From Geothrix limicola (GTDB lineage Bacteria; Acidobacteriota; Holophagae; Holophagales; Holophagaceae), in assembly GCF_030268085.1 (NCBI RefSeq), contig NZ_BSDE01000003.1, forward strand, positions 620,001 through 684,000: a DNA stretch of 64,000 bases, in the 5' to 3' direction. Numbering within the stretch: position 1 is the stretch's first letter; every line of letters starts with the position of its first letter. The notes below the pieces were generated by a model. That model was not told the origin of the DNA. It saw only the letters and a list, made by a program, of their open reading frames with translations, and did no database searches. A program made the position numbers and the translations under genes. Shown here piece after piece: positions 1-64,000 of the stretch.

Positions 1-568
1 AGAGGCTGCGAAGGCGTGGGGCCTCGCCCTGGGAGGCGATGAGCGTGAGACGGTAGCGCTGCCCGTCCCAGGGCAGGTCCAGGCCGCGCCGGCTGCCTGA
101 AGGAGACAGATCGTAGAGGTGCAGGGGCGCGACGGGATCATAGGCGATGAAGCCTCCGCCCTCGCGCTGGCGTTCGGCCTTCACCTGCGCAACCCAAGGG
201 GCGTGCCCGTCGAGGTCCAGATCGAGCCGCAGCGTTTCGCGCTCACCCACCTGCCAACCCTCGGGCAGCTTCAGTGTGAACTCCGCCGTGGGCCGGCCCT
301 CCGCATCCTTGCCGAGGAGCAGGTTCTCCAGGGGCAGCGCCCGCGAGGCCCACAAACCTTCGCGAGCCTCGAGGAAGGGGATGCTCCGACCCGTGGCGTC
401 GCCGATCCAGGCGCCCTTCAGAAGCCGCTGGGAGGCGGCGTCCAGGGGCAGCCGCGCCCATCCGCTGGTGGGCGCGGGAGAGGGAGAGATGGGGCGGCGC
501 TGCAGGGAGGCGCGGTCCTCCCGGGTGCAGGCGAGGAGCAGGAGCAGGAGGCAGGCGGCGCGCTTCAT
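1..568 (-). CDS. DUF3999-type lipoprotein, C-terminus cut by window edge
   Basis: The reading frame opens with ATG at 568 and runs off the left edge, so about 189 N-terminal residues are visible. The start is MKRAACLLLLLLACTRED, a lipoprotein signal with a lipobox ending in Cys, so the mature protein is probably membrane-anchored. The rest is soluble and beta-rich, with no catalytic motif I recognise. Its start overlaps the stop of the upstream DUF2339 gene by 4 nt (ATGA), which implies translational coupling. In other proteobacteria-like genomes DUF2339 and DUF3999 genes are adjacent, and that pairing is the main reason for the family call. Function unknown; probably a cell-envelope protein acting with the DUF2339 partner. 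Confidence 0.6.
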   Translation of the reverse strand, partial: MKRAACLLLLLLACTREDRASLQRRPISPSPAPTSGWARLPLDAASQRLLKGAWIGDATGRSIPFLEAREGLWASRALPLENLLLGKDAEGRPTAEFTLKLPEGWQVGERETLRLDLDLDGHAPWVAQVKAERQREGGGFIAYDPVAPLHLYDLSPSGSRRGLDLPWDGQRYRLTLIASQGEAPRLRSL

Positions 569-2346
569 GAGGGTTCTCCGGCCTTCTTGCGGTTCGCGAG
601 GATGGCCGCGGCCATGCCGATGCCGCCCACGCCGAGGAAGGCGAGGGCCCGCAGCGGCGTGTCCGCGTGATCCAGATCGAGCGCGATGAGCTTGAAGCTG
701 GCCGCACCCATCCAGACGTAGCCCGCGATCATCAGCGCGCGACGGGCCGCGTCGCGCCCACCGAGCCCGAGCATCCACTGGCAGGCGCCCGAGAGCGCCC
801 AGACGAGGGTCAGGGTGATGGACGCGGCCCGGCTGGGCCCGTAGCCCAGGTGCGCCGGTGTCTGGAGGTGATGAACGAGGCGCGCCGCCTCGAAGGCGAG
901 GCTCAGGTTGGCCGTGAGTTCGAGGGCGAGGAAGGACAGCAGGGAAAGCGGGCCACTCCGTCGCGTCAGCAGCCACCACGCGACCGAGGCGAGGGCACCT
1001 TCGGCGAAGGAGGCGTTGAGGAAGGGCGTCAGGGAGGCGTCGTTGAAGGAGAAGCTGTCGAAGCCGTGGAAGGCCCAGCGCAGGGTGGTCAGCAGGGCCA
1101 GGGCCGCCGCGAGCCAGCGCAGGGCCGAGGCCTCCTCGGCGAAGTGGCTGTCCTCGGCTTTCAGCGAAACCCAGGCGAGGCCCAGGGCGAAGGCGCCCCA
1201 GAGCGGCCCCACCCAGGCCCAGGCGAGGGCCACGGGCACGGCGAGGGCCAGGTGTCCGGCGGCCAGGGCCAGCAGGCCCCAGTCCGCGCGGCGGCCCGCC
1301 ATGCGCCTCCGCAGGGGCTGCACCAGGCCCAGGTTCAGGGCCGCCACGGCGATGACGGGCAGGGCGAAGGCCTCGGGGCTCAGGTCCAGGCGCTTCCAGA
1401 TCATCCAGGCGTACGTGGTGGCGAGGATCGAGGCCACCAGCCACAGCACCGTCGGCGTTCCGGGGGTCTCCTCGGTGCCCGGCAGCCAGGCCCAGAGGCC
1501 CGCGAGGATCAGGTGGAGCAGGAGCAGCGCGGCCAACGGGGTGGCGTCCGCCTTGAGCACGTCGGTGCAGGCGGGCAGGAGCAGCAGCCAGGTGCCGGCG
1601 AGGGCCACCCACCGCGCGCCGTGCCAGGCGCCGCCCGTGCGGGCGAGGTAGGGCACGGCCAGCGTGGCGGCCATGAGCACGGCCAGGTAGGTGGCCAGGG
1701 CCACCTCGTGATGGCCGCCCTGACTGAAGACGAGGGGTGCGGCCAGGCCCGAGACCAGCGCCACGACGAGGGCTCCGCCGCTGCGGACCCGCGCGGCCAG
1801 CGCGCCCGCCAGCAGGGTGACGAGGGCCGTGGCCGCCAGCCCGATGGGCGCGGCGTAGAAGTGGTATTCCATCGTGCCGGCGCGGAAGGCGAACTGCAGG
1901 GTGCCGAGGCCCGCCAGCAGGAGGGCCACGCCGAGGGCGCGGCTGCGGCCCTGGAGGGTTTTCGCGGCGAAGGCCGAGATGCCGCCGCCCACGAGGAGGC
2001 CGAGGATGAAGCGGAGCTCCGCGCCCACCCAGCCCTGCTGGATGGCCCAGCGGAAGAAGAAGAGGGCGCCGAGCAGGAAGATCGAGGCGCCGATGCCCGC
2101 GATCCACACGACGGGCGAGATCTGCTTCAGAGGCGCGGGGGGCGCCTTCGGACGGGCGGGTGTGGCCGTTGGAGGCTGGACCCGGGCCGGAATTTGAGCT
2201 GGCGCGGCAGCCTGGGCCGATACCTGAGCCGATACCTGAGCCGGGGTTTGCTGCTGGAGCAGCCAGGCGACTTGGGCCTCCAGCCGCGCCACGCGCGCGG
2301 TCAGATCCTGGGGATCGACGGGTCCCTGCGGAGCTTGGGGTTCCAT
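565..2346 (-). CDS. DUF2339 polytopic membrane protein
   Basis: A 593-residue protein. Residues 1-30 form a short helical, possibly coiled-coil start (TARVARLEAQVAWLLQQQ). An Ala/Pro/Gln-rich linker to about residue 75 follows and includes a near-perfect AQVSAQVSAQ repeat, encoded by a 12-nt tandem repeat near 2217-2243. The remainder is a long series of Leu/Ala/Val/Trp-rich hydrophobic segments, probably 16 or more membrane spans. This coiled-coil, linker and many-span layout is typical of DUF2339. No enzymatic motif is visible. It is first in a two-gene unit with the DUF3999 lipoprotein. The start ATG at 2346 has GGAG nine bases upstream. Role unknown, presumably envelope-related. Confidence 0.8.
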   Translation of the reverse strand: MEPQAPQGPVDPQDLTARVARLEAQVAWLLQQQTPAQVSAQVSAQAAAPAQIPARVQPPTATPARPKAPPAPLKQISPVVWIAGIGASIFLLGALFFFRWAIQQGWVGAELRFILGLLVGGGISAFAAKTLQGRSRALGVALLLAGLGTLQFAFRAGTMEYHFYAAPIGLAATALVTLLAGALAARVRSGGALVVALVSGLAAPLVFSQGGHHEVALATYLAVLMAATLAVPYLARTGGAWHGARWVALAGTWLLLLPACTDVLKADATPLAALLLLHLILAGLWAWLPGTEETPGTPTVLWLVASILATTYAWMIWKRLDLSPEAFALPVIAVAALNLGLVQPLRRRMAGRRADWGLLALAAGHLALAVPVALAWAWVGPLWGAFALGLAWVSLKAEDSHFAEEASALRWLAAALALLTTLRWAFHGFDSFSFNDASLTPFLNASFAEGALASVAWWLLTRRSGPLSLLSFLALELTANLSLAFEAARLVHHLQTPAHLGYGPSRAASITLTLVWALSGACQWMLGLGGRDAARRALMIAGYVWMGAASFKLIALDLDHADTPLRALAFLGVGGIGMAAAILANRKKAGEPS

Positions 2347-2352
2347 GAAAAC

Positions 2353-2372
2353 TCCATACGGAAGCGTATGGA
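2353..2372. repeat. 8-bp perfect inverted repeat just upstream of the DUF2339 start
   Basis: The arms TCCATACG and CGTATGGA are separated by GAAG and end 6 nt from the DUF2339 start codon, next to its GGAG ribosome-binding site. It could be a protein operator or an mRNA hairpin that masks the ribosome site. The sequence alone cannot decide. Confidence 0.45.
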
Positions 2373-2442
2373 ATCATGCAGCCCCGTCCCGAAGCCTGTC
2401 AAGGCCCCCGGTCTAAGCCCCTGATTCAGGCCTCCCGCCGGG

Positions 2443-3900
2443 TCAGCCCGCGACGCGGTTCCGGCCCTCGGCCTTGGCCTGGTAGAGGGCGGCGTCGGCG
2501 CGCGAGATCATGCGCTCGGCGGTATCCTCGCCGCCTTCCCAGGTGGCGAGGCCGATGCTCAGGGTCATGCGGTCCTGGGGCGGCAGGCCCGGCACGGAGT
2601 CCCGCATCACCTGCTCGCGGAGGCGGTCCGCCAGGGACCGGGCGCCTTCCAGATCGGTCTGGGGGCAGTAGGCCAGGAACTCCTCGCCGCCGATGCGGCC
2701 CAACTGGTCCACCTTGCGCAGCCCGAAGGCCATGCGCTGCGCCATGACGCTCAGCACCTGGTCGCCGGTGGCGTGGCCGAAGCGATCGTTGACGGCCTTG
2801 AAGTGGTCCAGGTCCATCAACATGATGGACAGTCCCTGTCCAAACCGAGTGCACTGGTCCAGCTCCATCTCGAGCATGTCGAAGATGTGGCGGCGGTTGT
2901 AGAGGCCCGTGAGCGGATCGCGGATGGCCTGGTGGTAGAGGCGCAGGCGGGAATCCTCGAGGCAGAGCAGGCGGCCCAGTTCCTCGGCGGCGATTTCGAA
3001 GAGGCGCTCGAAGTCCTCGGCGGAGCGGCGCTCCGTGAGGAAGGCCAGCGAACCCACGGCGGGATAGCCCGGTGTGGTGGCCGAGAAGACGCGCAGCACG
3101 GGGTCCCGCAGGCTGCGGCGGCGCTCGTCGTCGTCAGATGCGGGGTGCCAGTGGCAGTTCATGGGGGGCTGGAAGAGGCCCTGCTCGGCCACGGCCTTTT
3201 CGAGGGCCTGGCGGTCTTCGGTGCTGGAGGAGGAGCCGTGCACGCCGTGGCACCAGAGGCCCTCTTCGCCCAGGTAGGCCACGATGATGGCGCCGGGTAG
3301 GACGAGCTCCTGCAGGATCTCGACGAAGCCCTGGATCAGGTGGGGTGTGTCGTGATCGGACGTGTAGAGGCGCGCGATGGAATCCCGCAGCGCGGTCTCC
3401 ACGAGGCGCTGCTCCAGGGCCTGGGCCAGGCGCCGCTGGATGGCGTCTACGCCGAAGTTCTCCTGGGCCAGCTTGGGAATCGCGTGGGCGGTGCGGGGTC
3501 GGGGGGACTGTTCCGCGAGGGCCTCCGCCACTTCCACCACGTGATCGAGGTCGCGGCCCTTCACGAGGAAGCGGTCCGCCCCGCAGGTCTTGGCCCAGAA
3601 CCGCGCGAGGCCCGTGCCCTGGGCGGTGAGGAGAAGCACGGGCAGATGGCGGGTGGCCCGGTCGTCTTTCAGGAGGCGGCAGAACTGGTAGCCGTCGAGC
3701 AGGGGCATGACGCAGTCGCTCACCACCACATCGGGGAATTCGGTGGCCAGGACGATGAGGGCTTCGGCGCCGTTGCGGGCCTCGATGGTCATGTGGCCGT
3801 GCCGCTGGAAGAGGTGCCGCAGCAGGCTCAGCTGGATGGGGTTGTCATCCACCAGGAGGACCTGGAGTGATCGGGGACCCTTCGGTGCAACATTCGTCAT
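2443..3900 (-). CDS. Response regulator with C-terminal GGDEF diguanylate cyclase
   Basis: A 485-residue cytoplasmic protein. Residues 12-135 form a receiver domain (LLVDDN acidic pocket, phospho-acceptor Asp62 in SDCVMP, FLVKG lysine). A middle region of about 170 residues resembles a GAF-like sensor but has no clear motif. The C-terminal GGDEF domain begins at DPLTGLYNRRH. Its active site reads GGEEF and is preceded, five residues away, by RKVD, which matches the RxxD c-di-GMP inhibitory site. The protein should therefore make c-di-GMP with product inhibition, controlled by phosphorylation. No cognate kinase is adjacent. An inverted repeat lies 26 nt upstream of the start. Confidence 0.88.
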   Translation of the reverse strand: MTNVAPKGPRSLQVLLVDDNPIQLSLLRHLFQRHGHMTIEARNGAEALIVLATEFPDVVVSDCVMPLLDGYQFCRLLKDDRATRHLPVLLLTAQGTGLARFWAKTCGADRFLVKGRDLDHVVEVAEALAEQSPRPRTAHAIPKLAQENFGVDAIQRRLAQALEQRLVETALRDSIARLYTSDHDTPHLIQGFVEILQELVLPGAIIVAYLGEEGLWCHGVHGSSSSTEDRQALEKAVAEQGLFQPPMNCHWHPASDDDERRRSLRDPVLRVFSATTPGYPAVGSLAFLTERRSAEDFERLFEIAAEELGRLLCLEDSRLRLYHQAIRDPLTGLYNRRHIFDMLEMELDQCTRFGQGLSIMLMDLDHFKAVNDRFGHATGDQVLSVMAQRMAFGLRKVDQLGRIGGEEFLAYCPQTDLEGARSLADRLREQVMRDSVPGLPPQDRMTLSIGLATWEGGEDTAERMISRADAALYQAKAEGRNRVAG

Positions 3901-3925
3901 AGGTTCTCAGGTATCGAGACGGGCG

Positions 3926-3942
3926 GATCTCAACATGAGATC
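3926..3942. promoter_or_regulatory. Palindrome upstream of the diguanylate cyclase gene
   Basis: GATCTCA-ACA-TGAGATC is a perfect 7-bp inverted repeat with a 3-nt spacer, 26-42 nt upstream of the response-regulator start. It lies in the 164-bp divergent gap shared with the RqcH-like gene. It is a plausible operator for either gene; the binding protein is unknown. Confidence 0.35.
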
Positions 3943-4064
3943 GGGCGGCCTCTCGGGTGGAACACTCACCCATGGGATGCTGGGGTTATGCGTTCGCATC
4001 ATGATGACTACTGGGGCCGGAAAATGACAAGAGACGGAGATCAAATGCGGTCGGAGGGGTAGCC

Positions 4065-5549
4065 GTGGACGCGCCGCTGCTGCTCGCGCTTTCCCGGGCC
4101 TGGCTGAGGGAACGGGGAGACCTGCCCCTGGAGGCGGTCTGGGCCTCGGGCCGGGCCCTGGGCCTGCGCTGGGCGGGCCGGAAGCGCGCGGAAGGCTGGG
4201 TGCTGCTCTTGCAGCCCAAGCCCGAACTCTGGCTGCTCGGCACCGAACATCCCGCCTGGAAGCGCCTTCAGGCCGAGGCCGCCAAGGACAGCGCCAGGCT
4301 TTGGGGCCCCTGGTTTCAGGGTGCGCGGCTGAGAGCGGTGGAAGGCGATCCCCGCGAGCGGTGGCTGGGCCTCGTGTTCCAGCGGCGGGCGATCACCGGA
4401 CGGCTGGAGACGCTGCGCCTCGCCTACCAGGCCATTCCCGGACGGCCGGGCCTGCGCGTGGATGGCCTGGATACCCAGGTGCCGCGCCTGGGGCTGGGTT
4501 CGCCCTTTCCCGCCGCAGCGCCCCAGCCCGCGGCGGATCCACCTCCGCTGCAGCGCTGGCGTGAGCGCTGGGGAGACCGCTTGGAAGCCGCCCTCGCGGG
4601 CGAGGAACCCGAGGTGCTGGAGGGTGAGGGCGATCTGCTGGCGCGGCATCAAGCCTGGTCCGAGGGCCGGGCCGAAACCCTGATCCTCGGGCCCGCCCAG
4701 GCTGCCGCCGCGCGCAGGCGCCAGGCCGAATCGGCGCGCCTGGATCGGCTGGCCCAGGCCCTGGCGCGGGACCGCGCCAAGCACGAGGCCCAGCTCCCGC
4801 TGAAGGATCAGGCCCGCCGGATTTCGGCGGAGCTCTACCGCCTGAAGGGCGCGACCCGGCAGGTGGTCCTGCTGGATGGCAGCGCGCTGGCGCTTCCCGA
4901 GGGCAGCTCGGCCGAGGCGGCCGTGCAGGACTGGTTCGCGGCCGCCAAGAAGGCGGAGCGGGGTCTGGCGCGGGTCTCCGAACTGGAGGCCGAGCTCCGG
5001 CGCGAGCGGGCCGCCTGGGAGGCCCGGGCCGCGCTAGAGGCCGAAGGCCTTGCGCCCGAGCCTCCCGCCGCGAGACAACCGAATGGACTGGCGAAGGGGC
5101 AGGCGAAGGGCAAGGCCGCCTCGAAGATCACATCGGGCGACAAGGGGACGAAGCGGATGAATGCAGGCGAAGGAAAGCGCAAGGACGGCAAGGGCACGGC
5201 CTTCCGCAGCGTCATGGTGGATGGCTTCGAGGTGCTCATCGGCAAGGGCGACGCCGAGAACGATCAGCTCACCTTCAAGGTCGCCGACAACCTGGATTTC
5301 TGGCTGCACGTGGCCAGCGTGCCCGGCAGCCATGTCGTGATCCGCAACCCCGACAAGCTGAGCGAGCTGCCGCGCCACGTAATCGAGCGCGCCGCCGAGC
5401 TGGCCGCCTACCACAGCAAGGCCCGGGACGGCGGCAAGGTCGAAGTCCACCTCGCCCGTATCGCGGACATCAGCAAACCCAGGGGCTTCGCGCCGGGCAA
5501 GGTGATCCTCAAAAAATGGATCGGCGTTCGGGTGTATCCCAAGCCCTGA
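4065..5549 (+). CDS. rqcH: RqcH/NEMF-like NFACT protein (fibronectin-binding A family)
   Basis: A 494-residue protein starting with GTG at 4065, with GGAGGGG about six bases upstream. The N-terminal half resembles NFACT-N and is followed by a charged helical region (about residues 205-345, many Arg/Glu/Ala), as expected for the coiled-coil arm. The C-terminal 110 residues form an NFACT-R (DUF814) domain with the diagnostic pattern GFEVLIGKGDAENDQLTFK, then DFWLHV and GSHVVI. Known homologues bind obstructed 50S subunits and recruit tRNA-Ala to add Ala tails to stalled peptides. At 494 aa it is shorter than typical RqcH (about 560-570), and the N-terminal domain is weakly conserved by eye, so full activity is not certain. 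Confidence 0.78.
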   Translation: MDAPLLLALSRAWLRERGDLPLEAVWASGRALGLRWAGRKRAEGWVLLLQPKPELWLLGTEHPAWKRLQAEAAKDSARLWGPWFQGARLRAVEGDPRERWLGLVFQRRAITGRLETLRLAYQAIPGRPGLRVDGLDTQVPRLGLGSPFPAAAPQPAADPPPLQRWRERWGDRLEAALAGEEPEVLEGEGDLLARHQAWSEGRAETLILGPAQAAAARRRQAESARLDRLAQALARDRAKHEAQLPLKDQARRISAELYRLKGATRQVVLLDGSALALPEGSSAEAAVQDWFAAAKKAERGLARVSELEAELRRERAAWEARAALEAEGLAPEPPAARQPNGLAKGQAKGKAASKITSGDKGTKRMNAGEGKRKDGKGTAFRSVMVDGFEVLIGKGDAENDQLTFKVADNLDFWLHVASVPGSHVVIRNPDKLSELPRHVIERAAELAAYHSKARDGGKVEVHLARIADISKPRGFAPGKVILKKWIGVRVYPKP

Positions 5550-5571
5550 ACAAAAAAAGCCACAGATAACA

Positions 5572-5629
5572 CCAGGGCCCGGCGAAAGCCGGGCCCTGGC
5601 CTCGATTCCGGGTCGGAGGAGGAATCGAG
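5572..5629. terminator. Two stacked hairpins between the convergent rqcH and etfA genes
   Basis: The first hairpin is a perfect 12-bp stem with a GAAA loop (5572-5583 with 5588-5599). The second pairs 5601-5609 with 5621-5629 and is followed on the plus strand by a short T-rich stretch. On the minus strand a run of seven T lies about 12 nt beyond the first hairpin. They sit exactly between two convergent stop codons and probably end both transcripts. Confidence 0.65.
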
Positions 5630-5634
5630 TCTTT

Positions 5635-6606
5635 CTACCGGGCCTTCTGGATCTGCTCGGTGAGTTCGGGCAGCAGTTCCACGAGGTCGGCGACGACGCC
5701 CACCTGGGCAGCCTGGAAGATGGGGGCCTTGGGGTTCTTGTTCACGGCCACGATGAAGGGGCTGCCCTTGAGGCCGCCCAGATGCTGGAAGGCGCCGCTG
5801 ATGCCCAGAGCCAGGTAGATCTTGGGTTTGACGGTCTGGCCCGAGGTGCCCACCTGGCGGCCCTTCTCCAGCCACTTGGCGTCCACGATGGGACGCGAGC
5901 AGCACACGGTGGCGCCCATAGCTTCGGCCAGGTCATCCACCAGCGACAGGTTGTCCTGCTCGCCGATGCCGCGGCCCACGGCCACCAGCACCTCTTCGCG
6001 GGTGATGTCCACGTCGCCCGCTTCGGCCTGCACCACCTCCACGAAGCGGCGGCGGGCGCTGAGGCCCGCGGCTTCAGGAGACTTGTCGATCACCGTGCCG
6101 ACAGCCGAAGGGCTCGCGGGCGCGAAGGCACCCGAGCGCACGGTGACGACGGCGCCCTTGGATACATCGCCCTGGACGTGAGCGGATACCTGCCCCGCGA
6201 ATTCCTGGCGCACCACCTTGAGCTGCGTGCCCTCGACGCCGTCGAAACCCACCACGTCGGGCAGGTAGGCGGCGCCCAGCTTCACGGAGAGGCCGGGGCC
6301 CAGGTCGATGCCCAGGGTGCTGTGGGGCAGGATCACGATGGATCCGGCGGGCAGAACCTTCACGAGAAGGGGGCGGATGAGTTCCGCATTGGGATAGGCC
6401 AGGGTCTCCTGATCGAAGGACCAGACTTCGGGGAAGGAGGCGGCCACTTCCTGGGCCACGGCCTTCAGGCCAGGGCCAGAACCCAGCACGAGGGCCGTGG
6501 GAGCAGCCTCGGGAAAGAGGCTCTTGGCGGCGCTGAGCAGTTCCAGTGCGGAATCATCGGCCTTGCCCGCGGCGTGGGCGATGAGTGCAAAGACGTTGGC
6601 AGCCAT
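5635..6606 (-). CDS. etfA: Electron transfer flavoprotein alpha subunit
   Basis: A 323-residue FAD-binding subunit. The C-terminal FAD domain is clear: VAVGRGIG, then GTSGQTVKPKIYLALGISG and QHLGGLKGSPFIVAVNKNP, the canonical ETF-alpha signature. With EtfB it would carry electrons between the acyl-CoA dehydrogenase and the membrane Fe-S oxidoreductase encoded directly upstream. The start codon overlaps the etfB stop by one base (TAATG), so the two subunits are translationally coupled. It is the last gene of the eight-gene operon starting at abfD. Nothing in the sequence lets me say by eye whether this ETF is bifurcating; its partner points to ordinary quinone-linked transfer. Confidence 0.95.
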   Translation of the reverse strand: MAANVFALIAHAAGKADDSALELLSAAKSLFPEAAPTALVLGSGPGLKAVAQEVAASFPEVWSFDQETLAYPNAELIRPLLVKVLPAGSIVILPHSTLGIDLGPGLSVKLGAAYLPDVVGFDGVEGTQLKVVRQEFAGQVSAHVQGDVSKGAVVTVRSGAFAPASPSAVGTVIDKSPEAAGLSARRRFVEVVQAEAGDVDITREEVLVAVGRGIGEQDNLSLVDDLAEAMGATVCCSRPIVDAKWLEKGRQVGTSGQTVKPKIYLALGISGAFQHLGGLKGSPFIVAVNKNPKAPIFQAAQVGVVADLVELLPELTEQIQKAR

Positions 6607-7394
6607 TAGTTGAGCCCTCCCTTGGCCTTGAGCAGATCCACCAGCTGGGCGGCCACTTCCTTGGTGCTGCCCGTCAGCATGTCGGCGCCGGCGCCCACGG
6701 CGGGCACGAAGTAATCCACGCGCCGCACCTTGGCCGCGGCCTGACCCACCGCCGCCGCATCGACGCCCAGGGCGGCGCCGTCGAGAACGGGGATTTCCAC
6801 CGAAGCCACCTTGCGGATGCCGCGCAGGCCCACGTAGCGCGGCTCGTTGATGCCGGTCTGGATGGACAGCACGCAGGGCAGGTCGATGTCGCTGAGTTCC
6901 TGACTGCCGCCCTCGATCTCGCGGCCGATGCGCAGGGTCGGGCCGTTCACTTCGACCTTGTTGACCAGGGAGGCGTAGGGACGATCCAGAAGGGCCGCCA
7001 GCATGCCGCCCACCTGGGCCGCGCCGTCATCGGCCTGGGCCCCCGTGAGGATGAGGTCGTAGCTCTTCTTTTCGGCGGCGGCCTTGAGGATGGTGGCCAC
7101 GCCCAGGCCGTCCGAACCGGCGAAGGCATCGTCCACCAGCATGAGGCCGGCTTCGGCGCCCATGGCCATTTCCCGGCGCACCACTTCCTCGGTGTCCGAG
7201 TCGCCCAGGGCGACCACGGTCACGGAGCCGCCTTCGCGCTCCACGATCTGGATGGCCTCTTCCACGGCGTAGTTGTCCCACTCGTTCACGGCGTAGACCA
7301 GGTCCTCGCGGCTGATGTCAGCCCCTCCGGACGCCACGCTGATCTCGTTCTCCGCCGAATCGGGAACGCGTTTCACACAGACGAGAATTTCCAT
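6606..7394 (-). CDS. etfB: Electron transfer flavoprotein beta subunit
   Basis: A 262-residue protein starting MEILVCVKRVPDS, typical of ETF-beta. Family hallmarks are NEWDNYAVEEAIQI, VTVVALGD, and DLILTGAQADDG near residue 120 in the nucleotide (AMP or second FAD) site. The usual ETF-beta recognition region follows (PYASLVNKVEV and so on). It forms the heterodimer with EtfA, 1-nt overlapped downstream. The 23-nt gap to the upstream Fe-S oxidoreductase gene fits a single transcript. Function inferred from context: electron shuttle for the butyryl-CoA/crotonyl-CoA couple. Confidence 0.95.
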   Translation of the reverse strand: MEILVCVKRVPDSAENEISVASGGADISREDLVYAVNEWDNYAVEEAIQIVEREGGSVTVVALGDSDTEEVVRREMAMGAEAGLMLVDDAFAGSDGLGVATILKAAAEKKSYDLILTGAQADDGAAQVGGMLAALLDRPYASLVNKVEVNGPTLRIGREIEGGSQELSDIDLPCVLSIQTGINEPRYVGLRGIRKVASVEIPVLDGAALGVDAAAVGQAAAKVRRVDYFVPAVGAGADMLTGSTKEVAAQLVDLLKAKGGLN

Positions 7395-7417
7395 ACATGT
7401 CCTCCGATGGGGATGAA

Positions 7418-9475
7418 TCAGTGCTGCAGTTGTCCGTCGACCAGTTCGCAGAGGTCGATGGCTTCCATCTGGCCTTCGAGGCCCGCCACCTTGATGGCGT
7501 CTTCCATGTTCGTGAGGCAGAAGGGGCAGGCGGTGACGATGACGTTGGCGCCGGCCTCCTTGGCCATGTTGATGCGCACCACGCCCATGCGCTGCTCCTC
7601 TTCGGGCTCGAAGAAGAGGCCCAGACCCCCGCCGCCGCAGCAGAAGGAGCGGTCGCGGCAGGCGCCTTCCATTTCCACCCGCTTGATGCCGGGGATGGCG
7701 TCGAGGGCCGTGCGGGGCGCTTCATACATGCCGTTGTGGCGGCCCAGGTAGCAGGGGTCGTGGTAGGTGTAGGTGCGCGTTGTATCGGCCAGGGGGTTGA
7801 ACTTGAGCTTGCCGCTCTCCACGCCCGCGGCGATGACTTCGCTGATGTGCTCCACCGGTGGCAGGCCCGCGTAGTCGTTCTTGAGGGCGTTGTAGGCGTG
7901 GGGATCGCTGGTGACGATGCGCTTGGCCTGGGATTCGAGGATGGCTTCGGTGTTCTGTTCCTTCAGGCTCTGGAAGAGCATTTCCTCGCCGTAGCGCCGC
8001 ACCTCGTGGCCGCTGTCCTTCTCCTCCTTGCCCAGGGCCATGAAATCAATATCGGCCTTGGTGAGGATGCGGGCCGTGGCCTGGGCGATCTTCTGCATGC
8101 GGTCGTCGTAGGACGTCATGCTGTCCACGAAGTAGAGCGCTTCGGCGGTGTCGCCCTTTTCGAGCAGCTTCACGTCGACGCCTTCGCCCACGCCGGCGGC
8201 CCAGTCGGCCCGCTTCTTCTCCAGCTTGCCCCAGGGGTTGCCGCGCTTCTCGAGCGCGCTGAGGGGCTTCTGCAGGGACTGGGGCACCATGCCCTCATCC
8301 ACCATGCCGCGGCGCAGATCCACGATCTTGTCGATGTACTCGATGCCGATGGGACATTCCGCTTCGCAGGCGCCGCAGGTGGTGCAGGACCAGATTTCGT
8401 CCTCGCTGTAGATGCCGCCGATGAGGGGCTCGGACTGGCCGTCGGAGATCTGGCCCAAGGGATAGCGCTTGAAGGTGTGATCGCGGCCCTTGATGCTGAT
8501 GAAGCGCGGAGACAGGGGGCGCTTCACGCGGTTGGCGGGGCACTGGTCCGAACAGCGGCCACAGTCGGCGCAGCTGTAGAAATCCAGGATGTGCTTCCAG
8601 GTGAAATCCTCGAGCTTCTTCACGCCGAAGGATTTCAATTCGTCGAGTCCCTTGTCGTCCACGCCGTGGCGTACGGGCTTCACATTCCCGGGCCGCAACC
8701 GCATGAAGGCGACGTTGAACAGGGACGTGATGACGTGGAAGTGCTTGCCCATGGGCAGCAGGCAGAGGAAGTAGAAAAAGGTGAGGTCGTGGATGGCATA
8801 GCTGGCCAGGTTGAGTTTGGCCAGGGCCGGAATCGAGATCCCGGTGAACAGGTGCTGGAAGGCCCAGGCCAGCGTGAACGGAGCGGCGCCGCCGTGGGCA
8901 CCCGCCGCCAGGAGGCTGCCTTCGAAGGCGCTTTCCGACACCAGCAGGGTGCCGATCAGGCCCAGCACCAGCAGGGCTTCGCCCGTGTGGTCCTTGCCAA
9001 GTTCCTTGGGCACGGCGTAGCGGGCCGGGCGCACGATGCCGCGGCGATACGCCAGCACCACGACGGAGAGGAAGACCGCGGTGGCCGCGTAGTCCTTCGC
9101 CACGTTGTAGGCGGCGCCCAGGGAACCGCCGAAGCCCGGCAGGGTGAAGCGCTCCATGAAGCCCAGGAAGATGAGCTGGAAGGAGCGCAGGCCCAGCACC
9201 AGAAAGCCCAGGAAGAGGACGATGTGCAGCACGCCCGCCAGCATGTAGCGCGGGTGCCGCCACTGGGCCAGCCAGACCTTGAGCACGAGGATGGTGCGCG
9301 CGCCCAGGTTGTCGAAGCGGGGATCTGGCGCGGCCTTGAGGAGGGGCGCCATGCGACGCGCCATCATCCAGGTGAAGCAGATCACGCCCACCAGGGGGAT
9401 GAGCAGGAACAGCAGCCGGGCCGGCACCCCCGCCAGGGTTGCGGAGGCGGGTGAAAAAGGAGCCGTGAATGCCAT
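7418..9475 (-). CDS. Membrane Fe-S oxidoreductase, probable ETF:menaquinone oxidoreductase (EMO type)
   Basis: A 685-residue protein. The first 260 residues hold about five to six membrane spans with His residues (VLHIVLF, AIHDLTFF, KHFHVIT) suited to b-heme binding, like NarI/HdrE-type cytochromes. Next is a dicluster domain with two [4Fe-4S] motifs, CADCGRCSDQCP (about residue 300) and CTTCGACEAECP (about 363). The C-terminal third has the two CCG-type motifs (DPCYLGRHNG; FCCGGGG near 612, then TACPFC). This architecture matches the EMO family known from fatty-acid oxidisers such as Geobacter and Syntrophomonas-type bacteria, which links ETF to menaquinone. Its place between acd and etfBA strongly supports that role. 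Confidence 0.85.
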   Translation of the reverse strand: MAFTAPFSPASATLAGVPARLLFLLIPLVGVICFTWMMARRMAPLLKAAPDPRFDNLGARTILVLKVWLAQWRHPRYMLAGVLHIVLFLGFLVLGLRSFQLIFLGFMERFTLPGFGGSLGAAYNVAKDYAATAVFLSVVVLAYRRGIVRPARYAVPKELGKDHTGEALLVLGLIGTLLVSESAFEGSLLAAGAHGGAAPFTLAWAFQHLFTGISIPALAKLNLASYAIHDLTFFYFLCLLPMGKHFHVITSLFNVAFMRLRPGNVKPVRHGVDDKGLDELKSFGVKKLEDFTWKHILDFYSCADCGRCSDQCPANRVKRPLSPRFISIKGRDHTFKRYPLGQISDGQSEPLIGGIYSEDEIWSCTTCGACEAECPIGIEYIDKIVDLRRGMVDEGMVPQSLQKPLSALEKRGNPWGKLEKKRADWAAGVGEGVDVKLLEKGDTAEALYFVDSMTSYDDRMQKIAQATARILTKADIDFMALGKEEKDSGHEVRRYGEEMLFQSLKEQNTEAILESQAKRIVTSDPHAYNALKNDYAGLPPVEHISEVIAAGVESGKLKFNPLADTTRTYTYHDPCYLGRHNGMYEAPRTALDAIPGIKRVEMEGACRDRSFCCGGGGLGLFFEPEEEQRMGVVRINMAKEAGANVIVTACPFCLTNMEDAIKVAGLEGQMEAIDLCELVDGQLQH

Positions 9476-9496
9476 GAAGACCTCCGTGGAACCGCG

Positions 9497-11311
9497 CTAC
9501 TTGCCGCCGAAGGCATCTTCAGGGATGTCGTTGGCGATGCTGCTGGCGCCGAGGATGGCCTCCATGCGGCCCAGGGTCACGGGCAGCAGGTTGCGGGTGT
9601 AGAACTCGGCGCTCATGATCTGGCCCTCGTAGAAGGCGCTGTCCTTCTCCTTGGCGCCGGCCTGGAGGGCGGCGGCGGCGAGGTTGGCGCGCCACAGGAG
9701 CATCCAGGCCATGACCATGTCGCCCACCGCTTCCATGAAGGTGAAGGCGTGGGCCGAACCCGTCATGGGATCGGACTGCATGGTCGTGGTCATGTGCGTG
9801 GTGACGGTCTCCAGGCGGGCCAGGGCCGTGGCCAGGCGGGCTGCGACGGGGGCCGTGCGCGCCAGATCCTGTGCGTTGGAGATGGCCGACTTCATGGACG
9901 CGAAGAGATCCTGGATGGCCTGGCCATTGTTTTGGCTGAGCTTGCGGCCGATGAGATCGAGGGCCTGGATGCCGTTGGTGCCTTCGTAGATGGCGGTGAT
10001 GCGCACATCGCGCAGGAGCTGCTCGACCGGGAACTCGCGGCAGTAGCCGTAGCCGCCGTAGACCTGGACGCCCAGGCTGCAGACCTCGAAGGCACGCTCG
10101 GTCACGTAGCCCTTGGCGATGGGAATCAGCAGATCGATGAGGGCCTGGGTTCGCGCCTTCTCCTCGGCCTGGGTGGCCACGTGGTTGCGGTCCATGCAGT
10201 GGGAAACGAAGTAGCCGAGGCTGCGCATGCCTTCGACGTAGCACTTCATGGTCATGAGCATGCGGCGCACGTCGGGGTGCTGGATGATGGGCACCGAGGG
10301 GGCGCTCTTGTCCGCGCCCTTCAGCAGGTGGCGGCTCTGCACGCGGGTGCGCGCGTAGTTCACAGCGTAGAGGTACGAGGTGCTGGCGCAGGCCAGGCCC
10401 TCGCTTCCTACCATGAGGCGGGCCTCGTTCATCATCATGAACATGCCGCGCATGCCCTTGTTGGGCTCGCCCAGGAGGGTGCCGATGCACTGCCCCTTGC
10501 TGCCCAGGGAGAGGGAGCAGGTGGCGTTGCCGTGGATGCCCATCTTTTCTTCGATGCCCGTGCAGACGACATCATTGAATTCGCCCAGGCTGCCGTCGTC
10601 GTTCACCCGGAACTTGGGCACGAGGAACATGGAGATGCCGGCGGTTCCGGCGGGGGCGCCTTCGATGCGGGCCAGCACGGGATGGATGATGTTGGGTACG
10701 AGGTCGTGTTCGCCCGCGGAGATGAAGATCTTGTTGCCGGTGATGGAGTAGGTGCCATCCGGATTCGGGGTGGCTGTGGCGCTCAGGGCACCCACGTCAG
10801 AACCCGCCTCGGCTTCGGTGAGCAGCATGGTGCCGCACCATTCGCCGCTGTAGAGCTTCTGGAGGTAGAGCTCCTTCTGCTTGTCCGTGCCCAGTTTTTC
10901 CACCAGCTTGCCCGCGCCGTGGGTGAGGCCCGCGGTGAGCATGAAGGCGAAGTTGGCGCCCATGAGGTAGTCCGTGGCGGCGCTGGCGACGGTGTGGGGC
11001 ATGCCCTGGCCGCCCCACTCGGCGTCATCGCTCATGGCCAGCCACTCGCCGTCCACCAGGGCCTTCCAGGCCTTGTGGAAGGAGGTGGGCATGGTGACGG
11101 CGCCGTTCGCGAAATGGGCACCGATGCGGTCTCCATCCACCTGGGTGGGGAGGATTTCTTTCACCGCCAGGTTCCTGGCTTCCGAAACGATGAGATCGAC
11201 AGCCTTGCGGTTGAAGTCGGCGAAGGGCTTGTGCTTGGCGAGTTCTTCGACCTTCAACTGCTCGTAGAGGACGAAGTCGATGTCGCGGCGGTCAGCCAGA
11301 ATCTGGGCCAT
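9497..11311 (-). CDS. Acyl-CoA dehydrogenase, ~600-aa class, probable butyryl-CoA dehydrogenase
   Basis: A 604-residue acyl-CoA dehydrogenase. The core shows [13 protein letters not shown] (FAD/substrate loop), [19 protein letters not shown] and [18 protein letters not shown]. The Glu in YEGTN is the position of the catalytic base in short- and medium-chain enzymes. A roughly 120-residue C-terminal extension, as in the larger DmdC/FadE-like class, follows. Operon position between the crotonyl-CoA-forming genes and the ETF/EMO genes indicates that the substrate pair is crotonyl-CoA/butyryl-CoA, but chain-length specificity cannot be read from sequence. Length (about 600 rather than 380) differs from clostridial Bcd. 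Start ATG at 11311, with only 21 nt to the emo gene. Confidence 0.88.
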
Positions 11312-11334
11312 GGGGGCCTCCGTGGGATCCGGGG

Positions 11335-11366
11335 ATCAGGACGCGCCGGGACCGGCGCGTCCTGAT
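11335..11366. other. Strong intercistronic hairpin between sucD and the acyl-CoA dehydrogenase gene
   Basis: Positions 11335-11349 are perfectly complementary to 11352-11366, giving a stem of about 14 bp. No T-run follows on either strand, so it is not a standard terminator. It may partially stop transcription or block 3' exonucleases, making expression of the pathway genes differ from that of the electron-transfer genes. Confidence 0.6.
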
Positions 11367-11394
11367 GTGAGTGGTTTCGGTGAAAGCGTGCGGT

Positions 11395-12750
11395 CTAGGC
11401 GAAGGTGGGCTTGGCCTTGGGAGCAGAGCCCTTCTTCTTGGGGATGGAGGCGATGCGCGTGACGTTCAGGAGGTGCTTGTAGGTGAAGTTCTCGGAGATG
11501 GAATTGCCGCCCCAGCTGCCGCAGCCCAGGGTGTTGGTGAAGGCCAGGCCGCCTTCGACCGAACCGCCGGCGGTGGTGGCGCAGGGGGCGTTCACGATGA
11601 CGCGGGAAACGGGGAGTCGGCTGCCGGCCTTGGCGATGTGCTCCTGGTTGTTGGAATGAATGCCGGCCGTGTGGCCGCTGCCTTCCAACAGCAGGTTGGC
11701 GGTGGCGATCTGGATGGCCTCGTCGATGTTCTTGTAGCTGAAGGCCGCCAGCACGGGGCACATCTTTTCTTTGCAGATGATGTCGGCCGCGCCAATACCC
11801 TTGGCCTCGAGCACGAGCACCTTGATGCCTTCGGGAATGGTGATGCCGGCCTTGGCGGCGATGAAATTCACGGACTGACCCACGGTGTCGCGCGCCAGGG
11901 CGCCGTTCTCGAAGATGGCATCCACCACCATCTGGCGTTCGGATTCCGGCACGATGTAGGCGCCCTGAGCCACGAAGGCGGCCAAGACTTCGGCCCGGTC
12001 ATCCTCGTGATAGATGAAGGACTGCTCGCCCGAGCAGATGATGCCGTTGTCGAACTTGCGGCCCGTGACCACCTTGAGGGCGGCATCCTGGTAATCGATC
12101 TGGCGATCGAGGATGACCTGGACGTTGCCGGCGCCCACGCCGAAAGAGGGCTTTCCGGAGGAGTAGGCGGACTTGACCATGGCCATGCCGCCCGTGGCCA
12201 CCACCACGTCGCAGGTCTTCATGAGCTCCTGGGTCTTCGCCACGGAGGGATCTTCGATGACCTGGACGAGGCCCTCGGGAAGGTTGAACTTCTCCAGGGC
12301 CTGGTTGATGAGGTGCACGGTGAGACCGGAGCACTGCTTGGCGCTCGGGTGGGGCGCGATGATGATGGCGTTCTTGGTCTTGAGGGCGAACATGATCTTG
12401 GACATGGGGGTCACGACGGGGTTGGTGGAAGGCGTGATGCCCGCCACCACGCCGATGGCCTTGCCGATCTCCACCAGGTTCGTCTTTTCATCCACGCGCA
12501 GGATGCCCATGGACTTCTTGTCCTTCAGGTCATGCCAGACGCCCGTGGACTTACCGAGGCACTTGGCGATCTTGTCTTCGACGGTACCCATGCCCGTCTC
12601 CTCGACGGCCAGCTTGGACAGCATCTCGGCGTTGTCGTAAACCACCTGGGCGACGGTCTGCACGATCTCGTCCACTTGCTCCTGATTGAAATTCTTCTCG
12701 AAAATGGCCTGAGCCTTGCGAGCCTTGGCAACCATGCTCTTGATTTCCAT
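11395..12750 (-). CDS. sucD: CoA-acylating succinate semialdehyde dehydrogenase (SucD type)
   Basis: 451 residues from ATG at 12750, which has a perfect AGGAGG about eight bases upstream; the open frame extends further upstream to 12987, but that part is the antisense of 4hbD. CoA-dependent aldehyde dehydrogenase fold: GITPSTNPVVTPMSK (NAD site region), SFGVGAGNV, and the catalytic Cys239 in FDNGIICSGEQS. Its length and sequence style are close to Clostridium kluyveri/Porphyromonas SucD and also to the aldehyde half of AdhE. Reaction: succinyl-CoA + NAD(P)H to succinate semialdehyde + CoA. Substrate is assigned from the neighbouring 4-hydroxybutyrate genes; acetaldehyde/butyraldehyde specificity is the alternative. 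A Lys-rich tail (KKKGSAPKAKP) is unusual. Confidence 0.88.
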   Translation of the reverse strand: MEIKSMVAKARKAQAIFEKNFNQEQVDEIVQTVAQVVYDNAEMLSKLAVEETGMGTVEDKIAKCLGKSTGVWHDLKDKKSMGILRVDEKTNLVEIGKAIGVVAGITPSTNPVVTPMSKIMFALKTKNAIIIAPHPSAKQCSGLTVHLINQALEKFNLPEGLVQVIEDPSVAKTQELMKTCDVVVATGGMAMVKSAYSSGKPSFGVGAGNVQVILDRQIDYQDAALKVVTGRKFDNGIICSGEQSFIYHEDDRAEVLAAFVAQGAYIVPESERQMVVDAIFENGALARDTVGQSVNFIAAKAGITIPEGIKVLVLEAKGIGAADIICKEKMCPVLAAFSYKNIDEAIQIATANLLLEGSGHTAGIHSNNQEHIAKAGSRLPVSRVIVNAPCATTAGGSVEGGLAFTNTLGCGSWGGNSISENFTYKHLLNVTRIASIPKKKGSAPKAKPTFA

Positions 12751-12779
12751 GGATTCATCCTCCTTTGCGGGTGATGCGG

Positions 12780-13895
12780 TTAAAAAAGGGATTGGTAGAT
12801 GTCGCGGATCTCGTCTCGAGTCAGCGCGACGTAGTTGTTGGCCAGCAGCCGTCCCTGCTTCTGCATGACGGTGTCGGCGAAGGTCTCGATTTCTTCGCGC
12901 TTCATGCCGTAGAAGCGCAGGTTGTTCTTCTGGAGGAGCTGGCCGAAGAGCAGGTCCAGCCGGTCGTACACGCTGTCCTGGCCGCAATGGAGGAGGCCCG
13001 CCAGCAGGGCGTTCAACTCCTGGATGCGGCCCTGAGGCTGCTTGGCCTGGTAGCGCTTGAAGACGGCCGTGAAGAACTGGTAGTTCGCCTCGCCGTGAGG
13101 CACGTGATAGGTCCCGCCCAGCGGGTAGGAAAGCGCATGCACGGCGCCCACGCCCGTATTCCCGAAGGCGATGCCCGCGAAGTTGCTGGCCATCAGCATG
13201 TCTTCCAGGCGCTGGAAACGGTACTCGGGGCCTTCGGCCACGATGCGGCTGAACACATCGAGAATCAGCTCGACGGCGGCCTTGGCGTAGAGCTGGGTGT
13301 AGGGGTTGGACTTCGGCGAAACGTAGGATTCCACCGCATGGATGAAGGCGTCGATGGCGCTGTAAGTGTAGAACTTGAAGGGCAGGCCCTTGAGCAGTTC
13401 CGGGATGATCACGGCGTCGTCGGCCAGGATGGCGTCGTCCGCCAGGCCCATCTTGGTGTGCTTGGAGGTGATCTCGGCGATGGAGAGGTTGGTGACTTCG
13501 CTGCCGGTACCGCAGGTGGTGGGAAGGATGACCAGCTGCTTGGCCTTGACGATGGGGATGGTGCGGTCGAAGGCCTGCACGACGTCTTCGAGGCCTTCGA
13601 GCACGAAGAGCTTGGCGATGTCGATGACCGTGCCGCCGCCCACGGCGATCACGCGGTCGAAGACCAGGCCCTTCACGTCGCCGAGGATGCTGTTCATCAT
13701 CACATCCGAAGGCTCGCCGGCGCCGTAGTGTTCCTGCATGACGACGTGGCAGCGCAGGTCCAGCGCCTTCATGAAGGGAGCGTGAAGGAACTCGTGAGTG
13801 ATGACCAGGTCACGCTCGGAGAGCTGGAAGGCTTCGGCGAAGGCCGCGAAGGTATCGAAGCGGCTGAGCCGGGTCTTGAGAGAGAAGAGCTGCAT
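12780..13895 (-). CDS. 4hbD: Iron-containing alcohol dehydrogenase, 4-hydroxybutyrate dehydrogenase
   Basis: 371 residues from ATG at 13895 (MQLFSLKTRLSRFDTF), the same length as clostridial 4HbD. Family III metal-dependent alcohol dehydrogenase: VIAVGGGTVIDIAKLF (nucleotide loop), PTTCGTGSEVT, and metal-ligand His residues in DAFIHAVESY, GAVHALSYPLGGTYHVPHGEAN. It would reduce succinate semialdehyde to 4-hydroxybutyrate with NADH. The gene starts 1 nt after the stop of the CoA-transferase gene and is followed by sucD after 29 nt, forming the expected pathway block. Substrate inferred from context; the metal site and fold are directly visible. Confidence 0.88.
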   Translation of the reverse strand: MQLFSLKTRLSRFDTFAAFAEAFQLSERDLVITHEFLHAPFMKALDLRCHVVMQEHYGAGEPSDVMMNSILGDVKGLVFDRVIAVGGGTVIDIAKLFVLEGLEDVVQAFDRTIPIVKAKQLVILPTTCGTGSEVTNLSIAEITSKHTKMGLADDAILADDAVIIPELLKGLPFKFYTYSAIDAFIHAVESYVSPKSNPYTQLYAKAAVELILDVFSRIVAEGPEYRFQRLEDMLMASNFAGIAFGNTGVGAVHALSYPLGGTYHVPHGEANYQFFTAVFKRYQAKQPQGRIQELNALLAGLLHCGQDSVYDRLDLLFGQLLQKNNLRFYGMKREEIETFADTVMQKQGRLLANNYVALTRDEIRDIYQSLF

Positions 13896-13896
13896 A

Positions 13897-15210
13897 TCAG
13901 ACTCCGACGGCGCACTGGACGGGTGCGAAACGGCGATCGAATTCTTCGCGCAGGCCGGCCCTGAAGGAGGGGTGCGCGATATTGATGAGGCTCTGGGCGC
14001 GCTGCTTGAGCGTGCGGCCCTTGAGGTGGGCGATGCCGAATTCGGTGACGATGTAGTCCACGTCGTTCCGCGAGGTGGAGACGGCCGCACCGGTGGCGAG
14101 GAAGGGCACGATGCGCGATACCTTGCCCCCCGCCGCCGTGGAGGGCACCGCGATGATCGACTTGCCCTCGAGGGCCATGCTGGCGCCGCGAACGAAGTCC
14201 ACCTGGCCGCCCACGCCGCTGAACTGCCTGAGCCCGATGGATTCCGAACCCACCTGACCCATGAGGTCCACTTCGATGCAGGAGTTGATGGAGACCATCT
14301 TGTTGTTCTGCATGATGACCGTGGGGTGGTTCACATAGTCCACGGGGAAGAGCTTGACCTTCGGGTGATGGTTCACGAAGTCGTAGAGGCGTTGGCTGCC
14401 CATGAGGAAGGTCGACACCAGTTCGCCCTTGTGGATGGACTTGCGGCTGCCGTTCACGACGCCCAGTTCCACCAGGTCGATGAGGCCATCCGAGAACATC
14501 TCGGAATGGATGCCCAGATCCTTCTTGTCCTTGAGGAACATCAGGACGGCATCGGGAATGGCGCCGATGCCCAGCTGGAGGGTCGAGCCGTCCTCGATGA
14601 GGGTGGCGCAGTACTCGCCCAGCCGCCTTTCTGTTTCGCCGATCTTGGGCAGGGGCAGTTCAAGGATGGGGTTGGACGTCTCGACGATGTGGGTGAGCTT
14701 GGAGACATGGATGAGGTTGTCGCCGCCGATGAAGGGCATGCGGTCGTTGGCCTCGGCGATGACGATCTTGGCCCGGTCCGCGGCGGGCTTGGTGTAGTCG
14801 CAGGACACGCCGAAGCTGCAGAAGCCGTTGGCGTCGGGCCGGGTCACCTGGATGGCGGCCACGGACACCGGCAGCTGTTTCCTGAAGAGGCCTGGGAACT
14901 CGTGGAAGTAGCAGGGCGTGTAGTCGCCGCGTCCCTCCTCCACGGCTTTCCGGTTGTTGCTGCCCAGGAAGATGCCGTTGAAGCGGAAGTGCTCCTCCAG
15001 GCCCTCGTCGAGGTAGCCTCCATCGCCCAGGCAGAGCATGTGGACCATCTCCACCTTGTGGAACCGATCCTTCTGGGCCACCAGGGCCTTCAGGAGTTCC
15101 TGGGGGGCGCCTGCGGCGTGGCCCACCACGACCCGGTCACCGCTCTTGATGACCCGAACGGCGGCTTCCGCGGTGGTCAGTTTCTCCCGGTAGATCCTTT
15201 GCCAATCCAT
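13897..15210 (-). CDS. abfT: 4-hydroxybutyrate CoA-transferase
   Basis: 437 residues, almost exactly the length of Clostridium aminobutyricum AbfT (438). It belongs to the acetyl-CoA hydrolase/transferase (class I) family. The covalent-intermediate glutamate is Glu237 in LGIHSEMFSDG, matching the AbfT active-site Glu within one residue. Other signatures are NGFCSFGVSCDYT, LQLGIGAIPDAV and GVGGQVDFVRGA. It activates 4-hydroxybutyrate by moving CoA from acetyl-CoA or butyryl-CoA. In this operon butyryl-CoA could be the donor, releasing butyrate and closing the cycle; that is inference. Start ATG 15210 has GGAGAAG upstream. Confidence 0.9.
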   Translation of the reverse strand: MDWQRIYREKLTTAEAAVRVIKSGDRVVVGHAAGAPQELLKALVAQKDRFHKVEMVHMLCLGDGGYLDEGLEEHFRFNGIFLGSNNRKAVEEGRGDYTPCYFHEFPGLFRKQLPVSVAAIQVTRPDANGFCSFGVSCDYTKPAADRAKIVIAEANDRMPFIGGDNLIHVSKLTHIVETSNPILELPLPKIGETERRLGEYCATLIEDGSTLQLGIGAIPDAVLMFLKDKKDLGIHSEMFSDGLIDLVELGVVNGSRKSIHKGELVSTFLMGSQRLYDFVNHHPKVKLFPVDYVNHPTVIMQNNKMVSINSCIEVDLMGQVGSESIGLRQFSGVGGQVDFVRGASMALEGKSIIAVPSTAAGGKVSRIVPFLATGAAVSTSRNDVDYIVTEFGIAHLKGRTLKQRAQSLINIAHPSFRAGLREEFDRRFAPVQCAVGV

Positions 15211-15295
15211 GACTTCTCCTTCCGCCCCGGAAAGGGCAGCCTGCCTTCAGCCGGGGCCTTCGCCGCGCGGCCTTTCGTGACGGCCTGGTTGAGGC

Positions 15296-16753
15296 CTACT
15301 TGTTCTCGCTTTCGTTCACCTTTGCGATTTTCTTGGCCAGGAGCTTCTTGAGCTCGAGGTTCGATTGACGGGCGATCATGATGCGCTGGGCCTGAGGCGA
15401 CCCGGCGCCGTGCATGGATTCCGTGCGGTAGCCCACGGCCGCCGTTCCCAACGTGAGGTTCTCGATGAGCCGCAGGACGCGCATGCGGTTCGCGGTGCCC
15501 ACGCCCGCGACACCCTTGAGATACTTCTTCACGAAGGGGCCCACCTTCTTGTCGCGGTAGTCCGCCTCGGAGGGCATGGTCACCATGATGCCGCCGGCGA
15601 TGTCCTCGGCGAGGCGGGCGATCTCGTAGGGGAAGCGCGTGACGTTCTGCTTGCAGACGTTCGCCAGCAGGTTGTCGATCTGGTAGTTGCCGGCCTTGGT
15701 CTTGCAACCCTCGGCGGAGCAGGCGATGCCGCAGGCATAAAGGGTCTCGTTGAGATGGGTCATCTCGATGAGCTTGTCCTTGATGTGGTTCGCCTTCGCC
15801 GCGCCGTTGTAGTCCGCGGCCAGGGCGGCGGCGCCGATGAGCACGTCACCCACACCCGTCTTGCAGCCGCCGTAGGACTGCCGATGGTAGCCCGCGAAGC
15901 GCTCCACCATCATCCCGGCGAACTCCCACTCCTTGCAGAGGAAGACGCGGTTCCAGGGCACGAAGACATCCTCGAAGATCACCAGCGCCTCATGGCCGCC
16001 GAACTCGGAGTTGCCCACATCGATGTCGGCGCCTTCTTCCATCTTGCGCGTATCGCAGGATTGGCGGCCGTAGATCATGAAGACGCCTTCGGCATCCGAG
16101 GGCACGGCGAAGGACACGGCGTAGGCCTTGTCCTCTTCCTTCATGGCCTGGGTGGGCATGATGAGGTGTTCGTGGGAATTCAGGGCGCCGGTTTGGTGGG
16201 CCTTGGCGCCGCGCACGACGATGCCGTCGGCACGCTCCTCCACGATGTGGAGGTACATGTCCGGGTCCTCCTGCTTGGAGGGAGCGAGAGACCGATCACC
16301 CTTGGGATCGGTCATGGCGCCGTCCACCGTCAGGTCGTTCTCCTGGACGAACTTCATGTATTCCGTGAAGCGCTTGTGGTACTCGGTGCCGCACTTGGCG
16401 TCGATCTCGAAGGTGGTGGAGAAGATGGCGTTGAATGCATCCATGCCCACGCAGCGCTGGAAGCAGGAGGCCGTCTTCTGGCCCAGCAGGCGCTGCATCT
16501 TCACCTTCTTCACCAGGTCTTCGGTGCTCTGGTGCAGGTGGCAGAAGCGGTTCACGGTCTTGCCCGTGAGGTGCGACGTCGCCGTCATCAGGTCCTTGTG
16601 CTCTTCCTGCTCGGCCAGCTCGTAGGTCATGGCCACGGAGTTCAGGGAGGGGCGGATCATGGGGTGGTCGACCGGGTTCTCGATCAGCTCGCCGAAGAGG
16701 TAAACCTTCAGGTTCAGCTTGCGGATGCTTGCGATGTATTGGTCTTTGTTCAT
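15296..16753 (-). CDS. abfD: 4-hydroxybutyryl-CoA dehydratase / vinylacetyl-CoA isomerase
   Basis: 485 residues from ATG at 16753. It is in the 4-hydroxyphenylacetate 3-hydroxylase family, but with the dehydratase-specific [4Fe-4S] ligands: Cys97 and Cys101 (SCFQRC), His290 and Cys297 (GYHRQSYGGC). These sit at a constant -2 offset from Cys99, Cys103, His292 and Cys299 of the C. aminobutyricum enzyme, so the cluster site is intact. FAD contacts such as TDPKGDRSLAP and GALNSHEHLIMP are also recognisable. It dehydrates 4-hydroxybutyryl-CoA to crotonyl-CoA; the enzyme is oxygen-sensitive, implying an anaerobic niche. First gene of the operon, controlled by the promoter/operator upstream. Confidence 0.95.
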   Translation of the reverse strand: MNKDQYIASIRKLNLKVYLFGELIENPVDHPMIRPSLNSVAMTYELAEQEEHKDLMTATSHLTGKTVNRFCHLHQSTEDLVKKVKMQRLLGQKTASCFQRCVGMDAFNAIFSTTFEIDAKCGTEYHKRFTEYMKFVQENDLTVDGAMTDPKGDRSLAPSKQEDPDMYLHIVEERADGIVVRGAKAHQTGALNSHEHLIMPTQAMKEEDKAYAVSFAVPSDAEGVFMIYGRQSCDTRKMEEGADIDVGNSEFGGHEALVIFEDVFVPWNRVFLCKEWEFAGMMVERFAGYHRQSYGGCKTGVGDVLIGAAALAADYNGAAKANHIKDKLIEMTHLNETLYACGIACSAEGCKTKAGNYQIDNLLANVCKQNVTRFPYEIARLAEDIAGGIMVTMPSEADYRDKKVGPFVKKYLKGVAGVGTANRMRVLRLIENLTLGTAAVGYRTESMHGAGSPQAQRIMIARQSNLELKKLLAKKIAKVNESENK

Positions 16754-16882
16754 GTCAGCACCACGTGAAAGGGCCGGATTTTTCAATGAAAGACAATGCA
16801 GACCGCTCCTCACCGGGCCTCATCTGCGCCCGGCTTGCCTTCCATGCTTCTTCAATCCGGCGTTGATGGATCGAGAAGACAA

Positions 16883-16908
16883 ATCGGTAAATCATTACCG
16901 ATCGGTAA
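16883..16908. promoter_or_regulatory. Overlapping palindromic operators of the abfD operon
   Basis: A perfect 14-bp palindrome, TTACCGATCGGTAA (16895-16908), overlaps a second inverted repeat, ATCGGTAA-ATCA-TTACCGAT (16883-16902). Read on the minus strand, the palindrome starts immediately after the -10 hexamer, so a bound protein would cover the transcription start. The symmetry and length suggest a TetR-family repressor, as is common for acyl-CoA metabolism. No regulator gene is adjacent. Confidence 0.7.
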
Positions 16909-16939
16909 AGTATAAGAACCAGGCCTCGCGGTGCGTCAA
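16909..16939 (-). promoter_or_regulatory. abfD: Predicted promoter of the abfD-etfA operon
   Basis: On the minus strand TTGACG (16939-16934) lies 19 nt before TATACT (16914-16909), giving good hexamers with slightly long spacing. The palindromic operator follows directly. Transcription would start about 155 nt upstream of the abfD ATG. Confidence 0.6.
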
Positions 16940-17191
16940 CGAAATTCGTCTCCATCGCGAAGGTGGAAATTCTGAATTCCTGTTCCTGTAGCTAATTCAG
17001 AACCCAGTGATGGCGGGCCTTTCGAGGTTCACGGATCGGATTTTCGGAGGTTGTTATCCCGAATTGGTTGTGTCGAAGATCACCGTAGATTACCAATCCA
17101 TCGTGAATGAAGGTATCGGGGCGGCGCATCGTGGATGGCCTTGGATACCCGCATCAGGGCTCGATGTGGCCCATTTTGTGGGGTGCCCGGT

Positions 17192-17746
17192 CTACTCCGC
17201 CTTCACGGCGAAGGGCTTGAACCCAGCCTTCTTCAGCTTCTCGGCGGTCTTGTCCACGGCCGCGCGATCGGCGGACTTGGCCAGGCGCACCTTGAGCTGG
17301 CCCTTCTCCTTCGTCGTCGTCGTGGCGAAGCCCGCGGCCTTGGCCTTCTCGGCGGTCTTCTTGGCTTCGGCGGCATCGGCGGTGGAGAGCAGCTGCAGGG
17401 TCCAGGCCTCGGTCTGAGTGGATTTGTCGGCGGGCTTGTCGGTGGCCTTGGTCTCGGGCTTCGCCTCGGACTTGGGCTCTTCCTTGGGCGCGGTGGCGTC
17501 GACCTTGGGGGTGGGCACGAGCTTGTCGGGGCCGTCGCCTTCGAAGATCTTGAGCTGGTCCACCAGGGGTTCGGGCAGCTCCTTCAATTCGTCTTCCACG
17601 CCCTTCTGCACGGGCCGGCGCAGGGCCGCGCTCTGCTTGCCCACCTGCACGCCCAGCACGAAGGCGAGGGTGAGCAGGCCCACGCCCACGCCTGCCACCC
17701 ACAGGATGGACTGGCTGCCGATGCTGATCTGGTCGCGCTGGCTCAC
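17192..17746 (-). CDS. Membrane-anchored SPOR-domain protein
   Basis: 184 residues from GTG at 17746, chosen because AGGAGGT sits five bases upstream. Residues 10-35 form one transmembrane helix (SILWVAGVGVGLLTLAFVLG) after a short cytoplasmic start. A Lys/Pro/Glu/Thr-rich periplasmic linker (about 85-120) follows, then a C-terminal region of about 70 residues (AWTLQLLSTADAAEAKKTAEK onward) with the pattern of a SPOR domain, which binds denuded peptidoglycan at division sites. It sits at the end of the ACP/ketosynthase cassette, separated from it only by a 25-codon mini-ORF. Whether it is functionally linked to the cassette or only co-transcribed is unclear. Confidence 0.75.
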   Translation of the reverse strand: MSQRDQISIGSQSILWVAGVGVGLLTLAFVLGVQVGKQSAALRRPVQKGVEDELKELPEPLVDQLKIFEGDGPDKLVPTPKVDATAPKEEPKSEAKPETKATDKPADKSTQTEAWTLQLLSTADAAEAKKTAEKAKAAGFATTTTKEKGQLKVRLAKSADRAAVDKTAEKLKKAGFKPFAVKAE

Positions 17747-17820
17747 GCGGCACCTCCTGTGCCGCGCCCTTCGGGCTTCGGCTGCGCCAAAGTGGCACTT
17801 CGCTCCTGCTTCATGCTCAT
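17743..17820 (-). CDS. 25-codon mini-ORF bridging dead ketosynthase and SPOR genes
   Basis: ATG at 17820 overlaps the ketosynthase-like stop (ATGA), and its own TGA overlaps the GTG of the SPOR gene, so it is joined by 4-nt overlaps on both sides. The peptide starts MSMKQERSATLAQPKPEG and has no domain. The first 23 nt resemble (20 of 23) a stretch downstream of nuoD, so this may be a dispersed repeat that happens to be open. Translation is possible but unproven. Confidence 0.35.
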   Translation of the reverse strand: MSMKQERSATLAQPKPEGRGTGGAA

Positions 17821-18923
17821 GACCGCTCCAGCCTAACGCCTTCGAGCAGGGCCGCGAACTGGCTGCCGCTGCTGGCGGGGGCGGTGACGAGGACGCTGGA
17901 GGCGGGTTCGAGCAGGGCCGCCGCAAGCAGCTGGGCCCCGGAGCCGCCGAACTCGCCCCAGAGGCCCTTGGGATGCAGGGCCGCGGGCCAGCGGGGATGG
18001 ACTTCGGCGAGGCGCGATTCGAGCGTGTCGAGGCGGGCCAGGCCGTTGGCGCCGCCGATGCGGCGATCCACTTCGAACTCGCCGAGGTCCGAGATGGCGG
18101 CCTGGAGGGCCTGGATCCGTTGGGTCTCGGTGGACTCGCTGGCGGATCGGGAGACCAGGGCGCGGAGCCGGGCCCGGGGTTTGACGCTGCGGGCCTCGGC
18201 CCGGGCGCGGGTCTCCAGCAGGAAGGCCTGGGCGCCTTCGCCGGGCAGGAAGCCGCCCCCCGAGCCCACTTCGGGATCGCCGTGCCGCGCCAGCAGGCGG
18301 GCGCCCCCGCAGACGTCGAGCAGGAGCGGGAAGAGGCCGTCGGTGCCGAGCACGAGGGCCGCGTCCGCCAGTCCGGCGCGGAGCCAGCGGCTGGCCTGCT
18401 CCAGGGCGGCGAAGGCGGCGTTCTCCCGATCGACGAAGGTGGCCGCGGGCCCCTTCAATCCGAAGGCCAGGGCCAGGTGGCCGCTGGCGGCGTTGGCGAC
18501 GCAGTTGGGGAAGACGAGGGGCGAGGCGCCCTCGGGGCCGCGCTGGAGGTAGGGGCGCATGAAGGCTTCGCTGGCCTCGCTGCCTCCCGTGAGGGTGCCC
18601 ACCGCCACGGCGATGCGCGCTCCCGCCTCCGCGCTGAACCTGGGATCGAGCCCCGCATCCTGGAAGGCCTGGTGGGCGGCGACCCAGGCGAAGCGCGAGG
18701 GGCGGTCCAGGCGCCGCAGTTGCATGGGCGGAATGATGCCCGCCGGGTTGAAGGCGCTGCAGGCCGCGCCGCGGCCCCGGCCCAAGGATTCGGGCAGGTC
18801 CGCGAAGCAGGATGCGCCCGATCGAAGGCTGGCCTGCGCCGCGTCGAAGCCGTCGCCGCAGGGAAGCACCAGGCCCAGGCCCGTGATGACGAGGTCGGCG
18901 GGCGACACACTCATCGCATTCAT
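17817..18923 (-). CDS. Ketosynthase-like protein lacking catalytic residues (chain-length-factor type)
   Basis: 368 residues from ATG at 18923 (a second Met three codons later is also possible). The fold matches beta-ketoacyl-ACP synthase: ITGLGLVLPCGDG at the start and NAASGHLALAFGLKGPAATF before the active-site loop. Aligned to the neighbouring active ketosynthase by the shared GP..T and QA positions, the nucleophile Cys is Glu167 (VDRENAA). The HGTGT-type His is absent, and the second His position is Glu in KGLWGEFGG. It therefore cannot condense and probably pairs with the adjacent ketosynthase, as chain-length factors do in type II polyketide, aryl-polyene and related systems. Starts overlap upstream stops by 4 nt. 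Confidence 0.8.
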   Translation of the reverse strand: MNAMSVSPADLVITGLGLVLPCGDGFDAAQASLRSGASCFADLPESLGRGRGAACSAFNPAGIIPPMQLRRLDRPSRFAWVAAHQAFQDAGLDPRFSAEAGARIAVAVGTLTGGSEASEAFMRPYLQRGPEGASPLVFPNCVANAASGHLALAFGLKGPAATFVDRENAAFAALEQASRWLRAGLADAALVLGTDGLFPLLLDVCGGARLLARHGDPEVGSGGGFLPGEGAQAFLLETRARAEARSVKPRARLRALVSRSASESTETQRIQALQAAISDLGEFEVDRRIGGANGLARLDTLESRLAEVHPRWPAALHPKGLWGEFGGSGAQLLAAALLEPASSVLVTAPASSGSQFAALLEGVRLERS

Positions 18924-20119
18924 CGCCCCTCCCAGCGCCGGAGTGCCAGCGACACGTTGTTGCCGCCGAAGGCGAACGCGTTCACCAGGGCGGCTCGGAT
19001 CCGGCGCGCCTTCGCCACCTTCGGCGTGCAGTCCAGATCGCAGAGAGGGTCGGGATCCTCCAGGCGCAGGGTGGGGCTCACCACCTGGTCCCGCAGGGCC
19101 AGGATGGCGGCCGCTGCGCCGAAGGCCCCGGCGGCGCCCAGGGTGTGGCCGAACTGGCTCTTGGTGCTGGTCACGGACACGAGGTCGGCGGCCGCGCCCA
19201 GGGCCCGGCGGATGGCCAGGCATTCGGCGCCGTCGTTGGCGGGGGTGGCGGTGGCGTGGGCCGAGACGAGATCCACTTCGGAGGCGTCGAGGCCGCCGGT
19301 GCGGAGGGCCATGGCCATGGCGCGGGCGGCGCCTTCGCCTTCGGGGTGGGGCGCGGTGGGGTGGTGCGCGTCCATGCTGGCGCCATAGCCCAGCACCTCG
19401 GCGTAGATGTCGGCGCCCCGGGCCAGGGCGGCGTCGAGGGGTTCCAGGAGCATCTGCACGGCGCCCTCGCCCAGGTTCAGGCCCGCGCGGTCGCGGCTGA
19501 AGGGGCGGCATTTCTGAGGATCCACGGCCTTGAGGCAGGAGAAGCCGCCGTAGGTCGTGCGGCAGAGGCTTTCAGCCCCGCCCGCGAGGGCCAGGTCCAG
19601 TTCGCCGAGGGCCAGCCGCTCCCAGGCCTGGCCCATGGCCAGCAGGCTCGACGAGCAGGCGTTCATGATCGTGCCGCGGGGGCCCGTGGCACCCAGGCGC
19701 CGGGCCAGGGCATCGGTGACGGTGGCGGGGCTCTGGTAGGCGGACTCGGCGGCGCGGCTCCGCCGGTCCGCGAGGCGTTCGGCGAGGAAGGCCTCGGCTA
19801 CGGGCAGGCCGCTGGTGCCCGCGCCCTGGAAGACGCCGATGCGGGCGGGATCCCCGCCGGGCCGGTGCCCATCGAGCGCCTCTTCGAGGGCCTTCAGGGC
19901 CATGACTTCGCAAAGGGTCTGGTGTCGGGCGGGTTCGAGGGCCACCTGGCCGGCGATCTGGGCGGGCTCCAGGGGCAGGGAGAGCCGCGTGAGGGGGCCC
20001 AGTCCGTCGCGGCCTTCGAGCATGGCGGCCCAGGTGCCTTCGCGATCCAGGGCCAGGGAGGACACGAGGCCGAGGCCCGTGACGACGACGCGTTGGGGTG
20101 CGCGGTGCGGGGACGTCAT
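18920..20119 (-). CDS. Active beta-ketoacyl-ACP synthase (FabF-like KS)
   Basis: 399 residues with an intact Cys-His-His triad: Cys155 in MNACSSSL, His288 in SAHATATPAND and His325 in STKSQFGHTLGAAG, with Lys320. It catalyses decarboxylative condensation of malonyl-ACP with an acyl-ACP. Because it is directly coupled (ATGA overlaps) to a FabZ-like dehydratase upstream and a dead KS-like partner downstream, it probably serves a dedicated lipid or polyketide-like product, not housekeeping fatty acid synthesis. No ketoreductase, malonyltransferase or thioesterase is in the cluster, so those steps must come from elsewhere. Confidence 0.88.
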   Translation of the reverse strand: MTSPHRAPQRVVVTGLGLVSSLALDREGTWAAMLEGRDGLGPLTRLSLPLEPAQIAGQVALEPARHQTLCEVMALKALEEALDGHRPGGDPARIGVFQGAGTSGLPVAEAFLAERLADRRSRAAESAYQSPATVTDALARRLGATGPRGTIMNACSSSLLAMGQAWERLALGELDLALAGGAESLCRTTYGGFSCLKAVDPQKCRPFSRDRAGLNLGEGAVQMLLEPLDAALARGADIYAEVLGYGASMDAHHPTAPHPEGEGAARAMAMALRTGGLDASEVDLVSAHATATPANDGAECLAIRRALGAAADLVSVTSTKSQFGHTLGAAGAFGAAAAILALRDQVVSPTLRLEDPDPLCDLDCTPKVAKARRIRAALVNAFAFGGNNVSLALRRWEGR

Positions 20120-20523
20120 AGGCGCTTGACCAGGAGGGCGGCGGTGCAGAGCTCGTGGCCCTCGCAGCTCACGGTGCCGCGGACCTTCATGAGCCCCGCG
20201 AAGGCGCCTTCGGCCTGGACCTCCAGGCGCAGCCGGTCGCCGGGCAGGGCGGGGGCCTTGAAGCGGGCGTCCTGCACCCCGGCCAGGAAGATGGCGGCGC
20301 CGTGCAGGGATTCGGATTCCAGGAAGCCTCCGGCCTGGGCGAGCATCTCCAGCAGCAGCACGCCCGGCACGAGGGGGCGGCCCTCGAAATGGCCCTGCAG
20401 GTAGGGTTCGCCGTTCGTGACGAGCTTTTCGGCCACCACGCGCCGGCCGGGCTCCCGTTCGAGAATCCGGTCCACCAGCAGGAAGGGGTAGCGGTGCGGC
20501 AGGTGGGCCGGGATGTCCGTCAT
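20116..20523 (-). CDS. FabZ-like 3-hydroxyacyl-ACP dehydratase
   Basis: 135 residues, a single hot-dog domain. LPHRYPFLLVDRI at the N-terminus and the catalytic pair His45 (GHFEGRP) and Glu59 (GVLLLEMLAQAGG) have the 14-residue spacing of FabZ. It removes water from 3-hydroxyacyl-ACP to give trans-2-enoyl-ACP. The gene begins 8 nt after the ACP stop, and its own stop overlaps the KS start. A second FabZ elsewhere would be expected for normal fatty acid synthesis; this copy probably belongs to the cassette. FabA-type isomerase activity is not suggested by the motif. Confidence 0.88.
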   Translation of the reverse strand: MTDIPAHLPHRYPFLLVDRILEREPGRRVVAEKLVTNGEPYLQGHFEGRPLVPGVLLLEMLAQAGGFLESESLHGAAIFLAGVQDARFKAPALPGDRLRLEVQAEGAFAGLMKVRGTVSCEGHELCTAALLVKRL

Positions 20524-20531
20524 GTCGGGGC

Positions 20532-20789
20532 CTAGGCCTTGTTCTGCTCGGCGATGAAGTCCGTGAGGGCCTGCACGGACCGGAAGGCCTTGAGGCCCGC
20601 GGCCTCGTCCTCGATCTTCACGCCGAAGACCTGCTCGATGCCCAGCACGAGCTCCAGGGCGTCGATGGAATCCAGGCCCAGGCCCTCGCCGAAGAGGGGG
20701 GCGGCGTCGTCGATCTGGTCGGGCGTCATGCCCTCGAGCTTCAACCGCTCGATGATCATCTCTTTGACGCGCAGCTTGAGGTCGCTCAT
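20532..20789 (-). CDS. Acyl carrier protein of the KS cassette
   Basis: 85 residues, acidic and helical, with the phosphopantetheine attachment Ser41 in GLGLDSIDALEL. It is the first gene of the minus-strand cassette ACP-FabZ-KS-deadKS-(mini-ORF)-SPOR. The motif DSID instead of the housekeeping DSLD/DSLDTVE and the N-terminal RVKEMIIERLKLEG fit a specialised ACP. It would carry the growing acyl chain between the cassette enzymes. Its promoter must lie in the 174-bp divergent gap shared with nuoA. Confidence 0.9.
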   Translation of the reverse strand: MSDLKLRVKEMIIERLKLEGMTPDQIDDAAPLFGEGLGLDSIDALELVLGIEQVFGVKIEDEAAGLKAFRSVQALTDFIAEQNKA

Positions 20790-20832
20790 GGGAATCCCGG
20801 CAGAATGGGTGAAGGGGTCTCCCTAGATCCTA

Positions 20833-20850
20833 GCCGACGCCTGCGTCGGC
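20833..20850. repeat. Hairpin in the ACP/nuoA divergent gap
   Basis: GCCGACG and CGTCGGC (20833-20839, 20844-20850) form a perfect 7-bp stem with a CCTG loop. It could be an operator or a 5' UTR hairpin for the ACP transcript. Nothing else recognisable is in this gap. Confidence 0.4.
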
Positions 20851-20963
20851 CGGAGATTCTATCCTGGGTGCGGCCCCCAGGGTCCTTGTGATCTTCACAT
20901 GAGCACCGCCTCGGCAAAGGGCGCTAAGCTTGTTCTTCGCGGAATCCTCCGCCCGAGAGCGCC

Positions 20964-21344
20964 ATGGCCCATCCCGCATCGCCCTTTTTGTCGGTCCTGA
21001 TCCTGTTGTTGGTCGCCGCCGTGACGGCGGTCGCGATCCTCGTGCTGTCGGGCTGGGTGCTGCCCATGCTCAAGCCGAACAACCCGAAGGAAGCCAAGCT
21101 GCGGGTCTACGAGTGCGGCGTGCCGCCCCTCCAGACCGGCGCCCGGCACAAGTACTCGGTGAAGTTCTACCTGACCGCCATGCTCTTCATCCTGTTCGAC
21201 GTGGAAGCCGCCTTCCTGCTGCCCTGGGCCGTGAACTTCAAGCACGCGCTCTGGACCTTCGGCGCCATGCTGAGCTTCATGGGCACCCTGCTGGTGGGCT
21301 TCATCTACGCCTGGGGCAAGGGCGCCTTCGAGTGGGAGCGCTGA
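20964..21344 (+). CDS. nuoA: NADH-quinone oxidoreductase subunit A
   Basis: 126 residues with three transmembrane helices (about residues 8-31, 70-90 and 95-115). The conserved loop between helices 1 and 2, [21 protein letters not shown], is the NuoA/ND3 signature, including the Cys of the redox-sensitive loop. It is a membrane-arm subunit near the quinone site. First gene of the nuoABCD block; the nuoB start follows its stop after a single base. Confidence 0.96.
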
Positions 21345-21345
21345 G

Positions 21346-21954
21346 ATGGCCGAAATGAACATCAACGACGCCGTGATGACCACCCGCCTGGATGCGGTGG
21401 TCAACTGGGGCCGCAAGAACAGCCTCTGGCCCATGCCCTTCGGCGTGGCCTGCTGCGCCATCGAGTTCATGAGCATGATGTCGTCGAAGTACGACCTCAG
21501 CCGTTTCGGCGCCGAGGCCATGCGCTTCAGCCCCCGCCAGAGCGACATGATGCTGATCCTCGGCACCATCACCAACAAGATGGCCCCCGTGCTGCGCACC
21601 ATCTACGCCCAGATGGCCGAGCCCAAGTGGGTGATCAGCGTGGGCGTCTGCGCCAGCTCGGGCGGCATGTACCGCACCTACGCGACGCTGCAGGGCGTGG
21701 ACCGCGTGATTCCCGTGGACGTCTACGTGCCGGGCTGCCCGCCGCGGCCCGAGAGCATCATCTACGGCGTGATGAAGTTGCAGGAGAAGATCGAGAAGGA
21801 ATCCCTCTCCATGCGCAAGGATCACATCGAGCGCTTCTACGAGAGTCTCGCCCGCCAGGACGCGCTGCAGGCGGAGAAGGGCCTCACCAGCCAGCAGACC
21901 ATCCGCGAGATGCTGATGGATGCCGGCGAACGCGGCGTCGGAACCATCTTTTAG
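21346..21954 (+). CDS. nuoB: NADH-quinone oxidoreductase subunit B
   Basis: 202 residues, carrying the N2 [4Fe-4S] cluster that passes electrons to quinone. All four ligands are present: adjacent Cys36-Cys37 (VACCAIEFM), Cys102 ([10 protein letters not shown]) and Cys131 (VPGCPPRPE). A C-terminal extension of about 45 mostly charged residues goes beyond the minimal subunit. It is separated from nuoC by 36 nt that contain a small duplicated GGGCTTC element. Confidence 0.97.
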
Positions 21955-21990
21955 TCGGGCTTCTAGCCGGGCTTCCAGGCAGGACGGACC

Positions 21991-22482
21991 ATGATCATCG
22001 AGCACATCGACACCCAGCTGCCGGCGGCCATCCTGGACCGCCACAGCTTCCGCGGCGACCAGACCATCGTGGTGGCCAAGGAGAACCTCCTGACCCTGGT
22101 GGACCTGCTCCATCACGAGGGCTTCCAGCTGCTGGTGGACATCACGGCCGTGGACTGGCCCGAACGGGAAGGCCAGCGCTTCGACGTCGTCTACCACTGG
22201 CTCAACCTGGCCAGCCAGGAGCGCCTGCGGATGAAGGTGCCCGTGGCCGATGGTGAGGCCGTGCCGAGCCTGGCGGGCCTCTTCAAGACCGCCAACTGGT
22301 TCGAGCGCGAAGTCTTCGACATGTTCGGCATCCGCTTCGACGGGCATCCCGACCTGCGGCGCCTGCTCACCTGGGACGACTTCCAGGGCCACGCCCTGCG
22401 CAAGGACTTCCCTCTCGATGGCGGCGATGTCTTCTGCATGGAAGGCTGCACCGCGCCCTACAACAACGGCGAACGGAACTAG
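21991..22482 (+). CDS. nuoC: NADH-quinone oxidoreductase subunit C
   Basis: 163 residues, peripheral-arm subunit (30-kDa type). It has the family signature ANWFEREVFDMFGIRFDGHPDLRRLLT-like stretch near residues 92-118, including ERE.DMFG and HP.LRR. It ends in a slightly Cys-containing tail (FCMEGC). It is a separate gene here, not fused to nuoD as in E. coli. nuoD follows after a few nucleotides containing AGGAGG. Confidence 0.95.
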   Translation: MIIEHIDTQLPAAILDRHSFRGDQTIVVAKENLLTLVDLLHHEGFQLLVDITAVDWPEREGQRFDVVYHWLNLASQERLRMKVPVADGEAVPSLAGLFKTANWFEREVFDMFGIRFDGHPDLRRLLTWDDFQGHALRKDFPLDGGDVFCMEGCTAPYNNGERN

Positions 22483-22494
22483 GAGGCGATGACC

Positions 22495-23694
22495 ATGGAT
22501 TCCATCGCCATGACCCGGCAGATGCTCGACGGCGACAAGATGATCGTCAACATGGGGCCCTCGCACCCCACTACCCACGGCACGCTGCGCATCGTGCTCG
22601 AGCTGCAGGGTGAAACGATCACGAAGGCGACGCCCGAGATGGGCTACCTCCACCGCGGCGTGGAGAAGCTCGGCGAGAACCTGAGCTACCAGCAGTTCAT
22701 CCCGCTCACGGACCGCCTGAACTACTGCAGCGCCATCATGAACAACGTGGGCTACGCCTGCGCCGTGGAAAAGCTCCTGGGCATCCAGGTGCCCAAGCGG
22801 GCCCAGCAGATCCGCGTGCTCGTCTCCGAGCTGGCCCGCATCGCCGATCACCTCGTGTGCGTGGGTGTGAACGCTGTGGACATCGGGGCCTTCACGGCCT
22901 TCCTCTACCTCTTCCGCCAGCGCGAGATCGTCTACGACCTCTTCGAGATGGCCGCGGGCCAGCGCCTGCACACCAGCTTCACCCGCATCGGCGGCCTCTT
23001 CCGCGACATCCCCGAGGGCTTTGTGCCCCTCACCGAGCGCTTCCTCGTGGAATGCGGCGAGAGCATCGACGAGCTGGAGAAGCTGCTCACGCGCAACCCC
23101 ATCTGGCACGACCGCACCAAGGGCATCGGCGCCATCAGCGCCGAGGACGCCGTGAACTGGGGCTACACGGGCCCCTGCCTCCGCGCCGCCGGTGTGCCCC
23201 AGGATCTTCGTAAGGCCCAGCCCTACCTCGGCTACGAGACCTACGACTTCGACATCCCCATCGGCACCACGGGCGATGTGTTCGACCGCTACCTGGTGCG
23301 CGTCGAGGAGATGCGCCAGAGCCTGCGCATCATCCGCCAGGTGCTGGACCGACTCGAACCCGGCCCCGTCATGGTGGACGATCCGAAGGTCGCGTTGCCG
23401 CCCAAGGAGAAGGTCTACACCCGGATGGAAAGCCTCATCCACCACTTCAAGCTCATCATGCACGGCATGGACATGCCCGTGGGCGAGGTCTACAGCGCCA
23501 CCGAAGCCGCCAACGGCGAGCTGGGCTTCTACCTCGTCAGCGATGGCGGCAAGAACCCCTACCGCATCCGCGTCCGTCCCCCCTGCCTGCCCATCTTCAG
23601 CAGCTTCGAGGATCAGGTGAAGGGCGGGCTGATTGCCGATGCCGTCGCCGTCCTCGGCGCGATGAACATTATTGCGGGTGAGCTCGATCGTTGA
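22495..23694 (+). CDS. nuoD: NADH-quinone oxidoreductase subunit D
   Basis: About 399 residues. ATG at 22495 is preferred over 22489 because it is 8 nt from AGGAGG. Quinone-site landmarks are GPSHPTTHG (the conserved His of the quinone pocket), EMGYLHRG and the terminal MNIIAGELDR-type ending that closes the quinone chamber in this family. The last 30 nt are duplicated, with six substitutions, about 160 nt downstream, and a 17-bp inverted repeat embraces the stop codon. nuoE does not follow directly, so the operon is interrupted here. Confidence 0.96.
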   Translation: MDSIAMTRQMLDGDKMIVNMGPSHPTTHGTLRIVLELQGETITKATPEMGYLHRGVEKLGENLSYQQFIPLTDRLNYCSAIMNNVGYACAVEKLLGIQVPKRAQQIRVLVSELARIADHLVCVGVNAVDIGAFTAFLYLFRQREIVYDLFEMAAGQRLHTSFTRIGGLFRDIPEGFVPLTERFLVECGESIDELEKLLTRNPIWHDRTKGIGAISAEDAVNWGYTGPCLRAAGVPQDLRKAQPYLGYETYDFDIPIGTTGDVFDRYLVRVEEMRQSLRIIRQVLDRLEPGPVMVDDPKVALPPKEKVYTRMESLIHHFKLIMHGMDMPVGEVYSATEAANGELGFYLVSDGGKNPYRIRVRPPCLPIFSSFEDQVKGGLIADAVAVLGAMNIIAGELDR

Positions 23695-23711
23695 CGCGCC
23701 GAGGACGGCGA
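23645..23711. repeat. 17-bp inverted repeat enclosing the nuoD 3' end
   Basis: Positions 23645-23661 are a perfect reverse complement of 23695-23711; the 33-nt loop holds the last codons and stop of nuoD. No T-run follows, so it is not an ordinary terminator. It looks like one end of an inserted or rearranged segment. A second hairpin, GCGGGC-GAA-GCCCGC, follows at 23712-23726. Confidence 0.7.
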
Positions 23712-23750
23712 GCGGGCGAAGCCCGCAGCCGGTCTGGGTGCCATGAGGCC

Positions 23751-23765
23751 GAAGCAGGAGCGAAG
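23751..23765. repeat. Copy of a dispersed repeat also found at 17798-17812
   Basis: The 15-mer GAAGCAGGAGCGAAG occurs here on the plus strand and at 17798-17812 on the minus strand. With flanks (ATGAG, three variable bases, then the 15-mer) the match is 20 of 23. Both are short linker regions between genes, suggesting a repeat family in this genome. Confidence 0.5.
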
Positions 23766-23823
23766 GTCGACCGCCCGCGTAGCGCGTGACCCCGAAGGGG
23801 CGAGGCCCGGGATGGGCCGAGTC

Positions 23824-23853
23824 AGCATCATTGCCGGTGAACTCGATTGCTGA
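23824..23853 (+). repeat. Second, diverged copy of the last ten codons of nuoD
   Basis: The 30 nt here match 23665-23694 at 24 positions. Reading frame and stop are kept, and the translation differs only at the first residue (Asn to Ser) and the last (Arg to Cys). Most changes are silent transitions, as if both copies had once been under protein-coding selection. It is not part of any intact gene. Confidence 0.65.
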
Positions 23854-24009
23854 GGTTCCAGTCTGAGGGCGATCAGCCCCGTGAACGGTGGGCGAAAACA
23901 TCATCGTTTGCTAGTCTCGACCCCCATGGCTCATACTCCCCTCAACCCTTGTTGGGCCCGCGGGTCTCAAGGAATGGACGTCACCTTCAACGCTTGTTTC
24001 GGGGGCCTC

Positions 24010-24513
24010 ATGGCGATTCCCATGAAGTTGCGTACGGTGTCCGGGGGCTGTTCCCTGGTCTGTCTCTCGGCGGTCTTCCCGATGCCGCTAGCGGGAGGGG
24101 TTTTCCCCGAGGCCGCTAGCTCGAAGGCGTTCGCACAACCGGGGGCTGCCGCGCGCACCCTGGTGCTTGCCTCACCCCCAAAGACCCTGTTTCCGAAACT
24201 CATCGAGCTGCTGTTGGACCGGGATTACATCATTCTTTCGGCCAACCAGGATCTGGGTTTGATCAGCTTCCGCCATCAAAAGGAAGACAAATCTATCCGG
24301 AGTCGTCGCCACGTCAATGTGGTGGAGGGAACCCTCCTGCTCCAGGACGCTTCCCCCACTTCGGCGCGCGTTCGGGTCAAGCTGACCCAGAGCTGGCAGG
24401 AGAGCAGTTTCAACACTCACCATGAAACAGGGGTTCAAGCGGATGCAGACCCAGGCTACTACCAGAGCTTCTTCAAAATGCTTGAGGATACCTTTCCGGT
24501 CGTGAAGCCATAG
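24010..24513 (+). CDS. Hypothetical exported protein inside the split nuo locus
   Basis: About 167 residues if ATG 24010 is used (MAIPMKLRTVSGGCSLVC, followed by a hydrophobic, signal-like stretch and a probable cleavage near Ala-Ala-Ser). In-frame starts further upstream at 23926 and 23974 are possible. The C-terminal 110 residues look like a small alpha/beta domain (LFPKLIELLLDRDYII... to FFKMLEDTFP). I recognise no family. Base composition is less GC-rich, with more mixed third positions than the nuo genes, and it sits between nuoD and nuoE, so it may have been acquired by insertion. Confidence 0.6.
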   Translation: MAIPMKLRTVSGGCSLVCLSAVFPMPLAGGVFPEAASSKAFAQPGAAARTLVLASPPKTLFPKLIELLLDRDYIILSANQDLGLISFRHQKEDKSIRSRRHVNVVEGTLLLQDASPTSARVRVKLTQSWQESSFNTHHETGVQADADPGYYQSFFKMLEDTFPVVKP

Positions 24514-24572
24514 CGGGGCGTCCTTCCTGATCCATGATCAGACCCCCCGGCACCCATCACAGCCCGGGGCCT

Positions 24573-25064
24573 TCACGCCTTCATCAACGCTTCCAGCTGA
24601 GCCCGGTGGTCGTTGCGCAGGCGCTCCAGGAGGCCGAGCAGGGATTCGCGCTCCTCGGCGCTCAGGCAGCGGTCCACCTGCTGGCAGAGGGCGTTGTGGC
24701 GGCCGTGCATCTTGGCTTCGAGGGCGAGGCCCTTGGCGGTGATCTGTACGCGGCTGCCCCGGCGGTCGGCGGGGTTTTCGCAGCGCTTGACGAGGCCGCG
24801 GGCCTCCAGGCGATTCACCAGGCGGGGCACATCGGCGAAGCGGTAGATCATCCGGCAACGGATTTCCTTCACCAGGTAGCCGTCCTTGGGCCCGCCCTTG
24901 AGGATGCGCAGCACGTTGAACTGCTGGTCGGAGATGCCCTCGGGCTCGTAGAGGCCCTCGTCGAAGAGCCGCGCCACGTATTCCCGGGTGAGCAGCAGGG
25001 CCAGGGCCACCTCGTGGCCGGGTTCGAGGGGCTTGGTGATCTGGAGTTCTTCGCGGATGTGCAT
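24573..25064 (-). CDS. MarR-family transcriptional regulator
   Basis: 163 residues with the winged-helix MarR layout: ISDQQFNVLRILKGGPKDGYLVKEI, then the recognition helix around DVPRLVNRLEARGLVKR and the wing CENPADRRGSRVQITAKGL. It is divergent from a yceI-like gene, with a 114-bp shared gap holding symmetrical sequences, so it most likely represses that gene and itself. The ligand is unknown. Related MarR/YceI pairs in other bacteria respond to oxidative or phenolic stress. No Cys suited to a thiol switch is obvious except the two near residues 106 and 136. Confidence 0.9.
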   Translation of the reverse strand: MHIREELQITKPLEPGHEVALALLLTREYVARLFDEGLYEPEGISDQQFNVLRILKGGPKDGYLVKEIRCRMIYRFADVPRLVNRLEARGLVKRCENPADRRGSRVQITAKGLALEAKMHGRHNALCQQVDRCLSAEERESLLGLLERLRNDHRAQLEALMKA

Positions 25065-25096
25065 GGCCGGCTCCTGCTACACCAGGATGACAGAAT

Positions 25097-25165
25097 TGTT
25101 GCAAAAAAGGTGTTGCAACTCGCGAAATGCTGCCTAGACTTTTGAAAAGGTGCTTAGACACCTTT
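25097..25165. promoter_or_regulatory. Divergent MarR/YceI control region
   Basis: Toward yceI, TTGCAA (25113-25118) is followed after 16 nt by TAGACT (25135-25140). Right at the expected start lies a 7-bp inverted repeat, AAAGGTG-CTTAGA-CACCTTT (25146-25165). A direct repeat, TGTTGCAA, occurs at 25097 and 25111. The inverted repeat is the best candidate MarR operator. Confidence 0.5.
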
Positions 25166-25178
25166 CCTTGGAGGTTCC

Positions 25179-25748
25179 ATGCGTCACCCGTTCCGCGCCC
25201 TTTTCGCCGTCCTCGCCCTGGCCGCCCTGCCGGCCCTGGCCCAGGACACCTACAAGATCGACCCCGTCCACAGCGAGATCAGCTTCAAGGTGCGCCACGC
25301 CCTGGCCAAGGTCAGCGGGCGCTTCTCCAAGTTCAGCGGCACCGTCAAGGTGGATGCGAAGGACATCAGCAAGTCCAGCGTCGAAGTCAGCATCGACGCG
25401 GCCAGCATCAGCACGGACAACGAGGCTCGTGACAAGCACCTGAAGGGCCCGGATTTCTTTGATGTGGAGAAGTTCCCCACCATCACCTTCAAGAGCACGG
25501 CGGTGAAGGAAGTGGCCAAGGGCAAGCTGGAGATCACCGGCGACTTCACCCTGCACGGCGTGACCAAGAAGATCACCTTCCCCATCACCAATGCGGGCAC
25601 CCAGGCGGGCATGAAGCCGGGCACCGTGGTGGCGGGCTTCATCGACGGCGCCCTGACCCTCAACCGCAGCGAGTATGGCGTCAAGTACGGTGTGCCCCTG
25701 GTGGGCGAGGAAGTGGCCATCAGCCTGAACATCGAGGCCGGCAAGTAA
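25179..25748 (+). CDS. YceI-family periplasmic lipid-binding protein
   Basis: 189 residues. A Sec signal peptide covers residues 1-22 (LFAVLALAALPALAQ), then a single YceI lipocalin-like barrel: DTYKIDPVHSEISFKVRH, ISTDNEARDKHLKGPDFFD and LTLHGVTKKI-like strands, ending GEEVAISLNIEAGK. Members bind long polyisoprenoid lipids in the periplasm; some are stress-induced. GAGG ribosome site upstream of ATG 25179. Regulated most probably by the divergent MarR protein. Confidence 0.93.
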   Translation: MRHPFRALFAVLALAALPALAQDTYKIDPVHSEISFKVRHALAKVSGRFSKFSGTVKVDAKDISKSSVEVSIDAASISTDNEARDKHLKGPDFFDVEKFPTITFKSTAVKEVAKGKLEITGDFTLHGVTKKITFPITNAGTQAGMKPGTVVAGFIDGALTLNRSEYGVKYGVPLVGEEVAISLNIEAGK

Positions 25749-26124
25749 GCACGGCATCCCAGGCAAAGCCTGTCGTGACGGGGGGCACCGGGCTCGAGTG
25801 CCTAACAAAACCCCGACGGGGCCGCGATGAAGCCAGGCAGGATGCACCGCAAGGAAGGGCCCGCAGGGCAACGTGGTTCGTTGTTCAAGGGACCTGACAC
25901 CGCGGGGCGCCTGCCTGGCTTCATCCCTATGGGCGAGGGCCGGCGGGCGTCACGATGCAGCGTCACGCTCGTCGCGCGTAGTACCCGCTACGCTTCGACT
26001 CGCGTTCCTCGCCTCGCTCGCCCGGCGTCCCTCGCGCGGCCCCGTGGGGGTTTCGTTAGGTACTCTTAAACCCGGCGCCCCCCCGCCTTTTCGAGATAAA
26101 CTGGCCCTTCATGCGAGCGCGCCC
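25749..26124. other. 376-bp intergenic stretch between yceI and nuoE
   Basis: Almost all of it is the 270-bp inverted-repeat element at 25796-26065. The last 60 bp presumably hold the nuoE promoter. No protein-coding gene is supported: the plus-strand frame that runs into nuoE from 25873 has no ribosome site and an Arg/Ser/Pro composition typical of chance open frames. Confidence 0.6.
25796..26065. repeat. 270-bp element with 31-bp terminal inverted repeats and an inner 16-bp inverted repeat
   Basis: The left end (25796-25826) and the reverse complement of the right end (26035-26065) match at 28 of 31 positions. Starting at the last base of the left arm, 25826-25841 pairs perfectly (16 bp) with 25910-25925. 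The outer arms read GAGTGCCTAACAAAAC... at the edge. There is no transposase. It could be a MITE-like non-autonomous element or a large structured RNA; a target-site duplication is not evident. Confidence 0.7.
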
Positions 26125-26700
26125 ATGAACCATCCCCAGTCCCCCGAAACCTCCAACGAACCCCTGGCCCCGGGCCAGCGGCTGCCCGAATCCGAGCGGA
26201 AGGAGCTCAGCCCCGAGGCCATCGCCGAGATCCACGCGATCATGGCGAAGTACCCGGACAAGCTCGCGGCCACGCTGCCGGCCCTGCACATCGCCCAGCG
26301 CGAATTCGGCTTCGTGAGCCTGTCGGCCATGAAGGCCGTGGCCAAGGCCATCGGCATTCCCGAAGGGCACGTCTTCGGCGTGGCGACCTTCTACACGATG
26401 TATCAGAAGGCGCCCGTGGGTAAGTACCACTTCTCGGTGTGCACCAACATCAGCTGCGCGCTGCGTGGCGCGGCCCAGCTGCTGGAGAAGGTCTGCGAAA
26501 AGACCGGCGTGCGTCCCGGCGAAGGCCCCAGTCCCGACGGCATGTGGAGCGTCGAGGAAGTGGAATGCCTGGCCGGCTGCGGCGTGGCGCCCTGCATCCA
26601 GGTGAACCACGACGTCTATGACGAGCTGGTGGACGAACAGAAGCTCATCGATGTGATGGAAGCCTGCAAGCGCGGCGAGTATCGGCCTTGGGCCCAGTGA
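26125..26700 (+). CDS. nuoE: NADH-quinone oxidoreductase subunit E
   Basis: 191 residues from ATG 26125. The thioredoxin-like [2Fe-2S] (N1a) domain has the four Cys in SVCTNISCALRG (C-x4-C) and ECLAGCGVAP (C-x3-C). The upstream helical part contains FGVATFYTMYQKAPVGKY, typical of NuoE. The first 25 residues are a Pro/Glu-rich extension. It begins the second nuo block, separated from nuoD by about 2.4 kb, and is followed by nuoF after 13 nt. Confidence 0.96.
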   Translation: MNHPQSPETSNEPLAPGQRLPESERKELSPEAIAEIHAIMAKYPDKLAATLPALHIAQREFGFVSLSAMKAVAKAIGIPEGHVFGVATFYTMYQKAPVGKYHFSVCTNISCALRGAAQLLEKVCEKTGVRPGEGPSPDGMWSVEEVECLAGCGVAPCIQVNHDVYDELVDEQKLIDVMEACKRGEYRPWAQ

Positions 26701-26713
26701 GCGGAGACGAGAC

Positions 26714-28084
26714 ATGGTAGCCATCCGCACCAAGCGCGATCCCCACACCTACACCTTCCCCGGTTTCGGTTCCGAGAAGTTCCCGAACCTGATGCTTCGC
26801 GGCGCGGGCGATCTGGACAACTGGAACCTGAAGGTCTACGAGCAACAGCACGAAGGCTACGTGGCCATGAAGAAGGCTCTGAAGATGGAGCCGGTGGCCG
26901 TGACCGAGGAGGTCAAGACCTCGGGCATCCGCGGCCGCGGCGGTGCGGGCTTCCCCGCGGGCCTGAAGTGGTCCTTCATGCCCAAGGACACGCCAGAGCG
27001 GAAGTTCACGCGCTACCTGGTCTGTAACGGTGACGAAGGCGAACCCGGCACCTTCAAGGATCGCGTCATCCTCGAATACAACCCGCACCAGCTCATCGAA
27101 GGCATGATCATCGGCGGCTGGGCCATGCAGTGCCAGACGGGCTACGTTTACATCCGCGGCGAATTCCTCTGGCTCATCGAGAAGCTCGAGGCGGCCATCG
27201 AACAGGCGCGCGAGGCCGGCTATCTCGGCAAGAACATCCTCGGCACGGGCTGGGATTACGACATCATCGTGCACCGCGGCGCCGGCGCCTACATCTGCGG
27301 CGAGGAGACGGCCCTGCTGAACTCGCTGGAAGGTCGCCGCGGCGAACCGCGCGTGAAGCCGCCCTTCCCGGCCGCCAAGGGCGCCTTCGGCCAGCCCACC
27401 ACCATCAACAACGTGGAGACCCTCGCGGCCGTGCCGCCGATCCTCCGCATGGGCGGCGCCGAGTACGCCAAGATCGGCACGCCCAAGAACACGGGCACGC
27501 GCATCTTCGGCGTCAGCGGCCACGTGAAGCGCCCCGGCATCTACGAGCTGCCCCTGGGCACGCCCATGAATTTCCTCGTGGAAGAACTGGCGGGCGGGTC
27601 GAGCACCGGCAAGAAGATCAAGGCCATCATCCCCGGCGGCGCCAGCGCGCCCATGTTCGACGACAAGGACTTCGACTGCCCGCTGGACTTCGACACCGTG
27701 AAGGCCCGCGGCTCCATGGCCGGTTCCGGTGGTCTCATCGTCATGGACGAGGACACGTGCATGGTGCAGGCGACCCTGCGCCTCATCAAGTTCTACGCCC
27801 ATGAAAGCTGCGGCCAGTGCACGCCCTGCCGCGAAGGCTGCAACTGGCTGGAGATGATCCTCTATCGCATCGAGCACGGCGAAGGAAAGATGGAGGACCT
27901 CGACCTCATCGCCAGCCTCACGCCGCGCATCGGCCTGCGCACGCTCTGCCCCCTGGGCGATGCGGCCTGCGGGCCCATGGATTCGGCCCTGCAGAAGTTC
28001 CGCCACGAGTTCGAACACCACATCACGCACAAGACCTGCTACAGCCAGGGTCCGCGGCTCCTGGCCAAGGTCGGCGTCCACTGA
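26714..28084 (+). CDS. nuoF: NADH-quinone oxidoreductase subunit F
   Basis: 456 residues. It carries FMN, the NADH site and cluster N3: IRGRGGAGFPAGLKW (NADH/FMN glycine-rich loop), CNGDEGEPGTFKDR, GAGAYICGEETAL, and the cluster ligands ESCGQCTPCREG plus the later Cys in LCPLGDAACG. It takes electrons from NADH into complex I. It is the last nuo gene here: a strong terminator follows and the next gene is convergent, so nuoG and nuoH-N must lie elsewhere. Confidence 0.97.
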   Translation: MVAIRTKRDPHTYTFPGFGSEKFPNLMLRGAGDLDNWNLKVYEQQHEGYVAMKKALKMEPVAVTEEVKTSGIRGRGGAGFPAGLKWSFMPKDTPERKFTRYLVCNGDEGEPGTFKDRVILEYNPHQLIEGMIIGGWAMQCQTGYVYIRGEFLWLIEKLEAAIEQAREAGYLGKNILGTGWDYDIIVHRGAGAYICGEETALLNSLEGRRGEPRVKPPFPAAKGAFGQPTTINNVETLAAVPPILRMGGAEYAKIGTPKNTGTRIFGVSGHVKRPGIYELPLGTPMNFLVEELAGGSSTGKKIKAIIPGGASAPMFDDKDFDCPLDFDTVKARGSMAGSGGLIVMDEDTCMVQATLRLIKFYAHESCGQCTPCREGCNWLEMILYRIEHGEGKMEDLDLIASLTPRIGLRTLCPLGDAACGPMDSALQKFRHEFEHHITHKTCYSQGPRLLAKVGVH

Positions 28085-28105
28085 TCCGGGCCCTTGGTGC
28101 CTAAA

Positions 28106-28133
28106 GAAAACGGGCGCGAAGGCGCCCGTTTTC
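28106..28133. terminator. Bidirectional terminator after nuoF
   Basis: A perfect 12-bp stem (28106-28117 with 28122-28133), GC-rich core GGGCGC/GCGCCC with a GAAG loop and A-tract/T-tract flanks on both sides. It can stop both the nuoEF transcript and the convergent kinase gene transcript. Confidence 0.9.
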
Positions 28134-28148
28134 GTTTCCGATGGACCA

Positions 28149-28904
28149 TCAGTGCAGGGCCGCCGAATCGTGGAGGGAGCCACGCTTGAAGTAGCCCTTG
28201 TCGGGCCAGCGGCGCATGACGAGGCTCAGGCAGGCTTCGGCGATGGGCTCGACGCCCTGGCGCTCGTTGTTGAAGACCGCGTCGTACCACTGGGGCGAGG
28301 TGATGTCCGTGTGCAGGCAGTGACTGAGGAACTTCTCGCGCAGCTTGGACTGGCGGCGCACGAAGGCCTCGGCAGCTTCGAGGGGCATGTCCAGCCGATG
28401 GGCGATGGAGGCGGTCCGGAAACCGAAACTGCCGATCAGGCGGAAGTGGAAGCAGTTCGGACGGTCCTGGCAGACGACGGCGCCACCGCGGCCGATGATG
28501 ATGGCGCAGCCGGCATCGGCGATCTGGAGGAGGTGCCTGACGAGGATGTTGTAGGCCTCGTTGTGGGTGTGGTAACCGAAGGGGTCCATCAGCAGGTCCT
28601 GGGCGTGGCTTTCATCCCCCAGGTGAGTGAGGAGGTGGCGGGACACCATCTCGTCGGCGACGACCTTGTCCACGAGGGCCTTGTCATAGATGTTCCAGAG
28701 CTGGCCCGTGCAGTCTTCCAGCAGCACCTTGAGCCGCTCGGCCAGGGGATAGCCTTCGCACCCGTACTGTCGGGCGATGGTGAGGGTGGGATGGAGGGGC
28801 GTCCGCGGATGGGTCTGGGCGAAGCGTTCCCGCACCCGGATCCAGGCGGATTCGCGCTGCTCGATGCTCGGAATCAGGGATCCGTAGGACTTGGACGTAT
28901 TCAT
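28149..28904 (-). CDS. Cytidylate kinase-like (AAA_26/Cytidylate_kin2) protein
   Basis: 251 residues. It resembles the cytidylate kinase-like family: TIARQYGCEGYPLAERLKVLL near residue 42 takes the place of the P-loop (the usual GxxxxGK[ST] is not present), then IIIGRGGAVVCQD and FHFRLIGSFGFRTASIAHRL. Members are found across anaerobes, often beside transport or stress genes; substrates are unknown. It is not the housekeeping Cmk. Monocistronic, convergent with nuoF and ending at the shared terminator. Confidence 0.65.
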   Translation of the reverse strand: MNTSKSYGSLIPSIEQRESAWIRVRERFAQTHPRTPLHPTLTIARQYGCEGYPLAERLKVLLEDCTGQLWNIYDKALVDKVVADEMVSRHLLTHLGDESHAQDLLMDPFGYHTHNEAYNILVRHLLQIADAGCAIIIGRGGAVVCQDRPNCFHFRLIGSFGFRTASIAHRLDMPLEAAEAFVRRQSKLREKFLSHCLHTDITSPQWYDAVFNNERQGVEPIAEACLSLVMRRWPDKGYFKRGSLHDSAALH

Positions 28905-29069
28905 GGAACCTCCGGCTTTTGCAGAGCCCTGGGTGGGAGGACCGTCGTCTGGAACATAGGACCTTCAGGGCGAAAGGCAAGGTCCCTACGCCGCGGTTTT
29001 TGGGGATCACCGGGTCCACCATCCAGGCCGAGGCATGACGCTGCGGCCGCCCGGCTCTAACCTGGAGGC

Positions 29070-30413
29070 ATGCGCACCCTCGTTCTGCTCCTCCTGGCCC
29101 TGTTCCTCCAGGCCCAGGACGCCTTCCTCGTGAAACCCTACCTGCAGCTGGGCGACGCGCCCCGGCCCGCGGCCCTAGAGCGGCTCGACCTGATGTGGCA
29201 CGCCACGGACGCCGAGGCGGCCTGGTCGGTGGAGGTGCGCGGTTCCAAGGGCTGGGTCGCCCAGGCGATCCCCACCTACCGGCGCCTCGATGCGCCGCCC
29301 CTGGCAGCGCACCGCATCTACCGCGCCACGCTCAAGCAGCTCTCGCCGGGGGCGGTGGTTCCCTATCGGGTGCGCTTCAACGGGGCCGTCGTCTTCGAGT
29401 CCGAGGCCCAGGTCCGCAGGCCCGGCGCCCATCGCATGGTCGTGTTCGGCGACGCCGCTTCAGGCAGCCACGAGCAGATCGCCCTCGCGAAGGCCGTTCT
29501 GGCGGCGAAGCCCGACGCGGTTTTCATCACCGGGGACCTGGTCTATGGCCGGGGCCGGGCGGCGGAATACCGCGATCACTTCTTCCCGGTCTACAACAGT
29601 GATGAGACGCCGCTCATGCGCCACGTGCCCTTCCTCGGCGTGCCGGGCAACCACGACGTGCCCTTCAAGGCCTGGCCCGACGCCTCGGCCTACTTCGCCT
29701 ACTGGTCGCAACCCCTCAACGGCCCCGGGCTGAGGCCCGGCGAGGCGGGCGCCGCGCCGGTGAGCGCGGGTGTGCATGACGCCATGGTGGCGGCCGCAGG
29801 CCCGGCCTTCCCACGCATGGCCAGTTTCAGCTTCGACTACGGCAAGGTGCACTGGACCGTGCTGGATTCGAACGTCTATGCCGACTGGGAGAGCCCCAAG
29901 CTGAAAGCCTGGCTGGAGGCGGATCTGAAGGCCGCCCAGGGCGCCGCCTGGCGCATCGTGGCCCTGCACCACCCGCTCTTTCAGAGCGCCCTCAGCCATT
30001 CGGAGGATCAGTGGATGCGCCCCATCAGCCCCATTCTAGAGAAGTACGGCGTGGATCTGGTGCTGGCGGGCCACGTCCACAACTACCAGCGCACGGCGCC
30101 CCTCCGCTTCAAGCCCACCCAGGTGGGTCCCCGCGGCCGGCCCGTGAAGGGTGACTTCACGGTGGACGAGGCCTTCGACGGCCGGACGGTCACCCGCGCC
30201 AAGGGCATCATCCACATCGTCACGGGAGCCGGCGGCGCCGAACTCTACGATCCCTGGCAGACCGACGTGAAGACCAGCTGGCAGCCCTGGACCCGAGCCC
30301 TGGTCTCGGACAAGCATTCCTTCACCGTGCTGGATGTCGATGCGAAGACGCTGAAGCTGCGCCAGCTCGACGCCGAGGGGCGCGAGCTGGATGCGATCAT
30401 GCTGACGAAGTGA
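29070..30413 (+). CDS. Secreted calcineurin-type metallophosphoesterase (purple acid phosphatase-like)
   Basis: 447 residues with an N-terminal signal peptide (TLVLLLLALFLQAQ). A fibronectin-like domain occupies roughly residues 20-120 and is followed by the catalytic domain with all metal motifs: VVFGDAASG, FITGDLVYGRG, GVPGNHDVP, ALHHPLFQS and LAGHVHNYQRT. This two-domain order and the GHVHNYQR motif resemble purple acid phosphatases. It probably hydrolyses phosphoesters in the periplasm or outside the cell. Stop codon only 6 nt from the convergent MFS gene. Confidence 0.87.
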   Translation: MRTLVLLLLALFLQAQDAFLVKPYLQLGDAPRPAALERLDLMWHATDAEAAWSVEVRGSKGWVAQAIPTYRRLDAPPLAAHRIYRATLKQLSPGAVVPYRVRFNGAVVFESEAQVRRPGAHRMVVFGDAASGSHEQIALAKAVLAAKPDAVFITGDLVYGRGRAAEYRDHFFPVYNSDETPLMRHVPFLGVPGNHDVPFKAWPDASAYFAYWSQPLNGPGLRPGEAGAAPVSAGVHDAMVAAAGPAFPRMASFSFDYGKVHWTVLDSNVYADWESPKLKAWLEADLKAAQGAAWRIVALHHPLFQSALSHSEDQWMRPISPILEKYGVDLVLAGHVHNYQRTAPLRFKPTQVGPRGRPVKGDFTVDEAFDGRTVTRAKGIIHIVTGAGGAELYDPWQTDVKTSWQPWTRALVSDKHSFTVLDVDAKTLKLRQLDAEGRELDAIMLTK

Positions 30414-30419
30414 GACGCG

Positions 30420-31883
30420 CTAGGATTCCGCCCTAGGACCGTGGGCTCCCCGGGCGGACGAGGCCCACAGGCCCAGGAGGGCCAGGGCGGCTCCCGTGAG
30501 CATGGCCGCGCGATAGCCCCGGACGAAGGCCTCCGCGGCCTGGGGGGATCCCCCGGCGCGCAGCAGCAGGCGCCAGCCTCCGGGGCCCAGGTGGCTCGCG
30601 GCGATGCCGCCGAGGACCGCGACACTCAGGGCCTGTCCCGTCACGCGCATGGTGCCCTGGAAGGCGCTGGCCACGCTGAGCTGGGTGCGATCCACGCTGC
30701 CCAGGATGGCGCTGGTGTTGGGTGCGCTGAAGGCGGCCATGCCGACGCCCACGATGGCCAACGCCGTGACGACCAGGACCAGGGAAGCGCTGCCGCTCGC
30801 CGCGCCCAGCAGGGCCATGCCCAGGGCCACGAGGCCCATGCCCGTGGTGCTAAGGAGGCGGGAACCCAGACGGTCGCTGAGACGGCCCGCGAGGGGGCTC
30901 AGGCAGGCCTGGGTGAGGGGCTGGCCCAGCATGATCCAGCCGGTGACCTTGGCCGGGAGCCCCAGCACGAGCTGCAGGTAGGCCGCCGTGAGGATGGCGA
31001 TGGCGTAGAGCGCCATGTAGTTGAGCAGGGCCGCCAGGTTGGCCGCGGCGAAGAGCCGGTTCCGTCGCAGGAGGTCCAGATCCACCAGAGGCATGGGGGC
31101 CCGGGATTCCCGCGTCAGGAAGGCCACGAAGGCGAGGGCGGCGAGGCCCAGGCATCCGCTCACGCGAAGCGAACGCCAGCCCCATTCCGAGGCGAAGGTG
31201 AGGGGCACCAGCAGGCCCAGCAGGAGGCAGGCCAGCAGGATCGCGCCGGGCAGGTCGAGCCCCTGCTTCCGTCCCGCGGAGGCCGGATGCGGCGGGGGCT
31301 GGACCCGCGGAAGGAGCCACCAGCCCCGCAGGAAGACGAGGAGGCCGATGGGCAGGTTCACGAGGAAGATCCAGGGCCACCCGGCGTGATCGACGAGGAA
31401 GCCACCCAGGGGTGGGCCCACGCTGAGGCCCAGGTAGACGGCCATGACGTTGATGCCCAGGGCCCGCCCCCGCTCGCGGGCGGGGAAAACCGAGGTGACG
31501 ATGGCGGCGGAGGTGGAGCTGAGCAGGGCGCCGCCCGTGCCTTGGAGGATGCGGCTGAGGATCAGCGCGGTGCCGTTCCGGCTCAGGGCCGCGCCCAGGG
31601 AGGCCACGGTGAAGAGGACGATGCCGCCGAGGTAGAAGCGGACGCGGCCGTGCTGATCTGCCAGGCGGCCCAGCGGGATGAGAAGGATGGCGATGCTCAG
31701 CAGGTAGGCCGCCTGCACCCACAGGCTGGCCGCGAAGCTGAGGTGCAGCAGAGGTCCCATCTTCGGCAACGCCACCGCCACGATGGATCCGTCCAGCGGC
31801 GTCATGAAGGCGCCGACGCTGGTCAAGGCCAGCAGCGCCCAGCGCCGCTCGTGACCGGTCTCAGGCCCAGCGGGTGAAGCCAT
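30420..31883 (-). CDS. MFS drug-export permease, DHA2 (14-TM) family
   Basis: 487 residues, strongly hydrophobic, with about 14 membrane spans. Motif A-like PLGRLADQHGRVRFYLGG follows helix 2, and motif C-like GLSVGPPLGGFLVDHAGWPWIFLVNLPIG is in helix 5, both typical of EmrB/QacA antiporters. The opening TSVGAFMTPLDGSIVAVALP is the DHA2 motif D1 region (usual Asp present in PLDGSI). It probably expels toxic compounds using the proton gradient. No membrane-fusion partner or regulator is next to it. Confidence 0.9.
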   Translation of the reverse strand: MASPAGPETGHERRWALLALTSVGAFMTPLDGSIVAVALPKMGPLLHLSFAASLWVQAAYLLSIAILLIPLGRLADQHGRVRFYLGGIVLFTVASLGAALSRNGTALILSRILQGTGGALLSSTSAAIVTSVFPARERGRALGINVMAVYLGLSVGPPLGGFLVDHAGWPWIFLVNLPIGLLVFLRGWWLLPRVQPPPHPASAGRKQGLDLPGAILLACLLLGLLVPLTFASEWGWRSLRVSGCLGLAALAFVAFLTRESRAPMPLVDLDLLRRNRLFAAANLAALLNYMALYAIAILTAAYLQLVLGLPAKVTGWIMLGQPLTQACLSPLAGRLSDRLGSRLLSTTGMGLVALGMALLGAASGSASLVLVVTALAIVGVGMAAFSAPNTSAILGSVDRTQLSVASAFQGTMRVTGQALSVAVLGGIAASHLGPGGWRLLLRAGGSPQAAEAFVRGYRAAMLTGAALALLGLWASSARGAHGPRAES

Positions 31884-31946
31884 GATCCTCCTCGCCTGCG
31901 GGACCCAGCCTGCCCCGCCAGGGCTTCCTGCACAAGGGCCCGATGG

Positions 31947-32363
31947 CTACCGGGTGCGCGTCCCCGAGGCCAGCGAGTAGCGGTGGATCCTGCGGTTCCT
32001 CAATTCGAAGATCCAGGTGTCGGCCCAGGCGGTGTCGGTCTCGACCCGGACGTCGGCATGGACACGACCCTGGACGACGCGAAGGGCCCGCACCTCGACC
32101 CGTAGGTTCGGGTGCTTGCGGAAGGTGGCCTGGAAGAAGTCCCGGATCTGGGCCTTGTTCAGGGGGACCCCCGTTCCCACGAAGGTGGCCTCGTCGTCCA
32201 GATAGCCCATCATGCCCTCCAGGTCCCTTCGGCCGTAGGCGCGGAGGAAACCCTGCACGGTCTGGGTGTTCTCATCGGCGGGGAAGGGCGTCGACTCGGG
32301 CCCCGGATGGCACGATACGAGGAAGGCCAGAGCGGGAAGGGCGAGGAGGCGATGGGGCTTCAT
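31947..32363 (-). CDS. SnoaL/NTF2-like lipoprotein
   Basis: 138 residues. A lipoprotein signal (LLALPALAFLVSC) leads to a mature part of about 120 residues with the cone-shaped NTF2/SnoaL pattern: TVQGFLRAYGRRDLEGMMGYLDDEATFVGTG, IRDFFQATFRKHPNLRVEV, and a closing DTWIFELRNRRIHRYSLASG strand pair. Such proteins bind small ligands or are orphan isomerase-like domains; no catalytic residues can be assigned. A 32-nt gap separates it from the next minus-strand gene upstream, so the two may be co-transcribed. Confidence 0.75.
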   Translation of the reverse strand: MKPHRLLALPALAFLVSCHPGPESTPFPADENTQTVQGFLRAYGRRDLEGMMGYLDDEATFVGTGVPLNKAQIRDFFQATFRKHPNLRVEVRALRVVQGRVHADVRVETDTAWADTWIFELRNRRIHRYSLASGTRTR

Positions 32364-32395
32364 GGGTCACCCCGGGAGGCCGGTGCAGGGCCCGG

Positions 32396-32893
32396 TTAGC
32401 GCCCGAAGCTGATGGAATAGGTCAGGGCCTTCGGCAGCTTGGGGCTCTTCACGGTGGCGCTGAGGGTGAGGACCTTGCCGTCGGGGCTCAGCTTGAAGAC
32501 GTTGGTGCGCTCGCCTTCGTCGTTCTTGAAGGTCTGGATGAGCTGGTCTCCCGAAACCTGGGCGGCGACCATGAACTTCTCGCCATCCTCACGGGTCCAG
32601 GGGGCGGCGGCACCGCCGGGGGGCATGTGGATGGGGGCCCGGTCATCCAGCTTCACGTCCACACCCGCGCCCGAGATCGTGATGGCCACCTTCTGATAGG
32701 CGGGGTTCAGCTTGGTGAGGCGGCCTCGGGCGATGGGCCGCTTGATGAAGTTCATGTCAGCCACGGTGGTGTTGATGGCGGCGGCGATGTCGTCCGTCCG
32801 GGTCTGGCGCCAGCTGCCGTTCAGCGCGGATTCCTGCGCGGACAGGGACAGGACGGCGAGGGCAGGGACGAGGAACAGCCGGGCTGCGCGCAT
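32396..32893 (-). CDS. Conserved-looking secreted protein of unknown function
   Basis: 165 residues from ATG 32893, chosen because it begins a clear signal peptide (RLFLVPALAVLSLSAQ). The mature region is beta-rich, starting LNGSWRQTRTDDIAAAINTTV and ending LSATVKSPKLPKALTYSISFGR. The layout (GSW, then a lipocalin-like series of strands) is reminiscent of small calycin-type proteins, but I cannot name a family. Possibly co-transcribed with the SnoaL-like lipoprotein gene downstream. Confidence 0.65.
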   Translation of the reverse strand: MRAARLFLVPALAVLSLSAQESALNGSWRQTRTDDIAAAINTTVADMNFIKRPIARGRLTKLNPAYQKVAITISGAGVDVKLDDRAPIHMPPGGAAAPWTREDGEKFMVAAQVSGDQLIQTFKNDEGERTNVFKLSPDGKVLTLSATVKSPKLPKALTYSISFGR

Positions 32894-32947
32894 GGGGACT
32901 CCGTTTGGGATGGTGTCCCAACCATAGCAGGAGTGCAAAAGATCCAT

Positions 32948-33100
32948 AACCGGTGATGGACAGTGATGAACGGTGATGGGTGGGAGTGGCGAATTTTAAT
33001 CTCCGTGCATCATCGTTCATCACCGGTTCCTGGCTTTTCCATGAAAGGAAAAGCGGAGGGCCGAGGCATGCCTCTGCGCCCTCCGCGTTCTCCGCGGTGA
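32948..33100. repeat. Cluster of short repeats and hairpins upstream of the unknown secreted gene
   Basis: Three roughly 10-bp tandem units (GGTGATGGAC, AGTGATGAAC, GGTGATGGG) occupy 32951-32980, with an inverted copy at 33008-33028. Hairpins follow: GCTTTTCC/GGAAAAGC (33033-33054) and CGGAGGGC/GCCCTCCG (33054-33085). The stretch 33071-33100 has three CTCTGCG/CTCCGCG units at 8-10 nt spacing. No gene is present. Confidence 0.6.
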
Positions 33101-33123
33101 ATCAACCGGTGGTGCGGGTCGAA

Positions 33124-34116
33124 CTACCCGATGGTGGCGACCATCACGGCCTTGATGGTGTGCATGCGGTTCTCGGCTTCGTCGAAGACGACGCTGTGCC
33201 TAGAGCGGAAGACCTCGTCGGTGACTTCGCGGATGTCGTGGCCCTGGGCCATCATCTCCTTGGCCAGCTTGGTCTCGAAGTCATGGAAGGCGGGCAGGCA
33301 GTGGAGGAACTTCACGTCGGGGTTGCCGGTCTTCTGGATCATCTCCATGGTGACCTTGAAGGGCGTGAGCAGCTTCACGCGGGCGGGGATCTGATCCTCC
33401 TCGCCCATGCTGGCCCAGACATCGGTGTAGATGACGTCGGCGCCCTTCACGGCCTCCTCGACGTTGTCAGTCACTTCGATGGTGGCGCCGGTGAGCTTGG
33501 CGGCCTCGCGGGCGGCCTCCAGCACCTTCGGATCGGGAGCCAGTTCCTTGGGGCCCAGGGCCACCATGTGCATGCCGGTCTTGGCGGCGCCGTACATCAG
33601 GGCGTAGCTCATGTTGTTGCGGATGTCCCCGCAGAACACCAGCTTCACCTTGTGCAGCGGCTTGGCCACGTGCTCTTCGATGGTGAGGAAGTCCGCCAGG
33701 ATCTGGGTGGGGTGGTCCGTGTCCGTGAGGCCGTTCCACACAGGCACGCCGCTGTGCTTGGCCAGGGCCTCGACCACTTCCTGCTTGTAGCCGCGGTACT
33801 CGATGCCGTCATAGAAGCGGCCCAGCACCTTGGCGCTGTCTTCGATGGATTCCTTCTTGCCCACCTGGGAGCTGGCGCTGTCCAGGAAGGTCACGTGGGC
33901 GCCTTCCTCGAGGGCGCCCACTTCGAAGGCGCAGCGGGTGCGGGTGCTCGTCTTTTCGAAGAGCAGCACGATGTTCTTGCCCTTGAGCAGGTAGTTGAAC
34001 ACCCCCATGCGCTTCTTGGCCTTGAGGTCCCGCGACAGGTCCAGGAGGTAGCGGACTTCTTCGGGTGAGAAATCCATCAGCGTAAGAAAACTGCGACCCT
34101 TGAGGTTGACGGCCAT
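33124..34116 (-). CDS. argF: Ornithine carbamoyltransferase
   Basis: 330 residues from ATG 34116. Carbamoyl-phosphate site Ser57-Thr-Arg-Thr-Arg61 ([12 protein letters not shown]), then HPTQILADF and the ornithine-site HCLP ([10 protein letters not shown]). It transfers the carbamoyl group to ornithine, giving citrulline. The sequence style ([28 protein letters not shown]) is close to E. coli ArgF/ArgI and also to catabolic ArcB; no other arginine gene is nearby, so anabolic versus catabolic use cannot be decided. A 13-bp palindrome lies about 85 bp upstream. Confidence 0.93.
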
Positions 34117-34199
34117 GGAAGCCTCCACTTGGTAAGGACGAAGGGTAACCAGGAGGCCGATAAATCCACAAGAAATCGACGTCACAAGGCTGGGCCGAT

Positions 34200-34212
34200 T
34201 GACACTGTGTCA
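34200..34212. promoter_or_regulatory. 13-bp palindrome upstream of argF
   Basis: TGACACTGTGTCA is perfectly symmetrical around one base. On the minus strand, TTGTGA and TTTATC about 20-50 nt closer to argF could be its promoter, placing the palindrome upstream of the -35 box. It does not resemble an E. coli ArgR box. It also lies 21 nt beyond the end of the deacetylase gene. Confidence 0.35.
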
Positions 34213-34232
34213 GTTCTGACGCCCAGTGGCCA

Positions 34233-35168
34233 TCAAGGCGCGGCGGGCAGCGCGCCCCGCTTCACCAGGGCCGCGATGTCGGCATCGCCGTCGTCCACCA
34301 GGCGCTCCCAGCCCTCGGGACGGTAGCCCAGGCTTCGTGCGGCGGAGAGCAGCAGGCTCTGGCCGGGGGCAGGACGCTGGGGCGACAGGGAGTAGACGAA
34401 ATCCTGGAAGGCGGCCTCGGGCGATACGAAGGTCCAGCCCAGGGTCTTGAACTGCTGCAGGGCGTCGCCCAGGAAGAGGGCGTTGATGAGGTTGTGATGC
34501 AGCAGCATCACCTGGGGGATGTCCCGCCCGAAGAGTCTGCGGGAGAGGTCGCGGTAGGCCTCGGCCCGCTGGCGCAGGTGGGCCAGGTACGCGGACCGGA
34601 AGGGGCCGAGGTCAGCGTCGGGCTGGCTGGCGAGGCGGGTGCGGAGGGCCTCGTCCAGGCGCCAGTCGGAGGTGTCGAGGCTCACATAGGCGTTGCGATA
34701 CCCCTGCGCTTTGAGAAAGGCCCGGATGCCGTCCCGCTTCTCGGGCGTGTTGCCTTCCCGCAGGAACGTGAAGCGGAACCAGGGACGGTAGCCCGGCAAG
34801 GTGCGGATCACCCGGTCGCAGGTCTGGATCTCGCCTTCGTAGCCGGCCAGGGTCGTGGTGGCGGCGTCCAGATCCGGGTGGGTGACCGTGTGGTTGCCGA
34901 TGAGGTGGCCCGCCTCGCCCCAGGCCCGGGCCAGGGCCAGGCCCTCGGGTTGGTCCGCCCCGTTGCCCAGGGTCACGAAGAGGGCCGCCTGCACCTGGTG
35001 CTGCTTCAGGGCCGCCAGCAGCGCCGCGTTGCGTTGGGCGGGGTTCAGGCGGGGCGTGGCCTGCAGCCGGGGTCCGTCGTCGAAGGTGAAGGCCACGGAC
35101 TGGGTCAGGGCTGCGGGGGTCAGGGCCAGGGCCAGGCCGAAGGCGCGGAAGAAGCGGGAAGGAAGCAT
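34233..35168 (-). CDS. Secreted polysaccharide deacetylase (NodB domain)
   Basis: 311 residues from ATG 35168; the signal peptide ends near residue 22 (LALTPAALTQ). The NodB domain shows SVAFTFDDGP (motif 1, catalytic and metal Asp), IGNHTVTHPDL (motif 2, metal His pair H-x3-H) and YRPWFRFTFLREGN (motif 3 region). The C-terminal 90 residues are a less conserved extension containing VMLLHHNLINAL (motif 5-like). It removes acetyl groups from extracellular or cell-wall amino sugars. Expression seems tightly controlled: a 22-bp palindrome covers its predicted promoter. Confidence 0.88.
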   Translation of the reverse strand: MLPSRFFRAFGLALALTPAALTQSVAFTFDDGPRLQATPRLNPAQRNAALLAALKQHQVQAALFVTLGNGADQPEGLALARAWGEAGHLIGNHTVTHPDLDAATTTLAGYEGEIQTCDRVIRTLPGYRPWFRFTFLREGNTPEKRDGIRAFLKAQGYRNAYVSLDTSDWRLDEALRTRLASQPDADLGPFRSAYLAHLRQRAEAYRDLSRRLFGRDIPQVMLLHHNLINALFLGDALQQFKTLGWTFVSPEAAFQDFVYSLSPQRPAPGQSLLLSAARSLGYRPEGWERLVDDGDADIAALVKRGALPAAP

Positions 35169-35189
35169 GGGAACCTCGCGGGAGGATCG

Positions 35190-35218
35190 AAGTATACAAG
35201 TTTGTGTACTTTTCTCAA
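35190..35218 (-). promoter_or_regulatory. Promoter with overlapping palindromic operator for the deacetylase gene
   Basis: On the minus strand TTGAGA (35218-35213) and TATACT (35196-35191) are 16 nt apart. The 22-bp near-palindrome AAGTATACAA-GT-TTGTGTACTT (35190-35211; 9 of 10 positions paired) covers the spacer and -10 box. This is what a TetR-like or BlaI-like repressor site looks like. No such regulator gene is adjacent. Confidence 0.6.
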
Positions 35219-35248
35219 CCCAACCGATGGTCATGTCTTCGAGGTGAC

Positions 35249-35608
35249 CTACTGGAATTCCACCAGCAGCTGGCCCTTGGCGACCGTCTCGCCGGGGCTC
35301 ACGTGGATGGCCTTGATGGTGCCCGCATCGTGGGCGGCGATGTGGTTCTGCATCTTCATGGCTTCGAGGACGAGCAGGCCCTGGCCGCTGCGCACCTCGT
35401 CGCCGGGCTTCACGAGCAGGTCGAGGATGAGGCCCGGGATGATGGCCGTCAGCCGGCTGGGATCCTTTGGCACGTAGGGCTTCCGGCGGGCGTACTTCTT
35501 CGTGAGGGCGGTTTCGTACACCGTGCCGTTGAGAGCGATGGACTGCCGGAGGGGCTTGGACGGGTGGGTCACCGGATGGGTCATTGAGTGGGTCGCTGAT
35601 TGAGTCAT
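35249..35608 (-). CDS. Biotin carboxyl carrier protein of a carboxyltransferase complex
   Basis: 119 residues from ATG 35608. The C-terminal 70 residues form a biotinyl domain with the modified Lys85 in LEAMKMQNHI and the usual PGLILDLLVKPGDEV start. The N-terminus is an odd His/Thr/Pro stretch (ATHSMTHPVTHP) encoded by a short tandem repeat, perhaps a flexible tether. It follows the carboxyltransferase gene after 40 nt and should carry carboxybiotin to it. No biotin carboxylase gene is in the window. Confidence 0.88.
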   Translation of the reverse strand: MTQSATHSMTHPVTHPSKPLRQSIALNGTVYETALTKKYARRKPYVPKDPSRLTAIIPGLILDLLVKPGDEVRSGQGLLVLEAMKMQNHIAAHDAGTIKAIHVSPGETVAKGQLLVEFQ

Positions 35609-35648
35609 TGGTGCCTCGCGGATCGATGGGAGGGCGTCGGAGCGCGGC

Positions 35649-37190
35649 TCAGAAGGGCGGCACACCATGCTTCCGCTGGGGGCGGAGTTCCTGCTTCTCT
35701 TCCGAGATCTCCAGGGCGTGGAGCAGGAAGTCGCGGGTCTGGTGGGGCGCAATGACGGCGTCCACGTGGCCGTTGGCGGCGGCTACGTAGGGGCTGGCGA
35801 ACTTCTCGGTGTATTCCTTCACCTTCTCCTTGCGGAAGGCCTCGGGGTCCGCCGCCGCGGCGATCTCGCCCTTGAAGATGATGTTGGCCGCGCCCTCGGG
35901 GCCCATGACGGCGATCTCGGCGCAGGGCCAGGCGAAGACGAAGTCGGCGCCGAGGTGGCGCGAGCACATGGCGATGTAGCCGCCGCCGTAGGCCTTGCGC
36001 AGGATCACGGTGATCTTCGGCACCGTCGCCTCGCTGTAGGCGTAGAGCAGCTTGGCCCCGTGGCGGATGACGCCGGCGTGCTCCTGGTCGATGCCCGGCA
36101 GGTAGCCCGGCAGGTCGACGAAGGTCACCAGGGGGATGTTGAAGGCGTCGCAGAAGCGGATGAAGCGGGCGGCCTTGTCGGAGCTGTCCACGTCCAGCAC
36201 GCCGGCGAGCACCGCCGGCTGGTTGGCGATCATGCCCACCGTGCGGCCGTCCATGCGGGCAAATCCCACGACGATGTTGGCGGCCCAGAGCGCCTGGACC
36301 TCCATGAAGTCCGATCCGTCGCAAACGGCCTTGATGACGTCGCGCACGTCATAGGGCTTGTTGGATTCGGCCGGGATGATGCTTTCGAGGCTGACCTCGC
36401 TGCGGGAGGGGATGACGCTGAAGGCATCGGCCTTTTTGCGGTTGTTCCAGGGGATGTAGGTCACCAGGCGCTTGACCTGCTCAAAGCACTCGGCCTCGCT
36501 CTGGGCGTAGAAGTGCGCGTTGCCCGTCATTTCCGCCTGCACCCGGGCGCCGCCCAGGTCCTCCATGGAGATCTCTTCGCCCAGCACGGTCTTGATGACC
36601 TCGGGGCCGGTGATGAACATCTTGGAGATGTTGTCGACGACAAAGACGAAATCCGTCAGGGCCGGCGAATAGACGGCGCCCCCCGCGCAGGGGCCGAGGA
36701 TGATGGAGATCTGGGGGATGACCCCCGAGGCCAGGGTGTTGCGGTAGAAGATCTCGCCGTACCCCGCCAGGGAGTTCACCCCCTCCTGGATGCGCGCGCC
36801 GCCCGAATCGTTGATGCCGATGAGGGGGATGCCCAGCTTGATGGCGTGATCCATGATCTTGGTGATCTTGCGGGCGTGGGCCAAGCCGAGCGACCCGCCG
36901 GCCACGGTGAAGTCCTGGGCGAAGATGGCCACGGGGTGGCCGAGGATGGTGCCCGTGCCGGTGATGACGCCATCCCCCGGCAGCTGCTTCTTGGCCATGC
37001 CGAAGTCGGAGCACTTGTGTTCGACGAAGAGGTCGTACTCGTGGAAGGAATCCCGGTCGAGGATGGCCGTGACGCGCTCGCGGGCCAGCAGCTTCCCCTG
37101 GGCCGCCTGCTTCCGGGCGGCTTCGGGGTGGGGCACGGTGGCTTCGGCGTGCTTGGCGGCGTGGTCTTTCATCTTCTTGGGCAGGGACAT
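35649..37190 (-). CDS. mmdA: Methylmalonyl-CoA/propionyl-CoA carboxyltransferase subunit (MmdA type)
   Basis: 513 residues from ATG 37190; the frame continues upstream, but MSLPKKMKDHAAKH is the natural start. Two crotonase-like carboxyltransferase domains are present: IGINDSGGARIQEGVNSL and ILGPCAGGAVYSPALTDF in the first, LVTFVDLPGYLPGIDQEHAGVI and KAYGGGYIAMCSRHLGAD in the second. It moves carboxyl between biotin and propionyl-CoA/methylmalonyl-CoA. With the biotin carrier only, it could be part of a transcarboxylase, a methylmalonyl-CoA decarboxylase or a propionyl-CoA carboxylase whose other subunits lie elsewhere. It links to succinyl-CoA metabolism. Confidence 0.9.
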   Translation of the reverse strand: MSLPKKMKDHAAKHAEATVPHPEAARKQAAQGKLLARERVTAILDRDSFHEYDLFVEHKCSDFGMAKKQLPGDGVITGTGTILGHPVAIFAQDFTVAGGSLGLAHARKITKIMDHAIKLGIPLIGINDSGGARIQEGVNSLAGYGEIFYRNTLASGVIPQISIILGPCAGGAVYSPALTDFVFVVDNISKMFITGPEVIKTVLGEEISMEDLGGARVQAEMTGNAHFYAQSEAECFEQVKRLVTYIPWNNRKKADAFSVIPSRSEVSLESIIPAESNKPYDVRDVIKAVCDGSDFMEVQALWAANIVVGFARMDGRTVGMIANQPAVLAGVLDVDSSDKAARFIRFCDAFNIPLVTFVDLPGYLPGIDQEHAGVIRHGAKLLYAYSEATVPKITVILRKAYGGGYIAMCSRHLGADFVFAWPCAEIAVMGPEGAANIIFKGEIAAAADPEAFRKEKVKEYTEKFASPYVAAANGHVDAVIAPHQTRDFLLHALEISEEKQELRPQRKHGVPPF

Positions 37191-37408
37191 GGAAAATCCT
37201 CGTGGCGGTCGATCGAATGAAAGCAAGCGTCGATGAGAGTCAAATAAGATGACAAAGGCATCTTGAATAGACGATACCAGGGTCGAGCTGAGGCATCCAT
37301 CACGGTTGGTGTCAGCACAAATCTGGATTCGGGCCTCCACGCGTCCGCCGTTCGCCGTATATTCAGGACCACCCATTCCGACCCAACCCAGGCACCCCAG
37401 GAGGCATC

Positions 37409-37837
37409 ATGCGGCCCTTGTCCCACCTGATCGAAGGAAAGCCCTCGCCCGTCTCCGTGCGGCCGGATGACACCGTGTTCACGGCCCTCAATCTGATGGC
37501 CCAGTTCGACATCGGCGCCCTGCTGGTGTTGGACCAGGGCCGGCTCGTGGGGATCTTCTCCGAGCGGGACTATGCCCGCAAGATCGTCCTGAAGGGCAAG
37601 ACCTCCAAGGACACCCCGGTGCGGGAGATCATGAGCGACAGGGTCAGCTGCGTGACCCTCGACCAGACCGTCGAGGAGTGCATGGCCCTCATGACCGACA
37701 AGCGCGTCCGCCACCTGCCCGTGCTCGGGGCGAACAACAGCGTGATCGGCATCCTATCCATCGGCGACCTGGTCAAGGAAACCATCTCAGATCAGCAGTT
37801 CACCATCGAACAGCTGGTGTCGTACATCCAGCACTGA
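37409..37837 (+). CDS. Two-CBS-domain protein
   Basis: 142 residues made of two CBS repeats, about 10-62 and 75-130 (VSVRPDDTVFTALNLMAQFDIGALLV...; VSCVTLDQTVEECMALMTDKRVRHLPV). Stand-alone CBS pairs bind adenine nucleotides or similar ligands and regulate other proteins. AGGAGG eight bases upstream of ATG. Divergent from mmdA; the promoter probably has the -10 TATATT near 37355. Partner unknown. Confidence 0.9.
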   Translation: MRPLSHLIEGKPSPVSVRPDDTVFTALNLMAQFDIGALLVLDQGRLVGIFSERDYARKIVLKGKTSKDTPVREIMSDRVSCVTLDQTVEECMALMTDKRVRHLPVLGANNSVIGILSIGDLVKETISDQQFTIEQLVSYIQH

Positions 37838-37923
37838 GGGCGGGGCCGAACCCGAAGGAAACCGGGCCGGTTTCCGGGCGCATACTTGGGTGGGGTGGAG
37901 GATCCCACCTCAGGGAGACGACC

Positions 37924-38394
37924 ATGAATCGACGCCTGCTACCCCTCGCATTCCTGTTGTCCGTGGGCGCCAGTTCCGCCTGGGCGCAGGTGCATGTGCA
38001 GATCGAACTGGGCTTGCCCGTGGCGCCCCCGCTGGTGGTGATCCGGCCCGGGATCCAGGTGGTGGAGGGCTTCGGGGAAGAAGTCTTCTTCTCGGACGGC
38101 TGGTACTGGTGCCGTCGCCACGACGGCTGGTACCGAGCCCGCTCGCCTCGCGCCCGCTTCGGCTGGGTGGAGGAACGCCGTGTGCCCCGCCGCCTGATCG
38201 AGGTGCCCCGCGGCCAGTACCGCAACTGGCACCACGAACGGGGCATGGAGCGCCGGGAAGAACGCCGAGACGAACGCCGCATGGAGCGCCGGGAGGACCG
38301 GCGTGAAGATCGCCGCCGGGAGGAACGCGGCCGTGAGCGGCGAGAAGAGCGTCATGAGGAGCGCGACGAGCGGGATCACCGCCGCGATCACTGA
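37924..38394 (+). CDS. Secreted protein with Arg/Glu-rich tail
   Basis: 156 residues. A signal peptide (LLPLAFLLSVGASSAWAQ) is followed by a Val/Pro-rich segment and an aromatic stretch FFSDGWYWCRRHDGWYRA similar to small YXWGXW-like envelope proteins. The last 55 residues are almost only Arg, Glu, Asp, His and Met in repeats such as MERREERRDERR, which should form a single charged alpha-helix. It may bind nucleic acid, polyanions or metal; function unknown. GGGAGACGACC ribosome region upstream supports the start. Confidence 0.7.
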   Translation: MNRRLLPLAFLLSVGASSAWAQVHVQIELGLPVAPPLVVIRPGIQVVEGFGEEVFFSDGWYWCRRHDGWYRARSPRARFGWVEERRVPRRLIEVPRGQYRNWHHERGMERREERRDERRMERREDRREDRRREERGRERREERHEERDERDHRRDH

Positions 38395-38411
38395 GGTCTG
38401 AGAGGCGCAAC

Positions 38412-38888
38412 TTGAGCTGCCGTGCCGGCGCCCTGGTGACTTGGACCGTCGTTCTTGCGGCGGCGCTGGGCGCGCAGGAGGCGAAGTCGGCCGTCAAGGT
38501 GAAGCCCAAGCCTTCCGAAGTCCTGTGGCGCTACGAATCGCCACGGGGCTTCACCCTGCCCGAACCCGCCTATGGCTTTCCCACGCCCATCAAGCAGGCC
38601 CTCGTCCAGTTCGTGCAGCCGGACCCCGACCTGACGAAGGCCTACGCAGACGTGCTCAGGGACAAGCGGACCTTCGCGAGGTGGCTGCGCGGCGTGCTCG
38701 AGGCTCGGAAGAAGGCCCTCCAGGAGGCGGAGACTGCCGGACCCAGGGTGCTCTCAAGCGACCCGTCGAAGGCCGCACCGGGCAAGGGCACGATCCTCGG
38801 CACCACGACGATCCGCCCCCGGGCTGAAAGGGAAGGGGGCGAGATCGATCGGTATTTGGCGGTGCTGAAGGTGTGGAGTTCGGAGTGA
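38412..38888 (+). CDS. Hypothetical exported protein, non-ATG start
   Basis: 158 residues if TTG 38412 is the start; GTG at 38436 is an alternative. The first 22 residues look like a signal peptide (ALVTWTVVLAAALGAQ). The remainder (KVKPKPSEVLWRYESPRGF onward) has no recognisable domain. The reading frame follows the Arg-rich gene after 17 nt, so they may form one operon. Real-gene status rests on signal-like N-terminus and lack of a better frame on either strand. Confidence 0.5.
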   Translation: MSCRAGALVTWTVVLAAALGAQEAKSAVKVKPKPSEVLWRYESPRGFTLPEPAYGFPTPIKQALVQFVQPDPDLTKAYADVLRDKRTFARWLRGVLEARKKALQEAETAGPRVLSSDPSKAAPGKGTILGTTTIRPRAEREGGEIDRYLAVLKVWSSE

Positions 38889-38900
38889 CCCGCTCGGGCC

Positions 38901-40040
38901 TCAGCCCTTGGTCTTGGAGGCCTCGCGCCAGGCGGCGAGGAGCTTGGCTTCCTGTTCGGCGTTGGGGGCGGCGAGCCTGGTGCGGCCCTTCTCCACCTTC
39001 TCCTGGGTCTTGAACCAGGCGAGGGTGTCCTTCACGGTTTCGAGGGCGGGACGGAACTTGAGGCCGGCCTTCACGGCGCGGTCGTTGCGCCAGGTGTGGA
39101 AGCCCTTGGTCTCGCCCAGGTAGGGCGCCCAGATGGGGAACTCGATTCCTTCCTGCTTGGCGACGAATTCCGCGGGGATCCAGACCGGCTTGGCGTCGGC
39201 CTTCCCCACCTTCTGGAAATCCGCCACGAGGCTGCCCCAGGCCAGCCGCTTCTCGGGGCCGCAGGCGTTGAAGACGCCCGTGGTGCCCTGCTCGACGAGA
39301 TGCACCAGCCAGGCCGCCAGGTCGCGCACGTCGATGATCTCCACGGGATCGGCGGGCGCGCCGGGCACGGCGATCTCGCCGCCCCGATCGAAGCGCACGG
39401 GCCAGTAGGTGAAGCGGCCCGTGGGATCGTCGGGCCCCACGATGTAGCCGGGGCGAATGATGGTGGCGCGGCCGGGCATGGCCTTCTGCACGGCCTGCTC
39501 GCAGAGGGCCTTGAGCCCGCCGTAGTTCTGGAATTCCTTCCCCATCTCCTCGACGGCGGGATCGGCCAGGGTGGCCAGGGGTGCATCCTCGGTGCCGTTC
39601 TCGGGGTTGGGCTCCTTGTAGGCGCTGATGCTCGAGATGTAGAGGTACTGCTTCGCGTGGGGCGCCACCAGGCTGGCGGAGGCGCCCACCAGGCGCGGGT
39701 AGTAGCCGCTGTTGTCGATGACGGCGTCCCAGCTTCCGCCTTCCAGCGCCTTCAGGCCTTCGCCCTTCTTGGGATCGCGGTCGCCGTGCAGCTTCTCCAC
39801 GCCGGGGAAGAGGTCGGGCCGCGTCTTCCCGCGGTTGAACATGGTCACCTTGTGACCGCGGGCCTGGGCGATCTCGATGGTGGCGGGCCCGAGGAAGCCC
39901 GTGCCGCCGAGGATGAGGATCTTCTTCGGAGCGGCCTTCCCCGCAACGGGGGCCGGCGCGGCGGACAGGTCGAGGCCGGTGGCGGCGAGGGCCGTGGCGG
40001 TGGCGGACCACTGGATGAACTCGCGGCGGGAGACGGTCAT
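38901..40040 (-). CDS. Tat-exported NAD-dependent epimerase/dehydratase (extended SDR)
   Basis: 379 residues. The N-terminus SRREFIQWSATATALAATG is a twin-arginine signal, so this SDR is probably exported folded with its cofactor, which is unusual. Next, KKILILGGTGFLGPATIEIA is the Rossmann GxxGxxG. The usual YxxxK is replaced in its region by QNYGGLKALCEQA (Tyr-x3-Lys: YGGLK), so the active pair is present. RPGYIVGPDDPTGRFTYWP follows. It resembles isoflavone-reductase/NmrA-like enzymes of Acidobacteria and Planctomycetes. Substrate unknown. Confidence 0.85.
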   Translation of the reverse strand: MTVSRREFIQWSATATALAATGLDLSAAPAPVAGKAAPKKILILGGTGFLGPATIEIAQARGHKVTMFNRGKTRPDLFPGVEKLHGDRDPKKGEGLKALEGGSWDAVIDNSGYYPRLVGASASLVAPHAKQYLYISSISAYKEPNPENGTEDAPLATLADPAVEEMGKEFQNYGGLKALCEQAVQKAMPGRATIIRPGYIVGPDDPTGRFTYWPVRFDRGGEIAVPGAPADPVEIIDVRDLAAWLVHLVEQGTTGVFNACGPEKRLAWGSLVADFQKVGKADAKPVWIPAEFVAKQEGIEFPIWAPYLGETKGFHTWRNDRAVKAGLKFRPALETVKDTLAWFKTQEKVEKGRTRLAAPNAEQEAKLLAAWREASKTKG

Positions 40041-40141
40041 GGCAACCTCCGAGGGATGGCGCGATGGGGAAAGGGTTGATACATCGTGAATCGATATATA
40101 CTCCCTCCAGCCGCTCCCGCAACCTCTTTTCCGGACCTCCC

Positions 40142-41422
40142 ATGAAGCTCCTCCGCCGCCTCGTGATGATCGAAGAGGGCGAAGTCCCGGCCCTGCTCTG
40201 GTCCGCGCTGTACTTCTTCCTGCTGTTCTTCGGCTATTACCTGCTGCGGCCCGTGCGCGAGGCCATCGGCATCGCCCGGGGCGCCGACAAGCTGCCCTGG
40301 CTGATGACGGGCACCCTGCTGGCCATGGTGCTCGCCAACCCGGCCTTCGCCACCCTCGTCTCGAGGCTGCCGCGGCGGCGCTTCATCCCCTGGGCCTACC
40401 GCTTCTTCGCGCTCAACATGTTGGCCTTCTTCCTGGCCTTCCGCTTCCTGCCCCAGCGCGGCGGCGCGGCTCTGGGCTACGCGTTCTACATCTGGCTCAG
40501 TGTCTTCAACCTCTTCGTCGTCTCGGTGTTCTGGGGCCTCATGTCGGACGTGTGGTCCGAAGCCCAGGGCAAGCGCCTCTTCGGCTTCATCGCCACGGGC
40601 GGTACCCTCGGCGCCATCGCCGGCGCGGCGTTGACGGGCGCGCTCACGAAGGGATTCACGCTCGGTGGGCTGCCGATGAAGGTGGATCCGCTCTCGCTGC
40701 TGCTGCTGTCCATGCTCACGCTGGAACTGGCCGTGCAATGCGTGAATCGCCTCGTGGCCCTCTTCCACCTGGGCGACGCGGCCCAAGGCGCGCGCGAGCC
40801 GGGGCCCGGGCCGCTGGAGGGCCTGCGCCTCATCGCGACCTCGCGCTACCTGCAGCTCATCTGCGCCTACATCCTGCTCTTCACCATCACGAGCACCTTC
40901 CTCTACCTGCAGCAGGGCGCCATCGTCGAGCGCACCTTCAGCGGCACGGCGGCGCGGACCGCCGCCTTCGCGCGCATCGACGTCTGGGTGAACGTGCTCA
41001 CGCTGGCGACGCAGATCCTGCTGACGGGGCGCATCATCACGGCCTTCGGCATCCCCGTGGTGCTGGCGATCCTGCCCGTGCTGACGCTGGCGGGCTTTGG
41101 CGCCCTGTGGGTGTGGCCCACCTTCGGCGTCATGGCCGTCTTCCAGATCCTGCGCCGCGGCCTGCACTATGCCGTGGACCGCCCGGCCCGCGAGATCCTC
41201 TACATTCCGCTCGGGCCCGAAGAACGCTACAAATCGAAGCCCTTCATCGACACCTTCATCTACCGCGGCGGCGACCTGCTGGGCGTGTGGGCGCCCACGG
41301 CGCTGGCAGCCCTGGCCATCCCCCTGGGCCTCGCCACGGTGGGCTGTTCGGGCCTGTGGCTGGGCAGTGCCTGGGCCCTCGGGCGGCGGGTGAAAGGTGT
41401 TTCGAACGAGGTTCCGGGTTGA
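40142..41422 (+). CDS. MFS/NTT-like multispanning transporter
   Basis: 426 residues from ATG 40142 (MKLLRRLVMIEEGEVPALLW); an upstream in-frame ATG lacks a ribosome site. About 11-12 membrane spans, with FFGYYLLRPVREAIGIARG after the first helix and RIDVWVNVLTLATQILLTG late. The LRPVRE motif is shared by the nucleotide-transporter-like (TlcC/NTT) branch of the MFS, usually annotated as MFS transporter in environmental bacteria. Substrate unknown. Divergent from the Tat-SDR gene with a 101-bp gap containing GATATATACT. Confidence 0.78.
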   Translation: MKLLRRLVMIEEGEVPALLWSALYFFLLFFGYYLLRPVREAIGIARGADKLPWLMTGTLLAMVLANPAFATLVSRLPRRRFIPWAYRFFALNMLAFFLAFRFLPQRGGAALGYAFYIWLSVFNLFVVSVFWGLMSDVWSEAQGKRLFGFIATGGTLGAIAGAALTGALTKGFTLGGLPMKVDPLSLLLLSMLTLELAVQCVNRLVALFHLGDAAQGAREPGPGPLEGLRLIATSRYLQLICAYILLFTITSTFLYLQQGAIVERTFSGTAARTAAFARIDVWVNVLTLATQILLTGRIITAFGIPVVLAILPVLTLAGFGALWVWPTFGVMAVFQILRRGLHYAVDRPAREILYIPLGPEERYKSKPFIDTFIYRGGDLLGVWAPTALAALAIPLGLATVGCSGLWLGSAWALGRRVKGVSNEVPG

Positions 41423-41453
41423 CTTTTCTGTCGCTTCCCGGATGATGGCGGAC

Positions 41454-41585
41454 ATGTCGTTTCCCGTGACCAAGGTCTCCCTGACTTCCGCCCCCTTCGG
41501 CGGCCGGGAAGGCTTCCGCACCGCCTTCTGCACCACGGGTACCATTGGTATTACGACGAACCATCTGGCCGTGCGGGGCACCTGA
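41454..41585 (+). CDS. thrL: thr operon leader peptide
   Basis: A 43-codon frame (in-frame ATGs at 41442 and 41445 would add 4 residues). Codons 41532-41558 read Thr-Thr-Gly-Thr-Ile-Gly-Ile-Thr-Thr: seven control codons of nine for threonine and isoleucine, exactly the amino acids made by the pathway downstream. The stop at 41583 lies 24 nt before a terminator stem. This is the layout of a ribosome-mediated attenuator as in enterobacterial thrL. The ribosome site is weak (GGCGG), and the best promoter (TTGACT at 41419) would leave almost no 5' UTR. Confidence 0.72.
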   Translation: MSFPVTKVSLTSAPFGGREGFRTAFCTTGTIGITTNHLAVRGT

Positions 41586-41641
41586 CCTGATTCCCAACCC
41601 TCAGACTCAGCCCCGCGCCAACCCCGCGGGGCTTTTCGTTT
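41571..41641 (+). promoter_or_regulatory. Attenuator: antiterminator and terminator before thrA
   Basis: The terminator pairs 41609-41617 with 41625-41633 (9 bp) followed by TTTTCGTTTT. The competing antiterminator pairs 41571-41579 with 41610-41618 (one G-U), using the same left arm. A ribosome stalled at the Thr/Ile codons leaves 41571-41579 free, allowing read-through; a ribosome that reaches the stop covers it and the terminator forms. Confidence 0.78.
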
Positions 41642-41653
41642 TCCGGAGCGCCC

Positions 41654-44131
41654 ATGTCCAGCCAACCCATCCGCGTCATGAAATTCGGCGGCACCAGCAT
41701 GGCCGGCGCGGACCGGTTCCGTCAGGTGGCGGACCTGGTGGCCCGCGCGCGCGCCAGTCACCGCGTCTGCGTCGTCGCCTCGGCCATGGCCGGCGTCACG
41801 AACCTGCTGCTGCACGGGGGGCACGTGCCGGATCGCGAGGCGGCCGATGAGCTGCTCGCGGGCTTCCGGGCGCGGCACGCGGACGTGGTGGCCGATCTGG
41901 CCGGCGACCTGGGCGTCGAAGCCGCGACCGTGCGCGAGCAGCTGGAGGCCCTCGAAACCCTGGGCCGCCGCCTCTTGCACGGCATGGCCCTGCTGGAAGA
42001 GGGCCCGCCCTCGGTGCTGGCCCAGGTTTCGAGTCTGGGCGAGCGGGCCGCATGCGCCATCCTCGTGGGTCTGCTGAAGGCCCGCGGCCTGGCACCGCGC
42101 TACCTCGATCCCGTGGCGCACATCAAGGTGGAGGGCGATCCCCTGCAGGCCCGTCCCCGCATGGCCGAGATCGAAGCCTGCTTCGCCGACGTGAAGGCGG
42201 GTGAAGGCGGCCTCTGGGTGCTGCCGGGCTTTTTCGGCGGCGACGCCCAGGGGCGGATCCTTTCGCTGGGACGGGGCGGATCGGACCACAGCGCGGCCCT
42301 GGCCGCCGCCGCGCTGGGCGCGGATCTGCTGGAGATCTGGACGGATGTCGTCGGCCTCTACAGCGCCGATCCCTCCCTCGTGCCCGAGGCCTTTCCGTTG
42401 CCGGAGGCCAGCTTCGAGGAGGCCATGGAGCTTTCCTACTTCGGCGCCAAGGTGCTTCATCCGAAGACCATCCCGCCCGTGCGCGAATGCGGCATCCCCG
42501 TGCGCGTGTGCAGCAGCTTCGAGCCCGACCATCCGGGCACGCTGATCCGCGAGCAGGTGCCGCCGCCCCCCAGCGGCGTGCGGGGCCTCTCCTTCCTGCG
42601 CGACCTGTCCATCGTGAACCTCACGGGCCCGGGCATGCCTGGCGTGCCCGGCATCGCCGGCCGCGTGTTCGGCGCCCTGGCGCGCAGGGGCATCTCCGTC
42701 GTGCTCATCACGCAAAGCTCCTCCGAACTCTCCATCTGCTTCGCCGTGCGCCGGGCCGATGGTGCCGCGGCGGTGGCGGCCCTCGAAGAGGCCTTTCCGG
42801 CGGAGCTCTCCGCGGGGTTCCTGGATCCCATCACCCTGCACACGGGCCTGTCAGTGCTCAGCATCGTAGGCGACGGCATGCGCACCCGCCCCGGCATCGC
42901 GGGCACCTTCTTCGATGCGCTGGCCGAGGTGGGCTGCAACGTCGTCGCCATCGCCCAGGGCGCCAGCGAACGCATCATTTCGGCGGTGGTGGAGGAGGCC
43001 AGCGGCGCCCGCGCCATGGCCCACATCCACCGGCGTTTCTTCCAGACCCAGGTGGTGGTGGACGTCCACCTGCTGGGCGCGGGCAACGTGGGCGGCAGCC
43101 TGCTGGGCCAGATCCGGCGCCAGCACGATCAGCTGCTGGCCCAGGGGCTCGATCTGCGCGTGACCACGGTGGCCACGAGCCGCCGCATGAAGGTGGATCC
43201 GAAGGGCCTCGACCTGTCCCGCTGGCGCGACGCGCTGATAGAGGGCGAGCCCATGGATCTGGACCGCCTCATGGAGATCGTGCGGGAGGGGCCGCCCTCC
43301 CTCGCCGTGCTGGTGGACTGCAGCACCAGTGGCGAACTGGCGGCCCGCTATCCGGAACTGTTCGACGCGGGCTTCCACGTGGTGGCCGCCAACAAGAAGG
43401 CCAACAGTAGCACCCAGGCCTTCTACCGCGAACTGCGCCGCAGATCCTCCCGCCGGGGCCTCCGCTTCCTCTACGAAGCCAATGTCGGCGCGGGCCTGCC
43501 CATCATCGACACCGTGAAGAACCTGGTGCTCACGGGGGACCGCGTGCTGCGGGCCGAGGGCATCCTGTCGGGCTCCATGTCGTACATCCTCGGCCTGCTC
43601 GGCGAGGGCGTGGCCCTTTCGGAGGCTGTGCGCAGGGCCAAGGAAAGCGGCTTCACGGAGCCCGATCCCCGCGACGACCTCAGCGGCATGGACGTGGCGC
43701 GCAAGCTCCTCATCCTGGCCCGGGAGCTGGGCCGCGAGCTGGAGCTGGAGGACGTAGTGGTGGAGGGTCTGTTGCCGGCGGACTTCGACGCCAGCGGCGA
43801 CATCCCCACCTTCATGGCGCGCCTGCCGCAACTGGACGCCGCCTTCCGCGAGCGTCTCACCGCGCTGAAAGCCGAAGGCAAGACCCTGCGTTACGTGGGC
43901 TCCCTTTCGGACAGCGGTTGTCGCGTGGGCCTGCTGCCCGTGGATGCCGATCATCCCTTCATCGCCATCAAGGGCGGCGAAAACGCCCTGGCCCTGCTCA
44001 CCGAGCGCTATCAGCCCCATCCCATGGTGATCCGCGGGTACGGCGCAGGCGCCGAGGTGACGGCGGCGGGCGTGCTGGCCGACATCCTGCGCCTGGTGCC
44101 CCCCGGCGCCCGGCCCGCGCGGAGGCTGTGA
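41654..44131 (+). CDS. thrA: Bifunctional aspartate kinase / homoserine dehydrogenase
   Basis: 825 residues, close to E. coli ThrA (820). The aspartate kinase domain starts [16 protein letters not shown] and includes [10 protein letters not shown] and [10 protein letters not shown]. Two ACT regions follow at about 310-460 ([29 protein letters not shown]). The homoserine dehydrogenase domain starts with [13 protein letters not shown] (about 470) and includes [19 protein letters not shown] and [19 protein letters not shown]. First and third steps of threonine/methionine synthesis from aspartate; ACT domains should give threonine feedback. Preceded by an attenuator; its stop overlaps the thrB start (TGATG). 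Confidence 0.97.
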
Positions 44132-45171
44132 TGACGGGGCTTTCCGAAACCCTTTCCGAATCCCTATCTGGATCGTCGACGCCGGGCCTGGTGGCCTACG
44201 CGCCCGCGAGCATCGGCAACATGGCCGCGGGATTCGATCTGATGGGCGCGGCCCTCGCGCCCCTGGACGGCCGCCTGCTGGGGGATCTGGTGCAGGTGGC
44301 CCGCGCCCCGGAATCCAGCTTCCGGGTGACGGGTCCTTTCGCCGCCGCCCTGGCGGACGACCGGCGGCCCAACCTGGTGCTGCGGGCGCGAGATTTCTTC
44401 GTCGAGGCCGTGCGCGCGGCCGGCGGCGAGGCCGGGCCCTTCGCCATCACGCTGGAGAAACGGCTGCCCGTGTCCAGCGGTCTGGGTTCCAGCGCCAGCT
44501 CCATCGTGGCCACCCTCGTGGGCCTCCAGGCCCTCTGCGGCGATCCCCTGCGCGGCTCGGAGCTGCTGGATCTGGCGGGAAGGGCCGAAGGCTTCACCAG
44601 CGGCGACCGGCATCTGGACAACGTGGCGCCCTCCCTGCTCGGGGGACTGCAACTCATGGTGCCGGGCCGCGAGGGCGCGCCCGCCGCGCGGCGCCTGCCC
44701 TGGCCCTCGGATCTCCTGCTGGTGGTGGTGCATCCCGACTGCCAGCTGGCCACGGCGGACAGCCGCAAGGCGCTGCCCGAGCGGCCGGGCTGGGGTGAAG
44801 CGGTGGACTTCGCGGGCAACCTCGCGAGCCTCGTCCACGCGCTGCACACCCGCGACCGCGCGCTGCTGGCGCGCTGCCTGCGCGATCCCATCGTGGAGGT
44901 GCACCGCGCGCCCCTGGTGCCCGGCTTCCGCGCGGCCCAGGCGGCGGCGATGGGCCTGGGCGCCCTGGGCTGCAGCCTATCGGGCTCGGGGCCATCGGTG
45001 TTCGCGGTGGTCGAGGACGAGGCCCAGGCCTCCGCCATCGCATCCGCCATGCAGATCGCCTTCGAGGAGGCGGGCCTCGGCAGCCAGGGCTGGGTCTGCG
45101 CCCTGGACCCCGAAGGCGCTCGCGTCCTCACCCCCGGTTCACGACACCCCTGGCGCGAGGCCCATCCATGA
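44131..45171 (+). CDS. thrB: Homoserine kinase
   Basis: 346 residues, GHMP-kinase family. The ATP loop LPVSSGLGSSASSIVATLVG is near residue 110; the opening is VAYAPASIGNMAAGFDLMGAAL and the C-terminal motif is GCSLSGSGPSVFAVVED. It phosphorylates homoserine for threonine synthase. It overlaps thrA by 1 nt and thrC by 4 nt, so all three are coupled. The first 18 residues are a Ser-rich extension (TLSESLSGSS) not usual for ThrB. Confidence 0.95.
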   Translation: MTGLSETLSESLSGSSTPGLVAYAPASIGNMAAGFDLMGAALAPLDGRLLGDLVQVARAPESSFRVTGPFAAALADDRRPNLVLRARDFFVEAVRAAGGEAGPFAITLEKRLPVSSGLGSSASSIVATLVGLQALCGDPLRGSELLDLAGRAEGFTSGDRHLDNVAPSLLGGLQLMVPGREGAPAARRLPWPSDLLLVVVHPDCQLATADSRKALPERPGWGEAVDFAGNLASLVHALHTRDRALLARCLRDPIVEVHRAPLVPGFRAAQAAAMGLGALGCSLSGSGPSVFAVVEDEAQASAIASAMQIAFEEAGLGSQGWVCALDPEGARVLTPGSRHPWREAHP

Positions 45172-46436
45172 AGCTGCTCAGCACACGCACATCCACACTC
45201 GGCGCCACCTTCCTCGAAGCGGTCCATGCGGGCCTCGCGCCGGATGGCGGCCTCTACGTGCCGGAGGCCCTTCCGCATTTCGAGGATGTCCCCGACCTGA
45301 TGAAATCAGGCTTCGCCACGCGCTCCACGGAGATCCTCCACCGCCTGCTCGGCGATGAATTCCCCCGCGCCGTCATCGAGGACCTGGCGCGCTCCGCCTT
45401 CACTTTTCCCGCGCCGCTGGTGAAGGTGGATGATCGCATCTCGGCGCTGGAACTCTTCCACGGGCCCACGCTGGCCTTCAAGGATTTCGGCGCCCGCTTC
45501 CTGGCGCGCGTGCTGGCGCTGGGCACGGGTGGGCGGGGCCGCACGGTGCTCACGGCCACGTCGGGCGATACGGGTGCGGCGGTGGCCAGCGCCTTCCACG
45601 GCCTGCCCGGCGTGCAGGTGGTGGTGCTCTACCCCGCGGGCCGCGTGTCACCCTTGCAGGAGCGCCAGTTCGCCACCTGCGGCGGGAATGTGCTGGCCCT
45701 CGCCGTGGAGGGCAGTTTCGACGACTGCCAGCGGCTGGTGAAGGGCGCCTTCGAGGATGCGGAGCTGGTCGCAGAGCTGGGCCTCACCTCGGCCAACAGC
45801 ATCAACATCGCGCGGCTGCTGGCCCAGACGCTCTACTACTTCGAAGCGGCGGCCCAGGCCGATGGGGAGGCGCCCCTGGTGGTGTCCGTGCCCAGCGGCA
45901 ACTTCGGCAACCTTACGGCGGGCCTCTGGGCCCAGGCCATGGGCGCACCCATCCACGCCTTCGTGGCGTCCACCAACGCCAACCGCGTGGTGCCGGACTA
46001 TCTTGACACCGGCCGGTACCAGCCGCGACCCTCGGTGGCCACGCTCTCCAACGCCATGGACGTGGGTTCGCCCAGCAACTGGGAGCGCATCCACGCGCTG
46101 TTCAAGGGCGATCACGACGCCATGGCCGCGGCCCTGCGCTGGGGCAGCTGCAGCGATGCGGAGACGGAAGCCACCGTGGTCGAACTTGATCGCGCGGGCT
46201 ATCTGGCGGATCCCCACGGGGCCGTGGCCCACCGCGTGCTTCGCGCCAACCTGCGCGGGGGTGAGCGGGGCATCTTCCTCGCGACGGCCCACCCGGCGAA
46301 GTTCCGCGAGGCCCTGGCCCCCGCCCTCGGCCGCGAGATTCCGCTGCCGAAGGCGCTGGGCGACCTGCTGTCCCGGCCCCTGTTGAACGAACCGCTGCCG
46401 GCGGATCAGGCGGCCCTGAAGCGCCGGCTGAGTTGA
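45168..46436 (+). CDS. thrC: Threonine synthase
   Basis: 422 residues, PLP-dependent fold-type II enzyme of the E. coli-like class, which starts MKLLSTRTSTLGATFLEAVHAG and DGGLYVPE. The PLP lysine is in GPTLAFKDFGARF (about residue 105). TATSGDTGAAVASAF and PSGNFGNLTAGLWA are the phosphate-binding loops. It converts O-phosphohomoserine to threonine and completes thrABC. A run of four 14-bp repeats follows the stop. Confidence 0.96.
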   Translation: MKLLSTRTSTLGATFLEAVHAGLAPDGGLYVPEALPHFEDVPDLMKSGFATRSTEILHRLLGDEFPRAVIEDLARSAFTFPAPLVKVDDRISALELFHGPTLAFKDFGARFLARVLALGTGGRGRTVLTATSGDTGAAVASAFHGLPGVQVVVLYPAGRVSPLQERQFATCGGNVLALAVEGSFDDCQRLVKGAFEDAELVAELGLTSANSINIARLLAQTLYYFEAAAQADGEAPLVVSVPSGNFGNLTAGLWAQAMGAPIHAFVASTNANRVVPDYLDTGRYQPRPSVATLSNAMDVGSPSNWERIHALFKGDHDAMAAALRWGSCSDAETEATVVELDRAGYLADPHGAVAHRVLRANLRGGERGIFLATAHPAKFREALAPALGREIPLPKALGDLLSRPLLNEPLPADQAALKRRLS

Positions 46437-46440
46437 GGCA

Positions 46441-46496
46441 TCGGGCCTGAGACTTCGGGCCCGAAACCTCGGGCCGGGGACGTCGAGCCTGAGGCT
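46441..46496. repeat. Four 14-bp degenerate tandem repeats after thrC
   Basis: Units of exactly 14 nt: TCGGGCCTGAGACT, TCGGGCCCGAAACC, TCGGGCCGGGGACG and TCGAGCCTGAGGCT. They fill the whole space between the convergent thrC and cytochrome stop codons. Adjacent units can pair (CGGGCCCGA is self-complementary), so the array might help end transcription from both sides. Confidence 0.75.
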
Positions 46497-46914
46497 ACTT
46501 GGCCTGCAGGCTTTCGAGGTATTGGGTGAGGTTGGCGACGCGGATGCGGACGACGGGTTCCTGACTGTTGTTCATGGTGCGGAAGAAGGGCCCCCACACG
46601 GGCATCTCGCGCAGGCCGTGGGTCTGGACGCCCGCTTCGCCGCGGATCACCTGGCCCACGCGCTCCTTGGGGAAGACGCCCTTGTTCTGCTTGGAGAGCT
46701 GGGTGAGGTCCGGCACCGGCGTCTTCAGGTGCGCGGCGACGGGGCCGTCGCCCTGGCCCTTGGGGCCGTGGCAGCTGGCGCAGTAGGACGCGTACATCTC
46801 GGCGCCGGAAGCGGGCGAGGTGTAGCGCGCAGGGACCTTCTTGATTTCGGCCTGGGCCGACGCGGATAGGGCGAAGACGCCCGCCAGGAGGAATGCGGCA
46901 GCGGAACGGGACAT
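46495..46914 (-). CDS. Periplasmic mono-heme cytochrome c
   Basis: 139 residues from ATG 46914 with a signal peptide (FLLAGVFALSASAQA). The heme motif is Cys45-Ala-Ser-Cys48-His49 (YASYCASCHGPKGQGDG) and the probable axial Met is in GLREMPVWGPFF. A single class I domain like those partnered with oxidases or alcohol dehydrogenases. It implies cytochrome c maturation and periplasmic electron transfer. Monocistronic by appearance. Confidence 0.9.
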   Translation of the reverse strand: MSRSAAAFLLAGVFALSASAQAEIKKVPARYTSPASGAEMYASYCASCHGPKGQGDGPVAAHLKTPVPDLTQLSKQNKGVFPKERVGQVIRGEAGVQTHGLREMPVWGPFFRTMNNSQEPVVRIRVANLTQYLESLQAK

Positions 46915-47062
46915 GGGGGCTCCAGGGATTCGTCGAGGGGGGATGACGATCGAACGGCCCGAGGCGGGGCCCCGGCCAGGGCATCGGCCATAGGTTGGGT
47001 TCGCCGGTGCGGAATGGCCAGTGATGGAGGGCACAGATCCCGAGGGGCCTGTTTTTCCCCGT

Positions 47063-47722
47063 TCAGATGCCGTCGGCAATGAGGGCGGCGGGCTGGAAGG
47101 GCAGGTCCTTGGCTTCGGCGGGGGTCTTCATGCCCCACAGGGCCAGGCGGCCGGCATGGGGGGCCCAGAGTTCGGGCCGGGCCTTCACGGCCTTGAGGGG
47201 GGGGTGGAACCAGAGGGCCGCGGGCAGGTCGGCCAGTTCTTCGGCACTGAGCTCCAGGGCCTCGTCGGTTTCCCAGAGGAAGCCGCAGCGGGCGGATTCG
47301 CAGGCGGCCCAGAGCTGCAGGACCTCGCTGTGCTCGAAACTGCTGAACAGCACGCGGTCCAGCGCCTCGGCGGCTTCCACCGCGGCGAGGGCCTGCTGCC
47401 AGCCGGGTTCGCCCTTGAGTTCGACGTTGATGAGCCGGGCGGGCAGGTCGAGGACATCGGCCAGGCGCGGCAGGGGCTCGCCGTTCTTGAGGGCGGGCAG
47501 TTCCGTGGCCTTCATGTGGCGCAGGAGGCCCGATCCGTTCGCCGTGCGGGCCAGGTCCTCGTCGTGCAGCACGAGGCAGACGCCGTCGCGGGTGGGCTGG
47601 ACATCCAGCTCGAAGCCGTCCATGCCCGCGGCCAGGGCCGCGCGGAAGGCCTCCATGGAATTCTCCAGGTGCTTCGAGGACAGGCCGCGGTGGCCGAGCA
47701 GGAGGGGACGGGCGGAGGACAT
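47063..47722 (-). CDS. Glycerophosphodiester phosphodiesterase (GDPD)
   Basis: 219 residues without a signal peptide, so cytosolic UgpQ-like. It has LLGHRGLSSKHLENSMEAF (catalytic His and Glu), FELDVQPTRDGVCLVLHDEDLARTA (metal Glu/Asp and the second His) and INVELKGEPG (third metal ligand). It splits glycerophosphodiesters to glycerol-3-phosphate and an alcohol. Slightly short, with the C-terminal barrel strands less conserved. Confidence 0.92.
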   Translation of the reverse strand: MSSARPLLLGHRGLSSKHLENSMEAFRAALAAGMDGFELDVQPTRDGVCLVLHDEDLARTANGSGLLRHMKATELPALKNGEPLPRLADVLDLPARLINVELKGEPGWQQALAAVEAAEALDRVLFSSFEHSEVLQLWAACESARCGFLWETDEALELSAEELADLPAALWFHPPLKAVKARPELWAPHAGRLALWGMKTPAEAKDLPFQPAALIADGI

Positions 47723-47852
47723 GGAAACTCCCAGGCGGAGGCTTGATTTTGCCTGGAAATGACACGGGCAGTTGGACAGGATTCGACTTCGAGCCCTCCC
47801 CTGCCGATGAAGGGATTTCCGCGCCGGGGCGTCCCAGGGGAGGAATCAATAC

Positions 47853-49052
47853 ATGCGGATCCTGCTGGTGGATGGCGACGAGACCATGCTGCAGCGCCTG
47901 CGCCAGGTCTTCTGGAGGCGCCACCGCGGCTGGGAGGTGATCCTGGCGACGACGGGCGCCCAGGCGCTGGAGGTGCTGGACCGCGATGCCGTCGATATCG
48001 TGATCGCGGAACTGAAGCTCGGGACCATGGAGGGGATCGACCTGTTCCGCCGGGTGCGGAAGATGCAGCCGGGCGCCGTGCGCATCGCCCTGGGAGACCA
48101 GGCCGCCTCGGAGTGGCCTGAAGATGGCGATGGCGATCTGCACCGGCTCTTCGCCAAGCCTGTGGAGGCGGAATTCCTCATCGGGGTGGTGGAAAGCCTG
48201 GACATCGAGGACGACGCGACCAATGTGCGCGCCGTCCGCGCCTTCGTGGGCGGCCTGAGGCAGGTGCCGAGCCTGCCGAGCCTCTACGCGGAACTCGTGG
48301 ACCTGCTGCACCGCGACGAGGCGGGCATGGGCGAAGTCGCCCGGCTGATCCGCCGCGACCTCGGCATGGCCAGCCAGGTGCTGAAGCTGGCCAACTCGGG
48401 GCATTTCGGCTCGAACCGGCCCGTGGTCGACATCGGCCAGGCCCTCGCCATGCTGGGGGTGGATTCCCTGAAATCCCTCGTGCTGTTCCGCGGCTTCATC
48501 TCCAGCTTCGAGTCGCCGAGCCCCCAGGGGCTGGATCTGGAGCAGCTCTGGTTCCACTCCTTCCAGGTGGCCATGGGGGTGCGCAAGCTGGCGGCCCTGG
48601 AGGGCGAAACGCAACTGACGGACCTGGCCTTTTCCGTGGGCCTGCTGCATGACATCGGGCTCGTGGTGCTGGCCACGGATCCGGTGGGTCGCTACCAGGG
48701 CATCCTCCAGCAGGCCCAATCGAGCCGGATTCCCCTGGCCGTGCTGGAACACGATACCTACGGCGTGGACCACGCCCAGATCGGTGCCCACCTTCTCAGC
48801 CTCTGGGGGCTTCCACCCACGTTCTGCCGGCCCGTCCGGGAGCACCACGCCCCGCCCGCCGCGGGCGAGGGCTTCCCGCTGTCGCTGGCCCTGCACCTGT
48901 CGGACGCCCGCCATGGCGGCGGGGCCATGGCGGGCATCTTCGCGGACGGCCGATGGGGCCTGCATCCGCATGCCCTGAGCGATTCCGCGCGCTTCGAGCG
49001 ATGGAAAGCCTGCCTGGCCCTGGACACCAGCGAGTCCAATTCGTACGTGTGA
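47853..49052 (+). CDS. HDOD-domain protein with degenerate receiver
   Basis: 399 residues. Residues 1-115 are receiver-like (RILLVDGDE pocket, LFAKP lysine), but the phospho-acceptor position is Glu53 (DIVIAELKL) in place of Asp, so it may mimic a permanently phosphorylated state. From about 130 comes an HDOD domain (LPSLYAELVDLLHRDEAGMGEVARLIRRDLGMASQVLKLANS; later LLHDIGLVVLA). The HD metal pair is incomplete, as is usual in HDOD. Such proteins act in signal output linked to c-di-GMP or motility. Start at ATG 47853 with GGAGG upstream. Confidence 0.87.
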   Translation: MRILLVDGDETMLQRLRQVFWRRHRGWEVILATTGAQALEVLDRDAVDIVIAELKLGTMEGIDLFRRVRKMQPGAVRIALGDQAASEWPEDGDGDLHRLFAKPVEAEFLIGVVESLDIEDDATNVRAVRAFVGGLRQVPSLPSLYAELVDLLHRDEAGMGEVARLIRRDLGMASQVLKLANSGHFGSNRPVVDIGQALAMLGVDSLKSLVLFRGFISSFESPSPQGLDLEQLWFHSFQVAMGVRKLAALEGETQLTDLAFSVGLLHDIGLVVLATDPVGRYQGILQQAQSSRIPLAVLEHDTYGVDHAQIGAHLLSLWGLPPTFCRPVREHHAPPAAGEGFPLSLALHLSDARHGGGAMAGIFADGRWGLHPHALSDSARFERWKACLALDTSESNSYV

Positions 49053-49097
49053 ATCTGAGGCACCGGAACGCGGCCGGAAGCTGAGCGGGCGGACCCT

Positions 49098-50435
49098 CTA
49101 GATGACCTTCCCGGGATTGAAGATGCCCTGGGGATCCAGAGCCTGCTTGAGGCTGCGGAGGGTCTGGATGTGGGCCGGGTCGCCGAGGGCGAGGAAGGCC
49201 TCGCGCTTGGCGAGGCCGATGCCGTGCTCGCCGCTGAGGGTGCCGCCGAGGCTCACGGCGAGGCGGAAGAGGCCCATGAGCTGGGTGTCCAGCAGGCCGG
49301 GCTCGGTCTCGCCGGCGGCCAGCAGGTTCACGTGCAGGTTGCCATCGCCCAGGTGGCCGTAGGTCACGGCGGGACAGCCCAGGCGCTCGAGGCCCTCGAA
49401 GAATTCGCGCAGGCGGCTGCGGGGCACGACGATGTCTTCGCTCACCTTCTTGGGATGGCGTTCCTTCAGGAAGACGCTCGTCATGCGGCGCACGGCCCAG
49501 ATGTCCTGCCGCTGCCGCTCGTCGGTGGCGACTTCCAGGCCCTCGGAGACGGGGCCCAGCAGGTCCAGCAGGCCTTCGAGAAAGGCGTCAGAGCGGCAGC
49601 CCCGCTCGTCGAATTCGAGGATGGCCAGGGCCTCCCCGGGCAGGCGCCGGGCCGCTTCGGGGCCGTGGGCGCGCAGTTCCGCGAGCACGGCGGGATCGAA
49701 AAACTCGAAGGCGCTGGGCAGGAAACCCGCGCCGCATAAACGTCCCGGCAGATCCAGCAGGTCGCTCCAGCGTTTTACCGGCAGCAGCAGGGTCGTGTGC
49801 TCCCGGGGCAGGGGCGCCAGGCGCAGGGTGGCACCGACGATGAATCCGAAAATGCCCTCGCTGCCGATGAAGAGCTGGCCGAGGGCCGGGCCCGCATTGG
49901 CCTTCACGCTGCTGATGCCGAAGCGGTGGATCTCGCCGTCCTCCAGCAGCACGTCCACGGCCAGCACCCAGTGGCGCGTCATGCCGTACTTGCAGGCGTT
50001 GGGTCCGCCTGCGTTCGTGGCCAGGGTGCCGCCCAGGGCGCAGCTCTCCCAGGAGTTGGGATCCGGCGGATAGAAGAGCCCGTGAGCCTCGGCGGCGGCC
50101 TTCACGTCGCGCAGGGGCGCGCTGGCGGGGGCGTACAGGCAGAGATCCTGGGGGGAGACGGCGATCTCGCCGGGCCACTGGGAGAAGTCCACGACGACCG
50201 TACGGGCCGTGGGCAGGCAGCCACCGGCCTTGCCCGTGCCCGCGCCCCGGGGCACGAGGCCGAAACCTTCGGCCTTGGCGAGGCGCACCAGTTCCCGCAG
50301 GGCCGCGGGCCCGCGGGGCTTCACCACGGCCAGGGGCGCGGTGCCGCGCACATGGGATTCGTCCCGGAGATAGGCTTCCAGATCCTCGGGATCCGACAGG
50401 AGGGTGGCCTCGGGCAGGCCCTTGAGAACGTCCAT
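49098..50435 (-). CDS. FAD-linked oxidase, GlcD/D-lactate dehydrogenase family
   Basis: 445 residues from ATG 50435 (MDVLKGLPEATLLSDPEDL). The FAD-binding PCMH domain contains LVPRGAGTGKAGGCLP and CALGGTLATNAGGPNACKYGMTRHW; the C-terminal FAD-oxidase cap contains YGHLGDGNLHVNLL (active-site His) and LSGEHGIGLAKREAF. Oxidises a 2-hydroxyacid such as glycolate or D-lactate and passes electrons to quinone or ETF. No glcE/glcF genes adjacent, so it resembles single-subunit D-lactate/2-hydroxyglutarate dehydrogenases. Substrate not determinable here. Confidence 0.9.
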   Translation of the reverse strand: MDVLKGLPEATLLSDPEDLEAYLRDESHVRGTAPLAVVKPRGPAALRELVRLAKAEGFGLVPRGAGTGKAGGCLPTARTVVVDFSQWPGEIAVSPQDLCLYAPASAPLRDVKAAAEAHGLFYPPDPNSWESCALGGTLATNAGGPNACKYGMTRHWVLAVDVLLEDGEIHRFGISSVKANAGPALGQLFIGSEGIFGFIVGATLRLAPLPREHTTLLLPVKRWSDLLDLPGRLCGAGFLPSAFEFFDPAVLAELRAHGPEAARRLPGEALAILEFDERGCRSDAFLEGLLDLLGPVSEGLEVATDERQRQDIWAVRRMTSVFLKERHPKKVSEDIVVPRSRLREFFEGLERLGCPAVTYGHLGDGNLHVNLLAAGETEPGLLDTQLMGLFRLAVSLGGTLSGEHGIGLAKREAFLALGDPAHIQTLRSLKQALDPQGIFNPGKVI

Positions 50436-50480
50436 ACTTCCAGTGTGACGGAAGGATGCGGCCCCAGGTAAGCTGCCCTC

Positions 50481-53000
50481 ATGCCTCCGTTTCAAGCGCT
50501 GTCGGCCCGGTCCCACCGAGGATGGATGTCCCAGATCCTCGGCCAGGCCACGCCCTGGCTGGTGCTGCTTCTGGGGCTGGGCGGCACGGCCTGGGCCTGG
50601 AGGGTCGTGCGCCTGCAGGAGCGGGCCTACCAGGTGGGCCGCCTGGATGCCGCCGTGGCCCAGACCCGCGAGGCGGTGGACCACCGCATCGAGGAACAGA
50701 CCAAGCTGCTGCTCGCGGCCCAGGGCCTCGTGGCGGGGCGGCCGCGCCTCGGTGCCGAGGACTGGCGGGCCTTCGTGCAGAGCCTCGAACTCCGGCGCCT
50801 TTCCCCCGGCACCCGCATCATGGGCTATGTGTCCCGCGAGGCCCTGGAGGGCCGCCCGGCGGCTTTGCCCCTGCTGGAACCCGAAGCCGATGCCGCGGCC
50901 CTGGGGCTCAACGGCGCCGGCCTCTTCGCGCTGCCGGGCTTCCGGGAGGTGGCCTCCCGGGCCCGGGACCACGGGGAGTTCTCCGTCAGCGGCCGTCTCA
51001 CCCTGCCCGGGGAACACGCGTCATCCATCCTGTTGGTGCTTCCGGTGTTCCGGGATTTCGCCGTGCCGAACCACACGGACGCCCGCCGTTCGGGCTTCCA
51101 GGGCCTGGTGGTCTGCGTGGCGGATGGCCACGAGATGTTCCGGCCCATGTATGGCGCCAGCCCCATCGCGGAACTGGACGTGGAGATCTATGACGACGCC
51201 ACCTGCCGCGAGGACGGGTTGATCTACGACCGGGACCTCTGCCTGGCCACCAACGGCACGGCCATGGCGGTGCGGCCCGGATCCAGGCACATGCCCATGA
51301 TCATCGGAGGCCGGTACTGGACGCTCGTCGTCGGCTTCCTGCCCAAGGCCGCCGTCGGCACCTTCCAAAACCGGCCACGGATGGTGGTCGTGGCCGGCAC
51401 CGCGCTGAGCCTGCTGACCTTCGCCCTCACGCTCTTCCTGGCCTACAGCCGCTCGCGGCTCGAGGTGCTGACCCACCAGCTGGGAGAAAGCGAGGCGCGC
51501 TTCAGGTCCGTGGCGGAGACGGCCTCCTGCGCGATCTTCATCTTCTCCGATCGCATCGAGTACATGAACGAGGCGGGATCGAGGATCACGGGGTACTCCC
51601 TCGGCGAGATCGTCGGCCACCCCCTGCTGAAACTGGTCCACCCCCTGGATCAGGAGCTCGTGCGCTCCCGCGCCCAGGCCCGCCTGCGGGGGGACTCGGT
51701 GCCCCTGCGCTACGAGTTCCGGCTCCTGACGAAGGAGGGCGAGACCCGCTGGATCGATTTCGCCGCCGGGACGGTGGCCCTGGGCGACCGCGTGCTCGGC
51801 CTGGGCACGGCCTTCGACGTCACCGAGCGGGTGCGGGCCAACGAGGCCCGACTCAAGGTCGAGCGCAAGCTGCTGGAGGCCCAGAAGCTCGAAAGCCTGG
51901 GCCTGCTCGCTGGCGGCGTGGCCCACGACTTCAACAACCTGCTCACGGTCATCCAGGGCAATGCGGGGATGGTGCGCGAGGCCCTGGACGAACCCGAGGT
52001 GGCCGCGACCTGCCTGCGGAACATCGAGGACACCTGCCGCCGCGCGGCGGACCTGGTGCGCCAGATGCTCGCCTACTCGGGACGCGGCCGGGTCGAGGTG
52101 CAGCTCCTCGATCTGAATCGTCTCGTGCAGGAGATCGCCCAGCTGCTCAGCGTCTCGATTCCGAAGACCATCACCCTTCGCTACGAATGGGCTGCGGGCC
52201 TGCCTCCCGTCTCGGGAGATGCGGCCCAGCTCCACCAGGTGGTGATGAACCTCGTCACCAATGCCGCAGAGGCCATCGGTGAGGCGGAAGGCCAGATCAC
52301 GCTGCGCTCGGGTCTGCGCATGCTGGGCGAGACGGACGTCACCGGCCTGCGCGTGGCCGAGACCCTGGAGCCGGGGCCCTTCGTCTTCCTGGAGGTGGCG
52401 GACACGGGCTCGGGCATGGATGCCGCCACGCTGGCGCGGATCTTCGATCCCTTCTTCACCACCAAGTTCGCCGGGCGGGGCCTGGGCCTGGCCGCCATGC
52501 AGGGCATCGTGCGCGGCCACGGCGGAGGCGTGGAGATCCAGAGCAGCCCGGGGGCGGGCACCGTCTTTCGGATCTACCTGCCCGCGCAGGAGGGCCTGGT
52601 GCCGCATGAGGAGACCACGGCACCCGGCCTGGTCGGCGAGGTGGTGGGCGCCGGCCTGGTGCTGGTGGCCGACGACGAACCCGGCATCCGCGATTTCGCG
52701 CGGCGGGTGCTGGAGCGCGCGGGCTTCGAAACGGTGGCTGCCGCCGACGGCCAGGAGGCGGTCGAGCACGTCCGGGCCCATCAGCGGGAATTGCGGCTCG
52801 TGCTGCTGGACCTGACCATGCCGCGGCTGGGCGGAGACGAGGCCCTGGCGGAGATGCGCGCCATGGGCTTCCTCGGCCCCGTCATCCGTTGGAGCGGGTA
52901 CACGCAGCACGACGCGACCAGGGACCACCGCGCCACCTTCCTCCACAAACCCTTCAGCGCGGAGGATCTGCTGGCGGGCGTGCGGGAAGCCCTGGCCTGA
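50481..53000 (+). CDS. Hybrid sensor histidine kinase (CHASE-PAS-HisKA-HATPase-REC)
   Basis: 839 residues. Membrane helix near 20-45; periplasmic CHASE-like domain to about 290 (RIMGYVSREALEG...); second helix at about 300-325 (VVVAGTALSLLTFALTLFLA). A PAS domain follows (RFRSVAETASCAIFIFSDR). The H-box is GGVAHDFNNLLTVIQ with the phospho-His near 482. ATPase boxes are present: HQVVMNLVTNAAEA, DTGSGM and GLGLAAMQGIVRGHGG. The C-terminal receiver starts LVADDEPGIRDF with acceptor Asp in LLDLTMP. An outside ligand is probably sensed through CHASE. No response regulator is adjacent. Confidence 0.93.
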   Translation: MPPFQALSARSHRGWMSQILGQATPWLVLLLGLGGTAWAWRVVRLQERAYQVGRLDAAVAQTREAVDHRIEEQTKLLLAAQGLVAGRPRLGAEDWRAFVQSLELRRLSPGTRIMGYVSREALEGRPAALPLLEPEADAAALGLNGAGLFALPGFREVASRARDHGEFSVSGRLTLPGEHASSILLVLPVFRDFAVPNHTDARRSGFQGLVVCVADGHEMFRPMYGASPIAELDVEIYDDATCREDGLIYDRDLCLATNGTAMAVRPGSRHMPMIIGGRYWTLVVGFLPKAAVGTFQNRPRMVVVAGTALSLLTFALTLFLAYSRSRLEVLTHQLGESEARFRSVAETASCAIFIFSDRIEYMNEAGSRITGYSLGEIVGHPLLKLVHPLDQELVRSRAQARLRGDSVPLRYEFRLLTKEGETRWIDFAAGTVALGDRVLGLGTAFDVTERVRANEARLKVERKLLEAQKLESLGLLAGGVAHDFNNLLTVIQGNAGMVREALDEPEVAATCLRNIEDTCRRAADLVRQMLAYSGRGRVEVQLLDLNRLVQEIAQLLSVSIPKTITLRYEWAAGLPPVSGDAAQLHQVVMNLVTNAAEAIGEAEGQITLRSGLRMLGETDVTGLRVAETLEPGPFVFLEVADTGSGMDAATLARIFDPFFTTKFAGRGLGLAAMQGIVRGHGGGVEIQSSPGAGTVFRIYLPAQEGLVPHEETTAPGLVGEVVGAGLVLVADDEPGIRDFARRVLERAGFETVAAADGQEAVEHVRAHQRELRLVLLDLTMPRLGGDEALAEMRAMGFLGPVIRWSGYTQHDATRDHRATFLHKPFSAEDLLAGVREALA

Positions 53001-53090
53001 ACTGCAGGGGGCGTCACAGCCCGTTGGACGCGGCCATCCAAGGGATGCCCGCCCCTTCATCACGCGTCACCTTCGAAAAGGAGACCGGCC

Positions 53091-53537
53091 ATGCCCACGA
53101 ACACGATCCGACTGCATCGGGTGCTGCGCGCGGCGCCCGAGCGCATCTACCGGGCCTTCCTGGATGCCGACGCCATGGCCAAGTGGCTTCCGCCCCATGG
53201 CTTCACCTGCCGGGTCCACCATCTCGACGCGAAGGTTGGCGGCACGTACCGGATGTCCTTCACGAACTTCAGCACCGGCCACGGCCACAGCTTCGGCGGG
53301 ACCTTCCTCGAGCTGGTGCCCCACGAACGGATCCGGCACACGGACAAATTCGAGGACGCCAACCTGCCCGGCGAGATGACGACGACGATCACCCTCAGGC
53401 CCGTCTTCTGCGGCACCGAACTCAGCATTCTGCAGGAAGGCGTCCCCGAGGTCATTCCAACTGAAGCCTGCTACCTGGGCTGGCAGGAATCGCTCACGCT
53501 GCTGGCCCAGCTCGTCGAGCCCGACATCCCGGATTGA
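53091..53537 (+). CDS. SRPBCC/AHSA1-type protein
   Basis: 148 residues, one START-like helix-grip domain: RLHRVLRAAPERIYRAFLDADAMAKWLPPHGF at the start, GTYRMSFTNFSTGHGHSFGGTFLELVPHERI in the middle, and a C-terminal long helix QESLTLLAQLVEPDI. Similar to activator-of-Hsp90-homologue-1-like proteins annotated as ATPase activators or polyketide-cyclase-like. Ligand unknown. GAAAAGGAGA ribosome site upstream. Confidence 0.9.
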   Translation: MPTNTIRLHRVLRAAPERIYRAFLDADAMAKWLPPHGFTCRVHHLDAKVGGTYRMSFTNFSTGHGHSFGGTFLELVPHERIRHTDKFEDANLPGEMTTTITLRPVFCGTELSILQEGVPEVIPTEACYLGWQESLTLLAQLVEPDIPD

Positions 53538-53548
53538 AGGAAGGAAAC

Positions 53549-53576
53549 CGCGAATGACGCGAATGGGCGCGAATGA
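53549..53576. repeat. Triple CGCGAATG repeat
   Basis: CGCGAATG occurs at 53549, 53558 and 53568, spaced 9 and 10 nt, in the gap between two convergent genes. Similar short-period runs of an 8- to 10-mer occur in intergenic DNA of several bacterial phyla, to my recollection. Function unknown. Confidence 0.6.
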
Positions 53577-53649
53577 AAAGCACGGACGGTATCGCGATCC
53601 GGTGCTTCACTCGCGCCATGGGCGGTTTGATTTTTTTTGGGCAGTCGGT

Positions 53650-54354
53650 TTAGTCGACCAGGGTGCCGACGGCCTCGCCCTTGACGGCGGCGACGAGGTT
53701 GCCGGGCTTGTTCATGTCGAAGACGAGGATGGGCAGCTTGTTGTCCATGCACAGGGCGATGGCGGGGGCGTCCATGACCTTCAGGCCCTTCTCCAGCACT
53801 TCCTGGAAGCTGATGTGGTCGAAGCGCGTGGCGGTCGGATCCTTCTTGGGATCGGCAGTGTAGATGCCGTCCACGTTGGTGGCCTTCATGACCACCTCGG
53901 CGTTCACCTCGTTGGCGCGCAGCGCGGCGGCGGTGTCGGTGCTGAAGTAGGGGTTGCCGGTGCCCGCGCCGAAGATGACGACGCGGCCCTTCTCGAGGTG
54001 GCGGGTGGCACGGCGGCGGATGTAGGTCTCGGTAACCTTGGGCATCTCCAGGCCCGAGAGGGTGCGGGTGTGCACACCCTTGTGCTCCAGCGAGTCCTGC
54101 AGGGCCAGGGCGTTGATCATGGTGGCCAGCATGCCCATGTGATCGGCCGTCGTGCGGTCCATGCCCTTGGTGGCGCCGGCGACGCCGCGGAAGATGTTGC
54201 CACCGCCGATGACGAGGCCCACCTGCACGCCCATTTCGCAGATGGTCTTCACCTGGTCGGCGATCATGGAGACCACGGCCGGATCGATGCCGCCCTTCTG
54301 CTCGCCCATGAGGGCTTCGCCAGAGAGCTTGAGCAGGATGCGCTTGAATTTCAT
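53650..54354 (-). CDS. pyrH: UMP kinase
   Basis: 234 residues from ATG 54354 ([17 protein letters not shown]). Amino-acid-kinase fold with [49 protein letters not shown] and [13 protein letters not shown], all typical of bacterial PyrH. Makes UDP from UMP and ATP. It lies in the usual order rpsB-tsf-pyrH, but a terminator after tsf suggests partially separate expression. Confidence 0.97.
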
Positions 54355-54392
54355 GGGTACTCCGGAGATTGAATAAAGCCTAGCCCAAAAAA

Positions 54393-54414
54393 AGGGCGGC
54401 ACGGATGCCGCCCT
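54393..54414 (-). terminator. Terminator between tsf and pyrH
   Basis: A perfect 9-bp stem (54393-54401 with 54406-54414, AGGGCGGCA/TGCCGCCCT) followed on the minus strand by seven T. It should reduce or end transcription coming from tsf, so pyrH may need its own promoter in the 79-bp gap. Confidence 0.85.
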
Positions 54415-54433
54415 CGTTTGGTCGAAATGAACC

Positions 54434-55084
54434 TTACTTGGCGGCGGCGACTTCGGCGGCGAAGTTCTCGCTGCGCTTCTCGAGGCCCTCGCCCATGATG
54501 TACTTCGTGAAGCGGCGGATGCTCAGCTTCTCGCCAATCTCCGCGGTCTTCTGGGACAGGTACTGCTGGATGGTGAGGTCGGGATTCATGATGAAGGGCT
54601 GTTCGAGGAGGCAGACCTCCTTGAAGATGCTGTTCATCTTGCCCTCGACGATGCGCTCGACGATGTTGGCGGGCTTGCCGGTGGCCAGGGCCTGCTCGGT
54701 GGCGATGCGCTTCTCGGTGTCGAGGAATTCCTGGGTGACCTCTTCCTTGGTGACGAAGCGGGGCGCGGGATCGGCGGCCGCGATGTGCATCGCGATTTCC
54801 TTCACCAGGCGCTGGAAGGCCTCGTTGCGAGCCACGAAATCCGTCTCGGAGTTCACTTCGACGAGCACGCCCACGCGGCCGCCGGGGTGGATGTAGGCTT
54901 CCACGATGCCTTCAGCGGCGATGCGGTCGGCCTTCTTGGCGGAGGCGGCGAGGCCCTTCTTGCGCAGCCACTCGTTGGCCTGTTCCATGTCGCCGTTGCT
55001 CTCTTCCAGGGCCTTCTTGCAATCCATCATGCCGAGGCCGGTCTTTTCGCGCAGGGTCTTCACGTCTTGGGCGGTGAATGCCAT
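54434..55084 (-). CDS. tsf: Elongation factor Ts
   Basis: 216 residues, shorter than E. coli EF-Ts (283), like the compact form of thermophiles and Acidobacteria-type groups. N-terminal UBA-like part [22 protein letters not shown] and the core [22 protein letters not shown] (TDFV contacting EF-Tu). It regenerates EF-Tu-GTP. 87 nt separate it from rpsB upstream, with an inverted repeat of about 11 bp in that gap. Confidence 0.96.
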
Positions 55085-55171
55085 GTCATCTCCTGAATCA
55101 TTGGGGGCTTCAGAGCATCAGCCACCAGCGGGCGAACCCTCTGATGGCTGACGAAGGTCATGGGAAAGGGT

Positions 55172-55924
55172 CTAGCCCTCGGCTTCCATCTTTTCGGCCA
55201 TCATCTTCTTCATCTCGTCGCTGTCGCCCTTGTCGCGGAAGGACTGGCGGCCCTCGAGGATGGAGTCGGCCACGCGCTCGGAGAAGAGCAGGATGGAGCG
55301 GATCGCGTCGTCATTGGCGGGGATCACGTAGTCCACCATGTCGGGATCGCAGTTGGTGTCGACGATGCCCACGACCTTGATGCCGAGCTTCTTGGCCTCG
55401 GTGACGGCGATGTCTTCGCGATGGGGATCGATGACGAAGATGACATCGGGCAGCGAGCGCATGTCGCGGATGCCGTGGAAGGAGGCCTCCAGCTTCAGGC
55501 GGGTGCGGTTCAGGGTCAGCAGTTCCTTCTTGGAGAGCATGGCCGTGCGGGCGGGATCGGCCAGGGTGGCCTCGATCTCGCGGAACTTCTCCAGGCTCTT
55601 CTTGATGGTCGCGAAGTTGGTCAGCATGCCGCCCAGCCAGCGGTTGTTGACGTAGAAGGCGCCGCAGCGGCCGGCCTGCTCGGCGATGAGCTCCTGGGCC
55701 TGGGGCTTGGTGGCCACGAAGAGGAAGTTCTTCCCTTCGCTGGCGGACTTCGTGAGGAAGTTCGCGGCGGTGTTCCAGAGGCGCAGGGTCTTCTGGAGGT
55801 CGATGATGTAGATGCTGTTGCGGGCGCCGAAAATGAACTTCTTCATCTTCGGGTTCCAACGCTTGGTCTGGTGTCCGAAGTGGGCACCGGCTTCAAGCAG
55901 TTCCTTCATCTGGATGGCAGCCAT
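55172..55924 (-). CDS. rpsB: 30S ribosomal protein S2
   Basis: 250 residues from ATG 55924 (MAAIQMKELLEAGAHFGHQTKRWNPKM). S2 signatures: FGARNSIYIIDLQKTLRLW, NNRWLGGMLTNFATIK and PDVIFVIDPHREDIAVTEA, VDTNCDPDMVDYVIPANDDAIRS. It binds the head-body junction of the small subunit. A terminator precedes it (after rpsI), so it has its own promoter within 55943-56045. Confidence 0.97.
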   Translation of the reverse strand: MAAIQMKELLEAGAHFGHQTKRWNPKMKKFIFGARNSIYIIDLQKTLRLWNTAANFLTKSASEGKNFLFVATKPQAQELIAEQAGRCGAFYVNNRWLGGMLTNFATIKKSLEKFREIEATLADPARTAMLSKKELLTLNRTRLKLEASFHGIRDMRSLPDVIFVIDPHREDIAVTEAKKLGIKVVGIVDTNCDPDMVDYVIPANDDAIRSILLFSERVADSILEGRQSFRDKGDSDEMKKMMAEKMEAEG

Positions 55925-56045
55925 GCTGGCCTCCCTGGTCAAGCGGCGAATCGAAGGATGCCGCGGGTGGGATGAAAGGCGTCGGGTTGGTTCCCTTCGC
56001 CCGAATCGTCCGCCCCAAGAGGTTCGAGGTCGGACCGGGAAAACA

Positions 56046-56073
56046 GAAGGGGGAACCGAGTGGCTCCCCCTTC
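56046..56073 (-). terminator. Terminator after rpsI
   Basis: Stem 56046-56057 with 56062-56073 (one mismatch), five G-C pairs in a row, GAGT loop, then CTGTTTT on the minus strand. It separates the rplM-rpsI unit from rpsB-tsf. Confidence 0.8.
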
Positions 56074-56083
56074 CAGAGACGGA

Positions 56084-56476
56084 CTAGCGCTTGCTGAACT
56101 GGAAGCGACGACGGGCGGCCTTGCGACCGGGCTTCTTACGTTCCTTCATGCGGGGGTCGCGGGTCAGGAGGCCGGCGCCGCGCAGGAGGGACTTGAGCTG
56201 CTCGTTGTAGCCCAGCAGCGCGCGGGAGATGCCCATGCGGATGGCCGAAGCCTGGCCGGCAGGGCCGCCGCCGGTGACGCTGATGATCATGTCGAACTTG
56301 CCATCGAGGTCGGCCAGCACGAGGGGCTGGTGAACCATCATGCGGAGCACGGCATTGGGGAAGTAGCTCTCGAGGCTGCGGCCGTTGACGGTGATCTTGC
56401 CGGTGCCAGGGCGCAGGAAGGCGCGAGCGGCCGCGCTCTTGCGGCGACCGGTTCCGTAGTTCTGGGAAATGGCCAT
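56084..56476 (-). CDS. rpsI: 30S ribosomal protein S9
   Basis: 130 residues. [27 protein letters not shown] at the start and the basic end [24 protein letters not shown], whose last Lys-Arg contacts P-site tRNA. It follows rplM after 13 nt, the standard L13-S9 pair. Confidence 0.98.
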
Positions 56477-56489
56477 GGGTTCCTCGCCT

Positions 56490-56924
56490 CTACTTCTGGA
56501 TGGTCAGGATCTGGGGCTGCTGGGCGGACTGCTCGTGCTCGGGGCCCGCGTAGACCTTGAGCTTGCGATACATCGCCCGACCGAGGGGGCCCTTGGGCAG
56601 CATGCCCTTGACCGCGCTCTCGATGATGCGCTCGGGGAAGGTGGCCTGCATCACCTGGGCCTTGACTTCCTTCATGGAGCCGGGCTGGGTGGTGGTGCGG
56701 CGGTAGAACTTCTGCACGCCCTTCTTGCCCGTCAGCACGGCCTTGTCGGCGTTGATGACGATGACGTGGTCGCCGGTGTCGAGGAAGGGGGTCCAGGTCG
56801 GCTTGTTCTTGCCGGACAGGACATCCGCGACGGCGGTGCTCAGGCGGCCGACGGGAATCCCGGTGGCGTCCACCAGGAACCACTGGCGCTTGAGATCATT
56901 GGCTTTCGGGAAGTACGTGCTCAT
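56490..56924 (-). CDS. rplM: 50S ribosomal protein L13
   Basis: 144 residues from ATG 56924 ([20 protein letters not shown]). Contains [26 protein letters not shown] and [32 protein letters not shown], the L13 signature. An early assembly protein of the large subunit. The 94-nt leader has a CCACCC/GGGTGG inverted repeat but no L13-leader structure I can confirm. Confidence 0.98.
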
Positions 56925-57018
56925 GGCCTGCTCCGGAATCACAATCGCGCAGCAAAGACACCACCCCATGGGCGGCGAATTCACAGAAGGGAAAGCTTAT
57001 CGTTGGGTGGCCTTGGGG

Positions 57019-58098
57019 TCAAGCCGGGATTTCAGAAAGCCGCCACAACTCCTGGGCGATGCGCGAGGCGGCCTGGCCGTCCACCAGGGCCATGCCGTCG
57101 CGGACCTGCTCCTGCCGGTTGTCCTGGCCTTCGGGACCCAGCCACTGGGAGAGGGCCTCGGCCACGATATCCAGGTCGGCCTCGGGTCCCACGCCCAGGT
57201 CGAAGCAACCGTTGGCCATGGCCAGGTCGGACAGGATGCCGTGCTGGCGTTCGTTCTGTCCCCACACGGCCGCCGGGATGCCCATGCAGAGGGATTCGGC
57301 CAGGGTCACGCCCGCCGAGCACCATATGGCGTCGAACTCGGGGATGCGCCGGGTGAGTGCGGGCAGGCCGCGGACCACCGTGCAGCCCGGGAAGGGGTCG
57401 CCCTGGATGCCGTTGGGGGCGAGCACCGTGCAGGCGCCGCGCCAACGGTCCTCCGCGGCGAGCCGGGCGAGGGTGTCGAAGGCTTTCTGGGCGAGGTTGG
57501 GTCCATCGCTGCCCCCGAAGGTGACCAGCAGCTTGTGGACCGCCAGGGGCTGGAGGGGCATGCGCTTGGGGCGCAGGGCCGCGGCCGCCTTGTCCACGAC
57601 GATGAAGCTGGAGCCCCGGAGCACGCGGCAGGCGCCGGACCGGGTTTCAAAGGGACGCACCTTGTGGCCGTCGACCACCTTCACCGGATGGTCGGGCCAG
57701 CGGACCCCTTCGAGGAAGGGCTGGAAGAGGAGGTCGGCGCATTCATGGGCGTCCGTGTCGTCTTCCATCACCGCCACCTTCAGGGGCCGCAGGGCCTGGA
57801 GGAAGGGAGTGCTCGTGTCCCACTGGTCCACGAGGGCCACCGCGGCGCGGGACTTCAGCGCCTCGGGCACTGGCGCGTGGAGATCCTCACCGAGGTATTG
57901 CGCCTCGCAGGACAGGGGCTGCTCGAGGAAAGGGTGGGTGCCGCCGCCCACGCGGCGGGCGCGGTCGTCCCCCGAAACGGCGATGCAGGCCTGACCGCCC
58001 AGGGCGCGCCAGGTCTCTTGAAGGGCGAGCGCTCGGGCCACGTGGCCCAGCCCGAGGCGCAGATCGGCGTGGACGCGGAGGATCAGCAGGGGGGACAT
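57019..58098 (-). CDS. PseG-like nucleotide-sugar hydrolase/glycosyltransferase
   Basis: 359 residues. LRVHADLRLGLGHVARALALQETWRALGG at the start is the PseG/GT28-like nucleotide-binding entry (R-x-D-x-GxGH; here His takes the usual Asp position, RVHADL). LLVTFGGSDGPNLAQKAFDTL begins the C-terminal domain, and SAGVTLAESLCMGIPAAVWGQNERQHGIL is the UDP-binding part. PseG removes UDP in pseudaminic acid synthesis, but no other pse gene is nearby, so it may instead act in surface-glycan or spore-coat-like sugar metabolism. Ends 94 nt before rplM on the same strand. Confidence 0.7.
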   Translation of the reverse strand: MSPLLILRVHADLRLGLGHVARALALQETWRALGGQACIAVSGDDRARRVGGGTHPFLEQPLSCEAQYLGEDLHAPVPEALKSRAAVALVDQWDTSTPFLQALRPLKVAVMEDDTDAHECADLLFQPFLEGVRWPDHPVKVVDGHKVRPFETRSGACRVLRGSSFIVVDKAAAALRPKRMPLQPLAVHKLLVTFGGSDGPNLAQKAFDTLARLAAEDRWRGACTVLAPNGIQGDPFPGCTVVRGLPALTRRIPEFDAIWCSAGVTLAESLCMGIPAAVWGQNERQHGILSDLAMANGCFDLGVGPEADLDIVAEALSQWLGPEGQDNRQEQVRDGMALVDGQAASRIAQELWRLSEIPA

Positions 58099-58201
58099 GG
58101 TCCGGTGAGTCTACCCGTCCTGGCAAGGGATGGGGAAGAGTCGATGATCCTGGCGGTGACTTGTCCCCTTGTGGAATCCTGGATCTTCATCCGGAGAACG
58201 C

Positions 58202-58927
58202 ATGTCTGACTCATATCTGGTGCCCGCACCCGGCGCCAAGGCCGCCAAGATCTGCGGCATCCTGGCCATTCTCTTCGCGCTCACCTGCATCGGCTTTCCG
58301 GTCGCCATCATCCTGGCCATCGTCGCCCTCGTGAAGCAGGGGCAGGCGAAGCGCCTCGTTCGGGCCCAGCCGGAGGTCTACGAGCCGGTGCCCGCCACGG
58401 CTCTGGTCACGGGCATCCTCGGCCTCGTGCTGCCGGTGATGATGGTGCCCGTCGCGGGCATCGTCAGCGCCATCGCCATTCCAGCCCTCCTCGGCCAGCG
58501 CGAGCGGGCCCGGGAGATCGCCGTGCAGGCCAACCTGAATGCGGCGAAGGCGCAGGCGGACGTGGCGCTCCAGGCGATCCACGCCAAGGCGCCGGGACAG
58601 GTGCCCTCCCAGGACGCCATCATCCAGGCCCTGTCCAGGAACCCGCTGATCCAGTCCCTGAAGAACCCCGTCACGCCCACGGCCCCGGCCTTTCAGCGCG
58701 GCACCTCGGGGCCCCTGGGCACGGTGATGGTCTACGCCGACCGCGAGCAGGAGGGCGGCGTCACCACCTGGACGCTCCAGTTCCGCGCCACGGTGCGGCA
58801 CGGCGGGCAGGACCGGATCTTGAAGGACGAACTGATCACGCACACCCAGGAGCAGGTGCAGGGGCGCACGGAGGACGGCTGGGAGGTGGTGCAGCCTGCG
58901 CCTGAGGCCCCTACGCCTCAGAACTGA
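58202..58927 (+). CDS. DUF4190-like membrane protein with pilin-like helix
   Basis: 241 residues. Two hydrophobic segments, about 14-40 (ICGILAILFALTCIGFPVAIILAIVALV) and 63-95, fit a DUF4190-type membrane unit. The end of the second, GIVSAIAIPALLGQRERAREIA, closely resembles the helix of type IV pilins (IAIPALL.. R..AR), followed by NLNAAKAQADVALQ. The C-terminal half is soluble and periplasmic. No prepilin cleavage site is evident because the helix is internal. Function unknown; possibly evolved from a pseudopilin. Confidence 0.65.
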   Translation: MSDSYLVPAPGAKAAKICGILAILFALTCIGFPVAIILAIVALVKQGQAKRLVRAQPEVYEPVPATALVTGILGLVLPVMMVPVAGIVSAIAIPALLGQRERAREIAVQANLNAAKAQADVALQAIHAKAPGQVPSQDAIIQALSRNPLIQSLKNPVTPTAPAFQRGTSGPLGTVMVYADREQEGGVTTWTLQFRATVRHGGQDRILKDELITHTQEQVQGRTEDGWEVVQPAPEAPTPQN

Positions 58928-58945
58928 GCGGCCCCTGGCGGTCGG

Positions 58946-59533
58946 TCATGGAAAAGGATGCCCCTCGGCGAAGCCGGGCTGGGGGGCATCGATCACGGGG
59001 GCCTCGGCGATGGGCCAGCCATCCTTGAAGTAGCCTTCCTTGTAGCGCACGTAGCGGGTCCAGACGCTGGCCACGAGGTCGCGCTGCTTCTCGTTGAGGG
59101 GTCCCTTCACGGTGGCGGGCCAGCCCGCCACCAGGCTGTGGGGCGGGGCCTTGAAGCCTTCGCGGATGAAGCTTCCCGCGGCCACGAGGCAGCCCTCCCC
59201 GATCTCGGCCCCGTCCATGATGGTGGTGCTCATGCCGATGAGCGCGCCCTTGCGGATGGTGCATCCATGCAGCATCACGTTGTGGGCGATGCTCACCTCG
59301 TCCTCGATGAGCAGGGGCCACTTCCCGTTGGTGACGTGCAGGCAGCAGGCGTCCTGGATGTTGGTGCGCGCGCCGATGCGGATCCAGTTTACGTCGCCGC
59401 GGATGACGCAGTTGAACCAGATGCTGGCCTCGTCGCCGAGGCTAACGTCGCCGAGAAGCAGGGCGCTGTCGGCGACGAACACGCGGTGGCCGATCTTGGG
59501 GACCATGCCTTGGAAGGGGCGGATCATGGGCAT
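58946..59533 (-). CDS. Gamma-class carbonic anhydrase-like protein
   Basis: 195 residues, left-handed beta-helix of hexapeptide repeats. The zinc His residues are visible in CLHVTNG, SIAHNVMLHGCTI (three His at the family spacing). RGDVNWIRIGARTNIQDACCLHV is the signature stretch. YrdA/CaiE/gamma-CA family; acts on CO2/bicarbonate or as an acyltransferase relative. Converges with the plus-strand membrane-protein gene at its 3' end. A Met three codons in (59527) is an alternative start. Confidence 0.88.
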   Translation of the reverse strand: MPMIRPFQGMVPKIGHRVFVADSALLLGDVSLGDEASIWFNCVIRGDVNWIRIGARTNIQDACCLHVTNGKWPLLIEDEVSIAHNVMLHGCTIRKGALIGMSTTIMDGAEIGEGCLVAAGSFIREGFKAPPHSLVAGWPATVKGPLNEKQRDLVASVWTRYVRYKEGYFKDGWPIAEAPVIDAPQPGFAEGHPFP

Positions 59534-59548
59534 CTCCAGCGGGAGAGT

Positions 59549-60520
59549 CTAACCCACGGTGAGCAGTCCCAGCTTCACGGCGACGAGGCCCAGCGACCCC
59601 ACCATCAGCCAGAGCAGCAGACCCTGGGTGAAGGGGCGCAGCCCCACGCGGCGCAGGGCGTCGCGGCTGAGCCCCGCGCCGATGAGAAAGAGGGTCAGCA
59701 CCAGCGCGCGGCGCGCGGCGAAGGCGACCAGGTGGCCGGTGGCGTGCAGCCCGGGGAGGAAGGTCACCAGCGCGGCCACGGCCAGGAAGCCCGCGATGAA
59801 CCAGGGCTTGGTTGGCGTTGTAGCGGCTTCGGCGCTCGGGTTGTGCCGGGCCATGTTCCAGCCCAGACCTAGGGTGAGGGGCACGATCCACAGGGCCCGC
59901 GCCAGCTTCACGGTGGTGGCCACCTCCAGCGCCCGCGGCCCGTAGGCAAGGCCCGCGCCCACCACGGAGCTGGTGTCGTGGATGGCCAGGGCCGACCAGA
60001 GGCCGAAGGCGTCCTGGCCGAGCCCCGCGGCGTGGCCCAGGGGCGGGAAGATCACCAGGGCTGCGGCGTTCAGCAGGAAGACGGTGGCCAGGGCCACGGA
60101 GATCTCGTGCTCTTTCGCACGGATGACGGGCGCCACGGCGGCGATGGCGCTGCCGCCGCAGATGGCCGTTCCCACGGAGATGAGCAGGCCCGCTTCGCGC
60201 TCGACCTTCAACAGGCGGGCCAGGGCCCAGCCCAGGGCCAGCACCAGACTGAGGCTCAGGGCCGTGTAGCCCAGGCCATGCCATCCCGCCTTCGCCACCG
60301 CGCGCAGGTCCATGTCCGCGCCCAGGCCCACCACGGCCAGGGGCAGCAGTCGATGCGCCCAGGTGCGGGTCAGCCCCTGGAACGGATTACCCAGGGTGAG
60401 CGCCAGTGCAGCCCCACCCACCAGGGCCGCGGCGGCCGGAGCGAAGGGGGCCAGGGACAACAGCGCACCGAGGATCAGGAGGGACGAGGCAGCTCGTTTC
60501 ATGGATCCGATCTTGGCCAT
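59549..60520 (-). CDS. YeiH/UPF0324 family membrane protein (putative sulfate exporter family)
   Basis: 323 residues, about 9-10 membrane spans. The conserved stretches SVGTAICGGSAIAAVAPVI and AIHDTSSVVGAGLAYGPRALEVATTVKLARALWIVPL are diagnostic for UPF0324 (PF03601). Related proteins are linked to sulfonate/sulfate or iron-related traits, with transport direction unproven. Divergent LysR gene 62 bp away, the same pairing as yeiH with its LysR regulator YeiE in enterobacteria. Confidence 0.92.
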   Translation of the reverse strand: MAKIGSMKRAASSLLILGALLSLAPFAPAAAALVGGAALALTLGNPFQGLTRTWAHRLLPLAVVGLGADMDLRAVAKAGWHGLGYTALSLSLVLALGWALARLLKVEREAGLLISVGTAICGGSAIAAVAPVIRAKEHEISVALATVFLLNAAALVIFPPLGHAAGLGQDAFGLWSALAIHDTSSVVGAGLAYGPRALEVATTVKLARALWIVPLTLGLGWNMARHNPSAEAATTPTKPWFIAGFLAVAALVTFLPGLHATGHLVAFAARRALVLTLFLIGAGLSRDALRRVGLRPFTQGLLLWLMVGSLGLVAVKLGLLTVG

Positions 60521-60582
60521 GGGGCATTTTAAAAAATAATAGTGATAATGAATAAGGCATCAGAAAAACAGATGAGGCTAGG

Positions 60583-61506
60583 TTGTTTCCTGAACTCGAT
60601 CCCCGTCGTCTCGAAACCTTCCGGGTGGTGGCCCAGTCCGGCCAGGTGTCGGCGGCGGCGCGGAGCCTGAACCTGTCCCAGCCCGCGGTGACGGCCCAGA
60701 TCCGGCAGCTGGAGTCGGATCTGGGCAAGTCGCTCTTCACGCGCCACGCCTCGGGGATGCGCCTCACGGAGGTGGGCCGGGTGCTCCTGGACTATGCCCG
60801 CCGCGTCCACCGCCTGCTGGAGGAGGCGGGGCAGCGGATCCACGCGGAGGAAAGCGCCGGCGGCGAATTGCGGCTGGCCGCGAGCACCACGGCCGCCGCC
60901 TACATCCTGCCTCCGCTGATCCGTACCTTCCTCACGCGGCACCGACCCGCGCCCCTGGTGGTGGACGTGGCCAACACCGACGAGGTGCTCGGCTGGGTGC
61001 GGGAGGGGCGGACTCCGCTGGCCCTGATGGAAGGGCTGACTCGGGCGCCGGGCCTTTCCCTCCGGCCCTACCTGCGGGACGAGCTGGTGGCGGTGCGCGC
61101 CGCCAAGGCCCCCGCGGCCCTCGCGGAAGTCTCGGCGCTGGCCGATCTCGCGGGGGTCCCCCTGATCTGGCGGGAATCCGGTTCGGGCACCCGCGTGGTG
61201 GTGGAGCGGGCCCTGCGCAAGGCGCGTGTGGCCCATGGTCCCCGCGGCTCGGACCTGGTGGTGGGGGACACGGAGGCCATCAAATCCTGCGTGCTCCTCG
61301 GCCTCGGCATCGGCTTCCTGTCCCGCTGGAGCATCCAGCGCGAATTGGGTCGCCGCGCCCTGGAGGAGATCCCCCTGCCCGAGCTCAGCATCCAGCGCAG
61401 CTTCTCCTGGGTGCAGACCGGCGGGGGACTGGCGGGGCAGGCCGCCGCCTTCCTGCGCCACGCCCAGCAACATCCTCCAGCGCCGATGGCGGTGTCGGAG
61501 CGTTAA
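60583..61506 (+). CDS. LysR-family regulator of the divergent yeiH-like gene
   Basis: 307 residues with a TTG start at 60583, GATGAGG seven bases upstream; no in-frame ATG exists after the stop at 60553. Helix-turn-helix LETFRVVAQSGQVSAAARSLNLSQPAVTAQIRQLESDLGKSLFTR, then a LysR substrate domain with ELRLAASTTAAAYILPPLI and GVPLIWRESGSGTRVVVERAL. The latter, plus GLGIGFLSRWSIQREL, resembles CysB/CysL-YeiE-type domains that bind small anions. The AT-rich 62-bp gap with ATAATAGTGATAAT probably contains its binding site. Confidence 0.92.
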   Translation: MFPELDPRRLETFRVVAQSGQVSAAARSLNLSQPAVTAQIRQLESDLGKSLFTRHASGMRLTEVGRVLLDYARRVHRLLEEAGQRIHAEESAGGELRLAASTTAAAYILPPLIRTFLTRHRPAPLVVDVANTDEVLGWVREGRTPLALMEGLTRAPGLSLRPYLRDELVAVRAAKAPAALAEVSALADLAGVPLIWRESGSGTRVVVERALRKARVAHGPRGSDLVVGDTEAIKSCVLLGLGIGFLSRWSIQRELGRRALEEIPLPELSIQRSFSWVQTGGGLAGQAAAFLRHAQQHPPAPMAVSER

Positions 61507-61515
61507 TCTAAGGCG

Positions 61516-62733
61516 ATGACTGATCAGCTCATCCCCACCCGACGCTCCTTCCCCGCCGACGATCCGATCTTTGCCCTCAATGCCGAAGCCCAGGCGCGGA
61601 AGGCCGCCGGCGAGTCCGTGTTGAACGCCACCGTGGGCGCGCTGCTGGATGATTCCGGGCAGCTGGTGATCCTGGAATCCGTCATGGACCTCTGGCGCGA
61701 ACTCACGGCCATGGAGGTCGCGCCCTACGCGCCCATCGCGGGCGATCCGACCTTCCTGAAGGCGCTGGTGAAGCGGCACTGGCCCATGCTCGACACCGCC
61801 GGCGCGGCCTGCGCCACACCGGGCGGCAGCGGTGCCCTGGCCCTGTCGCTGCGCAACTTCCTGGAACCCGGCCAGGCTCTGCTCACCACGGCGCCCTTCT
61901 GGGGGCCCTACGCCACCCTGGCCGCCGAAAACGGGATGCAGCTGATCACGGCGCCCTGGCCCGAGGCGGGGGAACCGCTGGACGCGACCGCCTGGGACCT
62001 GGCGCTGCGCCAGCTGATGAAGGCCCAGGGCCGCGTGCTCCTGTGGCTGAACGACCCATGCCACAACCCGACGGGACGCAGTCTGTCGGCGGCGGATCGC
62101 GCCGTGCTGATGGATCTGCTGCGCGACGTGGCGAGCCTGGGACCCGTCACCCTGCTCCTGGATTTCGCCTACCTCGACTACACGCGCGAACCCGGGGCCG
62201 TGGCCGCTGCGCTGGGCGACTACGCGGTGCTCGGCGCCGAAGGCCGTGTGCTGGTGGGGGCCTCGCTGTCCCTGTCGAAGTCCATGACGCTCTACGGCGC
62301 CCGCAGCGGTGCGCTGGCCTTCCCCTGGTGCGAGGATCCGGCCCTGCAGGCGGCGCTCACCCAGTCCTGCCGGGGCACCTGGTCCAACTGCGCGAGAGCC
62401 CCCCAGGCCCTGCTGCTGCGCCTGGCGAAGGATGGCAAAGCCCAGGCTCGGCTGTCTGCCGAGCATCGCCACTGGTCCGACGTGCTGGCGGCCCGGGCCG
62501 CGGCGCTGGATGCGGCCCTGGAATCCGAAGGCATGGCGCCGCTCCACTGGCAGGGCGGGTTCTTCGTCACCGTCACGACAGCGGATCCGGAGGCCATCTG
62601 CGGGCGTCTCAAGGCCGAAGGCGTCTTCACCGTGCCGCTCCCCGAGGGCCTGCGCGTGGGCATCTGCGGCATGAAGGCTGCGGAAGCGCCGCGTTTCGCC
62701 AAGGCCCTCAAGGGCGTTCTGGTTCCCCGCTGA
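61516..62733 (+). CDS. Class I/II aminotransferase
   Basis: 405 residues, fold-type I PLP enzyme: PYAPIAGDPTFLKALVKRHW, ATPGGSGALALSLRNFLEPGQ (PLP phosphate loop), WLNDPCHNPTGRSLSAADRAVL and VGASLSLSKSMTLYGARSGALAF with the PLP Lys in SLSKSM. Similar to aromatic/aspartate aminotransferases; RVGICGMKAAEAP near the end replaces the usual substrate Arg region. Substrate unknown. 9 nt after the LysR gene, possibly one transcript. Confidence 0.88.
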   Translation: MTDQLIPTRRSFPADDPIFALNAEAQARKAAGESVLNATVGALLDDSGQLVILESVMDLWRELTAMEVAPYAPIAGDPTFLKALVKRHWPMLDTAGAACATPGGSGALALSLRNFLEPGQALLTTAPFWGPYATLAAENGMQLITAPWPEAGEPLDATAWDLALRQLMKAQGRVLLWLNDPCHNPTGRSLSAADRAVLMDLLRDVASLGPVTLLLDFAYLDYTREPGAVAAALGDYAVLGAEGRVLVGASLSLSKSMTLYGARSGALAFPWCEDPALQAALTQSCRGTWSNCARAPQALLLRLAKDGKAQARLSAEHRHWSDVLAARAAALDAALESEGMAPLHWQGGFFVTVTTADPEAICGRLKAEGVFTVPLPEGLRVGICGMKAAEAPRFAKALKGVLVPR

Positions 62734-62779
62734 TTCAGGCTTGGAAAGGCGGCCCTCCTGCGGTATTCTGTTCGACCGC

Positions 62780-62854
62780 GGGCGTATAACTCAGCGGTAG
62801 AGTGCTACCTTCACACGGTAGAAGTCCCAGGTTCGAATCCTGGTACGCCCACCA
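62780..62854 (+). tRNA. tRNA-Val (anticodon CAC)
   Basis: 75 nt. Acceptor GGGCGTA/TACGCCC, D-loop with AACTCAGCGGTAGAGT, anticodon stem CTACC/GGTAG around TTCACAC (anticodon CAC, reads GUG), T-arm CCAGGTTCGAATCCTGG, and encoded CCA at 62852-62854. Confidence 0.96.
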
Positions 62855-62863
62855 CTCCAAGCC

Positions 62864-62889
62864 AAGGCCCTGATCGTGATCGGGGCCTT
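62864..62889 (+). terminator. Terminator between tRNA-Val and efp
   Basis: 62864-62875 pairs with 62878-62889 (12 bp with one G-U), followed by TTTTCTTCTT. efp would then need its own promoter or read-through; its start is only 36 nt further. Confidence 0.8.
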
Positions 62890-62927
62890 TTCTTCTTCGA
62901 GCGCTTCCCCCTTCCCGGGAGTTTCCC

Positions 62928-63494
62928 ATGCCCTTCATCAACGCCACCCAGGTTCGCGCCGGGATGATCGTCAACTTCGAGAACGAGCTCTGCCGCGTCA
63001 TCAGCGTCGAGCACCAGACCCCCGGCAACCTGCCGGCCCGCGTCGTGGTGAAGATGAAGCGCCTGAAGGACGGCATCAACCGCGAGAACCGCTTCGGCAG
63101 CGCCGACAAGGTCGACAAAGCCAGCCTCGAGCAGCACATGCTCGAATACCTCTACGAGGACGGCGATCACCTCGTCTTCATGAACAACGAGACCTACGAG
63201 CAGCTGGAAGTGAGCAAGGAGATCCTGGGCGACGACCTGGTCTTCCTCGAGCCCAACATGCAGGTCGAGATCGAGTTCTACGAAGGCCAGCCCATGAGCG
63301 CCACCCTGCCGCCCAGCGTGGTGCTGGAGATCGTGGAGACCGATCCCGTCATGAAGAACGCCAACGCCACGGGCTCCTACAAGCCGGCCAAGCTGGACAA
63401 CGGCATCACCGTGGGCGTGCCTCCCTACATGGAAGCGGGACAGAAGATCCGCGTGAACACCGTGGACCGCACCTTCATGGAGCGGGTGAAGTAG
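62928..63494 (+). CDS. efp: Elongation factor P with Asn at the modification site
   Basis: 188 residues, three-domain EF-P. MPFINATQVRAGMIVNFENELCRVISVEHQTPG aligns with no gaps to E. coli EF-P up to the tip of domain I, where Lys34 of E. coli is Asn34 here (TPGNLPARV). Lys (beta-lysylated or hydroxylated) or Arg (rhamnosylated) is usual, so this protein may work unmodified or be modified in another way. C-terminal GSYKPAKLDNGITVGVPPYMEAGQKIRVNTVDRTF is standard. It relieves ribosome stalling at polyproline. Confidence 0.96.
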   Translation: MPFINATQVRAGMIVNFENELCRVISVEHQTPGNLPARVVVKMKRLKDGINRENRFGSADKVDKASLEQHMLEYLYEDGDHLVFMNNETYEQLEVSKEILGDDLVFLEPNMQVEIEFYEGQPMSATLPPSVVLEIVETDPVMKNANATGSYKPAKLDNGITVGVPPYMEAGQKIRVNTVDRTFMERVK

Positions 63495-63523
63495 GCCCCT
63501 TGCTTTCACGCATCAACCTGACG

Positions 63524-63554
63524 AGACCCCGGTAGGCAGATGCCGCCGGGGTCT
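63524..63554 (+). terminator. Terminator after efp
   Basis: AGACCCCGG (63524-63532) pairs perfectly with CCGGGGTCT (63546-63554), followed by TGTCTTT. Loop of 13 nt containing a secondary GGCA/TGCC pairing. Confidence 0.85.
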
Positions 63555-63628
63555 TGTCTTTCACGTGAATTCCGCCAGACGAAATTCCAACCTCGCGGTA
63601 AAGTACTGGTCGCAAGGTTCCCGATGGC

Positions 63629-63642
63629 GTGACCGAGGTCAC
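63629..63642. promoter_or_regulatory. CRP-like site upstream of a Crp/Fnr regulator gene
   Basis: GTGACCGAGGTCAC is a perfect palindrome of the CRP type (GTGA-N6-TCAC), flanked by C and A on the outer positions. It lies 51-64 nt upstream of the start of a cyclic-nucleotide-binding-domain regulator, so autoregulation is likely. Confidence 0.6.
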
Positions 63643-63692
63643 AAGAAACGGGAAATATGAGATAACAGTCTGAATCACTCCGGTGGAGCCCC

Positions 63693-64000
63693 ATGCCTCA
63701 AGCAGTCCTCAATCTGAGAAGGATCGAGTTCCTGGCCGGGCTGCCGATGAACTCCGCGGAAGAGCTGGCCAGCATCGCTGAACTCCGACGTTTCCCGGAC
63801 GGTGCCAGGGTCTACACGCAGGGCGACCAGATCCCCGGCGTCTACGTGGTGGTGAAGGGCGGCCTGAAGGTCTTCCGCACCGACGGTCGCGGCCGCGTTC
63901 AGGTGCTTCAGTTCCTCAAAGTGGGGGACTGCGTGGGCGAAGTGCCCGTCTTCGACGGCGCGCCCATCGCCTCCAGCGCCGAATCCCACGGCGAGACCGA
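63693..64000 (+). CDS. Crp/Fnr-family regulator, cut at window end
   Basis: 103 residues visible from ATG 63693. Cyclic-nucleotide-binding (cNMP) fold: LAGLPMNSAEELASIAELRRFPDGARVYTQGDQIPGVYVVVKGGLKVF and VGDCVGEVPVFDGAPIASSAES. The phosphate-binding pattern GE.P(V/L)....  followed by AxS is close to Crp (GExA...R-S/T), but the cAMP-contacting Arg is not seen in the visible part, so it may sense another signal. DNA-binding domain lies beyond the window. A CRP-like palindrome precedes it. Confidence 0.85.
   Translation, partial: MPQAVLNLRRIEFLAGLPMNSAEELASIAELRRFPDGARVYTQGDQIPGVYVVVKGGLKVFRTDGRGRVQVLQFLKVGDCVGEVPVFDGAPIASSAESHGET

Follow-up and report, generated by a model that had tools for sequence, protein, structure and literature searches.

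An eight-gene operon of Geothrix limicola combines Bacteroidota-like 4-hydroxybutyrate genes with a beta-oxidation-type electron-transfer block

Known butyrate routes and the layout of the operon

The fermentation of GABA and succinate by Clostridium aminobutyricum and C. kluyveri employs the chemistry of AbfD, AbfT, 4HbD and SucD, and both organisms use an NADH-dependent bifurcating Bcd-Etf. In EtfB, a loop of the form ADTxATS marks the bifurcating Etf (group 2). Among Bacteroidota (Porphyromonas, Tannerella and uncultured relatives) the genes follow the order abfD-abfT-4hbD-sucD-bcd-etfB-etfA, and the relevant part of PMC5133246 lists P. gingivalis and T. forsythia with the 4-aminobutyrate route to butyrate. 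For Syntrophomonas wolfei, passages of PMC3582634 propose that a DUF224 protein (Swol_0698), encoded with EtfAB (Swol_0696-0697), passes electrons from butyryl-CoA to menaquinone, and report that EtfAB and DUF224 are expressed on butyrate and on crotonate. In these passages the Bcds are encoded elsewhere in the S. wolfei genome, and DUF224/EtfAB is not joined to 4-hydroxybutyrate genes.

Here, we analysed a 64,000-nucleotide stretch of the G. limicola genome (the window, whose numbering is used unless a contig is named). Eight genes, abfD, abfT, 4hbD, sucD, acd, emo, etfB and etfA, occupy positions 5635-16753 on the minus strand, each frame starting at its higher coordinate and containing no internal stops. 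The intergenic gaps from abfD to etfA are 85, 1, 29, 83, 21, 23 and -1 nt, so that the preliminary description of eight same-strand genes with short gaps is confirmed. Its proposal of a single operon also gains ground: the eight genes probably form one transcription unit, as supported by the short gaps, the order kept in four genomes (below) and the lone strong terminator after etfA. The latter, detected by a terminator scan, has a 13-pair stem (5571..5600, minus strand); the two further terminator-like matches found on the minus strand between 5400 and 17300 are a weaker one overlapping it and one at a palindrome upstream of abfD. G+C-rich hairpin-like sequences, read by eye, also lie 3' of etfA in the other three carriers of the operon.

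This operon agrees with the Bacteroidota layout in genes one to four, by family as well as by order, and in the terminal EtfB-EtfA, while Bcd is replaced by Acd and EMO: the Bacteroidota dehydrogenases measure 379-392 aa and have no EMO match beside them, whereas here a 604-aa Acd is followed by EMO. The one Bacteroidota dehydrogenase checked (L005) is Bcd-like, with 579 bits to 5ol2, 534 to 9w60 and 412 to 1buc. The pairing of EMO with EtfAB resembles that of S. wolfei by description.

Enzymes of the two halves

The enzyme assignments made earlier hold for all eight proteins, as judged by Pfam domains and the best solved relatives. AbfD (4-hydroxybutyryl-CoA dehydratase/vinylacetyl-CoA isomerase, 485 aa; 15296..16753, minus strand) is closer, by phmmer, to the AbfD structure 1u8v (831 bits) than to vinylacetyl-CoA isomerase (6vjr, 668 bits) or to the HpaB monooxygenases, and the best HpaB chain reaches 139 bits, so that an HpaB identity was rejected. 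The complete set of [4Fe-4S] ligands (Cys97, Cys101, His290, Cys297) is present where the preliminary description had placed it, as is Glu237 of AbfT; a Cys, Cys, His, Cys ligand set is reportedly known from work on 1u8v. AbfT (4-hydroxybutyrate CoA-transferase, 437 aa; 13897..15210, minus strand) has 3eh7 (570 bits) and 3gk7 (532 bits) as its closest structures, and the Glu of such CoA-transferases is catalytic. SucD (451 aa; 11395..12750, minus strand) matches 8cei with 496 bits (runner-up 327) and carries an ICSGEQ motif at residue 238, the Cys of which is the active-site residue; by closest structure and motif it is assigned as a CoA-dependent, CoA-acylating succinate-semialdehyde dehydrogenase. 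We take 1u8v, 3gk7 and 8cei to be structures from the GABA/succinate-fermenting C. aminobutyricum and C. kluyveri. The fourth protein of this half, 4HbD (371 aa; 12780..13895, minus strand), has the iron-type ADH fold (Pfam Fe-ADH) and matches 30sm (Cvir-Hbd2) with 388 bits over almost its full length, the runner-up reaching 111; it is assigned as 4-hydroxybutyrate dehydrogenase on the assumption that Hbd in 30sm denotes that enzyme. Against NF058672 it scored 107 bits, the cut-off being 500.

The second half begins with Acd (604 aa; 9497..11311, minus strand), an acyl-CoA dehydrogenase of the ~600-aa group (DmdC/FadE5-like) with an Acyl-CoA_dh_C domain. It scores 443 bits against 6ijc, presumably DmdC, 362 against 6kse (named FadE5) and 108 against the butyryl-CoA dehydrogenase 1buc; since it has 604 rather than ~380 residues and matches 6ijc far better than 1buc, identity with Bcd was rejected. 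Its presumed substrate pair is crotonyl-CoA/butyryl-CoA.

EMO (685 aa; 7418..9475, minus strand) had been called an EMO-type membrane protein, and its features agree: it matches 9ojn with 298 bits, contains Fer4 and CCG domains with two [4Fe-4S] motifs, shows four hydrophobic segments in a simple hydropathy scan, and its gene adjoins etfBA. It thus resembles a membrane-bound ETF:menaquinone oxidoreductase-like FeS protein (DUF224/EMO type). Across nine homologues 19 His/Cys residues are invariant, including His84, His245 and His247, which would fit haem ligands.

EtfB (262 aa; 6606..7394, minus strand; Pfam ETF) is closest to 1o94 (139 bits). In alignments its loop reads GSDGLGVA, whereas all four Bacteroidota operon EtfBs aligned have GADTLATS or GADTWATS, and ADTxATS is also found in the EtfB of 4kpu and 6fah. 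The bifurcating signature is thus absent from the operon's EtfB, which has SDGLGVA in its place. EtfA (323 aa; 5635..6606, minus strand; Pfam ETF_alpha and ETF) is ambiguous, and this speaks against a menaquinol-driven reading: its top matches, 5ol2 (162 bits) and 7qh2 (156), which we take to be components of bifurcating complexes, score nearly the same as 1o94 (153).

Separate relatives, distribution and flanking elements

In the AbfD tree the four carriers form one clade (100/98), which groups with L003-L006 and L033 of the Bacteroidota (85/97, the fork being unstarred), and AbfD is 78-86% identical to the Bacteroidota sequences. The tree of four joined abf proteins unites the carriers with a support of 1.0 and places them with L004, L005 and L033 with 0.98. 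The relatives of the other half are found within the family. Six genomes from two sister genera have Acd-EMO-EtfB-EtfA without abf genes, in the same order as here, with identities over the parts covered of 69-73% for Acd, 71-75% for EMO, 70-84% for EtfB and 62-72% for EtfA. In all five longer stretches FadB stands ahead of this block, and four of them have FadA in between; here, the four abf genes fill that place. The order fadB-fadA-acd-emo-etfB-etfA was read in G077, G073, G074 and G072; G070 has no fadA and G075 is partial. The FadB proteins of these stretches are 77-95% identical to that of G077, which passes the NCBIfam cut-off, and the G077 fad operon adjoins a divergent acyl-CoA ligase gene. 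The G+C content is 62.6% in the abf half, 65.9% in the acd half and 67.4% in the window.

By these relationships the operon is a mosaic of two separately derived modules, a Bacteroidota-like abf half and a beta-oxidation acd half; such a fusion had no part in the preliminary description. Since the Bacteroidota abf genes, in the ten loci that extend to the next genes, precede Bcd-EtfBA and the acd half stands behind fadB in the sister genera, Bcd and the bifurcating-type EtfB appear to have been exchanged for a quinone-linked module.

The contrast drawn earlier with Porphyromonas and clostridia stands for the former: Bacteroidota loci carry a Bcd-sized dehydrogenase, and among 79 AbfD loci outside the genus, with flanks of at most 10 kb and many short contigs, Acd, EtfB and EtfA matches lie beside AbfD in 10 and EMO in none. 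No Bacillota locus in this set had Acd/Bcd, EtfB and EtfA beside AbfD, so the clostridial contrast rests on background knowledge; the gene orders of the Clostridium loci L064, L067 and L072 differ from that of the operon.

The preliminary description had proposed looking for the same gene order in other genomes, and it was found, identical, in three further genus genomes (G025, G040 and G042), making 4 of 47; completeness in this set goes down to 58%, and absence from an incomplete genome carries little weight. AbfD matches occur in 10 of 396 phylum genomes (a set drawn from a larger group), four of them the carriers. The other six have matches of 57-60%, with none of the other seven genes within ~1.5 kb on each side, and AbfD stands alone in the stretches covered of G076 and G006, of the same class; a phylum-wide eight-gene order was thus rejected. 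The four operons occupy at least three chromosomal contexts, and a common insertion site was rejected. Since relatives have no block at the G. limicola insertion site, the block seems to move as a unit.

The two sets of relatives and the small number of carriers could also be expected of a chance collection or decaying import, with abf genes placed ahead of a beta-oxidation remnant and no joint function. We regard this as very improbable in view of the identical order at several chromosomal sites and of the state of the genes: all frames are open in G. limicola, G025 and G040, and 16 gene comparisons of G. limicola with the other two gave dN/dS of 0.05-0.26. The operon genes are under purifying selection.

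Upstream of abfD lies the palindrome TTACCGATCGGTAA (16895..16908, no strand assigned), a candidate TetR-type operator 142 nt from the abfD start, with one change in G025 and G040 and three in G042. Over the whole genome a perfect copy exists only at the operon. With up to two mismatches four genome sites were found, compared with five for the reversed control, and a palindrome-based regulon was rejected; thus, only the perfect operon site and a similar tandem pair adjoining a TetR-family gene deserve notice. The sister-genus fad stretches contained no copy with up to three mismatches. A second conserved block, GGTAATCTAYGGTGATCT (17077..17094, minus strand), lies ~330 nt 5' of abfD, where the outer edge of the shared segment falls; it has two changes in G042. 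A promoter scan found none (1.4 expected).

Direction of the route and its electron carriers

Our favoured reading, to which we assign a probability of roughly 0.55, is of an operon that by itself interconverts succinyl-CoA and butyryl-CoA/butyrate, being assembled from two modules and run toward butyrate with electrons from menaquinol. SucD and 4HbD would convert succinyl-CoA to 4-hydroxybutyrate, AbfT would transfer CoA onto it from butyryl-CoA or acetyl-CoA, thereby releasing butyrate, and AbfD would form crotonyl-CoA from 4-hydroxybutyryl-CoA. Acd would then reduce crotonyl-CoA to butyryl-CoA with electrons passing from menaquinol through EMO to EtfAB, rather than from NADH by way of a bifurcating Etf. 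Together with complex I, which would pass electrons from NADH to menaquinone ahead of this step (nuoA-D lie near the operon), these proteins would make up a short anaerobic respiratory chain with crotonyl-CoA as its final acceptor. The expression of EtfAB and DUF224 by S. wolfei on crotonate as well as on butyrate is in keeping with this reading. As to origins, a Bacteroidota-type abf-bcd-etf operon would have supplied the abf half, and a beta-oxidation operon at the family level, with the block placed after fadB(A), the Acd-EMO-EtfBA half.

We infer the Acd substrate, the electron donor and the direction, and several points weigh against butyrate formation. Besides Acd not being a Bcd, the nearest relatives of Acd and EMO belong to beta-oxidation operons, which normally work in the oxidative direction. 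The operon has no crotonase, 3-hydroxyacyl-CoA dehydrogenase or thiolase, as described earlier; however, the conclusion that the route was designed to end at butyryl-CoA/butyrate is one option only, because crotonases, a FadB-like protein and thiolases are encoded elsewhere in the genome and would let crotonyl-CoA be oxidised. Midpoint potentials quoted in a part of PMC3582634 are -10 or -125 mV for crotonyl-CoA/butyryl-CoA and -74 mV for menaquinone; since the former bracket the latter, thermodynamics leaves the direction unfixed.

The pathway could thus run in reverse, with butyrate (or C4 compounds derived from 4-hydroxybutyrate or GABA) activated by AbfT, Acd forming crotonyl-CoA and passing electrons via EtfAB and EMO to menaquinone, AbfD hydrating crotonyl-CoA to 4-hydroxybutyryl-CoA, and oxidation of the latter yielding succinyl-CoA. 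The organism would then be a respiring anaerobe with C4 units fed directly into its TCA cycle. The beta-oxidation kinship of the acd half, the electron path proposed for the S. wolfei DUF224 protein and the operator-like site next to the TetR-family gene all point this way. TetR-family regulators often control acyl-CoA catabolism. Nevertheless, we find this direction unlikely, if worth keeping in view. The abf half resembles the operons of Porphyromonas, Tannerella and relatives, among which P. gingivalis and T. forsythia are listed with a route to butyrate (PMC5133246), and AbfD would have to hydrate crotonyl-CoA, its less favoured direction. Moreover, both enzymes have a second copy in the genome: an EMO of 34-39% identity, with a match in 45 of the 47 genomes of the genus, and another Acd of the ~600-aa group (an Acd match in 43 of 47). 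With these and the fad-like genes, butyrate oxidation needs no abf route; the presence of the second copies also led us to reject the idea that the eight genes are the cell's whole electron chain.

Acd-EtfAB-EMO might instead be primarily an accessory crotonyl-CoA reductase for amino-acid fermentation, an electron sink shared by the lysine (kam/kdd/kce) and the glutamate/GABA/succinyl-CoA (abf) routes, both of which would supply crotonyl-CoA. G. limicola has a lysine fermentation cluster, kdd-kce-kamA-kamB-kamC-kamD-kamE-atoD-atoA, at C2:278000-287500, and within the genus lysine 5,6-aminomutase occurs in three of the four carriers and in none of the 43 other genomes (Fisher p 2.5e-4), a distribution that also favours the menaquinol-driven converter. 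However, the NFACT tree unites G. limicola with G025 and G040 (89/87), and the association may therefore be one event. In the fourth carrier, G042, no match to lysine aminomutase was obtained, which counts against this proposal and against butyrate formation alike; in other genera, 13 genomes possess the aminomutase but give no match to AbfD, and kal was not among the lysine-cluster ORFs scanned. We consider such a shared sink improbable.

Returning to the menaquinol-driven converter, a fuller version would be crotonyl-CoA respiration: butyrate formed from succinyl-CoA (and lysine) by a crotonyl-CoA reductase driven by menaquinol in place of an NADH/ferredoxin bifurcating one, its formation linked to the proton pumping of complex I, with an imported Bacteroidota module and a reversed beta-oxidation module fused and spread between genomes as one block. 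We offer this as a tentative proposal with less than an even chance of being right.

Among the open-access literature matches listed, none concerned butyrate/4-hydroxybutyrate metabolism in Acidobacteriota; PMC6137239, in the part concerned, mentions 4-hydroxybutyrate only to say that the CO2-fixation cycles involving this compound lay outside its screen. If true, our reading would place this metabolism in the phylum and would mean that the last butyrate step can be powered in a second way, by a quinone link in place of electron bifurcation, within a 4-hydroxybutyrate pathway that is standard in other respects. The operon illustrates how a pathway may be rewired by a swap of its electron-transfer half, and the eight-gene set is directly testable. 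Butyrate chemistry may thus run on the respiratory chain in an Acidobacteriota bacterium.

The eight genes and their products

The preliminary description proposed that abfD, abfT, 4hbD, sucD, acd, emo, etfB and etfA form one minus-strand operon, and this is borne out: eight ORFs without internal stops cover window positions 5635-16753, with short gaps (85, 1, 29, 83, 21, 23 and -1 nt, from abfD to etfA). A terminator scan placed a strong minus-strand terminator after etfA (5571-5600); the other minus-strand terminator-like matches within 5400-17300 were one overlapping it and one at a palindrome upstream of abfD.

Pfam, together with the best solved relatives, identified the products as AbfD, AbfT, 4HbD, SucD, Acd, an EMO-type protein (ETF:menaquinone oxidoreductase-like), EtfB and EtfA. 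Among the matches listed (25 of 26 for EMO, 25 of 30 for SucD), none of the eight proteins reached an NCBIfam curated cut-off, thus names taken from NCBIfam only would be weak. The four ligands claimed for AbfD (Cys97, Cys101, His290 and Cys297) and Glu237 of AbfT are all present. The best match of Acd was 6ijc, which we take to be DmdC (443 bits), while 1buc scored only 108 bits. In EMO, a membrane FeS protein, Pfam recognises Fer4 and CCG domains. Its N-terminal part contains four hydrophobic segments, CX2CX2CX3C motifs stand at 302-312 and 364-374, CCG-type cysteines are present, and His84, His245 and His247 are invariant among nine homologues.

Two modules with different relatives

Judging from the sequences, the operon is a mosaic of two modules, the abf half (abfD to sucD) and the acd half (acd to etfA). 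The abf pathway, EMO (reportedly the subject of Agne et al. 2021) and Etf are each of a known kind, and their combination is a variant that appears new. GC content (62.6% in the abf half, 65.9% in the acd half, 67.4% in the window) agrees with a two-module origin.

For the abf half, we read the 80 best of 526 candidate AbfD loci, all in named genomes and one of them (L002) in Geothrix; all four abf genes were matched in 57 of the 80, many in the same order. In an AbfD tree of 91 rows with midpoint root, the four Geothrix genomes with all eight genes (G. limicola, G025, G040 and G042; hereafter carriers) group together (100/98), and a fork that is not starred (85/97) joins them to the Bacteroidota loci L003-L006 and L033. 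A separate clade (99/93) holds seven AbfDs of other Acidobacteriota (G006, G366, G400, G418, G428, G432 and G076, the last from the same family as G. limicola). G180 stands among different rows, at the end of a very long branch. A joined tree of the four abf proteins (58 loci, FastTree) unites the carriers at 1.0 and places them with L004, L005 and L033 at 0.98.

In six Bacteroidota loci that were read closely, the next ORFs encode proteins of 379-392 aa, followed by EtfB-like and EtfA-like ones; the one dehydrogenase checked (L005) is Bcd-like, with 579 bits to 5ol2, 534 to 9w60 and 412 to 1buc. The contrast with such operons drawn in the preliminary description thus holds: Acd, EtfB and EtfA matches occur in 10 of 79 AbfD loci outside the genus, and an EMO match in none of the 79 (flanks of at most 10 kb, many contigs being short). 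Bcd is encoded in cis in the Bacteroidota loci seen here, whereas a survey of butyrate routes describes it as acting in trans for the 4-aminobutyrate route (PMC5133246). The survey presents Bcd as common to all butyrate producers, those that are anaerobic also having Etf subunits, and its text lacks the string 'acidobacter' (PMC5133246). No word starting with 'butyr' occurs in the available part of a paper on wastewater Acidobacteriota (PMC8100337), and none of the papers listed from the open-access literature dealt with a butyrate or 4-hydroxybutyrate pathway in Acidobacteriota, Geothrix or Holophaga.

The acd half has its relatives within the family. Two other genera, represented by six genomes (G070, G072-G075 and G077), have EMO proteins 72-76% identical to that of the operon (E up to 1e-100), and the genes of these proteins adjoin those of Acd and EtfB in 6/6 and of EtfA in 5/6, the sixth stretch ending early. 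Longer stretches were read for all of these except G075. In G077 the stretch encodes FadB (1094 bits, cut-off 870), FadA (695 bits, cut-off 519) and, divergently oriented, an acyl-CoA ligase; FadB homologues (77-95% identical to that of G077) precede Acd in the other four stretches and FadA homologues (83-95%) do so in three of them, FadA not being found at the G070 block. Since fadB(A) precede these acd blocks, the abf genes occupy the fadB(A) place of a beta-oxidation operon. In G072 (L141, G072:C1:1243500-1263400), two ORFs in opposite orientation (108-641 and 17174-17707), identical in their first 60 residues and transposase-like by eye, suggest insertion elements flanking the fad-acd-emo block.

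Distribution, chromosomal sites and control region

AbfD was found in 6 of 93 genomes of the class (E up to 1e-60) and in 4 of 47 of the genus, namely the carriers. A search for the same eight-gene order elsewhere, as proposed earlier, found it identical in 4/4 carriers, and dN/dS was 0.05-0.26 in all 16 gene comparisons of G. limicola with G025 or G040; the operon is a conserved unit. AbfD homologues also lie in L137 (G076:C271; 75%) and L127 (G006:C140; 58%), the other seven genes not being in the stretch read.

The carriers' blocks occupy differing chromosomal places. In G. limicola the operon is flanked by a gene at 4065-5549, presumably NFACT-like, and one at 17192-17926. Seven genomes were fetched for this site: measured between match edges, the two neighbours lie ~16-204 bp apart without the operon in five (G024, G017, G040, G042 and G028) and ~1.1 kb apart in G025, and in G039 the second is absent from the matches. 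The block's neighbours in G025 differ from those in G040 and G042, which share a nearby 472-aa, membrane-protein-like ORF on the etfA side. As G. limicola, G025 and G040 group in the NFACT tree (89/87; 31 of 44 genus genomes with a match) and G042 stands apart, at least two changes are needed.

The carriers' upstream regions share conserved pieces to about -340. The palindrome TTACCGATCGGTAA (16895-16908) has one change in G025 and G040 and three in G042, and its perfect form occurs once in the G. limicola genome. The block GGTAATCTAYGGTGATCT (17077-17094), which every carrier has ~330 nt ahead of abfD (with two changes in G042), sits at the outer edge of the shared segment, near where the sequences part, and is possibly a boundary or a second control site. 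At L195 (C1:138652-138684) the interval separating a TetR-family gene from an MBL-type hydrolase gene (MBL by eye) contains a tandem ACCGATCGGT-like pair, with two changes each and a core shared with TTACCGATCGGTAA; the regulator's scores against three TetR-type models fell far short of the cut-offs, and two-mismatch palindrome sites in this genome were not above the control number. An acyl-CoA-responsive TetR switch for the operon is a lead only. Farther upstream (17817-20789, minus strand), genes for an ACP, a FabZ-like dehydratase, a FabF-like ketosynthase and a shorter second ketosynthase-like protein form a small type II fatty-acid/polyketide-like set, the first three being at this place in 6/7 genomes read.

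Electron transfer and the proposed route

The EtfB loop reads GADTLATS or GADTWATS in four Bacteroidota operons, GSDGLGVA in the G. limicola operon and GADGLGLA in the beta-oxidation EtfB of G077. The ADTxATS loop is present in 4kpu and 6fah, which we take to be bifurcating Etfs, but missing from 1o94, presumably non-bifurcating. EtfB matches 1o94 best (139 bits; 6fah 124, 4kpu 113), and EtfA scores lie close together (5ol2 162, 7qh2 156, 1o94 153 bits). As described in PMC3582634, Bcd, EtfAB and DUF224 of Syntrophomonas wolfei were proposed to link butyryl-CoA/crotonyl-CoA with menaquinone, EtfAB and DUF224 being abundant following growth on butyrate or crotonate. The potentials quoted there (-10 or -125 mV for crotonyl-CoA/butyryl-CoA vs -74 mV for menaquinone) allow either direction of the operon.

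A second EMO, 34-39% identical to that of the operon, is matched in 45 of 47 genus genomes; 43 of the 47 have an Acd of the ~600-aa group, and every carrier has two. Elsewhere the G. limicola genome also encodes crotonases, thiolases, a 381-aa acyl-CoA dehydrogenase and a FadB-like fusion that scores below its cut-offs, which makes the operon an additional, accessory set and not a core one. The earlier suggestion that the route ends at butyryl-CoA/butyrate is one option among others: fadBA are missing from the operon, but their absence alone would not keep flux at butyryl-CoA.

A G. limicola cluster for lysine fermentation, kdd-kce-kamA-kamB-kamC-kamD-kamE-atoD-atoA (L128, C2:278000-297900, 1-9500), converges on the second EMO gene. 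NCBIfam cut-offs were passed by kdd, kce, kamA, kamC, kamD and kamE and missed by kamB; atoD passed only a subfamily cut-off, the atoA-like ORF was judged by eye, and kal was not among the cluster's ORFs. Lysine 5,6-aminomutase occurs in 16 of 93 class genomes (E up to 1e-100) and, within the genus, only in G. limicola, G025 and G040, i.e., in 3/4 operon carriers vs 0/43 others (Fisher p 2.5e-4, kinship ignored; G. limicola, G025 and G040 cluster with one another in the NFACT tree). The lysine and abf routes both end at crotonyl-CoA.

With the genes, their order, the residues, both sets of relatives and the EtfB loop established, we propose that in the reductive direction succinyl-CoA would pass through succinate semialdehyde, 4-hydroxybutyrate, 4-hydroxybutyryl-CoA and crotonyl-CoA to butyryl-CoA. 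AbfT, which accepts butyryl-CoA as a donor, would take CoA from it, closing the CoA loop, so that butyrate release would need no further enzyme. In the window, nuoA, nuoB, nuoC and nuoD lie at 20964-23694 (plus strand; nuoA below its cut-offs) and an ORF at 26714-28084 is nuoF-like by eye; the complex I genes seem split, because other genes intervene. The final reduction may be fed by menaquinol via EMO and EtfAB, and, given nuoA-D, complex I oxidising NADH could pump protons and supply this sink.
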